From Rhodothermales bacterium (GTDB taxonomy: Bacteria; Bacteroidota; Rhodothermia; Rhodothermales; UBA10348), in contig JANJTM010000017.1 of the NCBI GenBank assembly GCA_024711125.1, positions 1 to 64,000 of the forward strand: a stretch of DNA of 64,000 nucleotides, written 5' to 3'. This document shows positions 1 through 64,000 of the stretch, piece by piece (positions within the stretch are counted from its first letter, which is position 1; each line of letters starts with the position of its first letter). The notes beneath the pieces are model-generated. The model was given only the letters and a program-made list of their open reading frames with translations. It was not told the origin of the DNA and searched no databases. Position numbers and translations under genes: made by a program.

Positions 1-2
1 GG

Positions 3-1460
3 GCAGACCCCGCCACGCTCGGGCCGTCGGGCGGGCCCATCACGAAGGACAATACGTCGGTCGAGTATTACGCCACGATCTTCACTTTCGCCGAAGGGGA
101 GGAGCCGGGCGTGATCTGGGCGGGGTCGGACGACGGGCAGATCCACATCACGCGCGATCACGGCGCGTCCTGGACCGACGTGACGCCGCCCGGACGCCTC
201 TTCCCCGAGTGGATGCAGGTGAACGACATGGTGGTCGATCCGCGCAACCCGGGCGGTCTCTACGTCGCCGGTACGCGGTACAAGTCGAACGACTTCCAGC
301 CGTACCTCTACCGGACCGGGGACTACGGCCAGACGTGGAAGCGCATCGACACGGGTATCGACCGGCAGCAGTTCACGCGCACGATCGAGGTCGACCCGGC
401 GCGCCCCGGGCTGCTCTACGCGGGCACCGAGAACGGCCTGTGGATCTCGTACGACGACGGGGAGCGCTGGCAGCCGTTCCAGCTGAACCTGCCCGAGGTG
501 CCGATCACGGACCTCGAGATCAAGGAGAACGACCTCGTCATCGCGACCCAGGGCCGCGGATTCTGGATCCTCGACGACCTGACGCCCGTGCAGAAGCTCG
601 AGAAGGCCGATGCAGACCGTGCGTTCACCTTCCACGCGCCGCGCTACGTGACGCTGGGCGACGAGCATTCGGCCCGTCTGCGCTTCTGGCTGCGCGACGC
701 GCCCGACAGCGCGAACGTGGTGCTCCGCGTCCTCGAGGAGGACGGGGACGTGATCCGCTCGTTCTCCACCCAGGGGAAGGGGGCGGAACGGCTCGAGGTT
801 TCGAAAGGTCTCAATACGTTCTCCTGGAACCTGCGCTACCCCGACGCCGAATCGTTCGACGGGCTGATCATGTGGTCGGGCTCGGTGCGCGGTCCCCGGG
901 CGGCGCCGGGCACCTTCCACGCACGCCTCGTCGTGGACGGGGACTCGACGGAAGTGCCGTTCGAGGTGCGACCCGATCCCCGGTCGACCTCGACGAAGGC
1001 CGACCTGGACGAACAGTTCGCGTTCCTGCTCGGCATCCGGGACAAGCTTTCGGAGGTCCATCGCGGCATCAAGCGCATCCGCTCGGTGCGGGCCGACGTG
1101 AACGCGTTGCTCGAACGACTGCCGACCGACCACGCGATGGGCGATACGCTGCGCGCCGCGGCGCGGGCGATGCTGGAGCCCATGAAGGCGGTCGAGGAGG
1201 CTCTCTACCAGACGAAGAACCGGTCGGGACAGGACCCGTTGAATTTCCCGATCCGGCTGAACGACAAGCTCGCGGGTGTGGCCTCGACGGCCTCCCAGGG
1301 CCACTACCAGCCGACCGACCAGGCGTACGCCGTGCGGGACGAACTGGTGTGGCAGATCGACGACGAACTGGAGAAGCTCGCGGCCGTGCTCGAGTCGCGG
1401 CTCCCTGCGTTCAATGCGCTCGTGCGCGAGGCCGGCATCCCGGCGGTGACGGCCCGATGA
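3..1460 (+). CDS. BNR/VPS10-type repeat protein, C-terminal part (start lies outside the window)
   Basis: The frame is open from base 3 with no start visible, so about 485 C-terminal residues of a larger protein are seen. Three Asp-box (BNR) repeats are readable: ITRDHGASW near base 147, RTGDYGQTW near 313 and SYDDGERW near 447. They are typical of sortilin/VPS10-like beta-propellers that Bacteroidota and Gemmatimonadota export in large numbers. After the propeller (from about base 620) comes a region resembling the usual C-terminal beta-sandwich, then a helical tail. Members are often annotated as glycosyl hydrolases because of the sialidase-like repeats, but no catalytic residues can be shown here. 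The next gene overlaps it by ATGA, suggesting co-transcription. The fold assignment is firm; substrate and activity are unknown. Confidence 0.8.
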   Translation, partial: ADPATLGPSGGPITKDNTSVEYYATIFTFAEGEEPGVIWAGSDDGQIHITRDHGASWTDVTPPGRLFPEWMQVNDMVVDPRNPGGLYVAGTRYKSNDFQPYLYRTGDYGQTWKRIDTGIDRQQFTRTIEVDPARPGLLYAGTENGLWISYDDGERWQPFQLNLPEVPITDLEIKENDLVIATQGRGFWILDDLTPVQKLEKADADRAFTFHAPRYVTLGDEHSARLRFWLRDAPDSANVVLRVLEEDGDVIRSFSTQGKGAERLEVSKGLNTFSWNLRYPDAESFDGLIMWSGSVRGPRAAPGTFHARLVVDGDSTEVPFEVRPDPRSTSTKADLDEQFAFLLGIRDKLSEVHRGIKRIRSVRADVNALLERLPTDHAMGDTLRAAARAMLEPMKAVEEALYQTKNRSGQDPLNFPIRLNDKLAGVASTASQGHYQPTDQAYAVRDELVWQIDDELEKLAAVLESRLPAFNALVREAGIPAVTAR

Positions 1461-2647
1461 CGGCGATCGGAACGGCCCGTCCGGCCGACGCGACGGCTCT
1501 GCGGGCCGCGTTCGCCGTGTTCGCGGTCGCAGGCCTCGTCGGCGCGCTGTTCCGCTTCGTGGTCGCGTACGGGTGGAGCGTCGGGCTGGACCCGGTGAAC
1601 GTGCGCCACGCGCATTCGCACCTCATGTACTTCGGATGGGCGACGCCGGCGCTGTTCGTCCTGCTCGGCATGCGTGCCGTCGGGGGTGGTTCGCGCCCCG
1701 TGCCGGCCCGTCTGCTCGCGTGGACCCTGGGCCTGGCGGTCGTGACCGGCCTGGCGTTCCTGCCGTGGGGTTACGAACCGGCGCAATTCGGGCCGGCGCG
1801 GGTGCCGGTCACGATCATCCTGTCGACCCTGTGCATGGTCACCTGGTACGCATGGGTCGCGTGGTACCGCAGCGCGCGCCGGAGCCTGGTCGACGCAACC
1901 CTCCGCCCGCTGGTCGACGCGGCCGCCGCGTTCCTTGCGCTGTCCACGCTCGGCGCGTGGTCCGTGGTGGCCATGGTTCCGTTCGGGGGTGCCGGAGACA
2001 CCCTCAAACTCGCCTTCGCGCATTTTTTCCTGCAGGTGTTTTCGGAGGGTTGGTTCACGCTGGGCCTGCTTACCCTGGCCTGGTCGCGTCTTCCGGACCG
2101 GGTCCGCGTTCCCGGTTGGGCGTTGGCGGCCGCCGGGCTCGGCATTCTCGTGGGATTCCTGCTTTCCCTGCCGTCGACCGCATTGCCGCTCGGCGGTCGC
2201 GTGCTCGCCCGGATCGCGGGGGTATCGCACGGCGTGGGCATCGTAGCGCTCGCGTGGACCTGGTGGCGTTCCGCACCCGCCTCCGCGCGCTCGTCGTGGG
2301 GGCTTCCGGTCCTGCTGCTCGCGGCCAAAGGCGCCACGCAGGTCCTGGCCGTGGGCCTGCCGGGGCCGTGGTGGGCCGACATGGCAACCGTGCGCGTGCT
2401 GTACCTCCACCTGCTGCTCCTCGGGTTCGTATCGCTCGGAATCGCGGCCGAAACGCTGAGCGGCGCATGGCTGCGGATGTTCCAGGCGGTCTGTCTTTCG
2501 GTGGTCGCTTCGCTCGTTCCCTTCACCGCGCTCTGGCCTTTCGCGCCGCCGGGAATGGCCGCGTTCGAGGCCGCGGCGTGGATTTCGGTGCTTCCGCCGC
2601 TCGTGGCGGCGGCGGCGCTCGTCGGTGGGCGGGTGCGCGCGGTCTGA
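1457..2647 (+). CDS. multi-pass membrane protein with a HAHSHL motif, function unknown
   Basis: This is a 396-residue, very hydrophobic protein with roughly eleven or twelve membrane segments. Near residues 51-60 it has the run RHAHSHLMYFGW, and a further histidine lies in AFAHFFLQ. Paired histidines at helix ends are reminiscent of heme-binding helices in the heme-copper oxidase/NorB or NnrS families, but the full ligand set of an oxidase is not visible, so this is only a resemblance. The ATG overlaps the stop of the upstream BNR protein (ATGA), which fixes the start. The two genes share no obvious pathway. I do not recognise a named family. Confidence 0.65.
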   Translation: MTAIGTARPADATALRAAFAVFAVAGLVGALFRFVVAYGWSVGLDPVNVRHAHSHLMYFGWATPALFVLLGMRAVGGGSRPVPARLLAWTLGLAVVTGLAFLPWGYEPAQFGPARVPVTIILSTLCMVTWYAWVAWYRSARRSLVDATLRPLVDAAAAFLALSTLGAWSVVAMVPFGGAGDTLKLAFAHFFLQVFSEGWFTLGLLTLAWSRLPDRVRVPGWALAAAGLGILVGFLLSLPSTALPLGGRVLARIAGVSHGVGIVALAWTWWRSAPASARSSWGLPVLLLAAKGATQVLAVGLPGPWWADMATVRVLYLHLLLLGFVSLGIAAETLSGAWLRMFQAVCLSVVASLVPFTALWPFAPPGMAAFEAAAWISVLPPLVAAAALVGGRVRAV

Positions 2648-2699
2648 CGAATCCGGCGTTTCCGGCCGTACTCGAAGGGGAGCCCCCGCCCCTTCGCCC

Positions 2700-3212
2700 A
2701 TGCGCGCCTACCCACTCCAGACGATCGGCTTCGCGATCCGCATAGGGATCGCGGCGGCGATCGCGGGCTCGGCGGGAGTGGCCGCTGCGCAGCAAGCCTC
2801 GCACGTCGTAGGTATCGGCATCGGTCCGATCGTCGCGCTGGCCGTCGAGTCCGACGGCTCTCCCCTCGGGCCGGAGGGAGCGCGGACCGACCGTTTCCAC
2901 GTGACCTCCAACCGCGACAGGGCCCGCCTCGTGGCGAGACTCGACCGGGACCTGCCGCCCGGCGTGCGGCTCTTCGTGTCGGCCGAAACCGACCTGGTCG
3001 CCGATCCGGGGGAGCGCAGCGTGAGCTCGGGTCGCGAAACGATACTCGCGACGCGCGTCGCGAGGGGCGTGCGGAAGGCGCAGGTGCTTCGGCTGCGGGT
3101 CGAAGGCAGGGCCGACCAGACCGTCCGACGCACGCTGTCGGTGGGGCTGGTGGATCCGGAAACGGGCCGTGCGTCGTGGCAGGCCGTGCCCGTGGAGATT
3201 CCGGCCAATTGA
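2700..3212 (+). CDS. small exported protein, function unknown
   Basis: A 170-residue protein. An N-terminal signal peptide is clear: positively charged start, hydrophobic stretch to about residue 30, then an AAAQQ cleavage region. The mature part is rich in Val, Arg and Asp with alternating polar/apolar residues, consistent with a small beta-sandwich. I see no cysteines, repeats or catalytic motif. The ATG at 2700 was chosen over an upstream in-frame start at 2625 because only the later one begins directly at the signal peptide. It follows the membrane protein gene by 52 bases. A short stretch with a sigma-28-like promoter separates it from the exopolysaccharide operon, so it is probably the last gene of the upstream unit. 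Confidence 0.65.
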   Translation: MRAYPLQTIGFAIRIGIAAAIAGSAGVAAAQQASHVVGIGIGPIVALAVESDGSPLGPEGARTDRFHVTSNRDRARLVARLDRDLPPGVRLFVSAETDLVADPGERSVSSGRETILATRVARGVRKAQVLRLRVEGRADQTVRRTLSVGLVDPETGRASWQAVPVEIPAN

Positions 3213-3276
3213 GACCGCCGCTCCGGGCCCGTGTCCCGGAATGAGACTGGCCCGGTTTTCGAGGACCGGCCGAGGG

Positions 3277-3303
3277 TTAAGCACCCCGAAAAACGGGGCG
3301 ATA
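3277..3303 (+). promoter_or_regulatory. sigma-28-like promoter of the exopolysaccharide operon
   Basis: TTAA at 3277-3280 is followed after 19 bases by GATA at 3300-3303 (context GGCGATACT). The spacing equals TAAN-N15-GCCGATA, the layout of FliA/SigD promoters. It ends 25 bases before the GTG of the first operon gene. A CCCCG-AAAAA-CGGGG inverted repeat lies between the two boxes. The same element recurs at 31407, 32472, 34447 and 36273. Confidence 0.6.
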
Positions 3304-3328
3304 CTGAACCCATATCGGCGCTCCTTCC

Positions 3329-4366
3329 GTGAATCCCAGTTACAGCCCTCATTCGGTCGTTCTCGGCGGCTCCGGCTTCGTCGGCTCGCATCTCTGTGAT
3401 CGTCTGCTCGAGGCGGGTCACCGCGTGACCTGCGTGGACAGCCTGCTTACCGGCCGCCGCTCGAACGTGGCCCACCTGGACGGGCGATCCGACTTCCGGT
3501 TCGTCGAGCAGGACATCTGCTCGCCGATCGCCGTCGACGGTCCCGTGGAGACCGTATTCCACCTCGCGAGCCCGGCGTCCCCGAAGGATTACTACACGTA
3601 CCCGCTCGAGACGCTGGCCACCGGCTCGACGGGTACCCGCAACGCGCTCGAGCTGGCCCGTCGCCACGGGGCGCGCTTCCTCCTCGCCTCGACGAGCGAA
3701 GTGTACGGAGACCCGGAGATCCATCCGCAGCAGGAGGACTACTGGGGCCGTGTCAACCCGATCGGACCGCGTTCGGTCTACGACGAGGCGAAGCGGTTCT
3801 CCGAGGCGATCACCGCGGCGTACCGGCGCGAGCTGGACGTCGATACGGTGATCGTGCGCATCTTCAATACGTACGGGCCCCGCATGCGCGCGGCCGACGG
3901 GCGCGCGCTTCCCGCGTTCGTCTCGCAGGCATTTGCCGGCGAGCCGGTAACCGTGCACGGCGACGGGCTGCAGACCCGCTCGTTCTGTTTCGTCAGCGAC
4001 CTCGTCGACGGGCTCTTCCGCGCGGCGATGTCGGGCGAGGCCGGGCCGATCAACCTGGGCAATCCCGAGGAGATCACCATAGGCGAGTTCGCGCAGGAGG
4101 TCATCGACTGTATCGGGAGCCCGAGCGAGCTGGTCTTCACGCCGCGGCCGGTGGACGATCCCACGGTTCGGCGCCCGGACATCACGCGAGCCCGGACGTT
4201 GCTGGGCTGGGAGCCCCGCGTGCCGCGAAAGGACGGCCTGAAGCGCACCATCGACTACTTCGCCGTGGAACTGGGATTCGAGTCGGCCCAACGCCGGGTG
4301 ACCGACCGCGCGTCCCGCCGCCGTAGCGCCCCGGCCGCCCGTTCGGCCGTAACCGTTCCTTCATGA
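3329..4366 (+). CDS. UDP-glucuronate decarboxylase-like NAD-dependent epimerase
   Basis: A 345-residue extended short-chain dehydrogenase. The NAD-binding GGSGFVGSHL lies at residues 13-22, the SDR catalytic pair is in YDEAK (about residues 151-155), and the family signatures HLASPASPKDYY, TSEVYGDP, NTYGPRM and TRSFCFVSDLVDGL match UDP-glucuronic acid decarboxylase (UXS), which makes UDP-xylose from UDP-glucuronate. A related nucleotide-sugar epimerase/dehydratase is possible. The Arg/Ser-rich C-terminal tail after about residue 315 is longer than usual. The start is GTG at 3329; no ATG gives a complete Rossmann motif. It is the first gene of the exopolysaccharide operon, directly downstream of the sigma-28-like promoter, and overlaps the next gene by ATGA. 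It would supply a precursor sugar in the cytoplasm. Confidence 0.88.
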   Translation: MNPSYSPHSVVLGGSGFVGSHLCDRLLEAGHRVTCVDSLLTGRRSNVAHLDGRSDFRFVEQDICSPIAVDGPVETVFHLASPASPKDYYTYPLETLATGSTGTRNALELARRHGARFLLASTSEVYGDPEIHPQQEDYWGRVNPIGPRSVYDEAKRFSEAITAAYRRELDVDTVIVRIFNTYGPRMRAADGRALPAFVSQAFAGEPVTVHGDGLQTRSFCFVSDLVDGLFRAAMSGEAGPINLGNPEEITIGEFAQEVIDCIGSPSELVFTPRPVDDPTVRRPDITRARTLLGWEPRVPRKDGLKRTIDYFAVELGFESAQRRVTDRASRRRSAPAARSAVTVPS

Positions 4367-6837
4367 CCGAAGACCGCCGTCATACGGAACCGGTACGCTG
4401 GACCGCCGAGCGGTCCGCGGTCGCCCCCGAGAGCCCCACGGGCTCCCGGGGCGCGCTCGTGTTGCCCGCCGACGACGGTTCGACGAGACTCATGCAGGGC
4501 GTGGAGCCCGCGGGGCTGCGCGCCGCGCAGCTGGCCGCGGCGCGCGCTTCGTGGGCCGAGTCGCTCTACCCGCAGGAGCCGCGGATCGAGCCCCGTGCGC
4601 GCGTTTCGCGACTGGCGACGCTGATCCGTCGGGGCCGTGTGGCCGGAGCGCTGGCGGCGATCGGCGTGTGGGCCGCCGTCGCGGCCTGGCTCGCATTCGT
4701 TCCGCCTTCGTACGAATCGTCGGCCACCCTGCTCGTCGATACGCGACGGCTGGCCGAGATCTCGTCCCGGTACGGCTCCGACACCGAGGCGCTCGGCGCC
4801 TTCGGCGGCGGCAAACTCGCCAACCAGGCCGAGATCGTGCGCATAGCGCCCGTGATCGCCGACACGACGGCCACCCGCCTGCTCGCGTCGGTCACCGCGG
4901 CCGAGCGCGGCTTCATCCCGGTGCCGGCTGAAACCCCGTCGGTCACCGAATTCGTGGCGCTCTGGCTCAAGAAATCGGCCGTCGAAGTCGTGGCCAAGGC
5001 ATCGGACGACGAGGCCGACATGATCGAGATCCACGCCGAAGCGGGTTCCGCCGAACTGGCCGCGAGGATCGCCGATACCTACGCCCGCACCTACGTCGAA
5101 CTGATCGCGCGCGGCGTACGGGACCAGCGCGAGCGCGCGCTGGCGTTCCACCAGGACCGGGTTACCGAGGTCGAAGGCGAACTCGCGGGCATCGACGAGC
5201 GCCTGAGCGACTTCTACAGGGACGCCGGAACGCTCGCCGTATCGACCGAAGCCGAGGTCGCGGGCCGGCACGTCTCGGAACTGCGTTCGGTGCTCGACGA
5301 GGCCCAGATCGCCTGGTCCACGCACTCGGCGACCCTCGAGGGGCTCGAGGCCGAACTCGCGCAGCTCAACCCGGACGCGCTCTCGGCACGGGTCGCCTCG
5401 AGCGCCGACGCCGAGATCCGCTCGACGCAGACGTACATCGCCGACCTCGAGCTGCGCATCGGGGCCTACTACACCCGCACGCCGTCCCTGCGCGAGGATC
5501 CGTCGCCCTCCCCCGACCTCGTCCACTACCTGAATGAGCTTTCGACGTCGCGCGCGCGCCTCGACGAACTGTCCCGGCAGCTCGTGAGCGACGTCATGAC
5601 CACGGGCGGAATCGACCTGTCGCAGGAAACGGGCGGACGCTCGTACCTGCTCCAGCTTCGCCAGCGCATCGCGGGCGAACGCGTGGCCCTCGCCGCGGCC
5701 GAAGCGAAGCGGGATGCCGTGCGACGCCGGTTGGGCGCGTTCGAATCGTCCCGGCAACGGTATTCGCAGCAGGCGATACCCTTCGCCCAGCTGCAGCGGG
5801 ACCGCCAGGTCGCCGAGCAGCGCTACGTTTCGGCCCTCCAGGGCCTGACGGCCCTGCAGTTGGACGACCCCGGCGAGACGGTGCGTCTCCTGGCCCATGC
5901 CGAGGTGCCGCGCGAGCCCGCCGGACCGGAACCGCTGTTCCTGGTGCTGTTCGGGGCGTTCGTCGGCCTCCTGGTAGGCGGCGGAGTCGCGTACGGACGG
6001 TCCCGTCTCGACGACCGCATCTACGGACCGGAGGAAGTGGAACCGGAAGGCCTGGCGGTGGACGGGGTTCTCCCGGACGTCACGCCGCTGGTGCGCCGCA
6101 CGTTCCGCGGCGCCACGCACGCGCAGCTCGCCGGACGCCCGGTGGACGTGCATGTGGTCACGGTCACTTCGGCCCATACTCCCGAAGCCGCGCTCCTGCG
6201 CAAGTTCGCGACCCGCCTCGCCGCCACGTCGGCCCGCGGTTCGGTCTTCCTCTTCACGAGCGCCGAGGCCGGGGCGGGCAAGTCGCTCACGGCGGCCAGC
6301 ACGGCTACGGCCCTCGCGCTGGCGGGCTTCCGCACGCTGCTGGTGGACGCGGATACGTACCGGACGGCACAGCGCGGCCTCGTCGGGTTTTCGGACGGAA
6401 GCCTGTTCGACGTCGAAGCCGGGGCCTTTCCGACCGGGGGTGGACTCGAATCCCGCGGCGGTGCCCTGCGACTGCTCTACGGCATCACGTTGTACTCCAC
6501 CCGTCCCGTGGCGACGGAGCACCTGGCGGTGCACCAGCTGGGCCGCCTCATCGCTTTCTACCGTTCGCACTTCGACTATCTCGTCGTGGATACCCCGCCC
6601 GTGATGGCCACGGCATTCACGCTGGCGGCCGGCTCGCTGGCCGATCGCCGGTTCCTCGTCGCCGCCAGCGGTTCGACCCGGCTCGGGCTTCTGCGGCAGG
6701 CGCGCGGCGAAATGGCCGCGGCCGGCGCGCCCGTGTCGGGGGTGATCGTCAACCGCTTTGATGCCGGGTCCTCGCCGGCCTATCGCTCGACCTACCAGGA
6801 AATCCGGGGCTATTACGGAATTCCGGGCGCGCCATGA
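4363..6837 (+). CDS. Wzc-like polysaccharide co-polymerase / BY-kinase
   Basis: An 824-residue inner-membrane protein with the Wzc layout. After a cytoplasmic N-terminal tail, TM1 is at about residues 90-110, followed by a Wzz-type periplasmic domain with long coiled-coil helices, TM2 at about 525-545, and a C-terminal cytoplasmic P-loop tyrosine-kinase domain. Walker A is SAEAGAGKSLT (about residue 631), Walker A' is LLVDADTYR and Walker B is LVVDTPP. The extreme C-terminus carries several tyrosines (YRSTYQEIRGYYG), as expected of an autophosphorylation cluster. Such proteins set chain length and control export of capsule or exopolysaccharide together with the outer-membrane channel Wza, which is not in this window. 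Both ends overlap their neighbours by ATGA. Assignment is firm; kinase activity is inferred from motifs. Confidence 0.9.
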   Translation: MTEDRRHTEPVRWTAERSAVAPESPTGSRGALVLPADDGSTRLMQGVEPAGLRAAQLAAARASWAESLYPQEPRIEPRARVSRLATLIRRGRVAGALAAIGVWAAVAAWLAFVPPSYESSATLLVDTRRLAEISSRYGSDTEALGAFGGGKLANQAEIVRIAPVIADTTATRLLASVTAAERGFIPVPAETPSVTEFVALWLKKSAVEVVAKASDDEADMIEIHAEAGSAELAARIADTYARTYVELIARGVRDQRERALAFHQDRVTEVEGELAGIDERLSDFYRDAGTLAVSTEAEVAGRHVSELRSVLDEAQIAWSTHSATLEGLEAELAQLNPDALSARVASSADAEIRSTQTYIADLELRIGAYYTRTPSLREDPSPSPDLVHYLNELSTSRARLDELSRQLVSDVMTTGGIDLSQETGGRSYLLQLRQRIAGERVALAAAEAKRDAVRRRLGAFESSRQRYSQQAIPFAQLQRDRQVAEQRYVSALQGLTALQLDDPGETVRLLAHAEVPREPAGPEPLFLVLFGAFVGLLVGGGVAYGRSRLDDRIYGPEEVEPEGLAVDGVLPDVTPLVRRTFRGATHAQLAGRPVDVHVVTVTSAHTPEAALLRKFATRLAATSARGSVFLFTSAEAGAGKSLTAASTATALALAGFRTLLVDADTYRTAQRGLVGFSDGSLFDVEAGAFPTGGGLESRGGALRLLYGITLYSTRPVATEHLAVHQLGRLIAFYRSHFDYLVVDTPPVMATAFTLAAGSLADRRFLVAASGSTRLGLLRQARGEMAAAGAPVSGVIVNRFDAGSSPAYRSTYQEIRGYYGIPGAP

Positions 6838-8891
6838 AGCGGTTCCTGCATTGGGACGAGATGCGTCGTCCCGTGACTACCCTGGCGGACCAGGGCGTGG
6901 TCAGCGTGGCGAACTTCGTCACGGTGCTCCTGTATGCGCGCACCCTCGATCCCGGCGAATTCGGGCTGGTGGCGCTGCTCCTGACCATCCTGCTCGCGGT
7001 GACCGCCGTCCAGACGGCGATCGTGGGCCAGGTGCACAACCTGCTCGGGGCGCGGCGTGAGGGGGAACCGCTCGCCTCGCTCACCGGGCACCTGCTCCTG
7101 GTCCAGGGCGTCTTTCTCGCGGCGGTGACCCTGCCGGCGCTCGCGATCGGAAGCGCCCTCTGGACGCTCGGCGGTTGGGGAGCGGCCCGATTCACGGTGG
7201 AAACCGCGATCCTGCTCGCGCCGTGGCTGTTCCAGGACACCGTGCGACGCTTCCTGTACACGAAGCGGATCATGGGCGCCGTGTTGCTGAACGACGGCGT
7301 GACCTACGGGCTGCAGATCGCGGGAGCGATCGCTCTCGCGGCCGGACTGCTGCCGCGCACGTTCGACGCGGCCCAGGGAATCTACTTCGCCGGGTCCCTG
7401 GCGGGATCCGTCCTGGGCGCGGTTCAACTGTACCGGATCGGATTCCGCGTGGAGCGATCCAGCCTGCGCGACGATCTCCGGTCGGCCTGGGGCATCGCGC
7501 GGTACCTGGCCGGCGGGGAGATCCTCGCCATCGTCGGGCGGAACGCGACGAGCTGGATGCTGGCCGGAACCCTCGGGCTTCCCGCACTCGGGGCATACCG
7601 TGCGGTATCCCATTTCGCGAACGCGCTCAATCCGATCAGCATCGCCACGGGCCTCTACCTGCCCGCGCTGGCGTCCTCGCGGTGGAGTCCGGAGCGAGCC
7701 GACGAGTACCGCGGATGGTTCCTCCGGCTGACGGCCCGCCTCGTGGCCGGATTGGGGCTATTCGTGCTCCTGCTGGGCCTGGCCGCCGAGCCGCTCGTCG
7801 CGCTGGCGTACGGGCCGCGGTACAACGCCTTCCCGGTCGTGCTGGTGCTCGAGATCACGCTGGCCGCACGGCTGCTCATGTTCCTGCACGACACGCTGTT
7901 CCACGGCATCGTAGGGGCGGGGGCCGACCGGTCGCTGCTCGTGGATCGCGTGATCCAGCTCGTGGTGCTGGCCGTCGCGGGATTTCCGCTCGTGACCGGA
8001 TGGGGCGTGGTGGGCGCGGCCACGTGGCACCTGTTGTCGGCCGTGGTGGTCTCGACCTATGCGGCGTGGTCCTTCGCGAAGCTGGGTCGGGGTACGCGTC
8101 CCGTAACCGTGTCGGATCCGGACGTGCTGGGCTTCGGTGCCGAGGGAATCGTGCTCGCCGACCCCGGGGGACTGACGGTGCGCAAACGCTTCACGCACCC
8201 GGAGCGGGGACCCGGCAGGGCCCGCCGGGAATTCGGAATCCTCCAGCGTCTCGCGGCCGCGTCCGATCGGGCTCCGGTCGGCGTACGTGCCCCGCGGCCC
8301 GTGGCATTCCTCGCCGGCGAACACACCGTGGTGATGGAACGCTGCCCCGGGACGCCGCTCGACGAGTACCTGAACACCCGCAGGCCGAAACCGGAGGCGG
8401 TACGGCGCATCGCGGAACGCCTGGACGCGGGCATCACCCACGTCGTCGAGACCCTCGGCGAGCCGTACCACGATTTCTGCCCGCAGAACGTGTTGTGGGA
8501 CGAGGGGGCGGGTTCCGTAACCGTGCTGGACCTCGGAAACGACCGCATCACGACGGACGAAGGCCTGCCCGACGAACCGTTCACGGTCAGCATGGGCTGC
8601 TTCCTCGGGACGACCGTCTACACGGCGGCGCGACCCGGTCGCGTCGGCCGCTGGGGCGACGTACACCGCAACGCACAGCTCTTCCGCGCGATCGTGGGGT
8701 CGCTGCGCGCCCGCGGCCACCGCATGCCGACCCGCGACCTGCTGCGCATGGCCTGGAGCCGGTACCTCGAAATGGGCCTGAACGGCTCGTGGACCCGGTG
8801 GGCATGGTATCTGACCGTGGGCCTCGTCGTGGCGAGTGTCGCCGTCGCCTGGTCGGCGCGTCCTCCGTTTTCGAAGAGGGTCCCGGAATGA
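6834..8891 (+). CDS. Wzx-type flippase fused to a kinase-like domain
   Basis: A 685-residue fusion. Residues 1 to about 420 are a polytopic polysaccharide flippase (MATE/MOP-like, about 12 TM segments) that would move lipid-linked repeat units across the inner membrane. From about residue 430 to 650 a soluble protein-kinase-like fold follows: a glycine-containing start (GFGAEGIV), a lysine in TVRKRF, a catalytic-loop motif HDFCPQNVLW near residue 546 and a metal-binding VLDLGND near 563. This resembles aminoglycoside-phosphotransferase or Kdo/lipopolysaccharide-kinase families, and the residues needed for phosphotransfer appear present. A last hydrophobic segment (WAWYLTVGLVVASVAVAW) closes the protein. 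The fused kinase is unusual for a flippase and may phosphorylate a sugar in the repeat unit; that is inference. The start overlaps the previous stop (ATGA). Confidence 0.82.
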   Translation: MKRFLHWDEMRRPVTTLADQGVVSVANFVTVLLYARTLDPGEFGLVALLLTILLAVTAVQTAIVGQVHNLLGARREGEPLASLTGHLLLVQGVFLAAVTLPALAIGSALWTLGGWGAARFTVETAILLAPWLFQDTVRRFLYTKRIMGAVLLNDGVTYGLQIAGAIALAAGLLPRTFDAAQGIYFAGSLAGSVLGAVQLYRIGFRVERSSLRDDLRSAWGIARYLAGGEILAIVGRNATSWMLAGTLGLPALGAYRAVSHFANALNPISIATGLYLPALASSRWSPERADEYRGWFLRLTARLVAGLGLFVLLLGLAAEPLVALAYGPRYNAFPVVLVLEITLAARLLMFLHDTLFHGIVGAGADRSLLVDRVIQLVVLAVAGFPLVTGWGVVGAATWHLLSAVVVSTYAAWSFAKLGRGTRPVTVSDPDVLGFGAEGIVLADPGGLTVRKRFTHPERGPGRARREFGILQRLAAASDRAPVGVRAPRPVAFLAGEHTVVMERCPGTPLDEYLNTRRPKPEAVRRIAERLDAGITHVVETLGEPYHDFCPQNVLWDEGAGSVTVLDLGNDRITTDEGLPDEPFTVSMGCFLGTTVYTAARPGRVGRWGDVHRNAQLFRAIVGSLRARGHRMPTRDLLRMAWSRYLEMGLNGSWTRWAWYLTVGLVVASVAVAWSARPPFSKRVPE

Positions 8892-11398
8892 ACCCGCTCC
8901 AGCCCGTCTCGAGCCCTCGTGGCGCCGCCGCACCGGATTTGCAGCGCGATCTCGCCGAACGGAGGATCCGCGCCCGGGTGGTGCGGGCACGGGCCGACGA
9001 ACTGGACGTGCTGGTCCACTCGCAGGACAGGGAGCGTTTCGAGGCCCTGCTGCGGAGCCGGGGTTTCCTGGCCGTTCCCGCGCCCGCCGAAGCCGGTCGG
9101 ACGGCCGACCGCGACCGGCGATTCCACGTTCGGGACGGACTCGTCGTCGAGTCGATGTCGGTATGGGCGTTTGATCCGGCCGGCGGACACGCGTACCGCT
9201 GGATCGTACCGGGTCTGTCGGAAGCGATCCTCGATACGGCTCCGGGGCGCGGGGGACCCTTCTCCGAGGCACCGCTCTGCCTGGCTCACGTGCTGCACGA
9301 AGCGATCAACCGCGGCGCCCGGCGCTCCGACCGGCTTCGCTCGGCGCTCGTCGCACTGGCCGCGGCCGATCCTGGGGGCGAGGCCGTGAGCCGGTTTCTC
9401 GGCCAGGCTGCCGCCGACGCGGTGCGCAAGGCGCGCGCAGAGTCGCTCGGCACCGGGCCGGTGGACGCCGTATCCCTCGTGCGCGATCTCTGCAGGGCCA
9501 CCCGGAGAGCTTCCCTGGGACAGCCCGTGCAGCACGCCGTGCGCCGCATGCACGATCTGTGGGACCGGGCGTGGCACCGCCGCCTCGGGCGTCGCCAATG
9601 GGCGATTTCCATTCTCGGTCCCGACGGCGTGGGCAAGACGACGGTGGCGAATCTCGTGGCATCGGGCGAGCCTCCTCCGCGGACCGCGTGGAGCTACCGG
9701 TACAACGGTCGCCCGAAGGGGTCGGGAGGGCATCGCGTGGCGCGGAGGGTCGTCAAGAGCCTGTGGTATGCCTGGGAACGGCGGGCGGTCGGACGATCCG
9801 TACCGTCGGATGACGTGATCCGGCTTGCCGAAATCAGGATGCGACGTCTCGAGTGCCTGGCGGCCGCCCTCGTCCGGCGACTCTCGGGCAACCAGCTCCT
9901 GGACATCCTGCTCCAGGATCGGGGAACGATCGACGAAGCCGCCGATCTCCGGACGGATCGCGCCCGCGCCCGGGCCCGCCGGCTGATACGGAGGGCGCTG
10001 CCCGGCAGCGAAAGCTGCTCGATCCTGCTCGTCGACGAGCCGGAGGCCATCCATGCCCGGAAGGACGAGAAGAGCGTCGGGGAGATCGCTTCGACCGTAC
10101 GGCGGCTGCGCCGCGCGATGGCCGAACTGCTGCCGCCGGAAAACACGGTCGAGATCGACATCCGCGGTCTGACGGCCGTCCAGGTGGCCCGAAGCGTCGA
10201 AGTGTCGATCCGGTTCCGCTTGGACCGGGAATCGGGCCGCGTCTCGCCGGTCCCCTCCCGGGACGACGACGAGCCCGAACTGCGGTTCTTCGTGGTCGGG
10301 TTCCCGGGTCCGGGCGCTCCCGTGAGCGACGGCGTACACCGCGCCGTCGCCGGAGTGGCCGGAGCCCTCGCCCGGGACGGCCGGCGGGTGGTGATCGTCG
10401 GCCAGGGAGGCGAGTCCTCCCGGTACCGCCGGGACGGTTACGACGTGGTCACCTTCCGGGGTTCGACGCGACTGGGCCTGTCGCGGGAGCTGGTCCGCTG
10501 GTTTGCCGCTCGCAGCGGCCCCGGGCTCACGGTCCTGAACGGAGCCTTCAGTCCGCTCGTCGTCGCGCTCTCGCGCCGCCTCGTTCGGCGCGGTCAGCCC
10601 TACGTGCACGCACCGCACGACCCGTACAACGACGCGGTCTTCGCGTCGTCCCCCTGGAAGAAACGCGCCTGGTGGCTTTTCGCCGAGCGGCGCCTGCTTC
10701 GCGAGGCCGCGGCGATCCAGGTCCTGGACCCGCGCCACGGTGCCCTGCTGAGGCATCTCGGCGTCGAGACCCCGTGGTACGCGTTTCCGAACGGATTCCG
10801 GATCGAGGATCTCGACGAAGATCATGCCCCGCCGCCGCCCCACGACGGCCCGGCCCGCCTGTTCTTCCTCGGGCGCATGGACGCCCACAACAAGGGGCTC
10901 GACCTGCTCCTGCGCGCGGTCTGCCAGGTGCCCGACACGACGCTGACGCTGCAGGGGCCCGACTGGGGTGACGCCGGGACCCTTCGCGACCTGTGCGCCG
11001 AACTGGGCATGACCCACAGGGTGCGCATCCTGGCACCCGCCTACGACCGGACCCCCGGCTCGCTGATCGCCGAACACGACATCTTCTGTCTCCCGTCCCG
11101 TTTCGAAGGCTTCGGGCTTGCCGCGCTGGAGGCGATGATCGCCGAGCGTCCGGTGCTCATCAGCGACGTCGGCGGTCTGGCGCCCGGAATCGAGGCGGCG
11201 GGATGCGGGCGCGTGGTGGAGCCGACGGTCGAGTCCATCCTCGAGGGATTGCGTGACCTGCTGGCCCGTCGGGGAGAATGGCAGCGCATGGGCGCCGTCG
11301 GGCGCTCGTGGGCGATCGAGCACCTTACCTGGGAACGGGTGGCGGCCGATACCTGGGAAGCGTACGAACCCCTCTTCCGTCCGGCCCGGCGTCCATGA
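8888..11398 (+). CDS. three-domain fusion: nucleotidyltransferase-like, thymidylate-kinase-like P-loop, GT4 glycosyltransferase
   Basis: An 836-residue protein. The N-terminal 200 residues look like a nucleotidyltransferase fold (ADELDVLVHSQDRERFEALL, then GF). A P-loop ILGPDGVGKTTVANL near residue 240 opens a thymidylate-kinase-like domain with a LVDEPEAIHARK segment downstream. From about residue 465 a GT-B fold of family GT4 begins: RFFVVGFPGPGAPVSDGVH, the LFFLGRMDAHNKGLDLLL acceptor/donor core, and the EX7E-like region FCLPSRFEGFGLAALEAM. The GT4 part most likely adds a sugar to the repeat unit. The role of the two N-terminal domains is unknown, but the pair also occurs as a stand-alone protein in polysaccharide clusters. 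The ATG at 8888 overlaps the upstream stop and sets the start. Confidence 0.78.
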   Translation: MNPLQPVSSPRGAAAPDLQRDLAERRIRARVVRARADELDVLVHSQDRERFEALLRSRGFLAVPAPAEAGRTADRDRRFHVRDGLVVESMSVWAFDPAGGHAYRWIVPGLSEAILDTAPGRGGPFSEAPLCLAHVLHEAINRGARRSDRLRSALVALAAADPGGEAVSRFLGQAAADAVRKARAESLGTGPVDAVSLVRDLCRATRRASLGQPVQHAVRRMHDLWDRAWHRRLGRRQWAISILGPDGVGKTTVANLVASGEPPPRTAWSYRYNGRPKGSGGHRVARRVVKSLWYAWERRAVGRSVPSDDVIRLAEIRMRRLECLAAALVRRLSGNQLLDILLQDRGTIDEAADLRTDRARARARRLIRRALPGSESCSILLVDEPEAIHARKDEKSVGEIASTVRRLRRAMAELLPPENTVEIDIRGLTAVQVARSVEVSIRFRLDRESGRVSPVPSRDDDEPELRFFVVGFPGPGAPVSDGVHRAVAGVAGALARDGRRVVIVGQGGESSRYRRDGYDVVTFRGSTRLGLSRELVRWFAARSGPGLTVLNGAFSPLVVALSRRLVRRGQPYVHAPHDPYNDAVFASSPWKKRAWWLFAERRLLREAAAIQVLDPRHGALLRHLGVETPWYAFPNGFRIEDLDEDHAPPPPHDGPARLFFLGRMDAHNKGLDLLLRAVCQVPDTTLTLQGPDWGDAGTLRDLCAELGMTHRVRILAPAYDRTPGSLIAEHDIFCLPSRFEGFGLAALEAMIAERPVLISDVGGLAPGIEAAGCGRVVEPTVESILEGLRDLLARRGEWQRMGAVGRSWAIEHLTWERVAADTWEAYEPLFRPARRP

Positions 11399-12786
11399 TC
11401 CCGGCTCTCGTGCATACCGAACGCCGTGCGGCCGACCGCTGGGCCCTCGCCCTGCTGTCGGTCGTGCTCGCAGGGTACGCCTTCATGGGGCGCGGATTCG
11501 CGTACCTGGGCCTTCCGCCGCTCTTCATCGGCGAGATCACGCTCGCCGTATGCCTGGTGGCGGCCCTCTCGGCCGGCCGCTTCTTCGACGTCTTCCGGGG
11601 CATCACGCCCAAGCTGCTGCTCGCGTTCATCGTCCTCGGTGCCGTCCGGACGGCATTCGACGTGCCGACCTGGGGGGTGGACGCGCTGCGCGACGCGGTG
11701 ATCTGGGGGTACGGCCTGTTCGCTTTCGCGGTCGGCGCGATGCTGCTTCGCGATCCCGAGCGACTGCGGCTCTTCTTCGGGCGTTACCGGAGGTTCATCG
11801 TCGGTTTCCTGCTCGTGGCCGGACTGCTGTACCTGGTTTCGCGAGGCCGGGAAGCCGCGCTTCCGCGCATGCCGGGGACCGACATGCCGATCGTCGAGGC
11901 CAAGGGCGGCGACATGATGGTGCATCTCGCCGGGATCACGGCCTTCCTGATGGTCGGTCTCGGGCGGTGGCGGTGGTGGCTCTTCCTCGCGCTGGGCGCC
12001 AACCTGGCGCTGCTCGCGGTGACGAACCGGGGCGGCATGGTGGCCTACGTGCTGGCGTGCGGGCTCGTGCTCGTGCTGCGATCGCGCCGCGTTCGGATCG
12101 CCATGGCCGCCTACGCGGGCGTCCTCATCGTATCGGCGTTCGTGCTGATCGATCCGCGCATCCCGCTGCCGAGCGGACGCGAGGTCTCGGTCGAACAGTT
12201 CACCGAGAACTTCCGCTCGGTGGCCGGCGGGTCCGACAAGTCGGCGCTGAACAATACGAAGAAGTGGCGTCTCGACTGGTGGTCGAAGATCGTGCGCTAC
12301 ACGTTCGCCGGGCCGTATTTCCTGGCCGGCAAGGGATTCGGCGTCAACCTGGCCGACGACGACGGATTCCAGGTGGTGAAGGGATCGGCGCTCCGGAGTC
12401 CGCACAACGGGCACCTGACGATCCTTGCCCGCATGGGAGTACCCGGCTTCCTGCTCTGGCTGGCTCTCCTGGGCGCATGGTTTCTCGGGAACCTCCGCTG
12501 CCTCTTCCGGGCCCGCGGTCGGGGCGAGGAGGCCTGGCAGGGCATTTTTCTCTTCCTGCTCGCGTACGCAACCGCGTTCCTCGTGAACGCCTCGTTCGAC
12601 GTGTATCTCGAGGGTCCGATGGGCGGAATCTGGTTCTGGACCGTGTTCGGCGTCGGCCTCGCGGCCCCGCGGATCTATGCCCGGTTCGAGCGCCCGGTCC
12701 CGGTGCCGGCCCCGGTCGTCGCACCGACGGCCCCGCCGTTCTCCGTTCGGGTCGGCGCTCCGGCCCCCATTCCGACGATCGCATGA
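11395..12786 (+). CDS. O-antigen polymerase/ligase-like membrane protein (Wzy/WaaL family)
   Basis: A 463-residue protein with about ten to twelve membrane helices and one long periplasmic loop between about residues 255 and 345. After that loop comes the signature SPHNGHLTILARMGVPGF, which matches the Wzy_C/O-antigen-ligase motif (HN, then a following helix with GxPG). Such enzymes polymerise or transfer undecaprenyl-linked glycans in the periplasm. Its place between the flippase/GT genes and a WecG-like transferase fits a Wzy-dependent exopolysaccharide pathway. The C-terminus is a Pro/Ala/Val-rich tail. Both ends overlap neighbouring genes (ATGA). Polymerase versus ligase cannot be decided from sequence. 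Confidence 0.82.
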   Translation: MIPALVHTERRAADRWALALLSVVLAGYAFMGRGFAYLGLPPLFIGEITLAVCLVAALSAGRFFDVFRGITPKLLLAFIVLGAVRTAFDVPTWGVDALRDAVIWGYGLFAFAVGAMLLRDPERLRLFFGRYRRFIVGFLLVAGLLYLVSRGREAALPRMPGTDMPIVEAKGGDMMVHLAGITAFLMVGLGRWRWWLFLALGANLALLAVTNRGGMVAYVLACGLVLVLRSRRVRIAMAAYAGVLIVSAFVLIDPRIPLPSGREVSVEQFTENFRSVAGGSDKSALNNTKKWRLDWWSKIVRYTFAGPYFLAGKGFGVNLADDDGFQVVKGSALRSPHNGHLTILARMGVPGFLLWLALLGAWFLGNLRCLFRARGRGEEAWQGIFLFLLAYATAFLVNASFDVYLEGPMGGIWFWTVFGVGLAAPRIYARFERPVPVPAPVVAPTAPPFSVRVGAPAPIPTIA

Positions 12787-13691
12787 CGACCGATCCCGTT
12801 CCCCGAATCGCCGGAATGCGCGTCGACCCGACGACCTACCGGGATGCCGTGGACGTCGTGCTCACCGCGGCTCGCAGCCGGCAGTCGGCCTACGTCTGTG
12901 TCGCGAACGTGCACATGGTGATGGAGGCGCACGACGACCCGGGGTTCCGCGCCCTCGTCGACCGCGCCCTTCTCGTCACGCCCGACGGGCAGCCGTTGGT
13001 GTGGGCCACCCGGCTGCTCGGACGCGGCCCGGTGGAACGGGTCTACGGCCCCACGCTGACGCTGCACGTCTGCGAAGCCGCCGCGGCGGCGGGTGTGCCG
13101 ATCGCCCTCTATGGCGGCACGGACGACAGCCTCGACGCGTTCTCCCGCTTCCTGGAGACCCGGTATCCTTCGCTGCGCATTGCCTGCCGCATCGCGCCGC
13201 CGTTCCGCCCGCTGACGCCCGGGGAGGACTCCCGGTACACGCGGCTCCTGGCTGAATCCGGAGCCGGCATCGTGCTGGTCGGCATCGGGTGTCCGCGCCA
13301 GGAGCGCTGGATGGCCGATCACGAGGGCCGCATCCCGGCCGTCATGCTCGGCGTCGGGGCGGCGTTCGACTTCCATTCCGGGCGTGTGCGCCAGGCGCCG
13401 CCCCTCCTCCAGCGCCTCGGGCTCGAATGGGCCTTCCGCCTCGCGATGGAGCCGCGGCGGCTCTGGAGGCGCTACGCGAAACACAACCCGCGCTTCGCCG
13501 GCCTGTTCGCCGCGCAGCTCCTCTCGCATGTCCTCGGGCTCGACGCGCGGGATGCCCGGGGCACCCGCCCCGCGCGCCCCGTACACCGGCGCACGACCGC
13601 CGCCGCCCGCGTTCGGCACCGCGGCTTGCGCACCATCTCCGGGGCGCCGGAACGCACGGAGTCCCCCGAAAACCTCGAAACCCGCTCCTGA
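12783..13691 (+). CDS. WecG/TagA/CpsF-family glycosyltransferase (GT26)
   Basis: A 302-residue cytoplasmic or peripheral-membrane protein. Family marks: the N-terminal NVHMVMEAHDDPGFRALVDR with the following LVTPDGQPLVWATRLLG, the central YGGTDDSLDAFSRFL, and the hallmark VGIGCPRQERWMADH, then GVGAAFDFHSGRVRQAP and RLAMEPRRLWRRY. GT26 enzymes add ManNAc, ManNAcA or glucose to lipid-linked intermediates. The protein is longer than the usual 240-260 residues because of an Arg-rich C-terminal extension after about residue 250. The ATG overlaps the upstream stop. Within this operon it probably adds the second or a later sugar. The family call is firm; donor sugar unknown. Confidence 0.88.
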   Translation: MTTDPVPRIAGMRVDPTTYRDAVDVVLTAARSRQSAYVCVANVHMVMEAHDDPGFRALVDRALLVTPDGQPLVWATRLLGRGPVERVYGPTLTLHVCEAAAAAGVPIALYGGTDDSLDAFSRFLETRYPSLRIACRIAPPFRPLTPGEDSRYTRLLAESGAGIVLVGIGCPRQERWMADHEGRIPAVMLGVGAAFDFHSGRVRQAPPLLQRLGLEWAFRLAMEPRRLWRRYAKHNPRFAGLFAAQLLSHVLGLDARDARGTRPARPVHRRTTAAARVRHRGLRTISGAPERTESPENLETRS

Positions 13692-13694
13692 CCG

Positions 13695-15035
13695 ATGCCC
13701 CGTCCCCGTCGCGCCGATCGGCGCCGCGTACTGCTCGTCGCGTTCGCCTACGCCCCCGGCGCCGGTTCCGAACCGGGTCTCGGCTACAACATGGCGACGG
13801 CCCTCGCCCGCCGGTACGACGTCACCGTGCTGACCGACCAGGCGTGGCCGGGAACGCCCCCGGATCCCGGGCCCGGGGAGGACCTGCCCCGCGTGATCCG
13901 GCTCGCGCCGGCCGCATGGCCCCGAGCCGTCGATCCCCGCGCGTCGCAGCGCCGATGGGAGCTGTACTACTACACCTGGATGCGCTCGCTGGCGCGCCGA
14001 CTGCCCGCGATCGTGGAGTCGACGGGTGCCGAACTCGTGCAGCACGTGACCTACGGGCGGTACTGGATGCCCTCTGCGGCCGATACGGCCGGCCGACCCT
14101 TCGTGTGGGGCCCGGTCGGAGGCGGCGAATCGGCCTCTCCCGAACTGCTGCGTTCGTCGCTCGCGGCGGTGCGGTACCCGGAGTATTTCCGCATCGCCGT
14201 TCGCGCGGCGTTCGAGCGGGACCCCGCGCTGGCCCGGACGGGGCGCGCGGCCGACCTCGCGCTCGCCGTCACGCCCGAATCGGCCGAACGCATGCGGCGG
14301 CTGACCGGGGCGCCGGTCGAGATCTACCCGGCGGTCAGCCTGGACGCGGCCGAACTGCGCACGCTCGGTGCGCTGCCGGCCCCTCCGGACGGCCCCGTGC
14401 GATTCCTCGCGCTGGGACGCCTGCTCTTCTGGAAGGGTTTCGACATGGCGATCGACGCTTTCGCCCGCGTCCGCGACCCGCGGGCGTCGTTCTGGATCAT
14501 CGGGGACGGGCCGGAACGGGGTCTTCTCGAGGCCCGTGCGGCGGCGCACGGCCTGGGCGAGCGAATCCGGTTCCTCGGGCGTCTCGACCGGGCCGAAACC
14601 CTCGGCCGGTTCGCCGACGGGCACGTCCTGGTTCACCCGAGCCTGCACGATTCGGGCGGAATGGTATGCCTCGAGGCCATGGCGGCGCGCAGGCCCGTCA
14701 TCTGGCTGGAACAGAACGGACCGGCATTCCTGTGCGGAGGGACGGGCGTCACCGTGCCGATGGTCGAACGCGAACGGACGGTCCGGGGGCTGACCGAAGC
14801 GATGGAGCGGTTCGCCGACGACCGCCCGTGGCTGCGGGAACGGGGCGAGGCCGCCGCCCGTCACGTCGCAGCCCACTACGAGGTCGAAACGCGTACCGAC
14901 CGGCTCGTCGCGTGGTACGAGGCGCTGTGGGAAGAGCGGGCGGGCCGGTCCGCCCGGGAGCGGGAGGCCCTTCGCCCGCCGCGCGCGGCACGCCGTGCCG
15001 ATCGCCGGGTCGGTTCGGCGGGATCCGAAGCCTGA
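13695..15035 (+). CDS. GT4-family glycosyltransferase
   Basis: A 446-residue GT-B enzyme. The N-terminal half shows LLVAFAYAPGAGSEPGLGYN and a conserved FVWGPVGGGE, features of a GT4 subgroup that starts with a glycine-rich donor-side loop. The C-terminal half has FLALGRLLFWKGFDMAIDAF, WIIGDGPERGLLE and HPSLHDSGGMVCLEAMA, which carries the EX7E-like catalytic region. It lacks a signal peptide and would act at the cytoplasmic face of the inner membrane during repeat-unit assembly. The start at 13695 lies three bases after the preceding stop. The C-terminus ends in an Arg/Ala-rich tail, a habit shared by several proteins in this operon. Donor and acceptor are unknown. Confidence 0.85.
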   Translation: MPRPRRADRRRVLLVAFAYAPGAGSEPGLGYNMATALARRYDVTVLTDQAWPGTPPDPGPGEDLPRVIRLAPAAWPRAVDPRASQRRWELYYYTWMRSLARRLPAIVESTGAELVQHVTYGRYWMPSAADTAGRPFVWGPVGGGESASPELLRSSLAAVRYPEYFRIAVRAAFERDPALARTGRAADLALAVTPESAERMRRLTGAPVEIYPAVSLDAAELRTLGALPAPPDGPVRFLALGRLLFWKGFDMAIDAFARVRDPRASFWIIGDGPERGLLEARAAAHGLGERIRFLGRLDRAETLGRFADGHVLVHPSLHDSGGMVCLEAMAARRPVIWLEQNGPAFLCGGTGVTVPMVERERTVRGLTEAMERFADDRPWLRERGEAAARHVAAHYEVETRTDRLVAWYEALWEERAGRSAREREALRPPRAARRADRRVGSAGSEA

Positions 15036-15080
15036 CCCGGGCGTGCGGCCCTTGTGGCCGCTCCCGCCGCCCGCAGACCC

Positions 15081-16262
15081 ATGCGTATCCTTTTCGTCCA
15101 CGCCTACTACCAGCAGCCCGGGGGCGAGGACCGCAGCGTGGACGCAGAGGCCCGGCTGGTCGCCCGGTTCGGGCACGACGTGGAGTGGTTCCGCTTCCGG
15201 AACGAGGCCATGGCCGGTTGGTCGGCGGTTCGCACGGCCACGAGCGTGGTCTGGAACCGCGAGGCGTACCGCGAGGCGCGCTCGATCATCCGGCGATTCC
15301 GCCCCGACGTCGTGCACGTCCAGAATGTCTTTCCGTCGCTTTCGCCGTCGGTCTACTGGGCCGCCGAGGCCGAGGGCGTACCCGTCGTGCAGAAACTCTC
15401 GAACCACCGGCTCTTCTGCGTGAACGGTCTGCTGTATCGCGAGGGCGCGGTGTGTACCGCGTGCCTCGGAAAGCCGGTCGCGTGGCAGGGGGTGCGCCAC
15501 GGGTGTTTCCGATCGAGCCGGGTGATGAGCGCGGGTGTCGCGGCTTCGTTCGCCCTGCAGCGGCTGTTCGGAACCTGGGATCGTCGCATCGCGGCCTGGG
15601 TCGCGCTCGACGAAGACGGCCGCGAGCGCTTCACGGCCGCGGGGCTCGACCCGTCGAAGGTGCACGTGAAGCCCGATTTCGTCGAGGTTCCGCCCGAACC
15701 CGGATCCGGGGACGGGGGCTACGCCCTGTTCGCGGGGCGCCTCTCGCCCGAGAAGGGCGTCGATACGCTGCTCGCGGCGTGGGCCCGACTCGACCGGGAC
15801 GTGCCGCTCCGCGTCGCGGGGGACGGTGAGTTGGCCGGCATCCTGCGCGACGCGGCCGCGGGCGACCGGCGCATCGTGCCGCTGGGTCGCCTGGAACCCG
15901 ATGCGCTGCAGCGGGAAACGGCACGCGCCGCGCTCGTCGTCGTGCCTTCGCGCTCGTTCGAGACCTTCGGACGCACGGCGGCCGAGGCCCTCGTGCTCGG
16001 CACCCCGGTCATCGCCTCCCGCCTCGGGGCGTTGCGCAACGTGGTGACCGACGGCGTGGACGGGGCGCATTTCGAGGCCGGCGATGCCGACGGCCTGGCG
16101 CGGGTCGTACGCTCGTTCTTCGACGACCCGGTCGCGCTGCGGGCGATGCGGGAGCGCGCCCGGGAGCGGGCTGCCCGACGCTATGCGCCGGAGGCGGACC
16201 ACGAAAGGCTCGTCGCCATCTACGAATCGGCCGTGCGGACGGCGGGTCGTGGACGAGCGTAG
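15081..16262 (+). CDS. GT4-family glycosyltransferase with Cys-rich insert
   Basis: A 393-residue GT-B protein: N-terminal MRILFVHAYYQQPGGEDRS, a central DVVHVQNVFPSLSPSVY, then a cysteine-bearing insert (CVNGLLYREGAVCTACLGKP followed by HGCF) that is conserved in one GT4 subgroup and may bind metal. The C-terminal donor domain has ALFAGRLSPEKGVDTLLAAW and VVPSRSFETFGRTAAEAL. The ATG at 15081 was preferred to an upstream GTG at 15054 because it starts directly at the first beta-strand. It is separated by 45 bases from the preceding GT and overlaps the following beta-helix gene by 14 bases. It probably adds a sugar to the lipid-linked repeat unit. Confidence 0.85.
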   Translation: MRILFVHAYYQQPGGEDRSVDAEARLVARFGHDVEWFRFRNEAMAGWSAVRTATSVVWNREAYREARSIIRRFRPDVVHVQNVFPSLSPSVYWAAEAEGVPVVQKLSNHRLFCVNGLLYREGAVCTACLGKPVAWQGVRHGCFRSSRVMSAGVAASFALQRLFGTWDRRIAAWVALDEDGRERFTAAGLDPSKVHVKPDFVEVPPEPGSGDGGYALFAGRLSPEKGVDTLLAAWARLDRDVPLRVAGDGELAGILRDAAAGDRRIVPLGRLEPDALQRETARAALVVVPSRSFETFGRTAAEALVLGTPVIASRLGALRNVVTDGVDGAHFEAGDADGLARVVRSFFDDPVALRAMRERARERAARRYAPEADHERLVAIYESAVRTAGRGRA

Positions 16263-17856
16263 GCGCCCCTTTCGTCGTGGTCGGGTCCCGGCGTGGGCGG
16301 GCGTCGCGGTCCTCCTCGGGACGATCGCGGTGGTCGTCGCCGTGAAGCCGGTCGAGGCGCAGCCGGCGGCCGATCCCTGCGCCGCATGGGCTTCCGGCCG
16401 CGTACCGCCCGGTGGGCGCACGCTCTGGATCGACGGCTCGCACCCGTCGGCCGACGACTCGGGTCCCGCGACGCCGGATCGGCCCTGGTCCACGCCCGCG
16501 CCGCTGCGGCGGCGGGGCACGCTGCGTCCCGGGGACCTCGTCGTCTTCCGCGCCGGAACCTACACGGCGGCGGTCCGGCCGGCCGTCGCGGGAGCGCCCG
16601 ACGCCCCGATCGTATTCGCCGCCTGCCCCGGACAGGAGGTCGTCGTCGACGGTTCGGACGCGCTCGCCACCCGGTGGACCCGTATGGGCGCGTCGTGGGT
16701 CTCGGGCGTCGTGGAGGCCCAGGGCCCGGTCGGCGGCCGCCACGACCGGCACCTGCTCGTCTTCGACGGACGGGTGCTCCGGCCGGCCGGCGACGATGGA
16801 ACTCCCGGACCGGGGACCTTCCGCGTACGGGACCTCGGGCGCGACCGGGTGACGATCGAGCTCGGACTCGACGGAGACGCCGACCCCAATGCGGCCGAGG
16901 TGCGTATCGGTCGTCGCGGCACGCTGTTCGGACCGCCCGAGGCCTCGGAGGGCTGCCCTCGCGATCCGGCGGCCGGGTACTACCGGATCGAGGGGATTCG
17001 ATTCCGCCACGCCGCGAACCCGGCCCAGAAGGGCGCCGTGTGTCTCGGGGGCCGAGCCGTGGAGGCCACGGGAGTGATCGTCGAACGGACGAACGGCCTC
17101 GGGATCGAGATGGTCGGAAGCGGTCACATCCTGCGCCGGTCCGCCTCGAGCGACAACGGGCAGGCCGGTATCGGGGGGCAGTGCGAGGCCTGCCTGCTCG
17201 AGGACGTGCGCAGCGACCGCAACAATTTCCGCGGGCACGACCGCTTCTGGGAAGCCGGGGGCGGAAAGTGGACCGACACGCGCCGCACGGTCTTTCGTCG
17301 TTACGGCGCCTCGGACAACGACGGCGTCGGGCTCTGGTTCGACGGCGACGCCACCGACAACGTGGTCGAGGAGCCGGACATCGACGGGAGCGAAGTGGCC
17401 GCGCTGATGTTCGAACTGGGCAGCGACCGGAACCGCGTCACGGGCGGACGTCTCGCCGGGACCCGGTACCGCGCCTGGTCGGGGTCGGGCGTGCTCCAGC
17501 AGGCGGCGGGCGACAACGAGCTGGACGGAGTGACGATACGGGACAACGAGGGGTCGGGACTGTGGGTGCGGCCTGACGACCGGCGCCCCACCGGCGGCAT
17601 CACCGTGAGGGCCTGTCTGTTCGCGGGCAATGCCGCCGACGGGCGCGACGACGACTTCGAGGTACGCCTGGATGCGGATGTCGCGCGGGGCGAGCGTCCG
17701 CCGGCGTTCGTCTTCGAGGCAAACCGCGTCGTGCCCGCGCGGCCCGGCCTGGCGCTGGGCTACGCATCGTGGCGGGGGGGCGCGCCCCGCGCAGCCGACC
17801 CGGAGGCGGTCTTCGGCAGCGCTGCGGCCCTGCGAACGGACCGCGTACCGGATTGA
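16249..17856 (+). CDS. secreted right-handed beta-helix protein
   Basis: A 535-residue protein starting at a GTG that overlaps the upstream GT gene by 14 bases. An N-terminal signal sequence (Arg-rich start, then AGVAVLLGTIAVVVAVKPVEAQ) indicates export. The mature part begins with TLWIDGSHPSADDSG and RPGDLVVFRAGTY, the usual entry of pectate-lyase-like or NosD-like right-handed parallel beta-helices, followed by many short repeats with Asn/Asp/Gly turns (for example EDVRSDRNNFRGHDRF and DNDGVGLWFDGDATDN). In exopolysaccharide operons such proteins are often lyases, epimerases or chain-release factors. No catalytic residues can be assigned with confidence. It probably acts on the polymer in the periplasm or outside the cell; that is inference from position. 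Confidence 0.75.
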   Translation: MDERRRPFRRGRVPAWAGVAVLLGTIAVVVAVKPVEAQPAADPCAAWASGRVPPGGRTLWIDGSHPSADDSGPATPDRPWSTPAPLRRRGTLRPGDLVVFRAGTYTAAVRPAVAGAPDAPIVFAACPGQEVVVDGSDALATRWTRMGASWVSGVVEAQGPVGGRHDRHLLVFDGRVLRPAGDDGTPGPGTFRVRDLGRDRVTIELGLDGDADPNAAEVRIGRRGTLFGPPEASEGCPRDPAAGYYRIEGIRFRHAANPAQKGAVCLGGRAVEATGVIVERTNGLGIEMVGSGHILRRSASSDNGQAGIGGQCEACLLEDVRSDRNNFRGHDRFWEAGGGKWTDTRRTVFRRYGASDNDGVGLWFDGDATDNVVEEPDIDGSEVAALMFELGSDRNRVTGGRLAGTRYRAWSGSGVLQQAAGDNELDGVTIRDNEGSGLWVRPDDRRPTGGITVRACLFAGNAADGRDDDFEVRLDADVARGERPPAFVFEANRVVPARPGLALGYASWRGGAPRAADPEAVFGSAAALRTDRVPD

Positions 17857-17916
17857 GACGCCGACGGATCGGCACGGAGTTGGCGGAATCGCCGGCACAC
17901 CCGGATCGAACCGCCG

Positions 17917-19437
17917 ATGATCAAGACCTCCACGTTCAGACCGCCGTCCCGCACCCGGATCGACAGGCCGATCCCGGTCTCGTTCGAGGTGCCCGAGCAC
18001 ATCCGCCGGGAGAGCGTGAGAGCGGCGTCGGAGGTGGGTACCCACGCACCCGCGGGTGCCGAGGGTGCCCGGAGGCTGCTGAACTCGGCGGTACTGATGG
18101 CGGGCGACGTCTCCAGTCTCGCCGTCGCGTTCTTCGCCGCCATCGCCCTGCGCATCCAGGTCCTCGGCCCGCTGCCGCTGCCGGATTGGCTCCCGGTATT
18201 CTTCGGCTCGTGGATCGCCGCGGGTCTCGTTCTGCGACAGTACCCGGGTTGGGGGGTGGGACCGGTGGACGAACTGCGAAGCCTCTCGCGCGCCACGATG
18301 TTCGCGGGTGCGGCGACGCTCGTCTCGCTCGCGCTGGCCCGCGGCACCGCCGACGAGAGCCGGTTCGTGCTCGCGGCGACCGTGCTTGCGGGCCTCGTCG
18401 TGGTACCGATCGGGCGATACGCCGTTCGCAGCCTGCTGCTGATGGCGCGGGTCTGGGGCACCCGGGTCGCCGTGTACGGGGCGGGGCCCTCGGCGCATCG
18501 GCTCGTCAACCTGCTCGTGGACCAGCCCCACGTCGGGCTGCACCCCGTGGCGGCGTTCGCCGACGATCCGTCGTGGTGGGGGCAGGAAATCGCGGGCGTC
18601 CCGGTGCTCGGCGATACGCGCTTGGTCTATCCGGACGCCTCCACGGCGGTTTGCGCCGTATCCGGGCCCGACGAACAGCAGGAGCTGATCCAGGGGCCGC
18701 TCCGGTACTACGGCCGCGTACTGCTCCTGCCCGGGGTCTCGGAGGTATCGCCGATCGTGGCGAACACGGTGGACGTGGGCGGATTGCTGGGGCTCGAGCT
18801 GCGCGTCAACCTGGCCTCGAGATCCTCCCAGGCGGTCAAACGCGCAGCCGACGTGCTGCTCGTGGTGCTCTCGCTTCCGTTCTGGCTCGTGCCGGCCGCG
18901 CTCGGCGCGGTCGCCGTGTGGCTCGAGGATCGCGCGAATCCGTTCTTCGTGCAGCGCCGACGGGGAGTCGGCGGCAAGGACATCGCCGTCTGGAAACTGC
19001 GCACGATGGTGCCCGACGCCGAGGGCGTGCTGGCGCGGGCGCTGGCCACGGATCCGGCGCTCCAGGCCGAATGGATCGCCACGTCGAAGCTCAGGAGCGA
19101 TCCGCGCGTGACGCGGGTGGGACGCGTCATCCGGCGCCTGTCGATCGACGAACTGCCCCAGCTCTGGAACGTGCTCCGGGGCGACATGTCGCTCGTGGGG
19201 CCGAGGCCGCTTCCCGGGTACCACGAGGAGCGGCTGCCGGATACCGGCCGCGAGATGCGCCGGCACGTGCGTCCGGGCGTCACGGGGTTGTGGCAGGTCT
19301 CGGGCCGCAGCGACACGGGCGACGAAGCCATGGGCTGGCTGGACGCCTACTACGTGCGCAACTGGTCGCTCTGGCTGGATGTCGCGATCCTCTTCCGCAC
19401 GTTCCGGGCGGCCGTTGCCGGGACCGGGGCGTACTGA
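17917..19437 (+). CDS. undecaprenyl-phosphate sugar phosphotransferase (WbaP/WcaJ-like)
   Basis: A 506-residue polyisoprenyl-phosphate hexose-1-phosphate transferase. Four N-terminal membrane helices (about residues 55-185) precede a CoA-binding/Rossmann-like central domain (RVAVYGAGPSAHRLV) and a fifth membrane helix near 315. The C-terminal catalytic domain has FFVQRRRGVGGKDIAVWKLR, SIDELPQLWNVLRGDMSLVG with PRP, and RPGVTGLWQVSGRS. It transfers a sugar-1-phosphate (glucose or galactose) to undecaprenyl phosphate and so initiates the repeat unit. It lies 60 bases after the beta-helix gene and is the last gene of the operon. The convergent pfk gene ends 12 bases downstream, and no terminator is visible in that gap. 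Confidence 0.92.
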   Translation: MIKTSTFRPPSRTRIDRPIPVSFEVPEHIRRESVRAASEVGTHAPAGAEGARRLLNSAVLMAGDVSSLAVAFFAAIALRIQVLGPLPLPDWLPVFFGSWIAAGLVLRQYPGWGVGPVDELRSLSRATMFAGAATLVSLALARGTADESRFVLAATVLAGLVVVPIGRYAVRSLLLMARVWGTRVAVYGAGPSAHRLVNLLVDQPHVGLHPVAAFADDPSWWGQEIAGVPVLGDTRLVYPDASTAVCAVSGPDEQQELIQGPLRYYGRVLLLPGVSEVSPIVANTVDVGGLLGLELRVNLASRSSQAVKRAADVLLVVLSLPFWLVPAALGAVAVWLEDRANPFFVQRRRGVGGKDIAVWKLRTMVPDAEGVLARALATDPALQAEWIATSKLRSDPRVTRVGRVIRRLSIDELPQLWNVLRGDMSLVGPRPLPGYHEERLPDTGREMRRHVRPGVTGLWQVSGRSDTGDEAMGWLDAYYVRNWSLWLDVAILFRTFRAAVAGTGAY

Positions 19438-19449
19438 CCGCAATCCGGG

Positions 19450-20571
19450 TCATGCCTCGGCGGCCTGCGAGGGATCGAACCGCACGGTGAGTTCGGGCAC
19501 GCCGAACGACGTGCCCACGGCCAGCGCCGCCTGCACGGTGGAGGACTCGACCGGGACCAGGCGCACGCGGTCGGCTACCTCGGCGAGCGGGACGCTGGTC
19601 ATGCGCCCCGACTGGAGCGCGACCATGCGCCCGTACTCGCCGCGCGACACGAGGTCGGCGGCGTACGACCCGAACGAGGTCGCCAGGATGCGATCGTAGG
19701 GCGTCGGCGTGCCGCCCCGCTGCACGTGCCCGAGGATCGTGGTGCGCACCTCGCTCTTGATCCGGGATTCGAGTTCCACCTGCAGCACCCGGCCGATTCC
19801 GCCCAGCCGGATGGGATCGGGGCTGTCGTCGAGCGTGCGCTCCACCGACAGCGCGCCCCCCTGGAGCCGGGTACCCTCGGCGATCACGATGATCGTGAAC
19901 GAGCGCCCGAAACTCTCGCGGTTCTTGACCACGCGCACCACCTCGTCGAGATCCACCTCGAACTCGGGGATCAGGATGAGGTCGGCGCCGCCGGCCACCC
20001 CGGCGTGCAGCGCGATCCACCCCGCGTAGCGTCCCATGGTCTCGACGATCATCACCCGCTGGTGGCTCTGGGCGGTGGTGTGCAGCCGGTCCAGCGCCTC
20101 CGTGACGATCGAAACGGCCGTGTCGAAGCCGAACGTGCGCTCGGTCGCCATCAGGTCGTTGTCGATCGTCTTCGGAACCCCGACGATCGGCAATCCCATC
20201 TCGTGCAGCCGGTTCGATATCGACATCGTGCCGTCGCCGCCGACGGCGATGAGGCCGTCGAGCCCCAGGCTGCGCGCGTAGGCGATGACCTGGGCCGACA
20301 CGTCGGCGCCCCCGCGCTTGTAGAACTTGAACGGGTTGGCCTTGTTGTTCGTGCCGAGGATCGTTCCGCCCCGCGTCAGGATGCCCGAGACGTCCTCGTA
20401 CGACAACTGGCGGATGCGCTGGGTGATGAGCCCGAGAAACCCGTCCTCGAACCCGATCACCTCGGCATCGTGGCGCAGGATGAGGCTCTTGGTGACGGAG
20501 CGGATGACGGCGTTGAGCCCGGGCGCGTCGCCGCCGCCCGTCAGCAGGCCGACCCGGAGTCGCTTGGCCAT
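19450..20571 (-). CDS. pfkA: 6-phosphofructokinase
   Basis: A 373-residue PFK-A family enzyme of glycolysis, phosphorylating fructose 6-phosphate. It begins MAKRLRVGLLTGGGDAPGLN. The nucleotide site reads GGDGTM (glycine at the position that is Asp in pyrophosphate-dependent enzymes), while the substrate loop reads PKTIDND, with the Lys seen in pyrophosphate-type and some ATP-type enzymes. This mixed pattern is known from ATP-dependent long-clade PFKs, so ATP is the likelier donor, but pyrophosphate is not excluded. Further marks are METMGRYAGWIAL and LGHVQRGG. The ATG at 20571 was chosen because upstream codons in frame give an unrelated Arg/Pro-rich leader. It is convergent with the sugar transferase and divergent from the UPF0173 hydrolase. 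Confidence 0.93.
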   Translation of the reverse strand: MAKRLRVGLLTGGGDAPGLNAVIRSVTKSLILRHDAEVIGFEDGFLGLITQRIRQLSYEDVSGILTRGGTILGTNNKANPFKFYKRGGADVSAQVIAYARSLGLDGLIAVGGDGTMSISNRLHEMGLPIVGVPKTIDNDLMATERTFGFDTAVSIVTEALDRLHTTAQSHQRVMIVETMGRYAGWIALHAGVAGGADLILIPEFEVDLDEVVRVVKNRESFGRSFTIIVIAEGTRLQGGALSVERTLDDSPDPIRLGGIGRVLQVELESRIKSEVRTTILGHVQRGGTPTPYDRILATSFGSYAADLVSRGEYGRMVALQSGRMTSVPLAEVADRVRLVPVESSTVQAALAVGTSFGVPELTVRFDPSQAAEA

Positions 20572-20670
20572 GGGACCGGGGAAAAGTGGGTGCAACCGGG
20601 ACCGAACGCGGCCCGCCGCGCGAGGGTCCGCGGGACCCGCACGTGCCGACGCGTGTGGGGGAATCCCCGT

Positions 20671-20699
20671 TTGACGGCGCAGGAGCACCCCGCTACATT
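20671..20699 (+). promoter_or_regulatory. housekeeping promoter upstream of the UPF0173 hydrolase
   Basis: TTGACG (20671-20676), 17 bases, then TACATT (20694-20699), ending 24 bases before the ATG at 20724. It also fits the Bacteroidota pattern TTTG ... TAnnTT. Confidence 0.6.
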
Positions 20700-20723
20700 G
20701 CGACGCGGATCCGGTACCTCTCC

Positions 20724-21419
20724 ATGAAGATCACCTACTACGGCCATTCGGCGCTGCGCCTCGACGTCCTCGGAACCCGCATTCTCGTCGACCCCTTCCT
20801 GTCGGGCAACCCGCTCGCGAAGGGCGTCGTCTCGGCCGACACGGTCGAGGCCGACGTGATCCTGCTCACGCACGCGCACGGGGACCACTTCGGCGATACG
20901 GCCGCCATCGCGCGGCGCACCGGCGCGCTCGTCGTGGCGAATCACGAGATCGTGTCCTACGTGCAGTCGAAACACGGTCACGGCCGCGTGCACGGCATGA
21001 ACACGGGCGGATCGTGGGATTTTCCGTGGGGCCGCCTGATCCAGACGTACGCGCGCCACTCGTCCTCCTTCCCCGACGGTACCTACGGCGGCAACCCCAA
21101 CGGGTACCTCCTGTACGCGGAAGGGCGCTGTCTCTATCTCATGGGCGATACCGCGCCGTTCGCCGAGATGGCGTGGATCGGCGAGGAGCACGACGTCGAC
21201 GTGGCCTTCATGCCGGTGGGAGACAACTACACGATGGGGCCGGACGACAGCCGGCGGGTTGCCCGCCTGATCGCTCCGGCGCTCACCGTGCCGGTGCATT
21301 TCAACACGTTCGACGCCATCCGGATCGACGTGGAGGCGTGGGAACGGCGCATGGGCGCGGCGGGCTTCCGCACGCTGGTACTGCGTCCGGGGGCGTCGTT
21401 CGAGGTCGAGCCCGCGTGA
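20724..21419 (+). CDS. UPF0173-type metal-dependent hydrolase
   Basis: A 231-residue metallo-beta-lactamase-fold protein of the UPF0173 family. It starts MKITYYGHSALRLDVLGTRI, carries ILVDPFLSGNP and the metal-binding THAHGDHFGD near residues 51-60, a later YLMGDTAPF and a C-terminal PVHFNTF. All the histidines and aspartates expected for a dinuclear metal site are present. The physiological substrate of this family is not established. It has its own promoter (TTGACG-N17-TACATT) just upstream, and overlaps the following phosphodiesterase gene by GTGA, so the two are co-transcribed. The ATG at 20724 is the only start that gives the family N-terminus. Confidence 0.9.
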   Translation: MKITYYGHSALRLDVLGTRILVDPFLSGNPLAKGVVSADTVEADVILLTHAHGDHFGDTAAIARRTGALVVANHEIVSYVQSKHGHGRVHGMNTGGSWDFPWGRLIQTYARHSSSFPDGTYGGNPNGYLLYAEGRCLYLMGDTAPFAEMAWIGEEHDVDVAFMPVGDNYTMGPDDSRRVARLIAPALTVPVHFNTFDAIRIDVEAWERRMGAAGFRTLVLRPGASFEVEPA

Positions 21420-21949
21420 CGGCGGACCGACCGGAGCCGGCTCTGCCGTCAGACAGTGCGCGGGTTGCCGTGCTGTCGGATACGCACGGCTGGTTCCACC
21501 CGGAGCTTCCGCGGTATCTCGAGGGCTGCGACGCGATCCTGCACGCGGGCGACGTAGGGGACGCCGACGTCGTGCGGCGTCTCGAGGCCCTGGGCCCCTT
21601 GCGCGTGGTGCGGGGCAACATCGACGGCCCGTACGCCCACCGACCCCTGCCGCTGCACGACCGGTTCGAGATCGCCGGGGTGCGCTTCCTGATGACCCAC
21701 ATCGCCGGGCGCCCCGGCCGGTGGGAGCGCACCCTCGGACCCATGCTGCGCGCCGATCCGCCCGACGTGCTGGTTTGCGGACACAGCCATATCCTGGCCA
21801 TCGAGCGCGTGCCGAGCCTCGGGGGCATGCTGTACCTGAACCCGGGGGCCGCGGGTCGACAGGGCTTCCACCAGGTGAAGACGTGCGTGCTGCTTCATAT
21901 CGAGGGTTCGAAGGCCGTGCGGGCCGACGTGGTCCATCTCGATCCCTGA
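21416..21949 (+). CDS. YfcE/MJ0936-family metallophosphoesterase
   Basis: A 177-residue calcineurin-like phosphoesterase. Motifs in order: VAVLSDTHGWFH (metal ligands D and H), ILHAGDVGDADV, VRGNIDG, MTHIAG and VCGHSHI, ending with the family's YLNPGAAG. This is the complete set of dimetal ligands of the YfcE/MJ0936 group, small phosphodiesterases active on artificial bis-phosphodiesters; the natural substrate is unclear. The GTG start overlaps the upstream stop (GTGA) and adds about 15 polar residues before the first strand. It is co-transcribed with the UPF0173 hydrolase. Nothing unusual is seen. Confidence 0.9.
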   Translation: MTADRPEPALPSDSARVAVLSDTHGWFHPELPRYLEGCDAILHAGDVGDADVVRRLEALGPLRVVRGNIDGPYAHRPLPLHDRFEIAGVRFLMTHIAGRPGRWERTLGPMLRADPPDVLVCGHSHILAIERVPSLGGMLYLNPGAAGRQGFHQVKTCVLLHIEGSKAVRADVVHLDP

Positions 21950-21996
21950 TGTCGGAGGGATCGGTCGGAGACCCGACGTTTGTCGGCCGCGGTGCG

Positions 21997-22004
21997 TACC
22001 TTCG
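21997..22004 (+). promoter_or_regulatory. possible -7 element TACCTTCG before the RsbU-like gene
   Basis: TACCTTCG resembles the Bacteroidota TAnnTTTG -7 box and lies 23 bases before the ATG at 22028. No well-placed -33 TTTG was found (the nearest is at 21979, too close), so support is weak. Confidence 0.25.
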
Positions 22005-22027
22005 CCGGCCCCCAAACGCCTTCCCTC

Positions 22028-23779
22028 ATGGCCGCTTCCGACCCCGGCGCCGTCGCGCACCAGGAGCGTTCCGACCGGTTCGACCTGCGTGCGGTCTACG
22101 AGACCAGCCGCATCCTGAGTTCGAGTCTCGACCTCGAGTTCGTGCTCAACAACCTGCTCCTGACGGCCATGAGCAAGCTGCTCGTGTCGAAGGGAGTGGC
22201 GTTTCTTTTCGATCCGCTGACCGGGAAGTACCGTGTCGCGGCCGTGAAGGGCGTCGCGGGCGTCGACCAGGGCGACCTGCTGACGATCGAGGACGTGCGC
22301 CGGTGCGAACTCATGCAGGGCGAGGAGCTTCCGCCCGCGGTTTCTCGGCTCGGAATGCGGCTGGCCATCTCGGTAGCGCACGGCGACCGGGAGATCGGGC
22401 TGATCGCGTTGGGCGCGAAGCTGCTGGCGAAACCGTTCGAGAACCGCGAGCTGGAATTCATCCACTCGCTGGTGAACATGTCGTCGACCGCGGTGCACAA
22501 CTCGCTGATGGTCGAGGAGCTCAAGATCGCCAACCGCGACCTCGACGCGAAGGTGCAGCAGCTCAATACGCTGTTCGACCTGTCGCAGGAGTTCAACGCG
22601 ACCGTCGACCGCGACCGGCTGGTCAAGCTGCTCACGTTTGCGCTCATGGGCCAGATGCTGGTGGCGAAGCACCTGTTCCTGTTGGGCGTGGACTCATCCG
22701 AAGGCGCTGACGGGGTGGTGGACGGCAAGGCCTTCCGCGTCGTGACGTCCAAGGGGCTCGGCCAGGATCCGGTCGATCCGGCCATGCTCAGGCAGTTGTG
22801 CTCGCTGAAGGAGATGATCCTGCTCGACGGCGAGATCCCGGCCGGTTGGGAGGCGTTCGCGGGCAGGGGTCTGCAGATCGCGCTGCCCATCCGCCAGAAG
22901 GGGGCGACGTGCGGCGTGCTGTGCCTCGGGCCCAAGATGACCGGGCAGCCCTACCAGCCGGACGAGGTCGAATTCCTCTACGCGCTCGGCAACCTGGCCT
23001 TCGTCTCGCTCCAGAACTCGTATCTCGTCGAGCAGCAGATCGAGAAGGAGCGGCTCGAGGAAGAGATGCGCCTGGCGCGCACGATCCAGGAGGGGCTCCT
23101 GCCGAGTTCCGTGCCCAAGGTCGAGGGGCTGGACATCGCGGCGATCGCGCAACCGTCGCGCGACGTCGGGGGGGACTACTACGATCTCGTGACCCTCGAG
23201 GGCCATCGGATCCTCATCGCGATCGCCGACGTGACCGGAAAGGGGGTACCGGCGGCGCTGCTCATGTCCAACCTTCAGGCCGCGCTGCATTCACTGGTTC
23301 CGATCGACATCACGCTCGAGGACGCGACGTCGAACATCAACCGGGTGATCTGCCAGAACACCGGGTTCGACAAGTTCATCACCTACTTCCACGGCATCTA
23401 TACGATCGCCGACCGAACGTTCAAGTTCGTCAACGCGGGACACAACCCGCCGATGCTGCTTCGCGCCGACGGCACGCTGGAACTGCTCGAGAAGGGCGGG
23501 CTGCTGCTCGGCGTCATGAAGGGTCTGCCCTACGAGGCTGAAACGACCACGCTCGCGCCCGGCGACGTGCTTGCGCTGTTTACCGACGGCGTGACCGAGG
23601 CGATGAGCCCCGACGACGAGGAGTACGGGGAGGAGCGGCTCGAGGCCATGCTGCGGGCCCACGCGGGGGGGACGGCGAAGGAAATCCTGTCGGCGGTGCG
23701 CGAGGACATCCGCGTGTTCACGGCCGATGCGCCGATCCTGAGCGACGACCTGACCATGATCGTCGTCAAGGCGGTGTGA
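22028..23779 (+). CDS. GAF-domain PP2C (RsbU/SpoIIE-type) serine phosphatase
   Basis: A 583-residue cytoplasmic protein. Two GAF-like sensory domains occupy about residues 20-180 and 195-345; they are joined by a helical linker (ELKIANRDLDAKVQQLNTLF) and followed by a coiled coil (EKERLEEEMRLARTIQEGLL). The C-terminal SpoIIE/PP2C domain shows RDVGGDYYDLV, IAIADVTGKGVPAALLM, FVNAGHNPP, LFTDGVTEA and LSDDLTMIV, the standard metal-binding aspartates and glycines. Such phosphatases usually dephosphorylate an anti-anti-sigma (STAS) factor in partner-switching control of an alternative sigma factor. No STAS or RsbW-like partner gene is in the window. The first ATG after the putative -7 box (22028) fits the GAF start. 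The gene ends at a convergent intergenic region with tandem hairpins. Confidence 0.9.
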   Translation: MAASDPGAVAHQERSDRFDLRAVYETSRILSSSLDLEFVLNNLLLTAMSKLLVSKGVAFLFDPLTGKYRVAAVKGVAGVDQGDLLTIEDVRRCELMQGEELPPAVSRLGMRLAISVAHGDREIGLIALGAKLLAKPFENRELEFIHSLVNMSSTAVHNSLMVEELKIANRDLDAKVQQLNTLFDLSQEFNATVDRDRLVKLLTFALMGQMLVAKHLFLLGVDSSEGADGVVDGKAFRVVTSKGLGQDPVDPAMLRQLCSLKEMILLDGEIPAGWEAFAGRGLQIALPIRQKGATCGVLCLGPKMTGQPYQPDEVEFLYALGNLAFVSLQNSYLVEQQIEKERLEEEMRLARTIQEGLLPSSVPKVEGLDIAAIAQPSRDVGGDYYDLVTLEGHRILIAIADVTGKGVPAALLMSNLQAALHSLVPIDITLEDATSNINRVICQNTGFDKFITYFHGIYTIADRTFKFVNAGHNPPMLLRADGTLELLEKGGLLLGVMKGLPYEAETTTLAPGDVLALFTDGVTEAMSPDDEEYGEERLEAMLRAHAGGTAKEILSAVREDIRVFTADAPILSDDLTMIVVKAV

Positions 23780-23849
23780 GCGCGGGGGATGCCGTCCGGG
23801 ACACCGCCGGGGCCAGTCGTTCTGCCTCCCGCCCGTCGAAACGGATTCC

Positions 23850-24035
23850 GGCGCGGAACATCGGGCCCCTCTTCCACGCCCGTGACCCGTTCCGGGACGC
23901 GCGAAGTGGAATAATGCCCCATATTCCACTTCCGAAGCGTTTTTTGGAGCTGGGAAGTGGAATAACGCCTCATTTTCCACTTCCGAAGCCGTTTTTTGGG
24001 CGGCGAAGTGGAAAATCGCCCCCGTATTCCACTTC
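23850..24035. repeat. tandem stem-loop array, 51-nt period, 3 clear copies plus one degenerate
   Basis: Three near-identical units start at 23903, 23954 and 24005, exactly 51 bases apart. Each begins with a 30-31 base inverted repeat, arms GAAGTGGAA(T) and (A)TTCCACTTC, followed by a similar 21-base linker containing GTTTTTTGG in the first two copies. A fourth, diverged copy at 23850-23880 has arms GGCGCGGAA and TTCCACGCC: the outer base pairs changed on both sides, so pairing is kept. The array fills the gap between two convergent genes (stops at 23779 and 24153). The rest of this 373-base gap shows no credible gene. Possible roles: bidirectional terminator, REP/BIME-like element or protein-binding array. 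Confidence 0.85.
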
Positions 24036-24152
24036 GGGAGCGCTCGTCCGGTGACTTCCGGGGTTCAGGCCGCTCCCAATGCCCGCGATAACCCCTCGTG
24101 CCCACGCGAAGCTGCGAGCGCCATCAACGGGTCGCCGCTCGTCGTCGGTGCG

Positions 24153-24491
24153 TCACCCCGCGCAGTCCCCGCACGGGCAGATCGCGCGCAGCCGCTTCCA
24201 CGTGTGGATGCCGGCGTCGTGCCCGTCATCCCACGTGATGCGGATGGCGTACGAGCCCACGGCCTCGACCTTGGGCCGCTCCCAGCGCTGCAGCGACGGC
24301 AGGCGGAAGATTTCCGGGTCGGGCAGTTCCCCCATGCGATCGTGGCCACCCATGCAGCCCGCGCACGGGCAGGCTCGCCGCAGGGCGTCGAGCGGGTAGA
24401 CCGACTCGTGGCCGTCCTGCCATGAGATCGCGAGGACCTGCTCGTCGACGGAAACCGTGATGCGGCGGGGAGCCGGTTGGGGCGGAAGCAT
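24153..24491 (-). CDS. DUF971-domain protein
   Basis: A 112-residue protein consisting almost wholly of a DUF971 domain (the N-terminal domain type also found in gamma-butyrobetaine hydroxylases). The characteristic parts are ISWQDGHESVYPLDALRR, the first cysteine pair CPCAGC, the central FRLPSLQRWERPKVEAVGSY and IRITWDDGHDAGIHTW, and the terminal CPCGDC. DUF971 proteins are often fused to or encoded near the Mrp/ApbC Fe-S carrier; no mrp gene is near here. The cysteines suggest metal or Fe-S binding. The ATG at 24491 lies 56 bases downstream of the TonB-receptor stop on the same strand, so it may be the last gene of that unit. Confidence 0.85.
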   Translation of the reverse strand: MLPPQPAPRRITVSVDEQVLAISWQDGHESVYPLDALRRACPCAGCMGGHDRMGELPDPEIFRLPSLQRWERPKVEAVGSYAIRITWDDGHDAGIHTWKRLRAICPCGDCAG

Positions 24492-24547
24492 GGAGGGCCG
24501 GGGTTGACCCGGTGCACGCCGCCCGGGGCCGGCCGTTCCCGGATCCG

Positions 24548-26830
24548 TCAGCGGAACAGCACCTCGAAACCCACGACCGGCAGCGTGCCCCACTGCAGCC
24601 GCTCGCGCACCCGGCCTTCGATCTCGTCCCAGTAGGCCCCGGAGACGTTCCGCCGTCCGTACACGTTCCAGACCTCGGCATAGGCCACGATCCACGCGCC
24701 GGCCGCGCGGAAGCGCCGGTCGTACCGCAGCGTGAGCCCGTGGTACGACGCGAGGCGGTCGGCCTGGACGCGGGCGGCGTCGAGGATGCCCGTGCCGGCC
24801 GCCGTCGACGCGTCGACGTCGAACGGGGTGGAGGGGCGGCCGCCGGCGTACGTGAACCGGGCCCCGAGCTGGTTGCGCTCGTCGGGGCGCCAGCCGCCGT
24901 CGATCGTGGCGATCCAGCCGTTGTCGAAGATGCGCGGCCGCCAGGCGCCCATGGCGTCCCGGTACTCGGACCGGTGGAAGGCCAGGCTGGCGAGGCCGTA
25001 GACCCGGCGGGCGAGCCGCTGCTGGACCGAAACCTCGACCCCGCGCGCGCGGGCCCGGCCGTCGTCCGAGAGCGGGCCCAGATCCGGCCACAGCGGCATG
25101 GGCAGCGCGTCGTCGTACATCCGGTCGAGGGCAAACCGGAGCGGGTCCGAGGGGTCCTCGGGCAGATGTCGATACTCTTTCGCGTAGACGTCCACGGTCA
25201 CCTGCATCGCTTCCCGGGGGACCCACGTCCAACCGGCTACGGCGTGGAGCGCCTCCGGGGGACGCAGGCCGGCGAACGCGGGGTCCTGTGCCGTCAGCGA
25301 CGTCGGAAGCGCCTGTACATATCGCCCGCCCGCCAGCCGGAGCCACGAAGAGCGGCCCGCGGGCACCCGCAGCGCGAGACGCGGCTGCACGAAGGTCCCG
25401 GTCGCGTAGCGGTCCACGCGCAGGCCGGGGTCGAGGCGCACTCCGCCGGAAACGGTCCACGAGGCCTGGACGAAGGCTCCGGCCCGCGTGCGATCCACCG
25501 TCGGGTCGAGCGAGGCGGGCGCGCCCGCGTCGTACAGCGTGGTGCGGTACCGGGCGGCCTCGAGTTCCACGTCCAACCCGCCGTCGAGCGTCAGCCGACG
25601 CGACGGGACCCACCGGGTAGCGTGCGCCAGCCGCATCACGTGTTCGTCCGACCGGTCGTCGAGCCAATCGTCGCCCGTCGAGGTGCGCGCGAAGTCGACG
25701 CGGCGGCCGCTCCAGCCCCACGAGGCGGTCGTGGTGGACAGCCACGCGCCGTTCCACGAAGCCTGCCAGCGAAGGCCCACGGTGTTCGCGTCGAAATCGG
25801 CCGTTCCGAAGAGGTTCTCGTGGTGGTCCCGGGCCGACGCCCGCGTAATGCCGGAACGGTCGACGGCCGCGAGATCGAGCAGCGAGATTCGGTGCCGGGA
25901 CGAAGGCCGGAGCACGGCCCGCAGCACGAGGTCCGAGTAGGTGGGGATCGCGTCGGCCTGTTCGGCCAGGAAGGTGTTCACCAGCAGGTCCACCCAGCTC
26001 CTTCGCACGCCGACCAGCCACTCCGCGCGGCGGTCGCGGGTCGAGCCCTCGGCGAACAGGCCCGCGCCCGCCATCGAGAAATCCCCCCGGAAGGCGATCG
26101 GCCGGTCGGTGGACGGCCGCAGGTCGAGGTCCACCACGGCCCCGAGCCGGTCGCCGTGCTCCGCGCCGAACGCGCCGGGCCGGAATACCACCTCGCCGAT
26201 CAGGTCGGCCGCGAGCACCCCCAACGCTCCGCCCGACGATCCCTGGGTGGGGAAGTGGTTCAGGTTGGGCACGGGGATGCCGTCCACGAGGAAACGGGTT
26301 TCGGAAGGGCTGCCTCCGCGCACCGCGAGCCCGTTCCGCATGTCGTCCATGCGCGCGACCGACGGAAGGCCTCCGAGCAGGCGCTGCACGTCGGCCGCGG
26401 CTCCGGCGGCCCGCCGGATTTCCTCGGTGGAGAAGACCGCGACGCCCGAAGGCTCGTCCGCCTGCCGGGCGAACCAACCGGCGTGTACGACCACCTCTTC
26501 GCCCTGGAGGATCTCGACGGGAAGCGCCACGTCGACCACCGTCGTGCGACCGGGCACGACTTCGACGTCCGGCCGGACCACGGTGGCGAAACCCACGAAA
26601 CGCACGGTGAGCACCCAGCGGCCCGGCTCGAGGTCGCCGATGGAGAACCGTCCGTCGGGGCCCGCGGCATCGCCTCGGCGCACGGCGCCCCTATCGACGA
26701 GTACGGTGGCGCCGGGAAGCGGAAGACCGGTAGCCGCCTCGATGACCCGACCCGAGACGATGCCCTGGGCACGGGCGGAAACGGGGAAGAGCAGCGCGAC
26801 GGCGACGACGAAGGGAGAGAAGGATCGCAT
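24548..26830 (-). CDS. TonB-dependent outer-membrane receptor with carboxypeptidase-regulatory-like domain
   Basis: A 760-residue outer-membrane transporter. A signal peptide (MRSFSPFVVAVALLFPVSARA) is followed by a carboxypeptidase-regulatory-like domain at about residues 23-110 (GIVSGRVIEAATGLPLPGAT), as is usual in Bacteroidota. A plug domain comes next, with VAVFSTEEIRRAAGAAADVQ, NGLAVRGGSPSETRFLVDG and the following IPVPNLNHF, and then a long beta-barrel. Substrate is unknown; no SusD-like partner or siderophore gene is adjacent. An AraC-type sensor regulator lies upstream on the same strand, separated by 142 bases containing a 10-bp inverted repeat that could be an operator. The ATG at 26830 starts exactly at the signal peptide. 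Confidence 0.88.
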   Translation of the reverse strand: MRSFSPFVVAVALLFPVSARAQGIVSGRVIEAATGLPLPGATVLVDRGAVRRGDAAGPDGRFSIGDLEPGRWVLTVRFVGFATVVRPDVEVVPGRTTVVDVALPVEILQGEEVVVHAGWFARQADEPSGVAVFSTEEIRRAAGAAADVQRLLGGLPSVARMDDMRNGLAVRGGSPSETRFLVDGIPVPNLNHFPTQGSSGGALGVLAADLIGEVVFRPGAFGAEHGDRLGAVVDLDLRPSTDRPIAFRGDFSMAGAGLFAEGSTRDRRAEWLVGVRRSWVDLLVNTFLAEQADAIPTYSDLVLRAVLRPSSRHRISLLDLAAVDRSGITRASARDHHENLFGTADFDANTVGLRWQASWNGAWLSTTTASWGWSGRRVDFARTSTGDDWLDDRSDEHVMRLAHATRWVPSRRLTLDGGLDVELEAARYRTTLYDAGAPASLDPTVDRTRAGAFVQASWTVSGGVRLDPGLRVDRYATGTFVQPRLALRVPAGRSSWLRLAGGRYVQALPTSLTAQDPAFAGLRPPEALHAVAGWTWVPREAMQVTVDVYAKEYRHLPEDPSDPLRFALDRMYDDALPMPLWPDLGPLSDDGRARARGVEVSVQQRLARRVYGLASLAFHRSEYRDAMGAWRPRIFDNGWIATIDGGWRPDERNQLGARFTYAGGRPSTPFDVDASTAAGTGILDAARVQADRLASYHGLTLRYDRRFRAAGAWIVAYAEVWNVYGRRNVSGAYWDEIEGRVRERLQWGTLPVVGFEVLFR

Positions 26831-26897
26831 GGCAGGGGAATGGGGGGACCGGCACCACGGTACGCCGCTCCGGCCCGCTCCGTCGTCCGTCCCGAAC

Positions 26898-26926
26898 GGC
26901 CCGGACGTGTACCCGTCGTCCGGGCC
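26898..26926. repeat. 10-bp perfect inverted repeat upstream of the TonB-receptor gene
   Basis: Arms GGCCCGGACG (26898-26907) and CGTCCGGGCC (26917-26926) with a 9-base spacer, 68-96 bases upstream of the receptor start on the minus strand. No T-run follows on either strand, so an operator or leader hairpin is more likely than a terminator. Confidence 0.45.
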
Positions 26927-26972
26927 CAATGGCCCGCACCCGGAAGCGCCGCGGAATCCCGCCGGCGGCGGC

Positions 26973-28124
26973 TCAGGCGCGGCCCTGCCGCACCGAGAAC
27001 CGGTATTCGGTCGGCGTCTGCCCCGTCTCCCGGCGAAAGGCCGTGTGGAACGCCGACTTGCTGGCGAATCCCGCGTCCTCGGCCAGCGCAAGCACGGTCA
27101 GGTGATCCGACGCCGGCTCGGCCAACCGGCGCTTGACCTCCTCGACGCGCCAGCGGTTGACGTATTCGTAGAAGGATCGGCCATGCCCCGAGTTCAGGGC
27201 CTCGGACAGGTGGTGGGTGGGCACCCCCAGCCGCTCGGCGAGAGGAGCGAGTCCCAGGTCCGGCTCCCGGTACGCCCGCTCCTCGCGCATCAGCCGGTCG
27301 AGGGCATCGGCGAGTTCCCGCACACGGTCGGCAGTGAGGCCCGAGCGATCGTATCGAGGGGCGCGCAGCGGTTCTTCCGGTACAGCGGGCAGCTCGTGCT
27401 GTCGCAGGCCGAGCCACCCGATGGCGTAGACGTAGGCGGCCAGCAGGATCGAGACGACGTCAGAGAACCCGGCGAGCGGGTCGTTCGAACCGAGCGCCCG
27501 ACCCGCGATGTACACGACCGTGGATACGAGCCACAGCAACGCCCCGCCGACGAGCATGTGCAGCAGCCACCCGAGCGTGGCGTGCCGGTCCGAGGCAAAC
27601 CGGAGGCGCACGGCTTCACGCTGCCGGCGCGCCACCCGGAGCGCCGCGACGATGTAGACCAGCGAATAGGCCAGCTTGGCCTGGTTCAGGCCGTTGAGCC
27701 ACGGGGTCCAGGCGCTCGCCCCCGGGTCGGCCCGCAAGGCCAGCTTGGCCGCGGAAGGCTGCAGGTAGAACGGCACGAGCGCCGTCGCCACGGCGAGGAA
27801 CGGCAGGAAATGGAGCCATGCACGTTCGGGAAGCCGCTTTCCGCCCAGTTCGACCGAACGCGCGTAGCAGTACACGAGCGGCCCGTAGAGGAACGGGGTC
27901 AGGAAGTCGACCCCCACGAGGTGCGGCGCGCCACGATCAAACCCCGTCGCGTAGACCCACGCCATCGCCAGGTCAAGCGAAAAACCCGCCATGACGGCCG
28001 CCAGGAGACGGTTGGCGGTTCGGTTGGCCCGGGATGAGGCCAGCACGGCCGCGAGGAACAGGCCTTGCGCCGCACCGAGCAGCTGGACGACGGGCAGCCA
28101 GCCCACGGGCAGGAATCCCGTCAT
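26973..28124 (-). CDS. membrane-embedded AraC-family transcriptional regulator
   Basis: A 383-residue protein with about seven N-terminal membrane helices (residues about 8-245) followed by a cytoplasmic AraC-type DNA-binding domain (about 270-383). The second HTH and the family signature are visible in AEDAGFASKSAFHTAFRRET and GQTPTEYR. This 7TM-plus-HTH_18 layout is characteristic of Bacteroidota and relatives, where it likely senses a small periplasmic or membrane ligand. The ATG overlaps the stop of the upstream M28 peptidase gene (ATGA on the minus strand), so peptidase and regulator are translated together. The TonB receptor gene lies immediately downstream and is a plausible target. 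Confidence 0.9.
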   Translation of the reverse strand: MTGFLPVGWLPVVQLLGAAQGLFLAAVLASSRANRTANRLLAAVMAGFSLDLAMAWVYATGFDRGAPHLVGVDFLTPFLYGPLVYCYARSVELGGKRLPERAWLHFLPFLAVATALVPFYLQPSAAKLALRADPGASAWTPWLNGLNQAKLAYSLVYIVAALRVARRQREAVRLRFASDRHATLGWLLHMLVGGALLWLVSTVVYIAGRALGSNDPLAGFSDVVSILLAAYVYAIGWLGLRQHELPAVPEEPLRAPRYDRSGLTADRVRELADALDRLMREERAYREPDLGLAPLAERLGVPTHHLSEALNSGHGRSFYEYVNRWRVEEVKRRLAEPASDHLTVLALAEDAGFASKSAFHTAFRRETGQTPTEYRFSVRQGRA

Positions 28125-29500
28125 CGTGCGAGCAGCGCCGAGGGAAAGGTGACCGGACTCTCGTGTCCGTCCTTCGAAACGGACGACACGCCGAAGAGCC
28201 AGTTGTCGATCACCACGTTCTCGAGTGTGAAGCGGGTGACGTTTCCCACGAAACGCCGGTGCTGCCACCGTGGCGCCGTCGTGTCGCGCCACCAGACCAC
28301 GTATCCCGCGAGGTCCGATTGCGTCACGGGATTCCACGCGAGGGTGGTGGAGGGCGACACGGCGCCCCCGATGCGCACGTCGGTCGGCGCCGGCGGGGCC
28401 CAGGCCAGCGACGCCAGGGTGACGGCATTGACGGCCGTCAGGCGCGCGGCGTACTCGAAGTTCACGCCGGACAGCACGTCGCCGTACGCCCGGCCGTTCT
28501 CGACCCGCAGGTCCTGGTGCTGCCGGTCGTAATGTTCGTGCGCCTCCATGATGCGCACGCCCGCGAAACCGGCGTCGTTGAAGGGGCGATGGTGGCCGCC
28601 GCGCCCGAACCGGTCGAGCCGGTAGACCATCATGGGCTCGAGGTCGGGCAGGTACTGCCTCGTGAGCCGATCCACGGTGCGCGCGATCTGACGCGAGACG
28701 CCGTCCACCTCGCCCCCGTAGAACCGCCGCCGCCGCCGTTCGTCCTCGGTCTCGGTGACCGGCGTGGGTTCCGAGAAGATGCGGAACGTGCGGTTGTCGA
28801 TTACGCCGTCGATGCCCTCGACGTTGCCGATCATGTCGTTGTTCAGCACGCCGACGAGATCCCACCCGCCATCCCGGGCGCGCCGCGCGAGATCCTGCCC
28901 TCCGAAGAGCCCCTGTTCCTCGCCCGAGAGCCCGGCGAAGAGGATGCTGGACGGGAAGCGGTAGCGGGACAGCACCCGGGCCGCTTCGAGCACGCCCGCC
29001 ATGCCGGACGCGTTGTCGTTGGCCCCGGGCGCGTCGCTCGTTCCGTCGAGCGCGTCCGAGGCCCGGGAATCGATGTCGCCGGCCATCACGACGTACCGGT
29101 CCGGGTGCTCGGTGCCGCGCAGCACCGCGACGACGTTCACGATCCACGTGTCGGTCGGAATGCGGCCGCGCGGATCGCCCGGCACGAGCGATCGGTGATA
29201 CGAAACCTCGAGACACCCCCCGCACGCCGCCGAGATGCGTTCGAACTCGGCGAAGATCCAGCGCCGGGCCGCGCCGATGCCCCGGGACGAAGACACCGTG
29301 TCGCTGAGCGTGTGACGCGTTCCGAACCCGGCCAGCGTGCGGATGTCGGCCTCGATCCGGGTGGCCGACGGGGCTTCGGCGATCTCCCGAAGCCGTTCGT
29401 CCTCGAAGGGCGGTACCGCGACCGCCTGGGCGGCGGCAACGCAGGGGACGAGAGCGGCGGCGAGCGCCACGATCGGGACGAGAGGATGGGCTCGCGGCAT
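28121..29500 (-). CDS. secreted M28-family zinc peptidase with C-terminal FN3-like domain
   Basis: A 459-residue exported protein (signal MPRAHPLVPIVALAAALVPC then VAAAQA). The M28 catalytic domain (about residues 40-360) shows DAPGANDNASGMAGVLEAAR, LSGEEQGLFGG, LNNDMIGN and EAHEHYDRQHQ, which supply the bridging Asp, catalytic Glu and later ligands. Where the first zinc-binding His is usual (AHxDS), the sequence reads MAGDIDSR, with Asp instead, so the first metal site may be altered. A fibronectin-III-like domain follows (PAPTDVRIGGAVSPSTTLAW). It lies four bases after the M1 peptidase gene, and the two probably degrade exported peptides together. The ATG at 29500 fits the signal peptide. 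Confidence 0.88.
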   Translation of the reverse strand: MPRAHPLVPIVALAAALVPCVAAAQAVAVPPFEDERLREIAEAPSATRIEADIRTLAGFGTRHTLSDTVSSSRGIGAARRWIFAEFERISAACGGCLEVSYHRSLVPGDPRGRIPTDTWIVNVVAVLRGTEHPDRYVVMAGDIDSRASDALDGTSDAPGANDNASGMAGVLEAARVLSRYRFPSSILFAGLSGEEQGLFGGQDLARRARDGGWDLVGVLNNDMIGNVEGIDGVIDNRTFRIFSEPTPVTETEDERRRRRFYGGEVDGVSRQIARTVDRLTRQYLPDLEPMMVYRLDRFGRGGHHRPFNDAGFAGVRIMEAHEHYDRQHQDLRVENGRAYGDVLSGVNFEYAARLTAVNAVTLASLAWAPPAPTDVRIGGAVSPSTTLAWNPVTQSDLAGYVVWWRDTTAPRWQHRRFVGNVTRFTLENVVIDNWLFGVSSVSKDGHESPVTFPSALLAR

Positions 29501-29504
29501 GGGG

Positions 29505-31103
29505 TCACGCGTCGGGGAAGAGGGATTCGACCAGCAGGCGCGCTTCCGGATCGATCACCACGCGGTCCGGAGCGGACGGCAGCGGAATCGTGAAGCGCTC
29601 GGTCGCTTCGTCCAGTCGCAGCGTCTCGATCCGGGGCACGTCCGACCCGCGGAGGTACACCGCGACGTCGAGCCGCAGATCGAACGGACGGGCCTGTTTC
29701 TGCACCAGGTTCAGCTGGAGCCGCCTCGTGCCCACGTTCCAGGTCCAGGCGCCGTCGAGCACGGGGATGCCGGGTTCGCGCAGCCACTGCCGGAAGAACC
29801 GGCCGAGATCCCGGCCCGAAACCCGCTCCATCGTGCGGCGGAAGTCGTCGGAAAGGGCGTTTGCATCGCGGAATTCCCGGTAGAAGGCGCGAAGCCCCTC
29901 GAAAAACGCCTCGTCGCCCACCTCGGCGCGCAGCATGTGCAGCACCCACGCACCCTTCTGGTAGGTGTTGGTCGACAACATCGCGTTCGGGTCGACGACG
30001 GTGGTGTCCACGACCGGGGATTCGCTGCGCGTCCGCGCGTAGGCGATCACCTCGTCACGGGCGTCCGTCATGTTCGACCGGAGCCGTTCGGAACCGTAGG
30101 CATGCTCGAGATAGACCTCGGCGAGATACGTCGCGAAGCCCTCGCTCAGCCAGGCATGGTGCCAGTCGGCCTCGGTGACCGAGTTCCCGAACCACTGGTG
30201 GGCCACCTCGTGGGCGACGAGGCGCTCGATCGAGCGATCGCCCGTGACGGCGGTCTCCGCGTAGAAGATGTTCGACGCGTTCTCCATGCCACCGTAGCGG
30301 GTCTTCGACTGTACGTTGGCGAGTTTCTCGTACGGGTACGGGCCAATCCGATCGACGAAGAACCGCAGGACGCGGCCGGCGAGCGCGAAGTCGAAGAAGC
30401 CGCGGTCCCTGTCCTGCGGGAAGACCCACGACTGCACGGGCGTTCCGGCCACCTCGTCCACGTGCTGTACGGCGAACCGTGCGGCCCCCACGGTCATCAC
30501 CTTGGTCGCCATGGGTACCGACGTGCTCCAGTGCGTGATGCGCAGCGAACCGGGCAGGTCCGTTTCCTCGAGCAGTTCGCCCGGCCCGACGACCTGGTAA
30601 TGCGAGGGCGCAGTGACCACGAATTCCACGGTGGCCTTGTCGTACGGATGGTCCACGGTAGGAAGCCAGTGGCGCGCCCGGTTGGGCCAGTTGTCGCCGA
30701 AGAACGTGCGGTCGCCGAACCGGTTGGACGAAACGATCAGCCCGTCGGCAGGCACCCCTCCGTAGCGCACGGTGAGCGTGCGCTCCTCCGACGCGCGGGA
30801 GGGGGCGTTGAGGGTGATGCGCAGCCGGTCGCCGCGGTGCTCGTACCGGGTCGGCGTGCCGCCTTCCTCGATGCCGAACACCGACATCCCCCTGCCGCCG
30901 CGCGGTCCGACGAGGTCGAGTTCGAACCCGGTTACCCCGGCCCGGCGGAACCGGACGGTGATGCGCGCCGAACCGGCGATGCGGTCGTCCGAGTCGGTCA
31001 GCGACAGGTTGAACGCGTAGTGCAGCACGTCGACGTTGGGATTCCGGGGGTACCGGTCGTCGATCGGCGCGAGGAGCCAGTAGACGGCGAGCAGGAGGGC
31101 CAT
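29505..31103 (-). CDS. M1-family zinc aminopeptidase
   Basis: A 532-residue gluzincin aminopeptidase. The exopeptidase motif reads YGGMEN (GAMEN equivalent, about residue 268) and the zinc site HEVAHQWF (about 296-303), with the third ligand in WLSEGFATYLAE and the following YQKGAWVLHML. A very short hydrophobic N-terminus (MALLLAVYWLLA) suggests a membrane anchor or signal sequence, so the enzyme is probably periplasmic or surface-bound. It is shorter than typical M1 enzymes (about 600-900 residues) because the large C-terminal helical domain is absent, as in many Bacteroidota members. It is the first gene of the minus-strand block; its promoter must lie in the 361-base gap upstream, but I could not define one firmly. 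Confidence 0.9.
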   Translation of the reverse strand: MALLLAVYWLLAPIDDRYPRNPNVDVLHYAFNLSLTDSDDRIAGSARITVRFRRAGVTGFELDLVGPRGGRGMSVFGIEEGGTPTRYEHRGDRLRITLNAPSRASEERTLTVRYGGVPADGLIVSSNRFGDRTFFGDNWPNRARHWLPTVDHPYDKATVEFVVTAPSHYQVVGPGELLEETDLPGSLRITHWSTSVPMATKVMTVGAARFAVQHVDEVAGTPVQSWVFPQDRDRGFFDFALAGRVLRFFVDRIGPYPYEKLANVQSKTRYGGMENASNIFYAETAVTGDRSIERLVAHEVAHQWFGNSVTEADWHHAWLSEGFATYLAEVYLEHAYGSERLRSNMTDARDEVIAYARTRSESPVVDTTVVDPNAMLSTNTYQKGAWVLHMLRAEVGDEAFFEGLRAFYREFRDANALSDDFRRTMERVSGRDLGRFFRQWLREPGIPVLDGAWTWNVGTRRLQLNLVQKQARPFDLRLDVAVYLRGSDVPRIETLRLDEATERFTIPLPSAPDRVVIDPEARLLVESLFPDA

Positions 31104-31327
31104 CGGTTCTCGGGACGAAGCGGAATGAACGCGCCATGGGGGCGGCCGTTCGCGTCGCTGGTCCGGAAACCGGGGAGGGCCGCCGACCCCGTGGGATCGA
31201 CGGCCCTCGCCACGGCCCGGGGGCGCTTCCGCGCCGGATACCCCTCTGTACCGGGCAGACCCGCCCCACGAAGGACTGGGCGTGCATCACGCGACCCGGA
31301 GGGGTGGGATGATCCACGCATGCGGGG

Positions 31328-31353
31328 TATCGGCCGATCGGAGCCGTGCTTGA
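31328..31353 (-). promoter_or_regulatory. weak minus-strand sigma-28-like candidate
   Basis: On the minus strand TCAA (31353-31350) is followed after 18 bases by GATA within GCCGATACCCC (31334-31324). It resembles the plus-strand elements but has TCAA instead of TTAA, and it lies 225 bases from the M1 peptidase start. It could equally be chance within the palindromic CGGCCGATCGG. Confidence 0.25.
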
Positions 31354-31406
31354 AGCCCTTCGTGTGAAACTGCCGTGAAGGCGCCGGCAGGCTCCCACGA
31401 CCGCGC

Positions 31407-31433
31407 TTAAGACGGTGTCCGGCTCGGCCGATA
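31407..31433 (+). promoter_or_regulatory. sigma-28-like promoter P2 of the pilin-like gene pair
   Basis: TTAA 31407-31410, 19 bases, GATA 31430-31433 in the context GGCCGATACC. Written as TAAG-N15-GCCGATA it has the exact spacing of FliA/SigD promoters. It ends 31 bases before the ATG at 31465. Confidence 0.65.
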
Positions 31434-31464
31434 CCGACCGGGCGGAAATCCTCCCGACGATCCC

Positions 31465-31854
31465 ATGCCCCAATCCCTGCTCGCCTTCCTCGCCATGATG
31501 ATCGCGACGAGTTCGGCGCTGACCCAGTTCGCCGCCTCGAATCGCGTGCGCGAGGAGATGATGAAGAGCGAACTCGAAATCATGGCCAACGCCGTGGCGC
31601 TCGAGGCCGTCGAGCTGCAGGCCGTTCCGGTGGGATTCGACGGGCTCACCCAGTTCAGCCGTCTCAAGGAGAACACCTATTTCACCGTCGAGAACCGGTC
31701 CGAGAGCTTCCGCAAGGAGTGGACCGTCAAGTACGTCGACAGCAGCGGCAACGAGTCGCAGTCGCCCACCGACATCCGCGAGGTAACGATCAGCGTGTAC
31801 CACTCCCGGTACACCCGACCGCTCGTGGAACACACCCGACTGATCGGTCAATAA
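31465..31854 (+). CDS. small pilin-like membrane-anchored protein
   Basis: A 129-residue protein with a hydrophobic N-terminal helix beginning almost at the start codon (MPQSLLAFLAMMIATSSALT) and continuing into an amphipathic helix (NRVREEMMKSELEIMANAVA). This is the alpha-1 layout of type IV pilin-like proteins, although the classic prepilin cleavage motif (G before F/M-T-L-x-E) is missing. The C-terminal half (YFTVENRSESFRKEWTVKYV) looks like a small beta-sheet. It opens the pilus cluster, directly behind a sigma-28-like promoter, and the next pilin-like gene follows two bases after its stop. A minor pseudopilin role is inferred from N-terminal shape and context, not from a recognised family. 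Confidence 0.6.
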   Translation: MPQSLLAFLAMMIATSSALTQFAASNRVREEMMKSELEIMANAVALEAVELQAVPVGFDGLTQFSRLKENTYFTVENRSESFRKEWTVKYVDSSGNESQSPTDIREVTISVYHSRYTRPLVEHTRLIGQ

Positions 31855-31856
31855 CC

Positions 31857-32441
31857 ATGATCAGCCTTCTCGACCACATTTCGTCGACCATGGTCTACGG
31901 GGCGTTGGCCCTGGTGCTGATCGCGACCCAGTTGCGGGCCCAGGAGACCTCCATCCAGCAGACCATCGTCTACGCGTCCAAGAAGCAGACGCTCGAGTTC
32001 GCCGACATGGTCGAGCGCGAGTTCAAGCTCATCGGGTCGGGCATCGATGCCCGGGCCGACATGATGCAGGCGATCGAGACCGACGAGCAGGGCAACGCGC
32101 TCTCGTTCTCGTTCCGCTACGACGACGACGCCGGGACGCCCATCCAGGTCGAATATCGCATGGTCCCGACCGACAGCGTCACGATCAACCGCCGGTCCAT
32201 CCCGCTCTACGAGGTCCAGCGGTTCCGGAACGGCACGCGCGACGGAGGCGGTCCCAGGACCGTGCGCCGCTTCCGGGTGCAATTCCTGACCGACTCCGGA
32301 ACGCTGACGGCCGACCCCGGCGAGGCCGAGCTGGTGCGAGTGACCTTCACCAGCACGCTTCCCATGGGTGACCTGGACGATTTCTTCCTTCCCGAGACCA
32401 ACTGGGGCATCACGCTCCGGCCGATGAACCTCGCCATCTGA
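31857..32441 (+). CDS. pilin-like protein, PilW/PilV-like by position
   Basis: A 194-residue protein with a short polar start (MISLLDHISS), one hydrophobic helix (TMVYGALALVLIATQL) and then a helix rich in charged residues (SKKQTLEFADMVEREFKLIG). The rest, with FSFRYDDDAGTPIQVEYRM and RRFRVQFLTDSGT, resembles the beta-rich globular domain of minor pilins that measure as PilW-like. No canonical prepilin cleavage motif is visible. It is translated right after the 129-residue pilin-like gene. The downstream gene has its own sigma-28-like promoter 30 bases after the stop. Likely part of the pilus tip or initiation complex; that is inference from synteny. Confidence 0.6.
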   Translation: MISLLDHISSTMVYGALALVLIATQLRAQETSIQQTIVYASKKQTLEFADMVEREFKLIGSGIDARADMMQAIETDEQGNALSFSFRYDDDAGTPIQVEYRMVPTDSVTINRRSIPLYEVQRFRNGTRDGGGPRTVRRFRVQFLTDSGTLTADPGEAELVRVTFTSTLPMGDLDDFFLPETNWGITLRPMNLAI

Positions 32442-32471
32442 ACCTTCGTCGGCCGGGTCGGCGCACCGTGC

Positions 32472-32498
32472 TTAATCCGGTGCACCCGGCGGCCGATA
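32472..32498 (+). promoter_or_regulatory. sigma-28-like promoter P3 of the first large PilX-like gene
   Basis: TTAA 32472-32475, 19 bases, GATA 32495-32498 in GGCCGATACCCC. It ends 60 bases before the ATG at 32559. A small hairpin (CGCGG-CAAG-CCGCG, 32533-32546) lies in the leader 12 bases before the start codon. Confidence 0.65.
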
Positions 32499-32532
32499 CC
32501 CCCTCGTGCTACCCCGTCCTCCCCTCAAAAGC

Positions 32533-32546
32533 CGCGGCAAGCCGCG
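32533..32546 (+). other. leader hairpin before the first large PilX-like gene
   Basis: CGCGG (32533-32537), loop CAAG, CCGCG (32542-32546), 12 bases before the ATG. Comparable GC hairpins with 4-base loops stand in the leaders at 34552-34567 and 36315-36328, so translation control or an RNA-binding site is possible. Confidence 0.4.
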
Positions 32547-32558
32547 CGCTCCGGTTCC

Positions 32559-34364
32559 ATGGGAAAATCCGCACTGATACTCGCGCTCGCCGGGCTCATC
32601 ATCATGACCTCGGCGCACCTCACGCAGGATTCGCGCCAGATGGAGACCACCCAGGAGGAAGCCAATTACGAGGGCAAGGTCCTGGCCCGCGAAATCGCGC
32701 ACTCCGGCTTCGACGTGATCGAACGCCGCGTGCGCCGCAACTTCACCGGGGTCCGTGGGACCTGGTCCCGCATCCGCAACCAGGAAGGCCACTACACGAT
32801 TTCGGCGACGGGTCCGGCCGAGGGTCCGGTCGTGATCTCGTCGACGGGGGTATACCGGGGTTTCGAGTACACGATCAATGGACAGCTCAGCCGTGACGTC
32901 GTGCCGGTGCTCGATGCGTTCACGGTGGACGGGGACATCGACGACTTCCAGTTCGACCGCAACGTGGTCGTTTCGGGGCTGGACACGAACCCCGACGGCA
33001 CCGACGGCACGTCGGAGGACGTGCACGCGGTGCTGGCTACGCGCACCGGTGCGTACAATACGTTCCGGACCCGGCTCACCGCGGCCAACGCGCCGGGCGT
33101 CGCGACCGCGCCCGATATCCTCCAGGGGTCCCCGAGTCTGAATCTCCCTCTCTTCGCCGAGACGGTGCGGAACTATGACGGAACGTACCTGGCGAAGTAC
33201 ACGTCGGACAAGACGCTCAAGAACATCACGCTCGGGTCCAGGGCCGATCCGGGGATCGTGTACGCCACCAAGGATTTCACGTTCGAAGGCCGGTCGAAGG
33301 GCTACGGCATTCTCTACGCGCTGGGCGACGTGACGTTCAAGGACGATGCCGTCTGGGAGGGCGTGGTGTACGCCGCCAAGGACGGCACCGAATTCCAGAT
33401 GGAGGACGACGCGAAGATCTACGGCGCGGTGCTCATCTCGGCATACCAGCCCGACGAAGTGCTCCCCGACGGACAACAGGACCGGGGCCTGCCGGGTGGT
33501 CACTTCGACATCGACGTCTTCAACGGACCGAACCAGCAGAACGAACAGTACCACGAGCACCAGTACGACGACGACTACGACGCGACCGGCGTCAGCCTGT
33601 TGAGCCCTACCGGCTGCGGAAAGGGCGGGCTCTGCTGGGCCACGAACCTTGCGAACGAATCGGGGATCATCCTCGACGTCGTCAATCCCGCAGCGGGTCA
33701 CGGGACGTTCGAGATCCGTTCCCAGGCCGGCACGGGGTGCGTGAACGGGGGAACGGGCTCCACGACGACGTCGGGCGGCTGGACCGGCAAGAAGTCGTCG
33801 AAGTGGTCGAGTACGTCCGGATCGACGTCCACGTCCGGTTCCTGCACGTCGCAGGCCATTCCGGCCGTCGAGCTCACCGGAAGCACACAGAACGGGCTAT
33901 CCGGCGTCCTGCTGGATGCACGCAAGGTCCAGGAGATCTCGTTCGATTTCACGGCGCTCTGCGCGCTCCGGCTCTCGACGCCCGGACACGTGCAGCAGGA
34001 TGCATCCAATCGGAACAGCGCGTTCACCGTGCGTATCTACCGAGCCACGTACACGGGAAACCACTGGACCAAGGGCAACCTCGTCTACGAACTGGCCGTG
34101 TACCACCACGCAGGATACGGCAAGTGGGTGCTTGAGGAAGCGGCACAATGCGCCGCGCAGTTGGATGCCGATGCGACGGGGGACGTCACCCAGGTCGTCC
34201 GGTACGGTAATCCGGTCGACATCACCATGAAGAACCGCGCCCGCATCCAGTACTCCTCGCGGGCGGTGCGCAACCTGCGCTCTCTGTACGAGGAGTTCGA
34301 CTTCCTCGAGGGCGGAATCGTGCGCTCGCAGGTACGGGAGTCGGTGCGGGCCATCAGACCTTGA
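32559..34364 (+). CDS. large PilX-like surface/pilus protein A with beta-helix core
   Basis: A 601-residue protein. It starts MGKSALILALAGLIIMTSAHL, a pilin-like hydrophobic helix immediately after the start, then VLAREIAHSGFDVI as in PilX N-terminal domains. Residues about 225-300 form short strands with repeated YGILYALGDVTFKDD / WEGVVYAAKDG / IYGAVLISA steps, like the beta-helical segment of long PilX proteins (DUF7305 type). Then come GGHFDIDVF (about 313), HEHQYDDDYD (about 333) and GCGKGGLCW (about 353), a signature shared with the paralogue at 34589. A Ser/Thr/Gly-rich linker and a second beta domain with cysteines follow. No transporter signal other than the N-terminal helix is seen. 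Probably a tip adhesin or cell-surface structural protein of the pilus machine; that is inference. Confidence 0.65.
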   Translation: MGKSALILALAGLIIMTSAHLTQDSRQMETTQEEANYEGKVLAREIAHSGFDVIERRVRRNFTGVRGTWSRIRNQEGHYTISATGPAEGPVVISSTGVYRGFEYTINGQLSRDVVPVLDAFTVDGDIDDFQFDRNVVVSGLDTNPDGTDGTSEDVHAVLATRTGAYNTFRTRLTAANAPGVATAPDILQGSPSLNLPLFAETVRNYDGTYLAKYTSDKTLKNITLGSRADPGIVYATKDFTFEGRSKGYGILYALGDVTFKDDAVWEGVVYAAKDGTEFQMEDDAKIYGAVLISAYQPDEVLPDGQQDRGLPGGHFDIDVFNGPNQQNEQYHEHQYDDDYDATGVSLLSPTGCGKGGLCWATNLANESGIILDVVNPAAGHGTFEIRSQAGTGCVNGGTGSTTTSGGWTGKKSSKWSSTSGSTSTSGSCTSQAIPAVELTGSTQNGLSGVLLDARKVQEISFDFTALCALRLSTPGHVQQDASNRNSAFTVRIYRATYTGNHWTKGNLVYELAVYHHAGYGKWVLEEAAQCAAQLDADATGDVTQVVRYGNPVDITMKNRARIQYSSRAVRNLRSLYEEFDFLEGGIVRSQVRESVRAIRP

Positions 34365-34391
34365 TCCGAACTTCGAGGGCTGAAGGGGACA

Positions 34392-34424
34392 AGCCCCCCG
34401 TCGAGCCGGCGGGGGGCTTTTTTT
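34392..34424 (+). terminator. rho-independent terminator after PilX-like gene A
   Basis: Stem AGCCCCCCG (34392-34400) with CGGGGGGCT (34410-34418), 9-base loop, followed at once by a run of seven Ts. It lies 27 bases after the stop of gene A and upstream of the next sigma-28-like promoter, separating two transcription units. Confidence 0.92.
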
Positions 34425-34446
34425 ATTGGCCCGGGTGGCTGGGGAC

Positions 34447-34473
34447 TTAAGCCGCCCGGTCGACGGGACGATA
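34447..34473 (+). promoter_or_regulatory. sigma-28-like promoter P4 of the second large PilX-like gene
   Basis: TTAA 34447-34450, 19 bases, GATA 34470-34473 in GGACGATAACC. It stands directly after the terminator of the preceding gene and 115 bases before the ATG at 34589, which argues that it is a real start point of transcription. Confidence 0.65.
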
Positions 34474-34551
34474 ACCGCTCGTGGCAGGTTTGTCCGCGCC
34501 CGGGCAGCGCGACCGTCGAACCCGCCGCAAGCCCCTCGCCGTCCACCCGGC

Positions 34552-34567
34552 GCCCGCAAGCGCGGGC
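34552..34567 (+). other. leader hairpin before the second large PilX-like gene
   Basis: GCCCGC (34552-34557), loop AAGC, GCGGGC (34562-34567), 21 bases before the ATG. It is similar in form to the leader hairpins at 32533 and 36315. Confidence 0.4.
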
Positions 34568-34588
34568 CCATCCACCACCGGTACTCTC

Positions 34589-36193
34589 ATGGGCAAGTCG
34601 GCACTTTTCTATGTCGCGGCGGCCTCCCTCATGCTGTTGGGGCTGTACGGCGACAGCGCCCGTTCGCGCCTGGCTACCGCCGAGACCGAGGGCGCGTACT
34701 ACGAGACCGTGCTCGCACGGGAGATCGCGCAGTCGGCGTTCAATGTTCTCCTGGCCCGAACCCGGGCCGATTTCGCGGGTCACCGACCCGATCGCACCGC
34801 CGTGGCGTACCGCGGCGGCCTTTTCGGGTACCGCGCCGTGGGCGCGTCGGGGGGTCCCGTGCTGCTCGAGGCGACCGGCGAGGTGGGCGATGCGCTCCAC
34901 CGGATCTCCGGGGTCCTGCTCAGCGACGCCGAATCCCGGTTCGCCGCGCTGACGTTCGACGGTCCCGTCGACTACATCAATCCGCGCGGTTCGGCCTGGA
35001 TCGTATCCGGAGTCGACACCGAACCGCCGGGCTCCACGGCCGACGGTCCCGCCGTTTCGGGGCCCGGCGTGCGCAGCGTGCTGGCCTCGGCCGACGCGAT
35101 CGCGCGGGGCGCGATGCCCGCACGCCAGGTGATCGGCGCCGACGGTCCCGGACACTTCGTCCAGGGCGCCGGCCCCGTCGATTTCGTGCATGTCGCGCGC
35201 AAGATCGAGGAGCACCCGGACGTCGTCGTGCTCGAAGGCAGCCAGCGCTGGAACGGGAGCCCGACCTTCGGAGCGCCCAACGCCCCGGTGATCATGGTCG
35301 TGAACGGCGACCTGACCATCACGGGAAGCGCGGTCGGATACGGCGCGCTGCTCGTCAAGGGATCGTTCGAAGTCACGGCCGCGGGTACGCCACGCTGGGA
35401 GGGGCTCGTGATCGTGCAGTCCGAGGGAGGCGAGCACGGCATTCTCGGCAATTCCCGGTTCCTGGGGGCCATGGTCCTGCAGAGCGTGACCGCCGATGGA
35501 GAGACGGGCGGAGAGAGTGACGCGGGACTGCTCGGAGGGCACTTCGATGTCTCCGTTGCCGGCACGACCGGGGACATTCTCTACCAGGCGCACCAGTACG
35601 ACGACCGGTACGACACCGGTTCAATCGACCTCCTGCAGCCCGGCTGCGGCATCGAGGGCGGGCTCTGCTGGGAGGAGACCGTGGCGTCCGCGACCTCGAT
35701 CACGGTTTCGGTGCTGAACGGCGCCGGAACCGACGGAACGGCCTGGCTCGAAACGCCGGAGTCGATCGTGAATACCTCGATCTCCGGATTCGGTCCCGTC
35801 ACGGTCGATCCGGCGCAGCTCCGCGGTCTGCGCTTCTCGTTCGACGGAATCTGCTCCCTGCCGTCGTCCGGACCCGCCGCGGTCGCCGCCGACGGTTCGA
35901 CCCGCGGTGGCGCCTTCACGGTTCGCATCACCGACGCGGTGAGCGGCGCCACGCTGCTGGACGTCGCGGCGTACCATCACCTGTCGGAGTCGACCTGCGC
36001 GGAGCGGTCGGGCGACGACAGCCCGTTCGTCGAAGTCGAGCCGATGGTACTGGACATGCGCGGCAACCCGGGCATCATGACCAGCGCAACGGCGCTGGAG
36101 CGATTGGGCACGATCCTGCCCGAGGCGTTGCCGGGGCAGCCGCGCCTGGTGCTGCGCGAAGTCCGCGAAGCCGGCGCTCGCCTGCCTCGCTGA
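34589..36193 (+). CDS. large PilX-like surface/pilus protein B, paralogue of A
   Basis: A 534-residue protein that mirrors gene A: start MGKSALFYVAAASLMLLGLY, then VLAREIAQSAFNVLLARTRA, a beta-helical core (VIMVVNGDLTITGSAVGYGA, LLVKGSFEVTAAG, RFLGAMVLQSV), GGHFDVSV (about 317), HQYDDRYD (about 335) and GCGIEGGLCW (about 352), and a final Cys-containing beta domain with GGAFTVRI and AAYHHL. The signature motifs sit at almost the same residue numbers in both paralogues although overall identity is modest. The start at 34589 was chosen because it matches the paralogue's N-terminus; an upstream in-frame start would add an Arg/Pro-rich leader. It has its own promoter and no partner gene in the transcript before the ATPase gene. 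Confidence 0.65.
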   Translation: MGKSALFYVAAASLMLLGLYGDSARSRLATAETEGAYYETVLAREIAQSAFNVLLARTRADFAGHRPDRTAVAYRGGLFGYRAVGASGGPVLLEATGEVGDALHRISGVLLSDAESRFAALTFDGPVDYINPRGSAWIVSGVDTEPPGSTADGPAVSGPGVRSVLASADAIARGAMPARQVIGADGPGHFVQGAGPVDFVHVARKIEEHPDVVVLEGSQRWNGSPTFGAPNAPVIMVVNGDLTITGSAVGYGALLVKGSFEVTAAGTPRWEGLVIVQSEGGEHGILGNSRFLGAMVLQSVTADGETGGESDAGLLGGHFDVSVAGTTGDILYQAHQYDDRYDTGSIDLLQPGCGIEGGLCWEETVASATSITVSVLNGAGTDGTAWLETPESIVNTSISGFGPVTVDPAQLRGLRFSFDGICSLPSSGPAAVAADGSTRGGAFTVRITDAVSGATLLDVAAYHHLSESTCAERSGDDSPFVEVEPMVLDMRGNPGIMTSATALERLGTILPEALPGQPRLVLREVREAGARLPR

Positions 36194-36219
36194 GATAGGC
36201 GCCCATCGCGAGAAACCCC

Positions 36220-36254
36220 GGAGCGGGTGGTCGGAGCATCCGGCCGCCCGCTCC
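36220..36254 (+). terminator. strong 15-bp hairpin after PilX-like gene B (terminator-like, no T-run)
   Basis: Arms at 36220-36234 and 36240-36254 pair over 15 positions (two of them G-U) with a 5-base loop AGCAT. It starts 27 bases after the stop of gene B. No T-tract follows, so it may act as a transcript-end stabiliser or a weak terminator. The next sigma-28-like promoter begins 19 bases later. Confidence 0.55.
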
Positions 36255-36272
36255 GTCGTTCCGGCCGTGGGC

Positions 36273-36298
36273 TTAACCCCTCCGGCGTACGGCCGATA
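36273..36298 (+). promoter_or_regulatory. sigma-28-like promoter P5 of the pilus ATPase-secretin operon
   Basis: TTAA 36273-36276, 18 bases, GATA 36295-36298 in GGCCGATACGG. One base shorter than the other four copies, still inside the range known for SigD promoters. It ends 57 bases before the ATG of the ATPase gene. Confidence 0.6.
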
Positions 36299-36314
36299 CG
36301 GGAAACGTTGAGGA

Positions 36315-36328
36315 GCCCGCATCCGGGC
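36315..36328 (+). other. leader hairpin before the ATPase gene
   Basis: GCCCG (36315-36319), loop CATC, CGGGC (36324-36328), 27 bases before the ATG. It is of the same type as those at 32533 and 34552. Confidence 0.35.
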
Positions 36329-36355
36329 ACGATCCCCAAGGCCATCCAACGTCCC

Positions 36356-37801
36356 ATGGAGCGAATTTCCGACGAGAACAGGACCTCGATCCGGCACGGA
36401 TTCCGTCCGCCGGTGATCGCGCCCGATCGCGCCGGGCCCGCGCGCGACGCGGCCGCAAGGCCGGGCGAACTCGAAACGGCGCGCCCGATCCCGGCGCCGG
36501 AATCCGTTCGAACCGCCGCAACCGCCGGCCCGGGTCTCCCGGCCGACGCCGTACGCGGACGCGCCCGGGATGTCTTCGAGTTTCCCGAAGTCCCGTCGAT
36601 CTGCCGCACCCTGGCCGAGCGCATTCCGTATACCCATGTCGGGGACGACCGCATCCTGTTCGCGGCCGAGCAACTGTCGCGTGTTCCGCCCAAGGAGCGG
36701 TCGGACCTGCGGGTGTTCGTCGACGCGCTGATCGGTCACATGATCAAGGTCGGCGCCAGCGATATCGACTTCGGCGGTCCGGCCGCGGGAGGGTGGGTCT
36801 GGTACCGCGTGCACGGGGACAAGAAGCCCGAAAAACGGATCGGCACGTTCACCGAGGACGAGTCCAACATCCTCATCCTGTCGGTACTGGCCGAGTCGAA
36901 TCGCCGCGTGCTGCTGAATGAAAGGGCCCTGGACTTCTCGCACGAGCTGCAGCCGGCGACGTCCGGTGGACGCAAGTCGAGGTTTCGCGCCAGCGCCTAT
37001 TTCGACCTGGAACAGCTGGCGCTGAACCTGCGCGCCATTCCCGACACGGTGCGCTCCCTGCAGTCCCTCGATTTCCACCCGTCGGTGGAACAGGGACTCA
37101 TGTTCCGCTACGTGCGCGACGGGCTCACGATCGTCACCGGCGTCACGGGCTCGGGCAAGTCGACGACCCTCGACGCGATCGTCGACGCCAACAACCGGGA
37201 CGTCGACGGCCACATCATCATCATCGGCAAGCCGATCGAGTACATGCACACCTCGCACAAGTGCCTGGTCCGGCACCGCGAGGTGGGGCGCGACGTGCCC
37301 ACGTTCAAGGACGGCATCGTGCAGTCGCTTCGCCAGGACCCCGACATCGTGGTGATCGGCGAAATGCGCGACCCCGCCACGATCTCGGCCGCGCTCGAGA
37401 TCACCGACTCCGGGCACAAGGTCTTCTCGACGCTGCACACGTCGTCGGCCGTGGAAAGCCTGGACCGCATCGTGGCCGAGTACCCGGCCGGCGAACAGAA
37501 CCGCGTGCGCAACCGCCTGGCCGACGTGCTGCGGTGCATCGTATCGCAGAAACTGGTGCCCCAGGTCGGCGGAGGCCGCATCCTCGCGAAGGAAGTGCTC
37601 TGGATGACGCCCGCCGCGAAGGCGGCCGTCAAGAACGGCAACACGTCCGAGATCTACCAGATGATGTGGGAGGGCTGGGCCCAGGGGCTCATCACCCTCG
37701 AACAGGATCTCTTCCGCCTGCTGAAGGCGGGCCGCATCACCACGGAAACGGCGATGAACTTCGCCAACAACAAGCGACGCCTGAGCCAGCTGCTCAAGTG
37801 A
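36356..37801 (+). CDS. PilT/GspE-family secretion or pilus ATPase
   Basis: A 481-residue cytoplasmic ATPase. A variable Arg/Pro-rich N-terminus (to about residue 90) precedes the PilT-like N-domain and the RecA-like core: Walker A GVTGSGKST (about 261-269), Walker B region DPDIVVIGEMRD (about 338) and His box STLHTSSAVESLDRI (about 357). The core is closer to PilT than to PilB. The Asp-box segment reads IIGKPIEYMH where PilT/PilB usually have IEDPIE(F/Y), so two acidic residues are replaced by Gly-Lys. Being the only motor in the cluster it may drive assembly rather than retraction. The ATG at 36356 lies downstream of the P5 promoter; the gene is followed after 25 bases by the PilM-PilN fusion. 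Confidence 0.85.
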   Translation: MERISDENRTSIRHGFRPPVIAPDRAGPARDAAARPGELETARPIPAPESVRTAATAGPGLPADAVRGRARDVFEFPEVPSICRTLAERIPYTHVGDDRILFAAEQLSRVPPKERSDLRVFVDALIGHMIKVGASDIDFGGPAAGGWVWYRVHGDKKPEKRIGTFTEDESNILILSVLAESNRRVLLNERALDFSHELQPATSGGRKSRFRASAYFDLEQLALNLRAIPDTVRSLQSLDFHPSVEQGLMFRYVRDGLTIVTGVTGSGKSTTLDAIVDANNRDVDGHIIIIGKPIEYMHTSHKCLVRHREVGRDVPTFKDGIVQSLRQDPDIVVIGEMRDPATISAALEITDSGHKVFSTLHTSSAVESLDRIVAEYPAGEQNRVRNRLADVLRCIVSQKLVPQVGGGRILAKEVLWMTPAAKAAVKNGNTSEIYQMMWEGWAQGLITLEQDLFRLLKAGRITTETAMNFANNKRRLSQLLK

Positions 37802-37826
37802 CGTCGACCGGATCCCCGAAGCAGCC

Positions 37827-39677
37827 ATGGATCTCATACTCGGAGTCTCGGTAACCCATCGGACCGTGTTCGCGTCGCTCGTCGAGAACCGGTCAGACGG
37901 TCCCGTCGTCCTGCGCACGTTCTCCCGCCCTCGCCAGACCGCGGATACCCTCGGTTTCGGCGACGACCAGGACATGTCGCGGGCGGTTCCGGAAGAATCG
38001 ATGGGGGATCCGTCGGTCGTTTTCACGATCGGCGCCTCGGAGAAGGGCTCGGACCTGTTCCTCGATTCGGAGTTCGGGGGCACGGGACGCAAGAAGGCCC
38101 AGGAATCGCTCGGGCTCGACGTGTCCATGCCGAGCGTTCGCACGCAGACGGTCGAGATCGAACTGAAGGAGATCCTGGCCGAGTGCGCCGACGCCGGATA
38201 TCCCGAGGTCCGCGTGGTGATCACGATGGGCCTGTCGGATCTCGTCCTGCACGAGCTGACCCTCCAGGAATCCGACAAGTCGGAGGGAGCAGAGGGCAGG
38301 AAGAAGGGAGATCGGGTCGCGATCCCGGGATTCGGAAAGTCCCGCCGTCCCGGATCGGACCGCGAGCGTTGGCTGCGCCAGCTCGCCAAGGAATCCGACG
38401 CCCGGCCCGAGGCCGACCAGGTGGCATTCCTCCCGATGACGCCGAGCGAAACCGGGCATCGGCGGCTCCTGGCCGTGTTCCCGCGGTCGGGCGAGCCCGT
38501 GCTGCCCACGCTCGAGCGGTTCGTCGACCGCGGTCGGAAGATGCCGCGTTTCACGATGATCGAGACGGAAGCCTCGCTGCTGCTCGGCATGAGCCGCCTG
38601 TTGGTGCCCGCCGACGAAGTCGAGCCCCGTCGTCGGCTCACGATCCGCGTCGGCAGCGAGGACACGGCAATCCTGTTCCTCGAAGGTCTCCAGGTGCGCC
38701 ACTTCGAGTCGCTGCGCTCGATCACGAAATACGATCCCCCCGAGACCATCTCCTCCCGAATCCTGCTGCTGCAGGACGAATACGGGCTCGGAGAGGCCGA
38801 CGAGATCCTGGTCCTCTGCGACGGGGACGAGACCGAGCTGCTGGATCTGCTCGCCGAGTTCTTCCCCGACTCGCACATCCTCAATCTCCGGCCGGTCCTG
38901 CCCCCGTTCGCCGACGAGTTCGAACGGGACGACTCCCGCGAGTCGGCGCTGGCAGCGGCCGTGGCGCTGCGCGCGCTTCGCGACCCGCTCGGCAAGGGGC
39001 TCTTCGAACCGGTCGACCTGCTTCCGCAGCGCCTGATGCGGCGCCGGCGCAAGGAAATCCCCATTTCCTGGCAGAACTACGCGTTGCTGGGGCTGCTCTT
39101 CGCGTCCACGCTCTTCTTCGTGTCGCGGTACCTCGGCCAGCAGGAAGAGATCGACCGTGCCCAGGCGCGGCTGGAGGAGCAGTACAAGAAGGACGTCGTC
39201 GAGCGCAACAAGGCCCTGCTCAAGGCGCGACAGGACTCGCTCATGTACGTCATCATGGGCTACGACAAGGCCCTCCAGGTCCTGGATACGCTGCTGTACG
39301 GCAGCGACCGCTGGAGCCGGGCCATGGAACTGACGGCCTCCAACGCGGCCGCCGTGTCCGGCGTGTGGATCGAGACCTGGTCCGAGGTCGACGGCAAACT
39401 CGTGATGAGCGGAACGGCGACCGACCGCAACCAGATCGTGCGGCTCGCGGCCCGCATGGACGGAACGATCGACGCCATGACCTTCTCGACCATCCGCGAC
39501 TGGCCGGTGTTTTCCTACCGGATGACCGTGCCCCTCGAAACCGACCTCCCGGCGGCCGCGCGGTACCTGCGCGAGCAGGTCCAGCTGGGGCTCGACGTGC
39601 CGGTCACCGAAACGTCCGGCGGCCCGGACGACTTGGGCGAGTCGGCCTCCGAGCCTGCCACCGGGCCGGCCTCCTGA
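37827..39677 (+). CDS. PilM-PilN fusion-like inner-membrane assembly protein
   Basis: A 616-residue protein. Residues 1 to about 395 have the shape of an actin-like PilM/GspL domain (MDLILGVSVTHRTVFASLV at the start, later VEPRRRLTIRVGSEDTAILF and ESALAAAVALRAL), with a charged insert around residues 145-180. A single membrane helix (NYALLGLLFASTLFFVSRYL) lies at about 412-431. It is followed by a coiled coil and a PilN-like ferredoxin-fold domain (VSGVWIETWSEVDGKLVMSG, then TATDRNQIVRLAARM). Gene order ATPase-PilMN-PilO-secretin matches the pilMNOPQ alignment complex, here with PilM and PilN joined. It would link the cytoplasmic motor to the periplasm. Confidence 0.75.
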   Translation: MDLILGVSVTHRTVFASLVENRSDGPVVLRTFSRPRQTADTLGFGDDQDMSRAVPEESMGDPSVVFTIGASEKGSDLFLDSEFGGTGRKKAQESLGLDVSMPSVRTQTVEIELKEILAECADAGYPEVRVVITMGLSDLVLHELTLQESDKSEGAEGRKKGDRVAIPGFGKSRRPGSDRERWLRQLAKESDARPEADQVAFLPMTPSETGHRRLLAVFPRSGEPVLPTLERFVDRGRKMPRFTMIETEASLLLGMSRLLVPADEVEPRRRLTIRVGSEDTAILFLEGLQVRHFESLRSITKYDPPETISSRILLLQDEYGLGEADEILVLCDGDETELLDLLAEFFPDSHILNLRPVLPPFADEFERDDSRESALAAAVALRALRDPLGKGLFEPVDLLPQRLMRRRRKEIPISWQNYALLGLLFASTLFFVSRYLGQQEEIDRAQARLEEQYKKDVVERNKALLKARQDSLMYVIMGYDKALQVLDTLLYGSDRWSRAMELTASNAAAVSGVWIETWSEVDGKLVMSGTATDRNQIVRLAARMDGTIDAMTFSTIRDWPVFSYRMTVPLETDLPAAARYLREQVQLGLDVPVTETSGGPDDLGESASEPATGPAS

Positions 39678-39702
39678 CGAAACCGAATCCGAAGACCCTG
39701 CG

Positions 39703-40731
39703 ATGGGACCCCAGTACAACCTCCTGATCATGGCGACGGTGCTCGCCCTCACCGTTGGCGGCGGCACCTACGTCACGTTCTTCGACCAGCCGGCCCGTCT
39801 CGAGGTGCTGGAGGACGAGGAGCGGTTCGTGCGCGAACTGGAATCGGACGTCGCGACCCTGCTCGCGACGATCGCCGAGACACAGGAAGACGCCGACCTG
39901 CGTTCGGCGCAGTGGGAGACGCGCTACAAGATCATTCCGCCCGAACGTCCTACGACCGAGGTCATGGCCTACCTGAACCGTCTCAGCGAGGACGGTTTCC
40001 GGCAGTTCGACGTCGCGTACGAGGAGCGGATCACCGCCGACGACTACAATACCGACGTCTACGACGTGCAGGGCAAGGCCCTCTTCTACGACCTCTACCA
40101 GCTCATCTGGGCCCTCGAGAACCACCGGGACTTCTACCGGGTCGAGGAACTGCAGCTGAACCACTTCGACCTGCTCTACAACGATCCGGTCAGCGGACGC
40201 CAGCGCATGGACGTGCTCGTGTCCTTCCAGTTCAAGCTGCACGCCTACTTCGGCGGAAGCGCGGGCCTGAGCGCCGACGACCGGGGCCCGCTCGCCCCGG
40301 ACGAGATCGTGACGATCGGATCGGTCAGCGAGCTTCCGCCGGTTCCGGCCGCGATCCTGCCCGACCTGCAGCCCGCCAAGAACCCGTTCTCGCCGGTCAT
40401 CCTGGCGTCGATTCCGCCCAATACCGACGGACTGCCCGAAATCGAGGGCAAACAGGTCATGGCGATCTCTGACGGACGGGCGCATTTCGACCTGGACGGC
40501 ACCGGGGTGCTCACGCCGCTGGGTGTCGGAGACCCGGTCTACCTCGGCCAGATCACCGCCGTCGATCCGATCCAGGGCCGCGTCATCGCACGCCTCAACA
40601 AGGGCGGCATCATCGACGAGATCGAGTTCACGCTCCAGACGGGCGCTTCCTTCCGCCAGGCGGTGGGCACACAGGCCGACCCGGTCCTCAATACGAAGCC
40701 CAAGGCGTCGAAGTGGCGCAGCGGCCGATGA
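39703..40731 (+). CDS. PilO-PilP fusion-like protein
   Basis: A 342-residue inner-membrane protein. A short N-terminus and one membrane helix (LLIMATVLALTVGGGTYVTF) are followed by a coiled coil (about residues 30-70) and a PilO-like ferredoxin-fold domain (about 80-185, containing VMAYLNRLSEDGFRQFDV). After a linker, residues about 220-320 resemble the PilP beta-barrel: the PAKNPFSP entry, GKQVMAISDGRAHFDLDGTG, and LGVGDPVYLGQITAVDPIQG. PilP usually contacts the secretin; here it would do so as part of the PilO chain, and no separate lipoprotein PilP is present. The gene follows the PilMN gene by 25 bases and overlaps the possible early start of the secretin gene. Confidence 0.72.
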   Translation: MGPQYNLLIMATVLALTVGGGTYVTFFDQPARLEVLEDEERFVRELESDVATLLATIAETQEDADLRSAQWETRYKIIPPERPTTEVMAYLNRLSEDGFRQFDVAYEERITADDYNTDVYDVQGKALFYDLYQLIWALENHRDFYRVEELQLNHFDLLYNDPVSGRQRMDVLVSFQFKLHAYFGGSAGLSADDRGPLAPDEIVTIGSVSELPPVPAAILPDLQPAKNPFSPVILASIPPNTDGLPEIEGKQVMAISDGRAHFDLDGTGVLTPLGVGDPVYLGQITAVDPIQGRVIARLNKGGIIDEIEFTLQTGASFRQAVGTQADPVLNTKPKASKWRSGR

Positions 40732-40763
40732 ACCCCTCCTCCACGTACCTCGAGACTACTTCC

Positions 40764-42158
40764 ATGTCCACCAAGCTTCTGCGGTGTTCGCTCCTGGTGC
40801 TCGCCCTGTGCGCGACGCCGTTTGCCGCGCGGGCACAGGATCCCGGTCTGCAGCGGGTCATGCGCGGGTACATCCCGCCGGATCAGCTCGTCTCGTTCCT
40901 GCCCTCGACGCCGTTCAATACGTTCATCGAGATCCTGAACCCGACAATGCAGCGCGTCACGGGCAAGATCGTCATCGATCCCGAATCGCGCGTCTCGGCC
41001 ATCGGCGTCCCGGTGCAGACCACGCACTTCTTCGACGCGTTCCAGTTCGTGCTGGCGCAGAGCGGGCTGACGTACCGGGAGACCGACCGGTACTTCCTCA
41101 TCGAGAACCAGCCGCCGCCGGACCCGATGCTCGCGAGCGGGACCGGCCTGACCGGCGTCGCGCAGGGCACGGTCGTGGGTGCGCCGTCGACTGGGGGAAC
41201 GGGCGCCGCGCCGGCGCTGCCGGCGACGCTGAATACGCGGCAGGTGCGCATCAACGCGGTGCTGTTCGAGCTGAACCACACGAAGTCCAAGGAAATCGGC
41301 CTCGACTGGACCACGGTGCTGTCGTCGCAGAACAGCTCGTCGAGCGGCGGGTCGACCGGCGGATCGACCGGCGGTTCGGGCGCGTCGACCGATCAGAACC
41401 GGGTCCAGTTCTTCCTGAAGTCCAAGGAGCTGTTCTCCGGAATGGACAAGTACATCGACTCCCCCGACCAGATCAATTTCGCCAGCATCAACTCGATCCT
41501 TCGATTCGCCGAAAGCTCGGGCCTGGGCGAGACCGTGGCCTCCCCGTCGGTCAGCGTGCAGAGCGGGGTCAAGGGCAGCATGCAGGTCGGTGCCGACGTT
41601 CCGCTCATCACGCGGGATTTCCAGGGCCAGTCGCAGACCACGATGTTCAAGACGGGCATCATCATCGACGTGACGCCCACGATCATCACGCTGCCGACGG
41701 CCGATACGCTCGGCGCTCCGACCGTCGACTTCATCCACATGGCGGTCAAGGTCGAGAAGTCGGGCAGCCGACCGACCGCGGCCGGCCTCACGATCGACCG
41801 GTCGACGGCCGAGACGCAGGTGGCGGTGATCAACGGGGAGCAGACGGTGATCGGCGGTCTCTACTCGACCGACGAGTCGTACAGCCGGAGCGGCATCCCC
41901 TTCCTCAAGGATCTGCCGCCGTGGTTCTTCGGCCTGCGCTACCTGTTCGGCAAGGACCTTCGCTCCGAGAACCGCAAGGAACTCATCATCGTGCTGGTAG
42001 CCGAGATCTCCGATCCCATTCTCGAACGCATGGCGCGCGAGTTGCCCTCCAATACCCTCGATTCGCAGCGCGAATCGGTCCGGCAGGCCCTCGAGCGCTT
42101 CAACTCGCGCGTGGCCGACCAGCACGGCCAGGCGATCAAGTACGACGTCAACAAGTAG
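40764..42158 (+). CDS. type IV pilus / type II secretion secretin
   Basis: A 464-residue outer-membrane secretin with signal peptide MSTKLLRCSLLVLALCATPF then AARAQ. An N-domain (about residues 50-130, with GKIVIDPESRVSAIGVP) is followed by a Ser/Gly/Thr-rich linker (about 190-210). The secretin core comes next: VASPSVSVQSGVKGSMQVG, VPLITRDFQGQSQTTMF, VAVINGEQTVIGGLY, and the lip-region sequence SRSGIPFLKDLPPWFFGLRY followed by LFGK, then NRKELIIVLVAEI. It forms the pore through which the pilus or pseudopilus exits. An alternative start at 40728 (ATGA overlap with the PilOP gene) would lengthen the N-terminus by 12 residues; 40764 was chosen because it gives a compact signal peptide. It ends the operon before a strong terminator. 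Confidence 0.9.
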   Translation: MSTKLLRCSLLVLALCATPFAARAQDPGLQRVMRGYIPPDQLVSFLPSTPFNTFIEILNPTMQRVTGKIVIDPESRVSAIGVPVQTTHFFDAFQFVLAQSGLTYRETDRYFLIENQPPPDPMLASGTGLTGVAQGTVVGAPSTGGTGAAPALPATLNTRQVRINAVLFELNHTKSKEIGLDWTTVLSSQNSSSSGGSTGGSTGGSGASTDQNRVQFFLKSKELFSGMDKYIDSPDQINFASINSILRFAESSGLGETVASPSVSVQSGVKGSMQVGADVPLITRDFQGQSQTTMFKTGIIIDVTPTIITLPTADTLGAPTVDFIHMAVKVEKSGSRPTAAGLTIDRSTAETQVAVINGEQTVIGGLYSTDESYSRSGIPFLKDLPPWFFGLRYLFGKDLRSENRKELIIVLVAEISDPILERMARELPSNTLDSQRESVRQALERFNSRVADQHGQAIKYDVNK

Positions 42159-42188
42159 CGCGGCGCCTCTCCCGGCGTGGTGTTCGGC

Positions 42189-42224
42189 ACGGGCGCCGTC
42201 CGAAAGGGCGGCGCCCGTATTTTT
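42189..42224 (+). terminator. rho-independent terminator of the pilus operon
   Basis: A 13-bp stem (42189-42201 with 42206-42218, one G-U pair) closed by a GAAA tetraloop and followed by A and five Ts. It lies 30 bases after the secretin stop and ends 4 bases before the next gene's start codon, so that gene needs another promoter or read-through. Confidence 0.92.
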
Positions 42225-42228
42225 GGGT

Positions 42229-43419
42229 ATGCCTGCGCCGACCCCCATCTTCCGCCCGCCCGACTCCCGCCTGGCCGTTGTGGCGCTGCTGGCCCTGGTG
42301 GCCTGTTCGGGGCCCGCGCCGCGAACCCTCGAGCCCAGCCCGGTGCCCGGAAGTCCGGCCTTCGACGTCGGGGTCATGCGGTTGCACCTGTCGGGACTGG
42401 CAGGGCAGGGCCCGGTGACGACGGGCGGCGCCGACGCGCTGCGTTCGGCCTCGTACGCTTCGGTCGTGTTTTCCGAGGCCCGCCTGCAGCCGCTCACGGC
42501 GGGCGAGTACCGGCAGGTATGGTATGGCCCGCTCAACCGGGCCAGCGATGCGGCGGTGGCGCGCCTGGGTCGGGATACGGTGATGGTGCGGACCGGCATG
42601 GCGCTCCGGGCCGACGGCCGGTCCGACCGCGGGCGGGTGGAAGCGCCCACGTTGTGGCGTGGCCCGGCGGCGGAGGTCGGGGCAGGCATTCCGGCGACGG
42701 TCGCGTGGGTGGGCGAGGCCGACACGACGACCGAGGCGCTGGTGCGCCTGGCCGCCGCCGGCGTGCGCGCCGTGCTGCTGCCGGGCGGAGGGCAGGAGCC
42801 CGTCTCCCGGGGCCCGATCCCGAACCTGCTCGTGGTAGGCGTCGCGCCCGACGCCCTGGCGCGCCTTTTTCCCGGCGCGCCGGAGCGTGGGACGGTACGG
42901 TATCCGGTCGCCGTCGAGGTCGCTTCCTCGTTCGATCCGGCGTCGCCGGTCGTGGGCGCGGCCGGACTGGTGCCCGGGCGGGACCCGTGGGCCCGGGAGG
43001 AACTCGTCGTCGTCGCGGCCCCGCTCGACGTTCGGCCGGGTGAAAGCCCGATTGAAGCGGCGGCCCTCGTCGAGGCGGCCCGTGTGCTCTCGGAGATGGC
43101 ATCCCGCGGGGCTTCGCCGGCTGCCACGACGCTCTTCCTGCTCTGGTCCGGCAGCCGGCAGGGGGGCACCGGAGTCGAGGCCTGGGTCCGCAACCCGGGC
43201 TGGGAACGCTCCCGCATCCGCCGGATCGTGGTCGCGGGCGCGCTTCCCGCTTCGATAACCCACCTGGAGCGTCCCGCGACCTCGCTGGCCCGGGAGACCC
43301 CGGGGACCGATCCGGCCGAGGCGGCGCGGCACCTGGCGCATCGGCTGCTCGCCGACATCGCGCCCGACCTGGGCATCCCGATACCGTACCTTCCGCCTTC
43401 CCCAACCGAGCGCGAATGA
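42229..43419 (+). CDS. lipoprotein with degenerate M28-peptidase fold
   Basis: A 396-residue lipoprotein: signal with lipobox LLALVAC near residue 25. A PA-like region (ATVAWVGEADTTTEALVRLA) and an M28-like domain follow. In the latter LVVVAAPLD stands where M28 enzymes have the zinc-binding AHxD, ESPIEAAALVEAARVL replaces NDNASGVA..LxxAR, and LWSGSRQGGTG replaces GAEExGLxGS. Thus the His, Asp and both Glu residues that bind zinc or act in catalysis are gone. The protein is probably a non-catalytic, binding relative anchored in the outer membrane. It starts just behind the pilus terminator; ATG at 42229 was preferred to a TTG two codons earlier. It overlaps the next gene by ATGA. Confidence 0.7.
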   Translation: MPAPTPIFRPPDSRLAVVALLALVACSGPAPRTLEPSPVPGSPAFDVGVMRLHLSGLAGQGPVTTGGADALRSASYASVVFSEARLQPLTAGEYRQVWYGPLNRASDAAVARLGRDTVMVRTGMALRADGRSDRGRVEAPTLWRGPAAEVGAGIPATVAWVGEADTTTEALVRLAAAGVRAVLLPGGGQEPVSRGPIPNLLVVGVAPDALARLFPGAPERGTVRYPVAVEVASSFDPASPVVGAAGLVPGRDPWAREELVVVAAPLDVRPGESPIEAAALVEAARVLSEMASRGASPAATTLFLLWSGSRQGGTGVEAWVRNPGWERSRIRRIVVAGALPASITHLERPATSLARETPGTDPAEAARHLAHRLLADIAPDLGIPIPYLPPSPTERE

Positions 43420-44201
43420 CCCCGGCCTGGCTTCCCGACACCGTGACGACCGATCTCGACCGGATCGTGTCGCGCGCGCTCCTGTGGGGGGTGGAGGCCC
43501 TCGAGCTTCGGCTCGTCGGAGGGGCGACCCGCCGGGTGCCCCACGTGAACGAGCCGCCCCTCCGTCGCCGTCTCGAGGAGTCGGAACTCGCCGTGGCCTC
43601 CATCACGCCCGGTCTCTTCGAAGGGGATCCGGGCTCGGGCGCTTCGGCCATGGACGACCTGGCCCGCCTCGACGATTCGCTGGCGTTCTGCCGGAGGTTC
43701 GGGTGCCCCGTCGTGGTCGTATCCTCGTTCCAGGGCGGCGAACAGGCCGGAGACCGGGCCGCCACGTGGCTGCGCCGGGCGGGGGACCGTGCCGCGCGTG
43801 CCGGGGTCACGCTGGCGGTGGCGAACGAGCCGGGCATGGTCGCGGCCGACCCCGATCGGCTCGGCGAACTGCTGAACGCGGTATCGCACCCGGCCGTTGC
43901 GGCGGCGCTGGACCTGGGGGCGCTGCCGGCCGGGGCGGCGGGCGATGGGCCCCCCGTCACGGCGTCGGCCCTCGATTCGGCGCTGTCGGCCGCGGCGGCC
44001 CTCGCAGGATGCGCCGCCCTCGTACGCTGGGGATCGCCCGAACCGGGTAGCGCGGCCGTTCCTCCGGGTGATGTCGCGCGGGTCCTGCGCCGTGCCGGGT
44101 TCGACGGCCCCGTGTCGATGGTCCTTCCCGTCGGCGCGTCCGGAAAGGAAGGCCTTCACCGCGCCACGGCGCTGGTGTCGGCCCTTCGAGCGGTCTCCTG
44201 A
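43416..44201 (+). CDS. sugar-phosphate isomerase/epimerase-like TIM-barrel protein
   Basis: A 261-residue protein of the xylose-isomerase-like TIM-barrel superfamily (AP_endonuc_2). Visible are the N-terminal ALLWGVEALELRLVGG strand-helix, FCRRFGCPVVVVSSFQGGEQ, a strand with Glu in GVTLAVANEPGMVAADP (a metal ligand in the family), a later VAAALDLGALPAG, and a terminal FDGPVSMVLPVGASGKEGLH. Some metal-ligand positions look weak, so activity is uncertain. It is translated with the upstream lipoprotein (ATGA) and converges with an outer-membrane barrel gene four bases downstream. The substrate is unknown; no pathway neighbours give a hint. Confidence 0.7.
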   Translation: MTPAWLPDTVTTDLDRIVSRALLWGVEALELRLVGGATRRVPHVNEPPLRRRLEESELAVASITPGLFEGDPGSGASAMDDLARLDDSLAFCRRFGCPVVVVSSFQGGEQAGDRAATWLRRAGDRAARAGVTLAVANEPGMVAADPDRLGELLNAVSHPAVAAALDLGALPAGAAGDGPPVTASALDSALSAAAALAGCAALVRWGSPEPGSAAVPPGDVARVLRRAGFDGPVSMVLPVGASGKEGLHRATALVSALRAVS

Positions 44202-44205
44202 GCGG

Positions 44206-44808
44206 TCAGAACCGGACGCCCGCGTACATCACGGCGCCGACATGCCGCAGCGCGGGAAACGCGTCGCGTGCGTTCGAGATGCCCGCGACCCCGCGGGCCC
44301 CGAGCACCAGGCGTTCGTCGCCCGACCCCAAGGCCGCTTCCGCGCCCGCGATCCAGCCCCACCCGGTTCGCCGCACGGTCGGGTCGTTCTCGGTGAACGT
44401 CGGGCCCCCGTCGGCCGCGCGGAACCGGATGCGCGCGTCGAGGCGGTAGGACAGGAACGGCCCCGTATACACGGCCAGGAGCCCGTCCGGAACCGGGGTC
44501 CACTCGGCGAGCAGCGGCACGTCCACGTAGGTCAGGTTGAACGTCGCGATGGTCGGAACGCCGTCGAGCCGGGTGTCCGCATCGGCGCCCCGGAGCGAAT
44601 ACCCGAATTCGAGGCGGAATCCGAGCGGTCCCCGGACCGGCCAGCTGTGCGCGAAGGTTGCCGAAAAGCGCGCGACGGGCGAAAACGTCGTCCCGGTGCG
44701 GGTCTCTCCGCGAAGCGACCACGCGCCCGCGCCGAGCGTGGCGCGCACCTGGGCCGCGACGGGCGCGGCGGTCGCGAATGCGAACACGAGCAGGGTTCGG
44801 ACGAGCAT
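44206..44808 (-). CDS. outer-membrane beta-barrel protein (OMP_b-brl-like)
   Basis: A 200-residue exported protein. Signal peptide MLVRTLLVFAFATAAPVAAQ, then alternating aromatic strands (LGAGAWSLRGETRTG, FSATFAHSWPVRGPLGFRLE, FGYSLRGADA, YTGPFLSYRLDARIRF) and a terminal strand MYAGVRF ending in phenylalanine, as needed for outer-membrane insertion. This is the small PorT/OmpA-barrel-like type common in Bacteroidota. The ATG at 44808 was chosen over an upstream TTG because it begins the signal peptide. It converges on the TIM-barrel gene (4-base gap) and diverges from the plsC gene. Function unknown. Confidence 0.8.
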   Translation of the reverse strand: MLVRTLLVFAFATAAPVAAQVRATLGAGAWSLRGETRTGTTFSPVARFSATFAHSWPVRGPLGFRLEFGYSLRGADADTRLDGVPTIATFNLTYVDVPLLAEWTPVPDGLLAVYTGPFLSYRLDARIRFRAADGGPTFTENDPTVRRTGWGWIAGAEAALGSGDERLVLGARGVAGISNARDAFPALRHVGAVMYAGVRF

Positions 44809-44872
44809 CGTGGGCCGTGTCGGGACGATCCGCAACGCCGCTCGGCCGCCCGCGTTTCCCTCGGGCCGTGGC

Positions 44873-44880
44873 TATATTCG
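44873..44880 (+). promoter_or_regulatory. possible -7 element TATATTCG before plsC
   Basis: TATATTCG matches the Bacteroidota-type TAnnTT(T/C)G box and is identical to the -10/-7 of the BMC promoter at 53732. It lies 35 bases before the ATG at 44916. No clear -35/-33 box is visible at the right distance. Confidence 0.35.
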
Positions 44881-44915
44881 GTGCCCTTCGCACGACCGAT
44901 TCCGCCGAGCCGTCC

Positions 44916-45755
44916 ATGCCGGAGCCCCGCACGACGCCTCCCGCCCAGGTCCCGGTGAACCTCTTCACGCGGTCGTTCTACGTCTTTGCCCTCCTCTGGG
45001 GAGGCCTGTGCACGGCCTTCTGCGCGACGGGCTATCTCGTCAGCCGCCGTTTCCGGCCGACGCCCGACGTGTTCGCGTGGTGGGCGCGCGCCTGGGGCCG
45101 CTCGATGTTCGGCGTGCTCGGCGTGCGCGTCGTGTGCGAGGGATTCGAGCGTGTCGACCCCGCGCGTCCGTGCGTTTTCGCCGCGAACCACCAGAACGCG
45201 CTCGACATCCCCGTGGCCGCGATCGCCCTTCGCCGCCCCTTCGGATACGTCGCCAAGGCCGAGCTGGAAACCGCGCCCTTCCTTGGAGCCGCGCTGCGCA
45301 GCTCGCCCTCGGTTTTCGTCGATTCCCGCGACGCCCGGCGGTCGGTGGAGTCCCTTCGACGGGCGGGACGCACCATCCGCGAAGGCACCTCGGTACTTGT
45401 CTTTCCCGAGGGAGCCCGGTCGTACGACGGCCGGCTCGGCCCCTTCCGGCGGGGCGCGTTCCAGCTCGCGCTCGAGGCCGGGGTGAATCTCGTCCCGGTC
45501 ACCATCGTCGACGCCGTATCGGTCTTCAACGAGACCCGGTGGGCCGCGCGGCCGGGGGTCATCCGTGTCGTGGTCGGTGAGCCCGTAGCGCTGGATGGGG
45601 TGGATCGCCGGCGGCTTTCCGAGATCCTGTCGCTCGTGCGCGAGCGGGTGGCCGCGCCGCTTCCGGCGGAATGGCGCGGCGACGAGCCGGCTGACGAGCC
45701 GCGTCCGGCCATCCCGGCACCCGGCGACCGGAACCGGGTCGAGCCTCTCCCGTAA
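44916..45755 (+). CDS. plsC: 1-acyl-sn-glycerol-3-phosphate acyltransferase (PlsC family)
   Basis: A 279-residue membrane-associated acyltransferase that adds the second acyl chain in phospholipid synthesis. An N-terminal membrane helix (FYVFALLWGGLCTAFCATGY, about residues 22-41) is followed by the HX4D motif in NHQNALD (about 91-97) and the FPEGARS block (about 163-169), then GVNLVPVTIVDA. These are the standard PlsC motifs I and III; the length is slightly above the usual 240-260 because of a Pro/Arg-rich C-terminus. The ATG at 44916 follows a possible TATATTCG promoter box. The gatC gene follows 26 bases later. Related lysophospholipid acyltransferases are a possible alternative. Confidence 0.88.
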   Translation: MPEPRTTPPAQVPVNLFTRSFYVFALLWGGLCTAFCATGYLVSRRFRPTPDVFAWWARAWGRSMFGVLGVRVVCEGFERVDPARPCVFAANHQNALDIPVAAIALRRPFGYVAKAELETAPFLGAALRSSPSVFVDSRDARRSVESLRRAGRTIREGTSVLVFPEGARSYDGRLGPFRRGAFQLALEAGVNLVPVTIVDAVSVFNETRWAARPGVIRVVVGEPVALDGVDRRRLSEILSLVRERVAAPLPAEWRGDEPADEPRPAIPAPGDRNRVEPLP

Positions 45756-45781
45756 CGGCCGCGCTCCCGCCGAATCCCGCC

Positions 45782-46069
45782 ATGTCCGTCGATCCCGAAG
45801 CCGTCCGCCACGTCGCCCGACTCGCCCGCCTGGCCCTGGAGCCGGCAGAGGAAGCCGCCTTGGCCGAGGACCTCGGCCGGATCCTGGCCTACGTACGGCA
45901 GCTCGACGAACTGGACCTGGACGGCGTGGCGCCGATGGAACGCGTGGCAGACCGGGAAAACGCCCTGCGCGACGACGTCGAGGCGCCCCGGATGTCGCGC
46001 GCCGAGGCCCTGCGTACGGCTCCGGACGCCGACGACCGCCATTTCCGGGTGCCCCGCGTCATCGACTGA
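45782..46069 (+). CDS. gatC: aspartyl/glutamyl-tRNA(Asn/Gln) amidotransferase subunit C
   Basis: A 95-residue protein that matches GatC over its whole length: MSVDPEAVRHVARLARLALE, then an LGRILAYVRQLDELDLDGVA helix-turn region and the conserved C-terminal R-P/D-DV and FRVPRVID. GatC helps fold GatA and joins it to GatB in the enzyme that amidates misacylated tRNAs. The gatA and gatB genes are not in the window, so gatC stands apart, as in many genomes. It lies 26 bases after plsC and 35 bases before the YfhO-like gene, so it is probably co-transcribed with them. Confidence 0.92.
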   Translation: MSVDPEAVRHVARLARLALEPAEEAALAEDLGRILAYVRQLDELDLDGVAPMERVADRENALRDDVEAPRMSRAEALRTAPDADDRHFRVPRVID

Positions 46070-46104
46070 ACGCAGAAGCCATCCCAAGCGACCTAAAGAC
46101 CGAC

Positions 46105-48615
46105 ATGGCCACGAACCGACCGCCCCGCAGGAGCCCTTCCGCCCCCGCGTCGACTCCCGCCTGGTTCGAGGCCTGGGAGCGCCAGCCACCGGTTCGGCGG
46201 CACGGCATGGTGCTTGCGACGCTTCTCCTGGTGGCGACCTGGTTCATGGCGCCGGCGCTCTTCGGCGACGGCGTACTGATCGGGGGCGACATCGTCGGTT
46301 GGAAGGCGATGGCGCAGTCGATGGTCGCGGAAGAAGCCGCCACCGGGGAGAAGCCGCTCTGGGCCGTGAACCCGTTCGGCGGAATGCCCGGAACGATGAT
46401 CTCGTACGACACCGCGATCCCCCAGATCGATACCGTGGCGAAGTGGCTGAGGGCACTCGCCTGGCCGCTTTCCCACCTCGTGATCCTGTTCGCCGGCGTG
46501 TACGGGCTCGTGTTCTACCTGGTCAGGGAGCGCCTGGCGGCCGCGCTGTCGGCGGTCGCGTTCGGCCTCACGACCTACCTGCCCATCCTCCTCGTGGCGG
46601 GGCACAACTCGAAATACGTCACGCTGGCGTACCTGCCATGGATGCTCTGGGCGTTCGCCTGTGCGCTGCGCAGGCCCGGCCTGCTCGCGAGCCTGCTCGT
46701 GGCCGCCGCGGTCGCCGTGAACCTGCGCGCGGGGCACGTGCAGATCACGTACTACGGCGCGTTCGTGATGGGCTTTCTCTGGCTGGCCGACCTCGTCGCG
46801 GCGTCGCGGGCCAGGGAGATGCGTCGGTGGGTGTCGGCCACGGGCTGGCTCGTCGCCGGCGGGGCGCTCGGCGTGCTGATGGTCGCGCAGCCGTACCTCG
46901 CGCAGGCCGAGTACAAGGCCTTCACCATCCGGGGTGCCGCGGCCGGGGCCGACGGCTCACCGGGCGGCGGCATGGGTTGGGAGTACGCCATGGCCTGGAG
47001 CCAGGGCATCGCCGAGCTGTGGACGCTCTTCATCGCGGACGCGTTCGGCGGCACGGGCGCGACCTACTGGGGGCCCAAGTCCTTTACCGGGGGGCCGCAC
47101 TACGTCGGCGGCGTCGTGCTCCTGCTCGCCGGCGTCGCCGTCGCGGTCGCGCGCACGCGGTGGGTAGCCGGCCTCGCGGCGGGCGCCGTCCTGATGACGC
47201 TGTTCTCCCTCGGGGCCCACGCCGAGTGGCTCAACCGGCCCATGTTCGACCATTTCCCTCTGTTCGACGCGTTCCGCGTGCCCGAGACGTGGCTTTCGGC
47301 GGTCGCGTTCGTCCTGGCGGTGCTGGCGGGTTTCGGGGCGGTGGAGGCCGTCTCGACCGCCGAAGCCGATCGCGGCCGGGACCGGGCCGTCTACGGAGTC
47401 GCCGCCGTGTTCGTGGGGCTTGCCCTGGTGTTCGCCCTGTTCGGCGACTCGTTCTTCGATTTCTCGAAGGACGGCGAGGCCGAATCGCTGGCGCAGCAGG
47501 TCGCCCGCCAGCGGCCGGACCTCGACGTGCGGGACGCGCAGGTCCAGCAGTTCATCGGCGAGGAGATCGGGCGTCGACGGGCCGAGCGGGCCGACCTGTT
47601 CACGGCAGATGCCCGCCGCACCCTGCTCTTCCTCGCCGCAGGGGCCCTTCTCGTGGTGCTCGCCCGCCGGCGCCGCGTTCCCGCCTGGCTGGCCCGGGCC
47701 GGATTCGTGGTCCTCGTGGCGGCGGACCTGGGCTCAGTCGGCCACCGGTATCTGAACGAGGACCGGCTGTTGCCGGAGAACCAGGCCGACCGCCCGATCG
47801 AGCGGTATGCCTTCGACGACTGGATCCTCGAGCGGCAGGCCGAAGCGGGCGGACCCGGCCGGTTCCGCGTGCTGTCGCTCGAGGGCGATCCCACCGTGAC
47901 GGCGCGGCCCGCCTACTGGTACGCCACGCTGTCGGGTTACCACGGCGCCAAGCTGCGGGTGTGGCAGGACGTGCTCGACCGGGCGCTGTTCGACGCGCGC
48001 ACCGGTTATCCGTCCACGACCACGCTGCGGCTCGCGAACGTGCGCTACGTGGTGTCGGGTTTCCCGATCCCCGGATATGCGGAGGCGCACACCGACGCGT
48101 CCACCGGCCTGGCGGTCTACGAGGTTCCGGATCCGCTGCCCCGGGCCTGGTTCGTGGACCGGACCGAACGGTCCGAGCCGGGGGACGCGCTCTGGGCCCG
48201 GCTCCTGGATGGCTCGTTCGATCCGGCCCGGGTCGCGATCGCGGACGTCGACGTGCCGCCGGCGCCCCGGGATTCGACGTCCGTGGTGCGGGCCGACGTG
48301 GTCGAGTACGCAGGCGACGCGTTCGCATTCGACGTCGAGACCGACCGCGAGCGCCTGCTCGTGGTCAGCGAGACCTGGTACCCGGCGGGCTGGACGGCTT
48401 CGGTGGACGGTTCCGACGTGCCGATCGTGCCGGTCAACGGGTTCCAGCGCGGCGTCGTGGTCCCCGCCGGCGCGCACCGCGTGGATTTCGCCTTCGCGCC
48501 CCGGTCGCACCGGGTGGGGGTCCTGGTATCGGGGGTATCGACGGCCGTCGTGTACGGAGGGCTGCTCATCCTGCTCGGGCTTGCCTGGAGGCGCCGGCGT
48601 ACCGCGGCGGCGTGA
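46105..48615 (+). CDS. YfhO-family polytopic membrane protein
   Basis: An 836-residue protein with about twelve or more membrane helices and large periplasmic parts. An early GGDIVGWKAMAQSM, followed by NPFGGMPGTMISY, and many GT-C-like features fit the YfhO family (GT-C-fold glycosyltransferase-like proteins that use lipid-linked sugars to modify teichoic acids, lipids or glycans). The C-terminal soluble domain has SETWYPAGWTASVDG and VPVNGFQRGVVVPAGAHRVD, the standard end of YfhO proteins, before a last helix. It begins after a short polar tail. The gene is followed by GT4, wecB and flippase genes, suggesting a role in glycan decoration. Donor and acceptor are unknown. Confidence 0.85.
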   Translation: MATNRPPRRSPSAPASTPAWFEAWERQPPVRRHGMVLATLLLVATWFMAPALFGDGVLIGGDIVGWKAMAQSMVAEEAATGEKPLWAVNPFGGMPGTMISYDTAIPQIDTVAKWLRALAWPLSHLVILFAGVYGLVFYLVRERLAAALSAVAFGLTTYLPILLVAGHNSKYVTLAYLPWMLWAFACALRRPGLLASLLVAAAVAVNLRAGHVQITYYGAFVMGFLWLADLVAASRAREMRRWVSATGWLVAGGALGVLMVAQPYLAQAEYKAFTIRGAAAGADGSPGGGMGWEYAMAWSQGIAELWTLFIADAFGGTGATYWGPKSFTGGPHYVGGVVLLLAGVAVAVARTRWVAGLAAGAVLMTLFSLGAHAEWLNRPMFDHFPLFDAFRVPETWLSAVAFVLAVLAGFGAVEAVSTAEADRGRDRAVYGVAAVFVGLALVFALFGDSFFDFSKDGEAESLAQQVARQRPDLDVRDAQVQQFIGEEIGRRRAERADLFTADARRTLLFLAAGALLVVLARRRRVPAWLARAGFVVLVAADLGSVGHRYLNEDRLLPENQADRPIERYAFDDWILERQAEAGGPGRFRVLSLEGDPTVTARPAYWYATLSGYHGAKLRVWQDVLDRALFDARTGYPSTTTLRLANVRYVVSGFPIPGYAEAHTDASTGLAVYEVPDPLPRAWFVDRTERSEPGDALWARLLDGSFDPARVAIADVDVPPAPRDSTSVVRADVVEYAGDAFAFDVETDRERLLVVSETWYPAGWTASVDGSDVPIVPVNGFQRGVVVPAGAHRVDFAFAPRSHRVGVLVSGVSTAVVYGGLLILLGLAWRRRRTAAA

Positions 48616-48619
48616 CGCG

Positions 48620-49936
48620 ATGCGACGCCTCCTCGTACTGGCCTACTACTTTCCGCCGTCGGGAGGGCCCGGCGTGCAGCGCACGCTGCGGTTCGTGGAG
48701 CACCTTCCGGGGCTCGGCTGGCTGCCGACCGTCGTGACCGTGCGCCGGGAGGACGCCGCGTGGCCGTCGGTCGACGAGGCGCTGTGCGAAGACGTACCGG
48801 CGTCGGTCGAGGTCGTGCGCACCCGGGCGCTCGATCCCTACGCCGGGTACGCGCGATGGACCGGAAAACGCCGCCACGAGGCCGTGTCCGTGGGGTTCGC
48901 GGAAACGGGCGGCGACGGGTTCCGGGAGTCGGCGGCACGGTGGATCCGCGGCAACCTGTTCCTGCCGGACGCGCGGGTCGGCTGGGTGCCGTTCGCGCGC
49001 AAGGCGGCCCTCGACCTCTCGCGCGGCCACGGATTCGACGCGGTGTGGTCCACCGGACCTCCGCACTCGACACACCTGGCGGCGCTGCCCGTCGTCCGTC
49101 GCCTCGGGCTGCCGTGGGTCGTGGACGTGCGTGACGGGTGGCCCGACCCCACGTACGCGCACCGGCTCGGTACGTCGGGCCCCGCGGCCCGGTTCGACGC
49201 CGCGCTGCGCCGCCGGGTCTGGAAGCGGGCCGACGCCATCGTCGCGGTAGGTTCGCACCTCGCCGATTCCCTGCGCCGCGAGACCGCGACCCCGGTCCAC
49301 GTGATCCCCAACGGCTACGAGGAGCGCGATTTCCAGGGCGTTACCCCCGAACCGCACGAGGGGTTCGTGGTGCGCTACACCGGCAACATGCCCGCCGAGC
49401 GCAACCCGGAGGCCCTGTGGATTGCCCTTTCGCGTATCGCTGACCGCCTTCCCGCCCTCCGCGTGGAACTGGTCGGAACGATCGACGCGTCGGTGCGCGA
49501 GGCGGTCGCGCGCGCCGGCCTCGACGCGCGGGTCCGCTTCCTGCCCCAGGTGCCGCACGCGGACGCCGTGCGGGCCATGGTCTCGGCCGACGCGCTGCTC
49601 CTCGTCGTCAACCGGACCGAAGGCGCCGAGGGCATCGTGACCGGCAAGGTGTTCGAATACGTGGCCTCGGGGCGCCCCGTGCTGGGACTCGGCCCGGTGG
49701 GCGGAGAGGCCGACCGCGTGCTGCGCTCGTCGGGCGCCGGCGCCCTCGTCGACTGGGACGACGCCGACGGTCTCGCCGTCCATCTCGCGCGGTCATACGG
49801 CGCGTGGGTGGGCGGTACGCCGGAGTGCGGCGCGAGTCCCGACGCGGCGCGTACCTTCTCCCGGTCCGGACGCTCCCGCGAGCTGGCCACGCTGCTCGAC
49901 ACGCTCGTCGAAGCGCGCGGCGGCCGACCCGCCTGA
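48620..49936 (+). CDS. GT4-family glycosyltransferase
   Basis: A 438-residue GT-B enzyme with the N-terminus MRRLLVLAYYFPPSGGPGVQ, typical of a GT4 subgroup. Then come VWSTGPPHSTHLAAL, WVVDVRDGWPDP, VIPNGYEERDF, VVRYTGNMPAERNPEALW and the donor-side EGIVTGKVFEYVASGRPVLG, where the family's catalytic Glu pair is expected. It has no membrane helix and probably works at the inner face of the membrane. The ATG at 48620 is four bases after the YfhO stop. Together with wecB, a second GT4 and a flippase it forms a small glycan-assembly unit. The transferred sugar is unknown. Confidence 0.87.
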   Translation: MRRLLVLAYYFPPSGGPGVQRTLRFVEHLPGLGWLPTVVTVRREDAAWPSVDEALCEDVPASVEVVRTRALDPYAGYARWTGKRRHEAVSVGFAETGGDGFRESAARWIRGNLFLPDARVGWVPFARKAALDLSRGHGFDAVWSTGPPHSTHLAALPVVRRLGLPWVVDVRDGWPDPTYAHRLGTSGPAARFDAALRRRVWKRADAIVAVGSHLADSLRRETATPVHVIPNGYEERDFQGVTPEPHEGFVVRYTGNMPAERNPEALWIALSRIADRLPALRVELVGTIDASVREAVARAGLDARVRFLPQVPHADAVRAMVSADALLLVVNRTEGAEGIVTGKVFEYVASGRPVLGLGPVGGEADRVLRSSGAGALVDWDDADGLAVHLARSYGAWVGGTPECGASPDAARTFSRSGRSRELATLLDTLVEARGGRPA

Positions 49937-49946
49937 CACCCCCGCC

Positions 49947-51008
49947 ATGCGCATCCTCACCGTCGTCGGGGCCCGCCCCCAGTTCGTGAAAGCGGCCGTC
50001 GTGAGCCGCGCGCTGCGCGCCGCGGGCCTCGAGGAGGTGCTCGTGCATACCGGCCAGCACTACGATCACGGTCTGAGCCAGGTGTTTTTCGACGAACTCG
50101 CGATGCGGGCGCCCGACCACAACCTGGAGGTCGGAAGCGGGTCGCACGCGGTCCAGACCGGGGCCATCATGACCGGGCTCGAGCGCCTGCTCCTGGCCGA
50201 CGGTGCGATCGACCGCGTGCTGGTCTACGGCGACACGAACTCTACCGTGGCCGCGGCGCTCGTCGCCGCGAAGCTCCCGGTGCGCCTCGCGCACGTGGAG
50301 GCCGGCCTGCGCTCGTTCAACCGCCGCATGCCCGAGGAGATCAACCGCATCGTCACCGACCGCCTGAGCGATCTCCTGTTCTGCCCGACCGACACCGCCG
50401 TGCGCAACCTGGCCGCCGAGGGAATCACCCGCGGCGTCGTGCGGACGGGGGACGTGATGCTCGATGCCACGCGCCATTTCGGTGCCCTGGCGGAAGAGCG
50501 GGCGCCCCTGGAGCGGCTCACGCGGCATGCGCCCGGTGCCTACGTGCTCGCGACGGTCCACCGGGCCGAGAACACCGACGATCCGGCCCGGCTCTCGGGC
50601 ATCCTGCAGGGCCTCGGCGCGCTGGGACGGCCCGTCGTGCTGCCCCTGCATCCGCGCACGCGCTCCCGCCTGGCGGGGACCGCGGTTCCGCCCGCCGTCG
50701 AGATCACGGATCCGGTCGGATACCTCGCGATGCTGACCCTGACACGAAACGCCCGCCGCGTCTGCACCGATTCGGGCGGCCTGCAGAAGGAAGCGATCTG
50801 GCTCGGCACCCCGTGCGTCACCCTGCGCGAGGAAACCGAGTGGGTCGAGACGCTCGAGGGCGGGTGGAACCGCCTCGCGGGCGCCGATCCCGAGCGAATC
50901 GTCGCCTTCGCCGCGCTCGAACCCGACGGCGCGCCGCCCCGGGTCGGAGAGGTTCACGGCGTCGCCGCCTCGGAGGCCATAGCCCGGGCGCTCGCCGAAG
51001 CCGACTGA
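49947..51008 (+). CDS. wecB: UDP-N-acetylglucosamine 2-epimerase
   Basis: A 353-residue non-hydrolysing UDP-GlcNAc 2-epimerase, making UDP-ManNAc. Family marks in order: VVGARPQFVKAAVVSRAL, VHTGQHYDHGLSQVFFDEL, YGDTNSTVAAALVAAK, LAHVEAGLRSFNRRMPEEIN with RIVTDRLSDLLFCPT, and the C-terminal TDSGGLQKEAIWLGTPCVTL, then REETEWVET. All catalytic acids and the His of the family are visible. It lies 10 bases after the GT4 gene. The product could be the substrate of the WecG-like GT26 enzyme at 12783 or of the GT4 enzymes beside it, which hints at a ManNAc-containing glycan. Confidence 0.95.
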   Translation: MRILTVVGARPQFVKAAVVSRALRAAGLEEVLVHTGQHYDHGLSQVFFDELAMRAPDHNLEVGSGSHAVQTGAIMTGLERLLLADGAIDRVLVYGDTNSTVAAALVAAKLPVRLAHVEAGLRSFNRRMPEEINRIVTDRLSDLLFCPTDTAVRNLAAEGITRGVVRTGDVMLDATRHFGALAEERAPLERLTRHAPGAYVLATVHRAENTDDPARLSGILQGLGALGRPVVLPLHPRTRSRLAGTAVPPAVEITDPVGYLAMLTLTRNARRVCTDSGGLQKEAIWLGTPCVTLREETEWVETLEGGWNRLAGADPERIVAFAALEPDGAPPRVGEVHGVAASEAIARALAEAD

Positions 51009-51015
51009 GATCGCC

Positions 51016-52227
51016 ATGCGCATCCTCATGGTGCTCGACAAGCCGTTTCCGCCCGATCTGCGGGTCGAGAACGAGGTGCGCTCCCTGCGCGCGGCGGGCC
51101 ACGAGGTGGCCGTGCTGTCGATGGCCCCGGGTCCGAACGACGCCCCCGTGCCCGAGGGGGTGACCGTGATGCGCCGCGAGGTGCCGCGCGCGGCGTCCAA
51201 CGCGATGCGCGCGCTGGCGGCCACGCTGCCGGCCCTGACGGTCTTCGGGGGGGCCGAGATCGTGCGGGCAGCCCGCCGGTGGCCCTGCGACGTGGTGCAC
51301 GTGCACGATCTCTACCTGGCCGGTGCGGGCGTGCGGGCCGCGCGGGCGCTCGGCACGGGACTCGTGGTGGACCTGCACGAGCACTGGCTCGCCGTGCTCG
51401 ACGACTACCGCTGGAGCTCCGGGTTTCCCCGGCGCCAGGTCGTCGGGCGTCGCCGCTGGCATCTCGCCGCGCGCCGGTGGCTGACCCGGGCCGACGCGGT
51501 GGTGGTCGTCAACGAGGACATGGCGGCCGACTACGCGCACTGCGGCGTGCCGCGCGACCGCCTGCTGCCGGTTCCGAACCTCGTGGACCTGTCCGGATAC
51601 GGGCGGTGGACGGTCGACGAGACGCTCGTGGCCTCGCTCGCCTCGCGTCCGACCGTGCTCTACGTCGGCGGGCTCGTGCCCAACCGCGGGCTCGACCTCG
51701 CCGTTCGCGCCATGCCCGAAATCGCCGCGAGGGTTCCGGGCGCCGAGTTGGTCATCGTGGGGGACGGCTCGGAACGCGCCCCGCTCGAGGCGCTCGCCCG
51801 GGAGCTGGATGCCCCTGTCCGATTCCCCGGCTGGGTCGCCCAGGAGGCGATCCCTTCGTGGATCGACGGCGCTCGGGTCTGCATCCACCCGATGCGGAGA
51901 ACGCGGCAGACCGAGGTCGCGCTCTCGCACAAGCTGTACCAGTACATGCTGGCAGCCCGGCCGGTCGTCGTGACCGACTGCGTCGCGATGCGGCGGGTCG
52001 TGGAAGGCGCCGCCTGTGGGATCGTCGTGCCGGACGGCGATGCACGAGCGTTCGCCGAGGCGGTCGCGGGCCTGCTGCTCGATCCCGCCGCCGCCGCCCG
52101 GTACGGGGCCGCCGGGCGGGCGGCCGTGTTCGACCGTTACCACTGGGACCACGGCATGAAGCCGCTCCTGGCCTGGTACGGGGCCTTCGACGCGAAACGC
52201 GCGCGTGCCGGAGGAGCGGCCCGATGA
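51016..52227 (+). CDS. GT4-family glycosyltransferase
   Basis: A 403-residue GT-B enzyme: MRILMVLDKPFPPDLRVENE at the start (a pattern found in a GT4 subgroup acting early in glycan assembly), then VVHVHDLYLAGAGVRAARAL, VVDLHEHWLAVLDDYRWSSG, VLYVGGLVPNRGLDLAVRAM, LVIVGDGSERAPLEALA and the donor-side LSHKLYQYMLAARPVVVTDC. A Cys-free protein without membrane helices, probably a peripheral enzyme at the inner membrane. It lies 7 bases after wecB and overlaps the flippase gene by ATGA, so all belong to one transcript. Sugar specificity is unknown; ManNAc transfer would fit the neighbour. Confidence 0.87.
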   Translation: MRILMVLDKPFPPDLRVENEVRSLRAAGHEVAVLSMAPGPNDAPVPEGVTVMRREVPRAASNAMRALAATLPALTVFGGAEIVRAARRWPCDVVHVHDLYLAGAGVRAARALGTGLVVDLHEHWLAVLDDYRWSSGFPRRQVVGRRRWHLAARRWLTRADAVVVVNEDMAADYAHCGVPRDRLLPVPNLVDLSGYGRWTVDETLVASLASRPTVLYVGGLVPNRGLDLAVRAMPEIAARVPGAELVIVGDGSERAPLEALARELDAPVRFPGWVAQEAIPSWIDGARVCIHPMRRTRQTEVALSHKLYQYMLAARPVVVTDCVAMRRVVEGAACGIVVPDGDARAFAEAVAGLLLDPAAAARYGAAGRAAVFDRYHWDHGMKPLLAWYGAFDAKRARAGGAAR

Positions 52228-53711
52228 GCCTTCTGGAACGGCTTGCGCGGCAGAGCGGGATCTACGCGGTGGGCAACGCGGCCGTGAAGGCGGCCGGCCT
52301 CGCGCTCGCGCCGCTGCTGCTCAACCCGGCCTACCTCGGCGTCGAGCAGTTCGGGTATTTCGCCCTGCTCATGACGTCGGCCCAGCTCGGCATCTACGTG
52401 GTCGGAATGGGGCTCTCCACCGGGCTCGTGAAGCACCTTTCCGACCCCTCGGGATCGCTCGACCGCGACGCGCTGCCGTTCACGGCGCTGGCCGCCTCGG
52501 TCGTGGCGGCCGTCGTCGCCGCGGGCCTGCTGTCGGCCGCCGCTGGACCCTTTGCCGCGTTCCTGCTCGACGATCCGGCCCGGGATCGGCTCGTGTGGGC
52601 CCTCGCGGCGTACGTGGCCTTCAAGGCGGTCGCCGCGGTGCCCATGACCGTGCTGCGCACCCGCGAGCGCGCGGGGGTCTTCGTGATCGCGACCGCGTCG
52701 GAGCTGGTGGCGCTCGTCGCCCTGGCGTGGTGGCTGCTCACCGCACGGGGCATGGGTCTCGAGGGCGTGATGCTGGCCCATGCCGCGTCGGCGGGCCTCT
52801 CGGCCGCCGTCATGGGAGGGCACCTGCTCGTGACCGGCGAGCGACGGTTCGACCGCATGGCCCTGAAGCCGCTGCTGGCGTACGGACTTCCGCTCGTCCT
52901 GGCGTCCCTGGCGGGCTGGTTCCTGAACGCGGGAGACCGGTACCTGCTCAAGTGGCTCGCCGATCCGCGCGCCGTCGCCGGGTATGACTGGGCCGCGCGC
53001 ATCGCGGGCCTCGTCAACATGCTCTTCGTCCAGAGCTTCCAGACCGCGTTCACCGTGCTGGGCATGAAAGCGCTGGCCGAGGGGGAGGATCGCTTCTATC
53101 CGCGCGCCATGCGGCACTACGTCGTCTGGACCGGGGCGGCCGTGCTGGCCCTTTCCCTCTTCACGGAAGACGGAATGCGGCTGCTGGTGCTCCTGTTCGA
53201 CGTGGATCCCTTCTACACGGGTGCCGGCGACCTCGTGTTTCCGCTCGCGCTCGGGTTCATGGCGTTCGGCATCTACGTCATCGTGAACAACGTGCTGCTC
53301 GCCACGGGGCGCACGCGCATCGTGGGCACGACGGTGCTGTTTGCCGCGGCCCTGAACGCGGGGCTCAACCTCCTCTTCATCCCCCGGTGGGGCGCGTTCG
53401 GTGCGGCCCTGGCCACCGTCGTTGCGTACACGGCCCTTGCGGTCGCCGCGGCCCGCGCCGCCCGCCGGGAGGCGCGAATCGCGTACGACTGGCGCATTCC
53501 GATCGCCGTCGTCGGCGCGCTCGTCCTGCTGGCCTGGATCGGCTCGCTGGCGGGGACGCTCGAAGCACCCGCGCGGCTGGCCGTACGCGGCCTGCTGCTG
53601 GCCGCCTACGCCGTGTTCGTCGCGGCAAGCGGCATCTACCCGCCTGCCGCCGCGATGCCATGGATACGGCGATTCCGGCCACGACGGGGGCAGGGTCCGG
53701 ACCCGGTTTGA
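52224..53711 (+). CDS. Wzx-type polysaccharide flippase (MOP family)
   Basis: A 495-residue membrane protein with about fourteen helices of the polysaccharide-export (MOP/Wzx) type. The start MSLLERLARQSGIYAVGNAA and the inner-loop RYLLKWLADPRAVAGYDWAA resemble flippases that move undecaprenyl-linked oligosaccharides. It differs from the flippase at 6834 in lacking any kinase-like tail. The ATG overlaps the preceding GT4 stop; the C-terminus (IRRFRPRRGQGPDPV) is basic. The stop codon lies inside the TTGACA box of the next promoter (53708-53713), so this unit ends where the BMC unit begins. It exports the product of this second glycan cluster. Confidence 0.88.
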   Translation: MSLLERLARQSGIYAVGNAAVKAAGLALAPLLLNPAYLGVEQFGYFALLMTSAQLGIYVVGMGLSTGLVKHLSDPSGSLDRDALPFTALAASVVAAVVAAGLLSAAAGPFAAFLLDDPARDRLVWALAAYVAFKAVAAVPMTVLRTRERAGVFVIATASELVALVALAWWLLTARGMGLEGVMLAHAASAGLSAAVMGGHLLVTGERRFDRMALKPLLAYGLPLVLASLAGWFLNAGDRYLLKWLADPRAVAGYDWAARIAGLVNMLFVQSFQTAFTVLGMKALAEGEDRFYPRAMRHYVVWTGAAVLALSLFTEDGMRLLVLLFDVDPFYTGAGDLVFPLALGFMAFGIYVIVNNVLLATGRTRIVGTTVLFAAALNAGLNLLFIPRWGAFGAALATVVAYTALAVAAARAARREARIAYDWRIPIAVVGALVLLAWIGSLAGTLEAPARLAVRGLLLAAYAVFVAASGIYPPAAAMPWIRRFRPRRGQGPDPV

Positions 53712-53737
53712 CAAGCCGACGAGGTGGCGTCTATATT
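53708..53737 (+). promoter_or_regulatory. strong housekeeping promoter of the BMC shell genes
   Basis: TTGACA (53708-53713), 18 bases, TATATT (53732-53737; extended TATATTCG). It ends 31 bases before the ATG of the first shell gene. The consensus -35 overlaps the stop of the flippase gene. It is among the best sigma-70-like promoters in the window, so the shell genes are probably expressed in normal growth. Confidence 0.75.
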
Positions 53738-53768
53738 CGCCGAAACCCCGAAAAACCGGACGCCCGAC

Positions 53769-54062
53769 ATGGCTGACGACTACGGAATCGCCCTCGGAAT
53801 GATCGAGACGAAGGGCCTGGTGGGCGCGATCGAAGCGGCCGACGCGATGGTCAAGGCCGCCCGCGTGCGTCTCATCGGAAAGGAGACCATCGGGGGCGGT
53901 TACGTCACCGTCATGGTGCGCGGTGACGTCGGGGCCGTCAAGGCTGCGACGGACGCCGGAGCGGCCGCTGCCGAGCGGGTGGGCGAACTCGTCTCGGTCC
54001 ACGTGATCCCGCGTCCGCACGCCGACGTCGAAGCGATCCTGCCCGAAGCTCCGGACGCCTGA
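53769..54062 (+). CDS. BMC-H hexameric microcompartment shell protein
   Basis: A 97-residue single-domain BMC protein. It starts [20 protein letters not shown] from residue 8, then [12 protein letters not shown], a pore loop with [11 protein letters not shown], and [20 protein letters not shown], all standard for PduA/CcmK-type hexamers that tile the shell of carboxysomes or metabolosomes. The glycine-rich pore suggests passage of small metabolites. The length is typical and nothing is missing. It has a strong promoter of its own and is followed three bases later by a second BMC gene. No pentameric (EutN/CcmL) shell protein and no signature enzyme is nearby, so cargo is unknown. Confidence 0.95.
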
Positions 54063-54065
54063 GGC

Positions 54066-54539
54066 ATGTCCTCACCCGACCAGAGCGCGCTCGGCCTCGT
54101 GGAAACGAGAGGGCTCGTCGCCGCCCTCGAGGCGGCCGACGCGATGGTGAAGTCGGCCGACGTGCGCCTCGTGCGCATCCGGAAGACCGATCCCGCGCTC
54201 ATGACGGTACAGGTCACCGGCGAAACCGCCGCCGTGCGGGCCGCGGTGGACGCCGGTCGGGCCGCAGCCGAGCGGGTCGGATCGGTCGTTTCGACACACG
54301 TGATTGCCCGCCCGGCGACGGAGATGGCCGCCCTGCTACGGCTGTACGGTGCCGCCGGACCCGAGCGACTGCCTTCCCGGCGGGTTCCGGTGCCGTCTGC
54401 CGAGGTGTTGGACACGCTGACCGTGGCCGCGCTGCGTACGCTCGCGCGCACGACGCGCGGCCTCTCCATACACGGCCGCGCCATCGCGCGGGCGAGCAAG
54501 GCCGACCTGCTCGCCGCCTTCGCCGCCCGGAAGCGCTGA
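54066..54539 (+). CDS. BMC-H shell protein with C-terminal Rho_N/SAP-like extension
   Basis: A 157-residue protein. Residues about 8-93 are a BMC domain (ALGLVETRGLVAALEAADAM, then VKSADVRLVR and TGETAAVRAAVDAGRAAAER). The pore loop reads KTDPALMTV without the glycines of the first shell protein. A Pro/Arg-rich linker (about 94-112) leads to a helical tail LTVAALRTLARTTRGLSIHG followed by SKADLLAAF, which resembles the Rho N-terminal/SAP helix-extended-helix fold known to bind nucleic acid or partners. This recalls EutK/PduK-type shell proteins with extra C-terminal domains. It is co-transcribed with the preceding shell gene (3-base gap). The tail call is by eye and needs a profile search. 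Confidence 0.85.
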   Translation: MSSPDQSALGLVETRGLVAALEAADAMVKSADVRLVRIRKTDPALMTVQVTGETAAVRAAVDAGRAAAERVGSVVSTHVIARPATEMAALLRLYGAAGPERLPSRRVPVPSAEVLDTLTVAALRTLARTTRGLSIHGRAIARASKADLLAAFAARKR

Positions 54540-54597
54540 TCCGGACCGGCCGCGGCCCCGGGGCGCCCGCGCTCCCCGGACGACACGAAGCGAATCC

Positions 54598-55596
54598 TTG
54601 GCCTCCACCTTTCCCGGACCCGCGACCAGCCGACTGCTCGAGCATCTGCGCGCGTTGGCGTCCCCGGATCCGGACGCCCGGCGCGACGAGGTCCCCCGAC
54701 GTGGCCTCGTCATCACGCTCTGCATCCTGGCCTCGGTGCTGCTCTGGTTCACGTTCGCGATCCGGGAGACCTATACGCGGTCGATCGACTTTCCGATCGA
54801 GGTATCAGGGCTCGAACCCGGCGAATCGCTCGCCGGACTGCCGCCCATGACCGTGCGCGCGCAGGTCGCAGGGGAGGGCATCCAGTTGCTGCGTCTTTTC
54901 TACGACCGACCGTCGATCCGCGTGGACGCGTCGACCGGCCTGGTCGATCTGGAGACCGTGGCGCCCGACTTCATCCAGGGCGTGCGCATCGAGGCGCTGA
55001 CCCCCCGGGAAGTGCGCTTCGAACGCGAGCGGCGTGCGTACCGTCGGTTGCCCGTGGTGCTCGGAACGCCGATCGAAACGCGACCGGGCCACCACGTCGT
55101 CGGCGTCGTGGAAATAGAGCCGGATTCGGTGCTGGTCTCCGGGGCCGAATCGATCGTGGGAGGGCTGTCGGCCTGGAGCACCGCCGGACCCCCCGTGCTC
55201 GCCGGGCCGGACTCCCTTGACGCCACGGTGGCGCTCTCGGACTCGCTGGCGGGGCTCGTGACGACCGACGTGCGCTCGGTCAGGCTGCGTGCCTCGGTCC
55301 GGCAGTTCACCCAGGGATCGCGCATGGTGCCGGTGCGGGTTGCCGACGTGCCCGAAGGGATCCGGATATCGCTGGAACCCACGTCGGTCCGGGTCACGTG
55401 GCAGGTGCCGCTCTCGGCATACCAGGAAGCTTCGACGACCGACGATCTGGTCGCCGTCGTGCCGTACGCCCGCATCGCCGCCGATACCACGGGCGCGGTC
55501 GCTCCCGTCCTCCAGGGCCTGCCGGGCATCGTCTTCCGCGGCATCGTCTTCGATCCGCCCGCGGTGCGCTGGTTTCGCGTGCAGGAAGCGCCGTGA
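54598..55596 (+). CDS. YbbR-like repeat protein
   Basis: A 332-residue protein with a cytoplasmic N-terminus, one membrane helix (VITLCILASVLLWFTFAI, about residues 37-54) and an extracytoplasmic region made of YbbR-like beta domains (FPIEVSGLEPGESLAGLPPM, VEIEPDSVLVSGAESIVGGL, RVADVPEGIRISLEPTSVRV). YbbR proteins usually sit beside the diadenylate cyclase CdaA and regulate it; no cdaA gene is adjacent here. The start is a TTG at 54598, accepted because there is no ATG before the membrane helix; this is less certain than for other genes. It lies 58 bases after the BMC pair and may be read from the same promoter. Confidence 0.72.
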   Translation: MASTFPGPATSRLLEHLRALASPDPDARRDEVPRRGLVITLCILASVLLWFTFAIRETYTRSIDFPIEVSGLEPGESLAGLPPMTVRAQVAGEGIQLLRLFYDRPSIRVDASTGLVDLETVAPDFIQGVRIEALTPREVRFERERRAYRRLPVVLGTPIETRPGHHVVGVVEIEPDSVLVSGAESIVGGLSAWSTAGPPVLAGPDSLDATVALSDSLAGLVTTDVRSVRLRASVRQFTQGSRMVPVRVADVPEGIRISLEPTSVRVTWQVPLSAYQEASTTDDLVAVVPYARIAADTTGAVAPVLQGLPGIVFRGIVFDPPAVRWFRVQEAP

Positions 55597-55684
55597 CCGC
55601 AGGGTCGGTGGCGTGTCGCCCGTCGCCGTTCGCGACGGTGCGCGGGGCCGGATCGCGAACTTTCAATGTTTACTGAAACAATTG

Positions 55685-56386
55685 ATGGCTCGTCGTCTTC
55701 CAACGATGGTCGGGATGCTGTTCCCGGGGGCGAAAAGCCGTTCCGGACCGCAGCCGCCCGCGTTCGTTGAGTTCCAGCACGGCATGTTCACGGCGTCGGG
55801 CACGTGGTTTCACACGACGCGCGCCGACCTGGAGGCGTACGCGCCCGCGGTGCTCGACCGGATCGGGATCGAACGGTTGATCCGCGACGCGGAGACCGTC
55901 CTGCGGTCCCCGCAGGCCCTGACGCTCTGGGTCCTCCTCGGCCTTCTCGCGGTGGTTTCGCCCTTCCAGGCCGCCCTGTCGGCGGTCCTCGTCCACCTCG
56001 GGTGGTCGGTGCTCGCTCCCGGCCTCGTGACGCTCCCGCTCGTGCGCTTCTACCGCCTTCTCGACCCGGTCCCCCTGCAGGGCCTCGTGTACGTGGCGAT
56101 CCTGAGCGTCCTGGCCAACCAGGGGCACCTCGCGGCCCTGGGTACGGGGCTCGCCGGATTCGTGATCGTGCGATGGGGCCTGCTGGCCCGGGTGACCGAG
56201 CCGCCGGCGGCGGTGCTGCGCCGAAGCCTGTTCCGCCTTCCGCCCCCCGACCAGTGCCTGCGCGCCGTCATCGTGCGCCATGCGCTGGCGACCGGGGCGC
56301 CGCTGGCCGAACTGGACGCCATGGAGCGACGCATGCTCGAATTCGCCGCCCGACGCACGAAGGGCCGGCGCAGCGATGCAACCTGA
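55685..56386 (+). CDS. small membrane protein, function unknown
   Basis: A 233-residue protein. The N-terminal 80 residues are soluble (VEFQHGMFTASGTWFHTTRA, then DLEAYAPAVLDRIG); then come three or four membrane helices (LTLWVLLGLLAVVSPFQAAL, VLAPGLVTLPLVRFY, PLQGLVYVAILSVLANQGHL, ALGTGLAGFVIVRWGLLARV) and a charged C-terminal helix. I do not recognise a family. It begins behind an unusually AT-rich stretch (about 55660-55684), which may carry regulatory signals, and it ends inside the start region of the histidine phosphatase gene. No neighbour gives a clue to its role. Confidence 0.6.
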   Translation: MARRLPTMVGMLFPGAKSRSGPQPPAFVEFQHGMFTASGTWFHTTRADLEAYAPAVLDRIGIERLIRDAETVLRSPQALTLWVLLGLLAVVSPFQAALSAVLVHLGWSVLAPGLVTLPLVRFYRLLDPVPLQGLVYVAILSVLANQGHLAALGTGLAGFVIVRWGLLARVTEPPAAVLRRSLFRLPPPDQCLRAVIVRHALATGAPLAELDAMERRMLEFAARRTKGRRSDAT

Positions 56387-57038
56387 TTCCATGACCGAAT
56401 CCGCCGCATTCACGCTCTACGTGGTGCGACACGGCGAGACCGAGCACAACCGGCGGCGCCTGATGCAGGGCCGCCGCATCGACGCGTCCCTGAACGACCG
56501 GGGACAGCGCCAGGCCGCGCTGTTGGGTGAGCGCTTCCGGGAGGTCGCGCTGGACGCCGTCTGGGTGAGCCCGCTCCTGCGCGCCCGGCAGACCGCGGAC
56601 GCGGTGCTGTCCCACCATCCCGGGGTGCCCGTGGTGATCGAGCCCGACCTCGCCGAAATGTCGTGGGGCGAGATGGAGGGGCTCTCCATCGACGACGTGG
56701 CGGAAGACCTGCGCGCCTTCGCGGCCGAGTGGCGCGACGGCCGCTTCGATCGCCGGGTGGGCGGAGGCGAATCCATCCGGGACGTCGAGATCCGGGCCCG
56801 CGCCGTGGTGGACCGCCTGCTCGAGCGGCATCGGGGCGAAACGGTCCTCGCGGTGACGCACGGCCGCTACCTGCGTGTATTTCTCGCCGCGGCGCTCGAT
56901 CGGGGCGGACTGCGCACCATGGACCGGTTCCAGCACGCGAACACCGGGGTGTACCGGCTCGTGCACGACGGGACCGCCTTTGTCGCCGACCTGGAGAACT
57001 GCACGGCCCACCTCGAGGCCGAACTCGCGACGCCATGA
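56376..57038 (+). CDS. histidine phosphatase (phosphoglycerate-mutase-like, CobC/PhoE type)
   Basis: A 220-residue enzyme with the RHG motif VVRHGETEHNRRRLMQGRR, the second arginine in SPLLRARQTADAVL, an acidic LAEMSWGEMEGLSIDDVAED and the second catalytic His in AVTHGRYLRVFLAAAL. The complete catalytic core of the 2H phosphatase family is therefore present. Members act on alpha-ribazole phosphate, phosphoglycerates or other small phosphates, and the substrate here is unknown. The ATG at 56376 overlaps the previous gene by 11 bases; another in-frame ATG lies at 56391. The menF gene overlaps its stop (ATGA), so it is translated with the menaquinone operon. Confidence 0.88.
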   Translation: MQPDSMTESAAFTLYVVRHGETEHNRRRLMQGRRIDASLNDRGQRQAALLGERFREVALDAVWVSPLLRARQTADAVLSHHPGVPVVIEPDLAEMSWGEMEGLSIDDVAEDLRAFAAEWRDGRFDRRVGGGESIRDVEIRARAVVDRLLERHRGETVLAVTHGRYLRVFLAAALDRGGLRTMDRFQHANTGVYRLVHDGTAFVADLENCTAHLEAELATP

Positions 57039-58462
57039 AGACCGGGACCCCCGTCGAATTCCCGGCAAGGCCCGGGGCCTTCCTGGTGGACGGCGCCCTG
57101 GAGGACGCCGCCCGGCGCCTTTCCGAGGCCGTCCGCCGCGCGGGCGAGCCGACCCGTCACGGCACTTCCCCCGTGGTACGCATCGCCGTTCCGGCGCCTG
57201 CGGTCGACCCCATCGCCTGGCTGGAGGCGCGCGAACCGGGCTCCCGCTTCTACTGGTCGGCCCGCGGCGAGGGCCGCATCGCGGCGATGAGCGGCGTCGC
57301 CGACCCGTACGAGGGCTCGAACGACCCCGATTTCGACCGGCTGGCGTCCTACGTGCGCCACATGCTCGACGGCGCCGGGCCCGACGTACGCTACTACGGC
57401 GGGCTTCGGTTCGACCCGGCGCGGGACGCCGACGCCCTCTGGGAGCCGTTCGGCACGTTCCGCTTCGTCCTGCCGCGCTTCGAACTCCTGTCGCGTCCCG
57501 GCGGGACCGAACTCGCCTGCAACCTCGTCCTGCCCCGCGACCGGCGCGACATCGAGCGCATCGCGGCGGCCTGTCTCGACCTCGCCCGGGTGGCGGACGG
57601 GTCGAACGGGCCGCTTCCGAATCCCGTCGACCGCACCGACGAGCCCTCCCGGGGCCGCTGGATGGGCTCGATCGACAAGGCGCTGTCGACCATCGACGAG
57701 CACACGCTCCAGAAGGTCGTGCTCGCGCGACGCTCGAGCTTCCGGTTCGACGACGAACTGCGACCCCTCGACGTCTTCCGCAGGCTGCGGGACGCCACGC
57801 CCAACCGCTTCCACTACCTCGTCGAGGCGCCCGACGGCCGCGCGTTTCTGGGCGCGACGCCCGAGCGGCTCTTCCGGCGCGAGGGCGAATACCTGTTTTC
57901 CGAGGCCGTGGCCGGAACGCGGCCGCGGGCCGAGGACGCCGCGGGCGACGAGGCGCTGCTCTCGGCCCTCCTGCACAGCGAGAAGGACCAGCGCGAGCAC
58001 CTGAGCGTGCGCTGGGCCATCGAGGAGATCCTGCGCCCGTTCTGCGAGGCGCTCTCGGTGGACGCCCGGGCGTCCGAGATGCGCCTGGCCCATGGCCGCC
58101 ACCTCGTGTCGCGCTTCGAGGGCGTGCTGCGGCCCGGCGTGAGTTCGTGGGACCTGCTGCGCCACATGCACCCGACGCCCGCCGTCGGAGGCTATCCCGC
58201 ACAGGCAGCCATGAAGGTGATCCGGCAGCAGGAAGCGTTCGACCGCGGCTGGTACGCGGGTCCGATCGGAAGCATGGGGCGCGACGAGGCCGAGTTCGCG
58301 GTCGCCCTGCGCTGCGGCGTCGTCTCGGGCGACGCGCTGCACCTGTTCTCCGGCGCGGGCATCGTGACCGGAAGCGACCCCGCGGCCGAGTGGGACGAGA
58401 TCGAGCACAAGATCGTGGATTTCGCCCGCGTGCTGGGCCTCCTGCCCGGCGAGCCCACCTGA
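57035..58462 (+). CDS. menF: isochorismate synthase (menaquinone-specific)
   Basis: A 475-residue chorismate-utilising enzyme. The C-terminal domain (about residues 205-470) has HTLQKVVLARRS, FLGATPERLF, FSEAVAGTRPR, SEKDQREHLSVRWAIEEI, HPTPAVGGYPAQAAM and FSGAGIVTGSDPAAEWDEIE, all standard for isochorismate synthases; the SGAGIV block and the Glu residues bind magnesium. The N-terminal part is the variable domain. It turns chorismate into isochorismate, the first step of menaquinone synthesis. Neighbouring men genes support MenF over EntC. The start overlaps the phosphatase stop (ATGA). Length and motifs are normal. Confidence 0.94.
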   Translation: MKTGTPVEFPARPGAFLVDGALEDAARRLSEAVRRAGEPTRHGTSPVVRIAVPAPAVDPIAWLEAREPGSRFYWSARGEGRIAAMSGVADPYEGSNDPDFDRLASYVRHMLDGAGPDVRYYGGLRFDPARDADALWEPFGTFRFVLPRFELLSRPGGTELACNLVLPRDRRDIERIAAACLDLARVADGSNGPLPNPVDRTDEPSRGRWMGSIDKALSTIDEHTLQKVVLARRSSFRFDDELRPLDVFRRLRDATPNRFHYLVEAPDGRAFLGATPERLFRREGEYLFSEAVAGTRPRAEDAAGDEALLSALLHSEKDQREHLSVRWAIEEILRPFCEALSVDARASEMRLAHGRHLVSRFEGVLRPGVSSWDLLRHMHPTPAVGGYPAQAAMKVIRQQEAFDRGWYAGPIGSMGRDEAEFAVALRCGVVSGDALHLFSGAGIVTGSDPAAEWDEIEHKIVDFARVLGLLPGEPT

Positions 58463-58473
58463 CGATCCGCGCC

Positions 58474-60210
58474 ATGCCGAACCCGGATTCCGCACGCCTG
58501 AACCGGCACTGGGCCGGCCTCCTCGTCGAGGAGCTCGTGCGGAACGGGATCACGCGCTTCGTGCTGTCCCCGGGCTCGCGCTCGACGCCGCTCGTCGCCG
58601 CGGTCGCCGCGAATCCGGCCGCCCGGGTCCGGGTGCACGTCGACGAGCGGGGCGCGGCGTTCGCGGCGCTCGGCATGGCGCGCGCCGACGCGCGGGGCGC
58701 CGCGTGGATCACCACGTCGGGCACCGCGGCCGCCAACGGCCTGCCCGCCGTCGTGGAGGCGTCGCTCGAGGGGCTTCCGCTGGTGCTCCTGACGGCCGAC
58801 CGCCCGCCCGAACTGCGCGACGCGGCGGCCAACCAGGCCATCGACCAGGTCGGGCTCTTCGGGCGCCACGTGCGCTGGCAGGTCGACCTCCCGGCGCCCG
58901 ACCCCGCGATCGACCCGGCGTACGTGCTCACCACGGTCGACCAGGCCGTGCACCGCGCGCGGGGCACCGACCCCGGCCCCGTGCACCTGAACTGCATGTT
59001 CCGCGAGCCGCTCGTGCCGGGCCCGGACGAGCCGGACGCCGCAGTCGAAACCGGGCCGATCGCTGCGTGGCGCGCGTCCTCGGCCCCGTACACGCGCTAC
59101 GCGGCCGTGCACGTCGCGGTCGATGCGGAACCCCTGGCGCAGGACCTCGCGGCCTGCGCGCGCATCCTCATCGTCGCGGGCCGGCTCTCGCCCGACCAGG
59201 CCGGGCCCGTGCGGCGCCTCGCCGAGCGCACCGGGTGTCCGGTCGTCGCGGACGTGCTCTCGCAGCTGCACCTCGACCCGGCCGCCGGCGTCGTCCGGCA
59301 CGCCGACCTGCTTCTCGCACGCCCGGACGCGCTGCCCGCCCCGGACGCCGTCCTCCTGGTGGGCCGGCCGCCCGTGTCGAAGCGGCTCGGCACGTGGCTC
59401 GCCGGCCTGCGTCCGCGCGTCTTCGCCGTCGTGGCCGACGGCCCGTCGCGCGTGGACCCGTCGCACGTCGCGACGCACCGCCTGGCATCCATCGGCAGCG
59501 CATGTGACGGCCTCGCCGCCCGGGTCGGGGCGCGGTACCCCGCCGCCTGGTTCGAGCCGTGGCTCCATGCCGACGCCGCCGTTGAGGCCGAACTGGCGGA
59601 CGCGCTGGCCGGTCCCGACCTCAGCGAACCCTTCGTGGCGAGGGCCGTGGCCCGCCTTTCGGGCCCCGACCGCGCCCTCGTCGTCGCGAGCAGCATGCCC
59701 GTGCGCGACCTTGACGCGTTCGCCGGGCCCCGTGCCAAGCCCCTGCCGGTCCACGCCAACCGGGGCGCCAGCGGCATCGACGGCACGGTCGCCACCGCAG
59801 CCGGCGTCTGCGAGGCCTCCGGCCGCCCCGTGACCCTGCTCATCGGGGACCTCGCGCTGCTCCACGACCTGAACTCGCTCGCCCTGCTGCGCGGGCGCCC
59901 CGTGGTCGTCGTGGCGGTCAACAACGACGGCGGGGGCATCTTCTCGTTCCTTCCGATCGCGAAGCACCCGGACGTCTTCGAGCCGTATTTCGGAACCCCG
60001 CACGGCCTATCGTTCGCGCACGCGGCCGCGCTCTACGGGCTCGAGTACGACGCCCCGACCACTGCCGCGGCGTTCGAGGCGGCCTACCGCGCGGCCTGCG
60101 AACGGCCGGGCCCGACGCTCCTCGAGGTGCGTACCGACCGTCGGGACAACCGCGCGGTGCATGCCGCGCTGCTGGACCGGGCCGTCCGGGCGGCCTTCGG
60201 GGCGCCATGA
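58474..60210 (+). CDS. menD: SEPHCHC synthase (2-oxoglutarate-dependent ThDP enzyme)
   Basis: A 578-residue thiamine-diphosphate enzyme that joins isochorismate and 2-oxoglutarate. N-terminal marks: [32 protein letters not shown] (with the catalytic Glu), [38 protein letters not shown]-terminal ThDP/Mg site: [17 protein letters not shown] and [17 protein letters not shown]. All parts and the length match MenD. The ATG at 58474 lies 11 bases after menF, and menH follows with an ATGA overlap. It is the second step of the pathway. No unusual features. Confidence 0.95.
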
Positions 60211-60974
60211 CGGCCCCGGCGCGCCGGCTGCCGGTGCTCCTGCTCCACGGCTTTCTCGGCAGCGCCGCGGACTGGGACGGGGTGCGCCTGACCGGCCGCG
60301 AATCCGAAGCCGTCGACCTGCCGGGGCACGGCGCGGCGACCGGACTCGAGGCGTCGGCCTACACCCTGGAGGGCGCCGCCCGCCACGTCCTGGCCGCGGC
60401 CGATGCCGCGGGCTGGGACCGGTTCGCGGTCGCCGGGTACTCGATGGGCGGACGCGTCGCGCTGCGCCTCGCGGCGCTCTCGCCGGACCGCACGGCGGCC
60501 GTGGCGGCGATCTCGGCCCACCCGGGCCTCGCCGACCCCGGGGAGCGGGCCGAACGGCTCGCGTCGGACCTGCGCCGGGCCGAGGCGCTTCGCCGGGACC
60601 CCGTGACCTTCCTCGCCGCGTGGTACGACCAGCCCGTCTTCCGCCCCGTCGCCGCGCGACCCGGGCTGCGGCGCCGACTCGAAGGGCGCCATCGGGCCGT
60701 GGACCCGGAAGAAGCCGCCCGCGCCCTCGCGGGCTTCTCGACGGGCCTGCAGGAGCCCCTCGGGGAACGCCTCGCCGCGCTCGGCGTGCCTGCGCTGCTC
60801 GTCAGCGGGGCGCTCGACCCGGCCTACGACCGGCTCCTGGCCGCCGAAGCCGCCCGGCACGGGTTCGCGCACGTGCGCATCGACGGCGCGGGACACGCCA
60901 TTCCGCTCGAACAACCGGCGCGCCTCGCGGCCGCCCTCGACCGATTCCTCAACCTGATCGACCCATGTCCGTGA
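60207..60974 (+). CDS. menH: SHCHC synthase, alpha/beta-hydrolase
   Basis: A 255-residue alpha/beta-hydrolase that removes pyruvate from the MenD product. Visible are the oxyanion [13 protein letters not shown], the nucleophile elbow [10 protein letters not shown] (Ser about residue 87), the acid strand [13 protein letters not shown] and the catalytic His in [12 protein letters not shown]. Its place between menD and menB, with ATGA overlap on the left, supports MenH over other small hydrolases. It overlaps the menB start by 10 bases. Length is typical. Confidence 0.92.
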
Positions 60975-61789
60975 TCGACTGGCAGCCCGCCGGCGCCTAC
61001 ACCGATATCGAGTACCACAAGGCCGAGGGGATCGCGAAGATCACCATCAACCGGCCCGAGAAGCGCAACGCCTTCCGCCCGCTCACCGTGACCGAGATGC
61101 GGCACGCGCTGCAGGAGGCGCGCGACGACCACGAGGTCGGCGTGATCATCCTGACCGGCAAGGGCCCCGACGCCTTCTGTTCGGGCGGAGACCAGTCGAT
61201 CCGCGGCGACGCGGGCTACAAGGAGGAGGGCTCGGGCGTCATGCGGCTCAACGTGCTCGACCTGCAGCGCGAGATCCGCACGTGCCCCAAGCCCGTCGTC
61301 GCGATGGTCGCCGGGTGGGCGGTCGGCGGCGGACAGGTCCTCCACGTCGTCTGCGACCTCACGATCGCGGCCGAAAACGCGAAGTTCATGCAGACCGGGC
61401 CCAAGGTCGGCTCCTTCGACGGCGGGTTCGGGTCGAGCTACCTCGCCCGCATCGTCGGCCAGAAGAAGGCCCGCGAGATCTGGTTCCTCTGCCGCCCCTA
61501 CGATGCGCAGCAGGCCCTCCAGATGGGCCTCGTGAACACGGTCGTGCCGCTCGAGCGGCTCGAGGAGGAGACCGTGCAGTGGTGCCGGGAGATCCTCGAG
61601 AAGTCGCCGCTCGCCATCCGCTGCCTCAAGGCCGCGATGAACGCCGACTGCGACGGCCAGGCCGGCCTGCAGGAACTGGCGGGCAACGCGACCCTGCTCT
61701 TCTACATGACCGAGGAGGGGCAGGAGGGACGCAACGCGTACAACGAGAAGCGCAAGCCCGACTTCGGCAAGTTCCCGAAACGGCCGTGA
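60965..61789 (+). CDS. menB: 1,4-dihydroxy-2-naphthoyl-CoA synthase
   Basis: A 274-residue crotonase-family enzyme that cyclises o-succinylbenzoyl-CoA. Its marks are [75 protein letters not shown] and [18 protein letters not shown]. The GGDQ and [10 protein letters not shown] signatures are specific to MenB, and the C-terminus [14 protein letters not shown] fits as well. The ATG at 60965 lies inside the end of menH (10-base overlap), and menA begins with a GTGA overlap at its stop. Nothing is missing. Confidence 0.96.
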
Positions 61790-62673
61790 GCGCGCTCCCG
61801 GCCCCCCGCGTCTGGCTGCTCGCCGCCCGTCCGAAGACCCTGCTCGCCTCGGTCTCCCCCGTACTGGTCGGAACGGCCCTCGCCTGGGCGGACGGCGCCT
61901 TCCACGCGCTTTCGGCCGCGCTCGCGCTCCTCGGCGCGATGCTCATCCAGGTCGGAACGAACTACCACAACGACTACTCCGACTTCGAGAAGGGCACCGA
62001 CCGGGTGGGTCGCAAGGGTCCGACCCGGGCGACCGCGGCCGGACTCGCGACCGTGGCCCAGATGCGACGCGCCACCGTCGCGGCCTTCGGGCTCGCGGTC
62101 GTCGCGGGCCTCTACCTGATGGCGCGCGGAGGCTGGCCGATCGCGATCGTGGGCTTCAGTTCGATCCTCTTCGGCGTGCTCTACACCGCGGGGCGCCGGT
62201 CGCTGGCCTATCTCGGCATCGCCGACGGCTTCGTGCTGCTCTTTTTCGGCCCGGTCGCGGTGGCGGGCACCCACTTCGTGCAGGCGCTGTCGTTTTCGCC
62301 CGAGGCCGCGATCGCGGGGCTCGGCCCCGGCCTGCTGTCGACCGCGCTCCTGCTCGTCAACAACGTGCGCGACGTGGAGGGTGACGCCGCCGCCGGAAAA
62401 CGCACGCTCGTCGTGCGGCTCGGACGCGCTGCAGGCGTCGCCCTGTATGCCGTGTGCATCCTGGGGGCGGCCGCTGCTGCCGTCTGGGTGGGTCTTCAGC
62501 CGGGAGGCCGGCCTGCCGCCGCCGCCGCCGCGGTGGTCGCCCTGCCCGGCCTCGCGCTCTGGCGCGGCCTGGCACGCGGCGGCGATCCGGCCGCCTACGG
62601 TGCCCTGCTGGTCCGCACCTCGGCGCTCGGACTCGCCTGGGCGCTCCTCTTTTCGCTCGGAACCGCCTTTTGA
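61786..62673 (+). CDS. menA: 1,4-dihydroxy-2-naphthoate polyprenyltransferase
   Basis: A 295-residue UbiA-family prenyltransferase with eight or nine membrane helices. The two Asp-rich magnesium motifs are visible: [20 protein letters not shown] near residue 56 and [20 protein letters not shown] near 190. The start [20 protein letters not shown] is typical for MenA. It attaches the prenyl tail to 1,4-dihydroxy-2-naphthoate in the membrane. The start is a GTG that overlaps the menB stop. The gene is followed at once by menC. No methyltransferase (menG/ubiE) is in the window. Confidence 0.94.
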
Positions 62674-62678
62674 CCTCC

Positions 62679-63731
62679 GTGCGGCGCTGCGAAGCCTTTG
62701 TTCGACCCTTCCGCCTGGCCCTCGGGCCGGGCGCGTTCGCCCCCGCCCGGGACGGGCTGTGGCTGCGCCTGTCGCTGGACGACGGCGCCGTCGGGTGGGG
62801 AGAGGCCGCGCCGCTGCCCGGGTTCTCGCGCGAATCGCCTGACGAGGCGCGGCAGGCCCTCGACAACATCGCAGGCCGCGTTCCGGGCGCCGGGTTTGAC
62901 GAGGGTGATCCCCTCGGCTGGGCCGGGGCGCTCGCGGCGGAAGCCCCCTCCTCGGTCCGGTTCGCGGTCGAATCGGCGGCCGTGCACCTCGCGTCGGCCC
63001 TGCGCGGGCAGTCGGCCGCGGCCGTGCTCGCCGCGGCTTTGGGCACCGAGGCCCGTACTTCCGTTTCGTGCGCGGCCCTCGTGACGGGCGCCCCGGAGAC
63101 GTGGACCGCCCGGGTGCACGAGGCCGTGGCAGCCGGGTACGGCGTCGTCAAGCTCAAGGTCGGTCGTGCCGACTCCGGCGCGGAATCCCGGGCGCTGGAG
63201 GCGCTCGCCGCCGCGGTGCGGGGATTGCCCGTGCGCCTGCGCCTCGACGCGAACCGCGCGTTTTCGTTTGACGACGCGCTCCGCCTTGCCGACGCGGCGC
63301 GCGCGCTGCCGGTGGAGTTCCTCGAGGAGCCGCTGGCCGAGCCGGCTCGGCTCGCCGAATTCGCCGCTGCCGTCGGGCTCCCCGTCGCGCTCGACGAGTC
63401 GCTCCAGCAAGGGGACCCGGGCGAGGTGGGGTTCGCGGCGGCCCTGGTGCTCAAGCCGACGCTCGTCGGCGGCATCGCGCGCTGCATGGACCTCGCGCGC
63501 CGCGCCGAGGCCGCCGGCGCGGCCGCGATGGTCTCTTCGGCCTTCGAAACCGGGGTCGGGTTGCGCATGGCCGCCGCCCTGGCGTGCGCCCTTCCGGGTC
63601 GCACGCTCGCCGCCGGCCTCGACACCGCGCGCTGGTTCGACGAGGACGGAACGACGCCCCGATTCGACGTCTCGCCGCACCTTGCGGCGCCGAGCCCGGC
63701 CTGGCACGTCCGGGCGGAGGCCGCGCCATGA
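62679..63731 (+). CDS. menC: o-succinylbenzoate synthase
   Basis: A 350-residue enolase-superfamily enzyme that dehydrates SHCHC to o-succinylbenzoate. The acid-base Lys lies in VVKLKVGRADSG, the metal ligands in LRLDANRAFSF, EFLEEPLAEP and VALDESLQQ, and the second Lys in LVLKPTLVGGI. A capping domain with WGEAAPLPGFSRES precedes. The start is uncertain: GTG at 62679 was chosen, but a TTG at 62670 overlapping the menA stop is equally possible and would add three residues. The menE gene overlaps its end (ATGA). Sequence features all fit MenC. Confidence 0.92.
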   Translation: MRRCEAFVRPFRLALGPGAFAPARDGLWLRLSLDDGAVGWGEAAPLPGFSRESPDEARQALDNIAGRVPGAGFDEGDPLGWAGALAAEAPSSVRFAVESAAVHLASALRGQSAAAVLAAALGTEARTSVSCAALVTGAPETWTARVHEAVAAGYGVVKLKVGRADSGAESRALEALAAAVRGLPVRLRLDANRAFSFDDALRLADAARALPVEFLEEPLAEPARLAEFAAAVGLPVALDESLQQGDPGEVGFAAALVLKPTLVGGIARCMDLARRAEAAGAAAMVSSAFETGVGLRMAAALACALPGRTLAAGLDTARWFDEDGTTPRFDVSPHLAAPSPAWHVRAEAAP

Positions 63732-64000
63732 GCCGCCCGGGCACCGACCCCGTGCGCGAGGCCGCCCGGCGCTACCCGGCCCGGCCCGCCGTCGTGCTGC
63801 CGGGTCTCACGCTGTCGTGGTCAGGCCTGGACGCCCGGGTTGACGCGGCGGCCGCCCTTCTGCGCTCGGTGGGAACCGAACCGGGCGCAATCGTCGCATT
63901 CCGCGCTCCGACCGACCTGCCGGCGATCCTCGCGATCTTCGCGGCGATCCGTCTCGGCGCGGTGGCGGCGCCGCTGGGAACCCGGCTGCCGCTCCAGGGC
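63728..64000 (+). CDS. menE: o-succinylbenzoate-CoA ligase, N-terminal part (runs off the window)
   Basis: The first 91 residues of an AMP-forming acyl-CoA ligase: an N-terminal region with REAARRYPARPAVVLPGLTL and SWSGLDARVDAAAALLRSVG, then FRAPTDLPAILAIFAAIRLG and AVAAPLGTRLP, as in the ANL superfamily. The P-loop-like and A8 motifs lie beyond the end of the window. Its position directly after menC, with an ATGA overlap, supports MenE, which activates o-succinylbenzoate for MenB. The 3' end is cut off by the window limit at base 64000. Confidence 0.88.
   Translation, partial: MSRPGTDPVREAARRYPARPAVVLPGLTLSWSGLDARVDAAAALLRSVGTEPGAIVAFRAPTDLPAILAIFAAIRLGAVAAPLGTRLPLQG

Follow-up and report, generated by a model that had tools for sequence, protein, structure and literature searches.

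A sigma-28-type promoter element before an exopolysaccharide operon suggests its joint control with type IV pilus genes by a FliA/WhiG factor in a Rhodothermales genome without FlhA

The window, that is, the whole stretch of DNA analysed here, comprises 64,000 nucleotides of contig JANJTM010000017.1 from a Rhodothermales bacterium (assembly GCA_024711125.1). Close to its start lies an exopolysaccharide (EPS) operon, headed by a short promoter-like element:

3277-3303, plus strand: putative sigma-28-type promoter element TTAAG-N15-GGCGATA of the EPS operon, called from position, enrichment and orthologous loci
3329-4366, plus strand: UDP-glucuronate decarboxylase (UDP-xylose synthase, UXS), operon gene 1, matched by Pfam and by solved UDP-glucuronate decarboxylase chains (E 1e-108)
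4363-6837, plus strand: Wzc-like chain-length/tyrosine autokinase, under curated cut-offs, syntenic in G009 and G018
6834-8891, plus strand: operon gene with weak APH similarity (Pfam search)
8888-11398, plus strand: glycosyltransferase, C-terminal group 1 domain (domain match)
11278-12786, plus strand: Wzy/O-antigen ligase-like polymerase (Pfam search)
12783-13691, plus strand: operon gene, function not assigned, identity 67% in G009 and 57% in G018
13695-15035, plus strand: glycosyltransferase (Pfam search)
15054-16262, plus strand: glycosyltransferase (Pfam search)
16084-17856, plus strand: operon gene, no function assigned; frame as listed, its true start probably after 16262
17917-19437, plus strand: WbaP/EPS-type polyprenyl glycosylphosphotransferase, final operon gene (family match)

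The operon call made in the preliminary description is sound: successive plus-strand frames run from 3329 to 19437, either overlapping or no more than about 60 nt apart. The element, too, reads as it had been described, with TTAA at 3277-3280, GATA at 3300-3303 and a gap of 19 nt, and it is separated by 25 nt (3304-3328) from the GTG at 3329, the most upstream start of the UXS frame in the list of open reading frames. Sigma-28 promoters have about 15 nt between TAAA and GCCGATAA, a spacing with which the 3277 site, read as TAAG-N15-GGCGATA, agrees; an N14 spacer is found at 36273 and at sites of the related genus g10. The FliA/WhiG promoter consensus, as given in PMC8325347, combines a TAAA-like -35 with a GCCGATAA-like -10. 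Measured against the classical TAAA / GCCGATAA, the 3277 site (TAAG with GGCGATAC) has three mismatches in total, and against the consensus of the order, TTAAG...GCCGATA, it has one (GGCGATA instead of GCCGATA).

The window contains five matches to the loose pattern TTAA-N17..21-GATA, every one of them plus-strand (3277, 31407, 32472, 34447 and 36273), against a mean of 0.12 and a maximum of 2 in 100 shuffles of the window; the four sites besides 3277 precede genes of a cluster at 31-42 kb. With up to one mismatch allowed, TTAAG-N14/15-GCCGATA is found seven times against a Markov-null mean of 0.07. One of the seven, a minus-strand site at 34450, overlaps the 34447 site and is regarded as chance, as is a plus-strand site at 11325 with two mismatches. 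The TCAA variant adds one minus-strand site, at 31328-31353, divergent from that at 31407. Genome-wide (3.79 Mb) the same loose search barely exceeds background, with only 19 matches to the pattern and 12 to its reversed control, so that the window is exceptional in this respect. The tighter TTAAG-N14/15-GNCGATA gives seven sites in the genome against none in the control. We take TTAAG, not TAAA, as the clade consensus because the classical TAAA-N14..16-CCGATA is found nowhere in the genome against two control matches.

The cluster downstream of these sites and the divergent genes next to it are laid out as follows:

28121-29500, minus strand: M28 family peptidase (family match)
29505-31103, minus strand: M1 family peptidase, first divergent gene (family match)
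31328-31353, minus strand: site TCAAG-N14-GCCGATA before the divergent peptidase genes; G018 likewise has a divergent site
31407-31433, plus strand: site before pilus gene 31465 (pattern match)
31465-31854, plus strand: short pilin-like protein with a hydrophobic stretch near its N terminus, judged by eye
31851-32441, plus strand: pilus cluster gene, no family assigned
32472-32498, plus strand: site before pilus gene 32559 (pattern match)
32559-34364, plus strand: MGKSAL-type pilin-like protein, no Pfam match
34447-34473, plus strand: site before pilus gene 34589 (pattern match)
34589-36193, plus strand: MGKSAL-type protein, paralogue of the 32559 product
36273-36298, plus strand: site before the PilT-like ATPase gene 36356 (pattern match), conserved at ATPase loci of the order
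36356-37801, plus strand: PilT/PilU-like ATPase, 313.5 bits against a cut-off of 319.1
37827-39677, plus strand: pilus cluster gene without a family match, PilM-like only in its position
39703-40731, plus strand: pilus cluster gene without a family match, PilO-like only in its position
40713-42158, plus strand: secretin (PilQ/MshL-like; family match)

The starts that follow the plus-strand sites (31465, 32559, 34589 and 36356) are all plausible; those at 34589 and 36356 were chosen in our analysis, the list of open reading frames opening both frames farther upstream. Elsewhere in the genome, contig C55 carries two MGQQQLLLL pilin-like genes followed by platform (T2SSF) and PilB-type (T2SSE) genes. 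Type IV pilus parts are thus present as PilB-type T2SSE and T2SSF on C55, as secretin and PilT-like ATPase in the window, and as pilins by the look of their sequences, and on this sequence basis we assign the 31-42 kb cluster and the C55 locus to a type IV pilus; the matches fall short of the NCBIfam cut-offs, and the pilins were judged by eye. Each of the two pilin-like genes on C55 (C55:10338 and C55:10963) has a site of its own, and a classical prepilin leader is by eye absent from both. The same MGQQQLLLL pilin genes also have sites in G002 and G003.

The association of the motif with pilus genes extends through the order. The motif stands at nearly the same place at 24 of 30 pilus ATPase loci, against 0 of 30 for a reversed-motif control; the loci without a site are those of G029, G030, G032, G035 and G036 and one of the two scanned in G031. 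The named public records most similar to the pilus ATPase of the window are from Rhodothermales and neighbouring Bacteroidota, which places the genome in or near the Rhodothermales. When 80 named ATPase loci were split by record title and rank, a site was found at 24 of 51 in the first group, 5 of which are too short upstream, and at 1 of 29 in the other, whose names are mostly Ignavibacteria or Kryptonia. In 511 kb of DNA, mostly pilus loci, T[TC]AA-N17..20-CGATA occurs 74 times against 8 for the reversed pattern. The proposal that matrix production and the pilus-like machine form one regulon gains comparative support on the pilus side, with sites before 31465, 32559, 34589, 36356 and most of their counterparts in relatives.

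On the EPS side the comparison is narrower. Matches to UXS at E up to 1e-130 were found in 16 of 114 genomes of the order, and only those of G009 (68%) and G018 (65%) are prominent; the remaining UXS-like genes in relatives, 49-63% identical, lack a comparable site in front of them and were treated as non-orthologous. Most genes of the EPS operon, through to the pilus cluster, are collinear in the window genome, G009 and G018. Both orthologues have TCAAG-N14-NNCGATACC before their ATG, TCAAG rather than TTAAG: TCAAG-N14-TCCGATACC in G009 and TCAAG-N14-GACGATACC in G018, 25 and 27 nt before the start, respectively. Across 88 kb comprising the EPS loci and adjoining DNA of these two genomes, T[TC]AAG-N16/17-CGATA has three matches, and two of the three are the UXS sites. 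Retention of the site at both orthologous loci speaks for the EPS half of the one-regulon proposal, with the reservation that G009 and G018 are not two fully independent cases because they belong to the same genus, g10. Within the same collinear stretch, between EPS operon and pilus cluster, lies a gene for a GAF-SpoIIE phosphatase (21980-23779, 68-70% in G009/G018), a possible regulator of the pilus/EPS programme.

A first alternative, which we consider unlikely, would accept the pilus sites as true sigma-28 promoters and treat the 3277 element as a chance resemblance, the EPS operon starting elsewhere or using the housekeeping sigma. It can draw on the departure of GGCGATA from GCCGATA, and on the rarity of the gene, UXS being present at orthologue level in only 3 of 41 genomes (the window genome, G009 and G018), which also makes the EPS link lineage-limited and the pilus link broad. 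However, both orthologous loci have the same position and -35/-10, while spacer and flanks align poorly across the three loci, and no sigma-70-like site was found at 2900-3700. Because the promoter is kept in two genera, a chance match at UXS is very unlikely.

Which factor would read these sites? In a profile search of the genome, a single protein, encoded on contig C71, exceeded the curated FliA/WhiG cut-off (195.4 bits against 189.6). Among the 41 genomes, the 33 with a FliA/WhiG match (presence called at E up to 1e-40) contain 307 sites against 47 for the reversed control, and the eight without contain 35 against 25. A small excess persists without the sigma: G013, which has neither sigma nor pilus ATPase, has seven sites against none. 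For G025, the missing sigma is probably due only to the draft state of the genome. FlhA is found in 12 of the 41 genomes. Of the 29 without it, 17 have both sigma and pilus ATPase, five the sigma only (G021 among them with just a weaker paralogue), none the ATPase only and seven neither. In five flhA genomes with full listings (G026, G030, G034, G036 and G040), 17 of 45 motif sites are no farther than 50 kb from flhA, against an expectation of about one (hand count), and a fliS gene in G018 is also preceded by a site; in G009, no site was found in 20 kb around the sigma/flhA locus. The single factor over the cut-off, together with the motif near flhA and upstream of fliS in relatives, bears out on comparative grounds the description of the element as sigma-28-like.

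A second alternative keeps the motif as real and has it read by another sigma, for instance an ECF factor or the paralogue encoded on C78, which is RpoD-like. The C78 factor, the next sigma in the genome, does score in the FliA model; but it does so below the cut-off and fits RpoD/RpoS models far better, and motif abundance tracks FliA/WhiG presence, with the motif found in flagellar regions of relatives, so that we consider this reading very unlikely. Barely credible is a functional inverted repeat in the spacer (CCCCGAAAAACGGGG), serving as terminator of the upstream gene or as repressor operator, which we rejected: its 5-bp stem is perfect and lies within the spacer, but neither orthologous spacer has the repeat, although both loci retain the -35 and -10, there is no T run and no plus-strand terminator was called, and the RNA fold z-score is only -1.2.

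The reading of the 3277 element as a FliA/WhiG promoter raises the question of flagella. FlhA is absent from the window genome, which is 99.3% complete, and among the family members sampled it occurs only in the three of g10. In a sigma tree of 27 of 30 loci (L120, L126 and L134 were missed by the extraction motif and left out), the window factor and that of G003 fall beside the flagellar factors of g10, with a node support of 0.687 only. The neighbours of the sigma gene are shared between flagellated (G009, G034) and non-flagellated (G000, the window genome, G002, G007, G008) genomes: on the upstream side there is a gene for a small membrane protein, on the downstream side one for a SurA/PpiD-like isomerase, identified in G000 by Pfam. 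Farther upstream, flagellated genomes have a MinD-type ATPase, FlhG-like by position, and non-flagellated ones a two-component pair or an NtrC-type gene. Such a layout is what one would expect if the flagellar genes were lost and the sigma kept.

The gene for the small membrane protein, of about 110 aa, lies immediately before the FliA/WhiG gene (L001, about 1140-1384, on C71); the protein, with hydrophobic stretches by eye, has no Pfam match, and counterparts are found at L112, L118, L111, L113 and L124, in flagellated and non-flagellated genomes. It is a candidate sigma partner or anti-sigma. The FlgM model matched in 0 of 41 genomes, a result that is uninformative because flagellated genomes fail too. 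A sigma-54 site upstream of the sigma gene was found at 1 of 30 loci by a strict pattern, the start being not found in 3 of the 30 and probably misplaced in 2. Several non-flagellated relatives have a second, weaker FliA-like paralogue of 150-169 bits (G002, G008, G010, G011, G015, G017 and G019). About 3 kb before the sigma gene, after an HD-type gene, a good site at C71:73614 (L021) is followed by no clear protein-coding gene; its transcript, if there is one, may be a small RNA.

Sites elsewhere in the window's genome precede genes for a sigma-54-type response regulator (C78:65203), a GAF/HisKA sensor kinase (C49:111550) and a propeller protein (C44:17810); in G018, too, a propeller protein follows a site. 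Genes for an Ig-like/invasin-domain lipoprotein in two genera (G000 C2:13817, L006, and G002 C13:59543, L274; 61% identical) both have a sigma-28-type site about 30 nt before the start. Judged by their sites, response regulator, sensor kinase, propeller protein and Ig-domain lipoprotein are probable regulon members.

Taken together, these observations make it likely that an ex-flagellar FliA/WhiG sigma would drive type IV pili and the EPS operon together from promoters of the 3277 type. The element at 3277-3303 would be a promoter of the FliA/WhiG (sigma-28) class, with transcription of the EPS operon predicted to start about 7 nt past the -10. The single FliA/WhiG protein encoded on C71 would presumably bind such sites and read not only 3277 but also those of the pilus genes at 31-42 kb and of the divergent peptidases, those of the C55 pilins with the platform and assembly genes, and those of a few surface and signalling genes. 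If one factor reads all of them, matrix and pili would be made together, with surface attachment as the probable output. The C71 sigma itself would be a retained flagellar factor, its locus matching that of flagellated relatives and the flagellar genes gone.

FliA (sigma-28) is the sigma of the flagellar late-gene regulon, with which the system proposed here has in common the promoter class, the sigma family and sites at the flagellar genes of relatives; it differs in that the window genome is without FlhA, of the flagellar export apparatus, and in a regulon made up of pilus and EPS. Control of type IV pili by FliA/WhiG is already known from the WhiG-RsiG system of Rubrobacter radiotolerans (Schumacher et al. 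2021, PMC8325347). According to that paper, the likeness extends to a flagellar-clade sigma, TAAA / GCCGATAA-type promoters and a type IV pilus cluster with several sites inside it, whereas Rubrobacter belongs to another phylum, has DGC/PDE genes as its other highlighted targets and holds its sigma by RsiG with c-di-GMP. The RsiG motif E(X)3S(X)2R(X)3Q(X)3D was not found in the flanks within 1.5 kb of the 30 sigma loci. Actinoplanes missouriensis, as presented in the same paper (PMC8325347), resembles what g10 would have, flagella and type IV pili both under flagellar-type sigmas, but it is a filamentous actinomycete with flagella present, and the setting is zoospore development. What would be new relative to Rubrobacter WhiG is the EPS operon as a target, the phylum and a visible background of flagellum loss. 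Searches of an open-access literature library listed no work on pilus regulation in Rhodothermales/Rhodothermota.

We would give even chances to a wider reading, in which a flagellar sigma of this Rhodothermales family has outlived the flagellum and now commands, as master switch, a sessile surface programme of type IV pili, EPS, the Ig-domain surface lipoprotein and signalling genes of its own; the small membrane protein encoded immediately before the sigma gene would possibly be a new partner that holds it. Flagellated and non-flagellated genera of this kinship have the sigma locus and the pilus promoters in common, and they would amount to a natural experiment on the fate of a flagellar regulator after flagellum loss. 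Matrix and pilus production would be tied to one sigma, with clear predictions for transcript mapping.

Follow-up and report, generated by a model that had tools for sequence, protein, structure and literature searches.

The locus raises the question of what a bacterial shell protein does with a small, conserved helical module at its C-terminus. In the window, the whole 64,000-nucleotide stretch of Rhodothermales DNA analysed here, two BMC-H genes lie in tandem, with a gap of 3 nt between the stop of BMC-H1 and the start of BMC-H2 (Table 1). The BMC-H2 reading frame lies exactly where the preliminary description had placed a BMC shell protein, and its BMC part is recognised as a single pfam00936 domain (94.5 bits, Pfam cut-off 24.5). 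BMC-H1 exceeds the NCBIfam EutM cut-off (136.4 bits against 133), and carries the pore loop IGGGY and the edge motifs KAAR and PRPH. In a fold search, the BMC-H2 model aligns with PduA over 91 residues (Z 17.7, rmsd 1.7), and the search with the whole model returned matches for the BMC part only. At the tiling edge of BMC-H2, K29 and R82 (the RP(H) arginine) are invariant in a six-row alignment, with variation at the other motif positions. From the fold and the edges, we infer that BMC-H2 would form hexamers and enter the shell.

Table 1. Features of the tandem BMC-H locus, in window coordinates.
Feature	Coordinates	Strand	Remarks
BMC-H1 gene	53769..54062	+	Tail-less 97-aa EutM-like shell hexamer protein; Pfam BMC 3e-30
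BMC-H2 gene	54066..54539	+	157-aa shell protein with C-terminal module
BMC (PF00936) domain of BMC-H2, residues 8-83	54087..54314	+	Pfam 3.8e-27
BMC-H2 pore loop T41-D42-P43-A44-L45	54186..54200	+	Glycine-free; PduA pore position S40 taken from PDB titles
Flexible linker of BMC-H2	54345..54398	+	Low pLDDT; hypervariable among homologues
Rho_N/SAP-like helical module (predicted), residues 112-156 (45 residues)	54399..54533	+	V120, R124, R128, G137, R138 and L148 invariant (53/53 BMC-H2 proteins)
YbbR/CdaR-like gene	54598..55596	+	Conserved downstream neighbour of the BMC-H pair; context, outside the shell protein

The tail is predicted to fold by itself. In a full-length AlphaFold2 model of BMC-H2, built from a six-sequence alignment, a BMC core and a disordered linker (96-105) are followed by a folded region at 112-156 (mean pLDDT 83.7) with helices at 112-117, 120-129, 138-142 and 145-156, in good agreement with the Rho_N/SAP-like pattern first noticed at about 112-157. 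Predicted in isolation, the tail is again folded (pLDDT 90.9, pTM 0.72). In a VIA-align comparison of this model with the PDB, the N-terminal helix bundle of Rho (residues 1-43) ranks first (Z 6.1, rmsd 1.4 Å, 43 aligned), although Z values around 6 may also arise from a widespread structural arrangement. Other Rho entries, T4 EndoVII (Z 4.7) and the SAP domain of FAN1 (Z 4.6) follow at lower ranks. Foldseek with the tail model gave no significant E-value (best 2.5), as is to be expected of so small a domain (52 residues).

Profile searches, a check proposed in the preliminary description, bore out the family resemblance in the homologues but not at the level of formal membership. The window's own tail scores weakly in Pfam as a single sequence (SAP 0.15, HeH 0.15), so a single-sequence search would miss the module. 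Among 27 homologous tails, 23 match Rho_N (best 6.3e-5) and 23 match SAP (best 7.4e-4), at sub-threshold level, and 21 match the T4-endonuclease-VII-type PHROG_3281. A whole-genome search with Rho_N hit one tail unprompted (G047:C87, 21.9 bits). This is under the Rho_N gathering threshold of 24.9 bits, as are the other members shown (13.6-18.4), and the SAP scores shown (12.2-16.5) are likewise under that family's 23.9 bits; the tail is therefore not assigned as a member of either Pfam family. In an hhalign comparison, the tail aligns with N-termini of Rho proteins from the order at E 5e-4 over 32 columns, at a probability of 31% with both alignments shallow, compared with E 0.13 over 7 columns for a shuffled control. 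A sequence search of the PDB with the tail profile found nothing meaningful. The column-shuffled tail alignment matched neither Rho_N nor SAP in Pfam, and this control, together with conservation across 53 sequences, rules out a chance pattern. Thus the predicted tail fold is Rho_N/SAP-like.

Conservation is distributed unevenly along the protein. When 53 distinct BMC-H2 proteins are compared in pairs, identity averages 62% for the BMC domain and 56% for the tail, against 12% for the linker. Besides the invariant residues in Table 1, basic character is kept at position 145 (K/R in all) and position 142 (R/K in 51/53), and net charge is positive in 26/27 tails, with a mean of +3.2. The linkers differ greatly in length and composition, being Pro/Ala-rich, histone-H1-like (L022) or strongly acidic (L190), the last a type to which many of those outside the order belong. 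In three lineages the BMC part has diverged with the tail kept (BMC scores of 11.9 bits in L198, where it is degenerate, 61.6 in L192 and 45.3 in L199).

The distribution of the tail, sampled within one phylum, follows that of the shell genes. In the order, the 49 genomes (of 114) that carry the tail are precisely those that carry BMC-H, and nearly all of them have one BMC-H pair, one tailed and one tail-less. In the window's own genome the tail appears once at high score. It is also present in 61 further sampled genomes of the phylum outside the order, and in all 25 of the outside-order loci that were opened it sits on a BMC-H-like protein, whose BMC domain is recognisable in 24 and degenerate in one; a tail-less BMC-H accompanies it in 24 of them (not in L198). 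A sequencing or frame artefact as the origin of the fusion is ruled out, as it recurs throughout the order and in 24/25 of the further phylum loci (in the 25th, L198, the BMC part is degenerate). The nearest named records are Rhodothermales MAGs.

The shell genes of the window's genome are two BMC-H and three BMC-P, spread over several genomic locations (C70, C78 and C24), with a BMC-P pair on C78 and the single BMC-P on C24. Three BMC-P are also found in most BMC genomes of the order. The possibility that these are orphan shell genes without a compartment is ruled out by the three BMC-P in the genome. Apart from the shell genes, an aldehyde dehydrogenase (AldDH) of CoA-acylating type is encoded at C61:57329-59002 (locus L143:17329-19002, minus strand), with efp-, accB- and accC-like genes as neighbours. 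It scores 517 bits against TIGR02518 (acetylating type), below the equivalog cut-off of 620, and it ends in a Pro/Ala linker followed by LSDAEIEKIVAEFSR, an encapsulation-peptide-like helix. AldDH and BMC-H occur together in 46 genomes of the order, with 5 discordant genomes, all fragmented MAGs (Fisher p 1e-25, genome relatedness being ignored). FRAG metabolosomes, as described by Sutter et al. 2021 (PMC8217296), have dispersed shell genes, among them a BMC-P triplet, and an AldDH encoded at a distance from these; the organelle is assigned to a FRAG-like type because all of these fit. The hosts are Ignavibacteria-related, as for FRAG, but the Rho_N/SAP tail is absent from the main text of that catalog (PMC8217296). 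The AldDH is a candidate cargo of a FRAG-like metabolosome.

What the tail does is answered here tentatively, with a reading to which we give slightly less than an even chance: that it tethers the shell from outside to nucleic acid, most probably that of the nucleoid. The C-termini of BMC-H proteins are expected outside the shell, emerging on its external, concave side, which is why an external tether is proposed; the tail would reach into the cytosol at the end of a flexible linker. In the proposed mechanism, BMC-H2 would serve as a minor tile in a metabolosome of the fragmented (FRAG-like) type that oxidises aldehydes, and its BMC core would enter the facets beside BMC-H1. From its C-terminus, on the cytosolic face, a disordered tether would lead to the basic Rho_N/SAP-like module, and up to six modules per tile would bind nucleic acid with low affinity, irrespective of its sequence. 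Chromosomal DNA is the most likely target, and the modules would hold the organelle on the nucleoid, favouring spacing and partition. Linkers of variable length and composition are as expected of a tether, the predicted fold is of a nucleic-acid-binding type and several of the most conserved residues are basic. Rho itself binds dsDNA nonspecifically via its primary binding site, of which the N-terminal helix bundle is a part (PMC12133298). However, that bundle has been suggested to feed nucleic acid into the OB fold and not to retain it on its own (PMC12133298), and the strongly acidic linkers outside the order would disfavour a close approach to DNA. Helix-loop-helix modules of the size of the tail can also bind proteins.

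The main rival to the tether is a protein-protein docking module, at the shell surface or in the lumen, recruiting a partner such as the AldDH, the AAA+ ATPase whose gene is next to that of the single BMC-P, or a membrane protein such as the YbbR/CdaR-like one; we regard this as possible but doubtful. In general, protein binding is common among helical modules as small as this one, and the obligate occurrence of the tail with shell genes and a dedicated AldDH is consistent with docking. So is the conserved YbbR-like gene, which follows the BMC-H pair in 13/13 loci of the order and in 13/20 other phylum loci (one homologue has a YbbR match at 5.5e-11). The invariant arginines would also fit an acidic protein partner, and some of the linkers are acidic. 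Against docking, it is nucleic-acid-binding families that the profile and fold comparisons bring up, the Pfam matches of the tails include no protein-docking family (e.g. E3_binding), and the C-termini are expected outside, away from lumenal cargo.

It is unlikely that the tail binds RNA instead of DNA (mRNA, ribosome-associated RNA or degradation products), bringing the shell to sites of translation or supplying a nucleoside-type metabolosome with scavenged nucleic acid. In fold the tail comes closest to the RNA-binding region of Rho, but nothing separates RNA from DNA as the ligand. In several genera (L012, L116, L117, L120, L121 and L129), a gene for phosphopentomutase (deoB) lies either upstream of the BMC-P pair or in its vicinity. 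This hints at a metabolism of nucleosides or pentose phosphates; deoxyribose phosphate is a substrate of SPU metabolosomes (PMC8217296). However, deoB is not always adjacent; in L118 and L119 the surroundings of the pair lack it.

The glycines in the pore loop of BMC-H1 are missing from that of BMC-H2, as the preliminary description observed, and the pore may be closed: TDPAL stands against IGGGY/F, kept in 36/36 BMC-H1 sequences, and homologous loops read TVAAL, ADAGL, TNPAL and similar, mostly T-(V,D,N,E,M)-(A,P)-(A,G)-L or close to it. With such a pore, and with C-termini that emerge on the external, concave side, the tail might be a structural or gating appendage folded over that face of its own hexamer as a plug, but this is very improbable, as a plug would need neither a hypervariable linker nor a charged, conserved module that folds on its own.

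The tether reading can be set beside several known systems. The likeness to EutK that was first suggested holds in concept, as EutK combines a BMC-H core with a C-terminal PF16365 domain (PMC12058022), also of a nucleic-acid-binding-type fold, but does not extend to the tail family. PF16365 matches neither BMC-H2 nor the homologous tails, and BMC-H2 scores 80.5 bits (residues 7-120) against NCBIfam EutK, missing the cut-off of 218. EutK, moreover, behaves as a monomer (PMC12058022). BMC-H2 also differs from it in its obligate pairing with a tail-less BMC-H across the phylum. With Rho_N (PF07498) and SAP (PF02037) the tail shares its predicted fold and helix pattern, but its loop is about five residues longer (IQGREIARAN), its scores are below the Pfam cut-offs and it sits on a shell protein without an OB fold. 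PHB granules are positioned by single proteins, PhaM, PhaF and PhaH, each of which binds the organelle at one end and DNA nonspecifically at the other (PMC13052382). The logic proposed for BMC-H2, an organelle-bound N-terminal part and a DNA-binding C-terminal part in one protein, is the same, although the proteins and the organelle are unrelated and DNA binding, shown for the Pha proteins, is inferred for BMC-H2. McdA/McdB also place a BMC, the carboxysome, relative to the nucleoid (PMC13052382), but use a ParA-type ATPase, which the proposed tether would not need.

Full-text literature searches, in which the BMC catalog was covered by its main text, found no description of a BMC-H/Rho_N-SAP fusion. 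It is possible, if less than probable, that the tether is built in and keeps the metabolosome at the nucleoid with no need of an NTPase, is conserved in much of the phylum, and represents the first such positioning mechanism for a metabolosome. If true, this would be a simple answer to how metabolic organelles are positioned, and with a conserved, obligate Rho_N/SAP-like arm the question becomes testable with one truncation. The link between FRAG-like shell genes and a dedicated AldDH gives a first cargo candidate for organelles of unknown function in the order.

Some further neighbours recur at these loci. The AAA+ ATPase gene (PF00004, ~470 aa) adjoins the single BMC-P in 6/7 loci (L013:8326-9600, L110, L111 and L113-L115), with 66-79% identity among relatives, and its product may be an organelle-associated remodelling ATPase. 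In several genera pcm adjoins the region of deoB and the BMC-P pair. A gene for a CdaA-type diadenylate cyclase is found near the BMC-P pair in 6/8 loci (e.g. L012:9866-10663), and so the BMC-H pair and the BMC-P pair each lie beside a c-di-AMP-type gene. Downstream of the YbbR-like gene in the window, a menaquinone synthesis run (56000-63800) comprises menF, menD, and menH-, menB-, menA- and menC-like open reading frames, and the menF/menD neighbourhood is conserved in several loci of the order.
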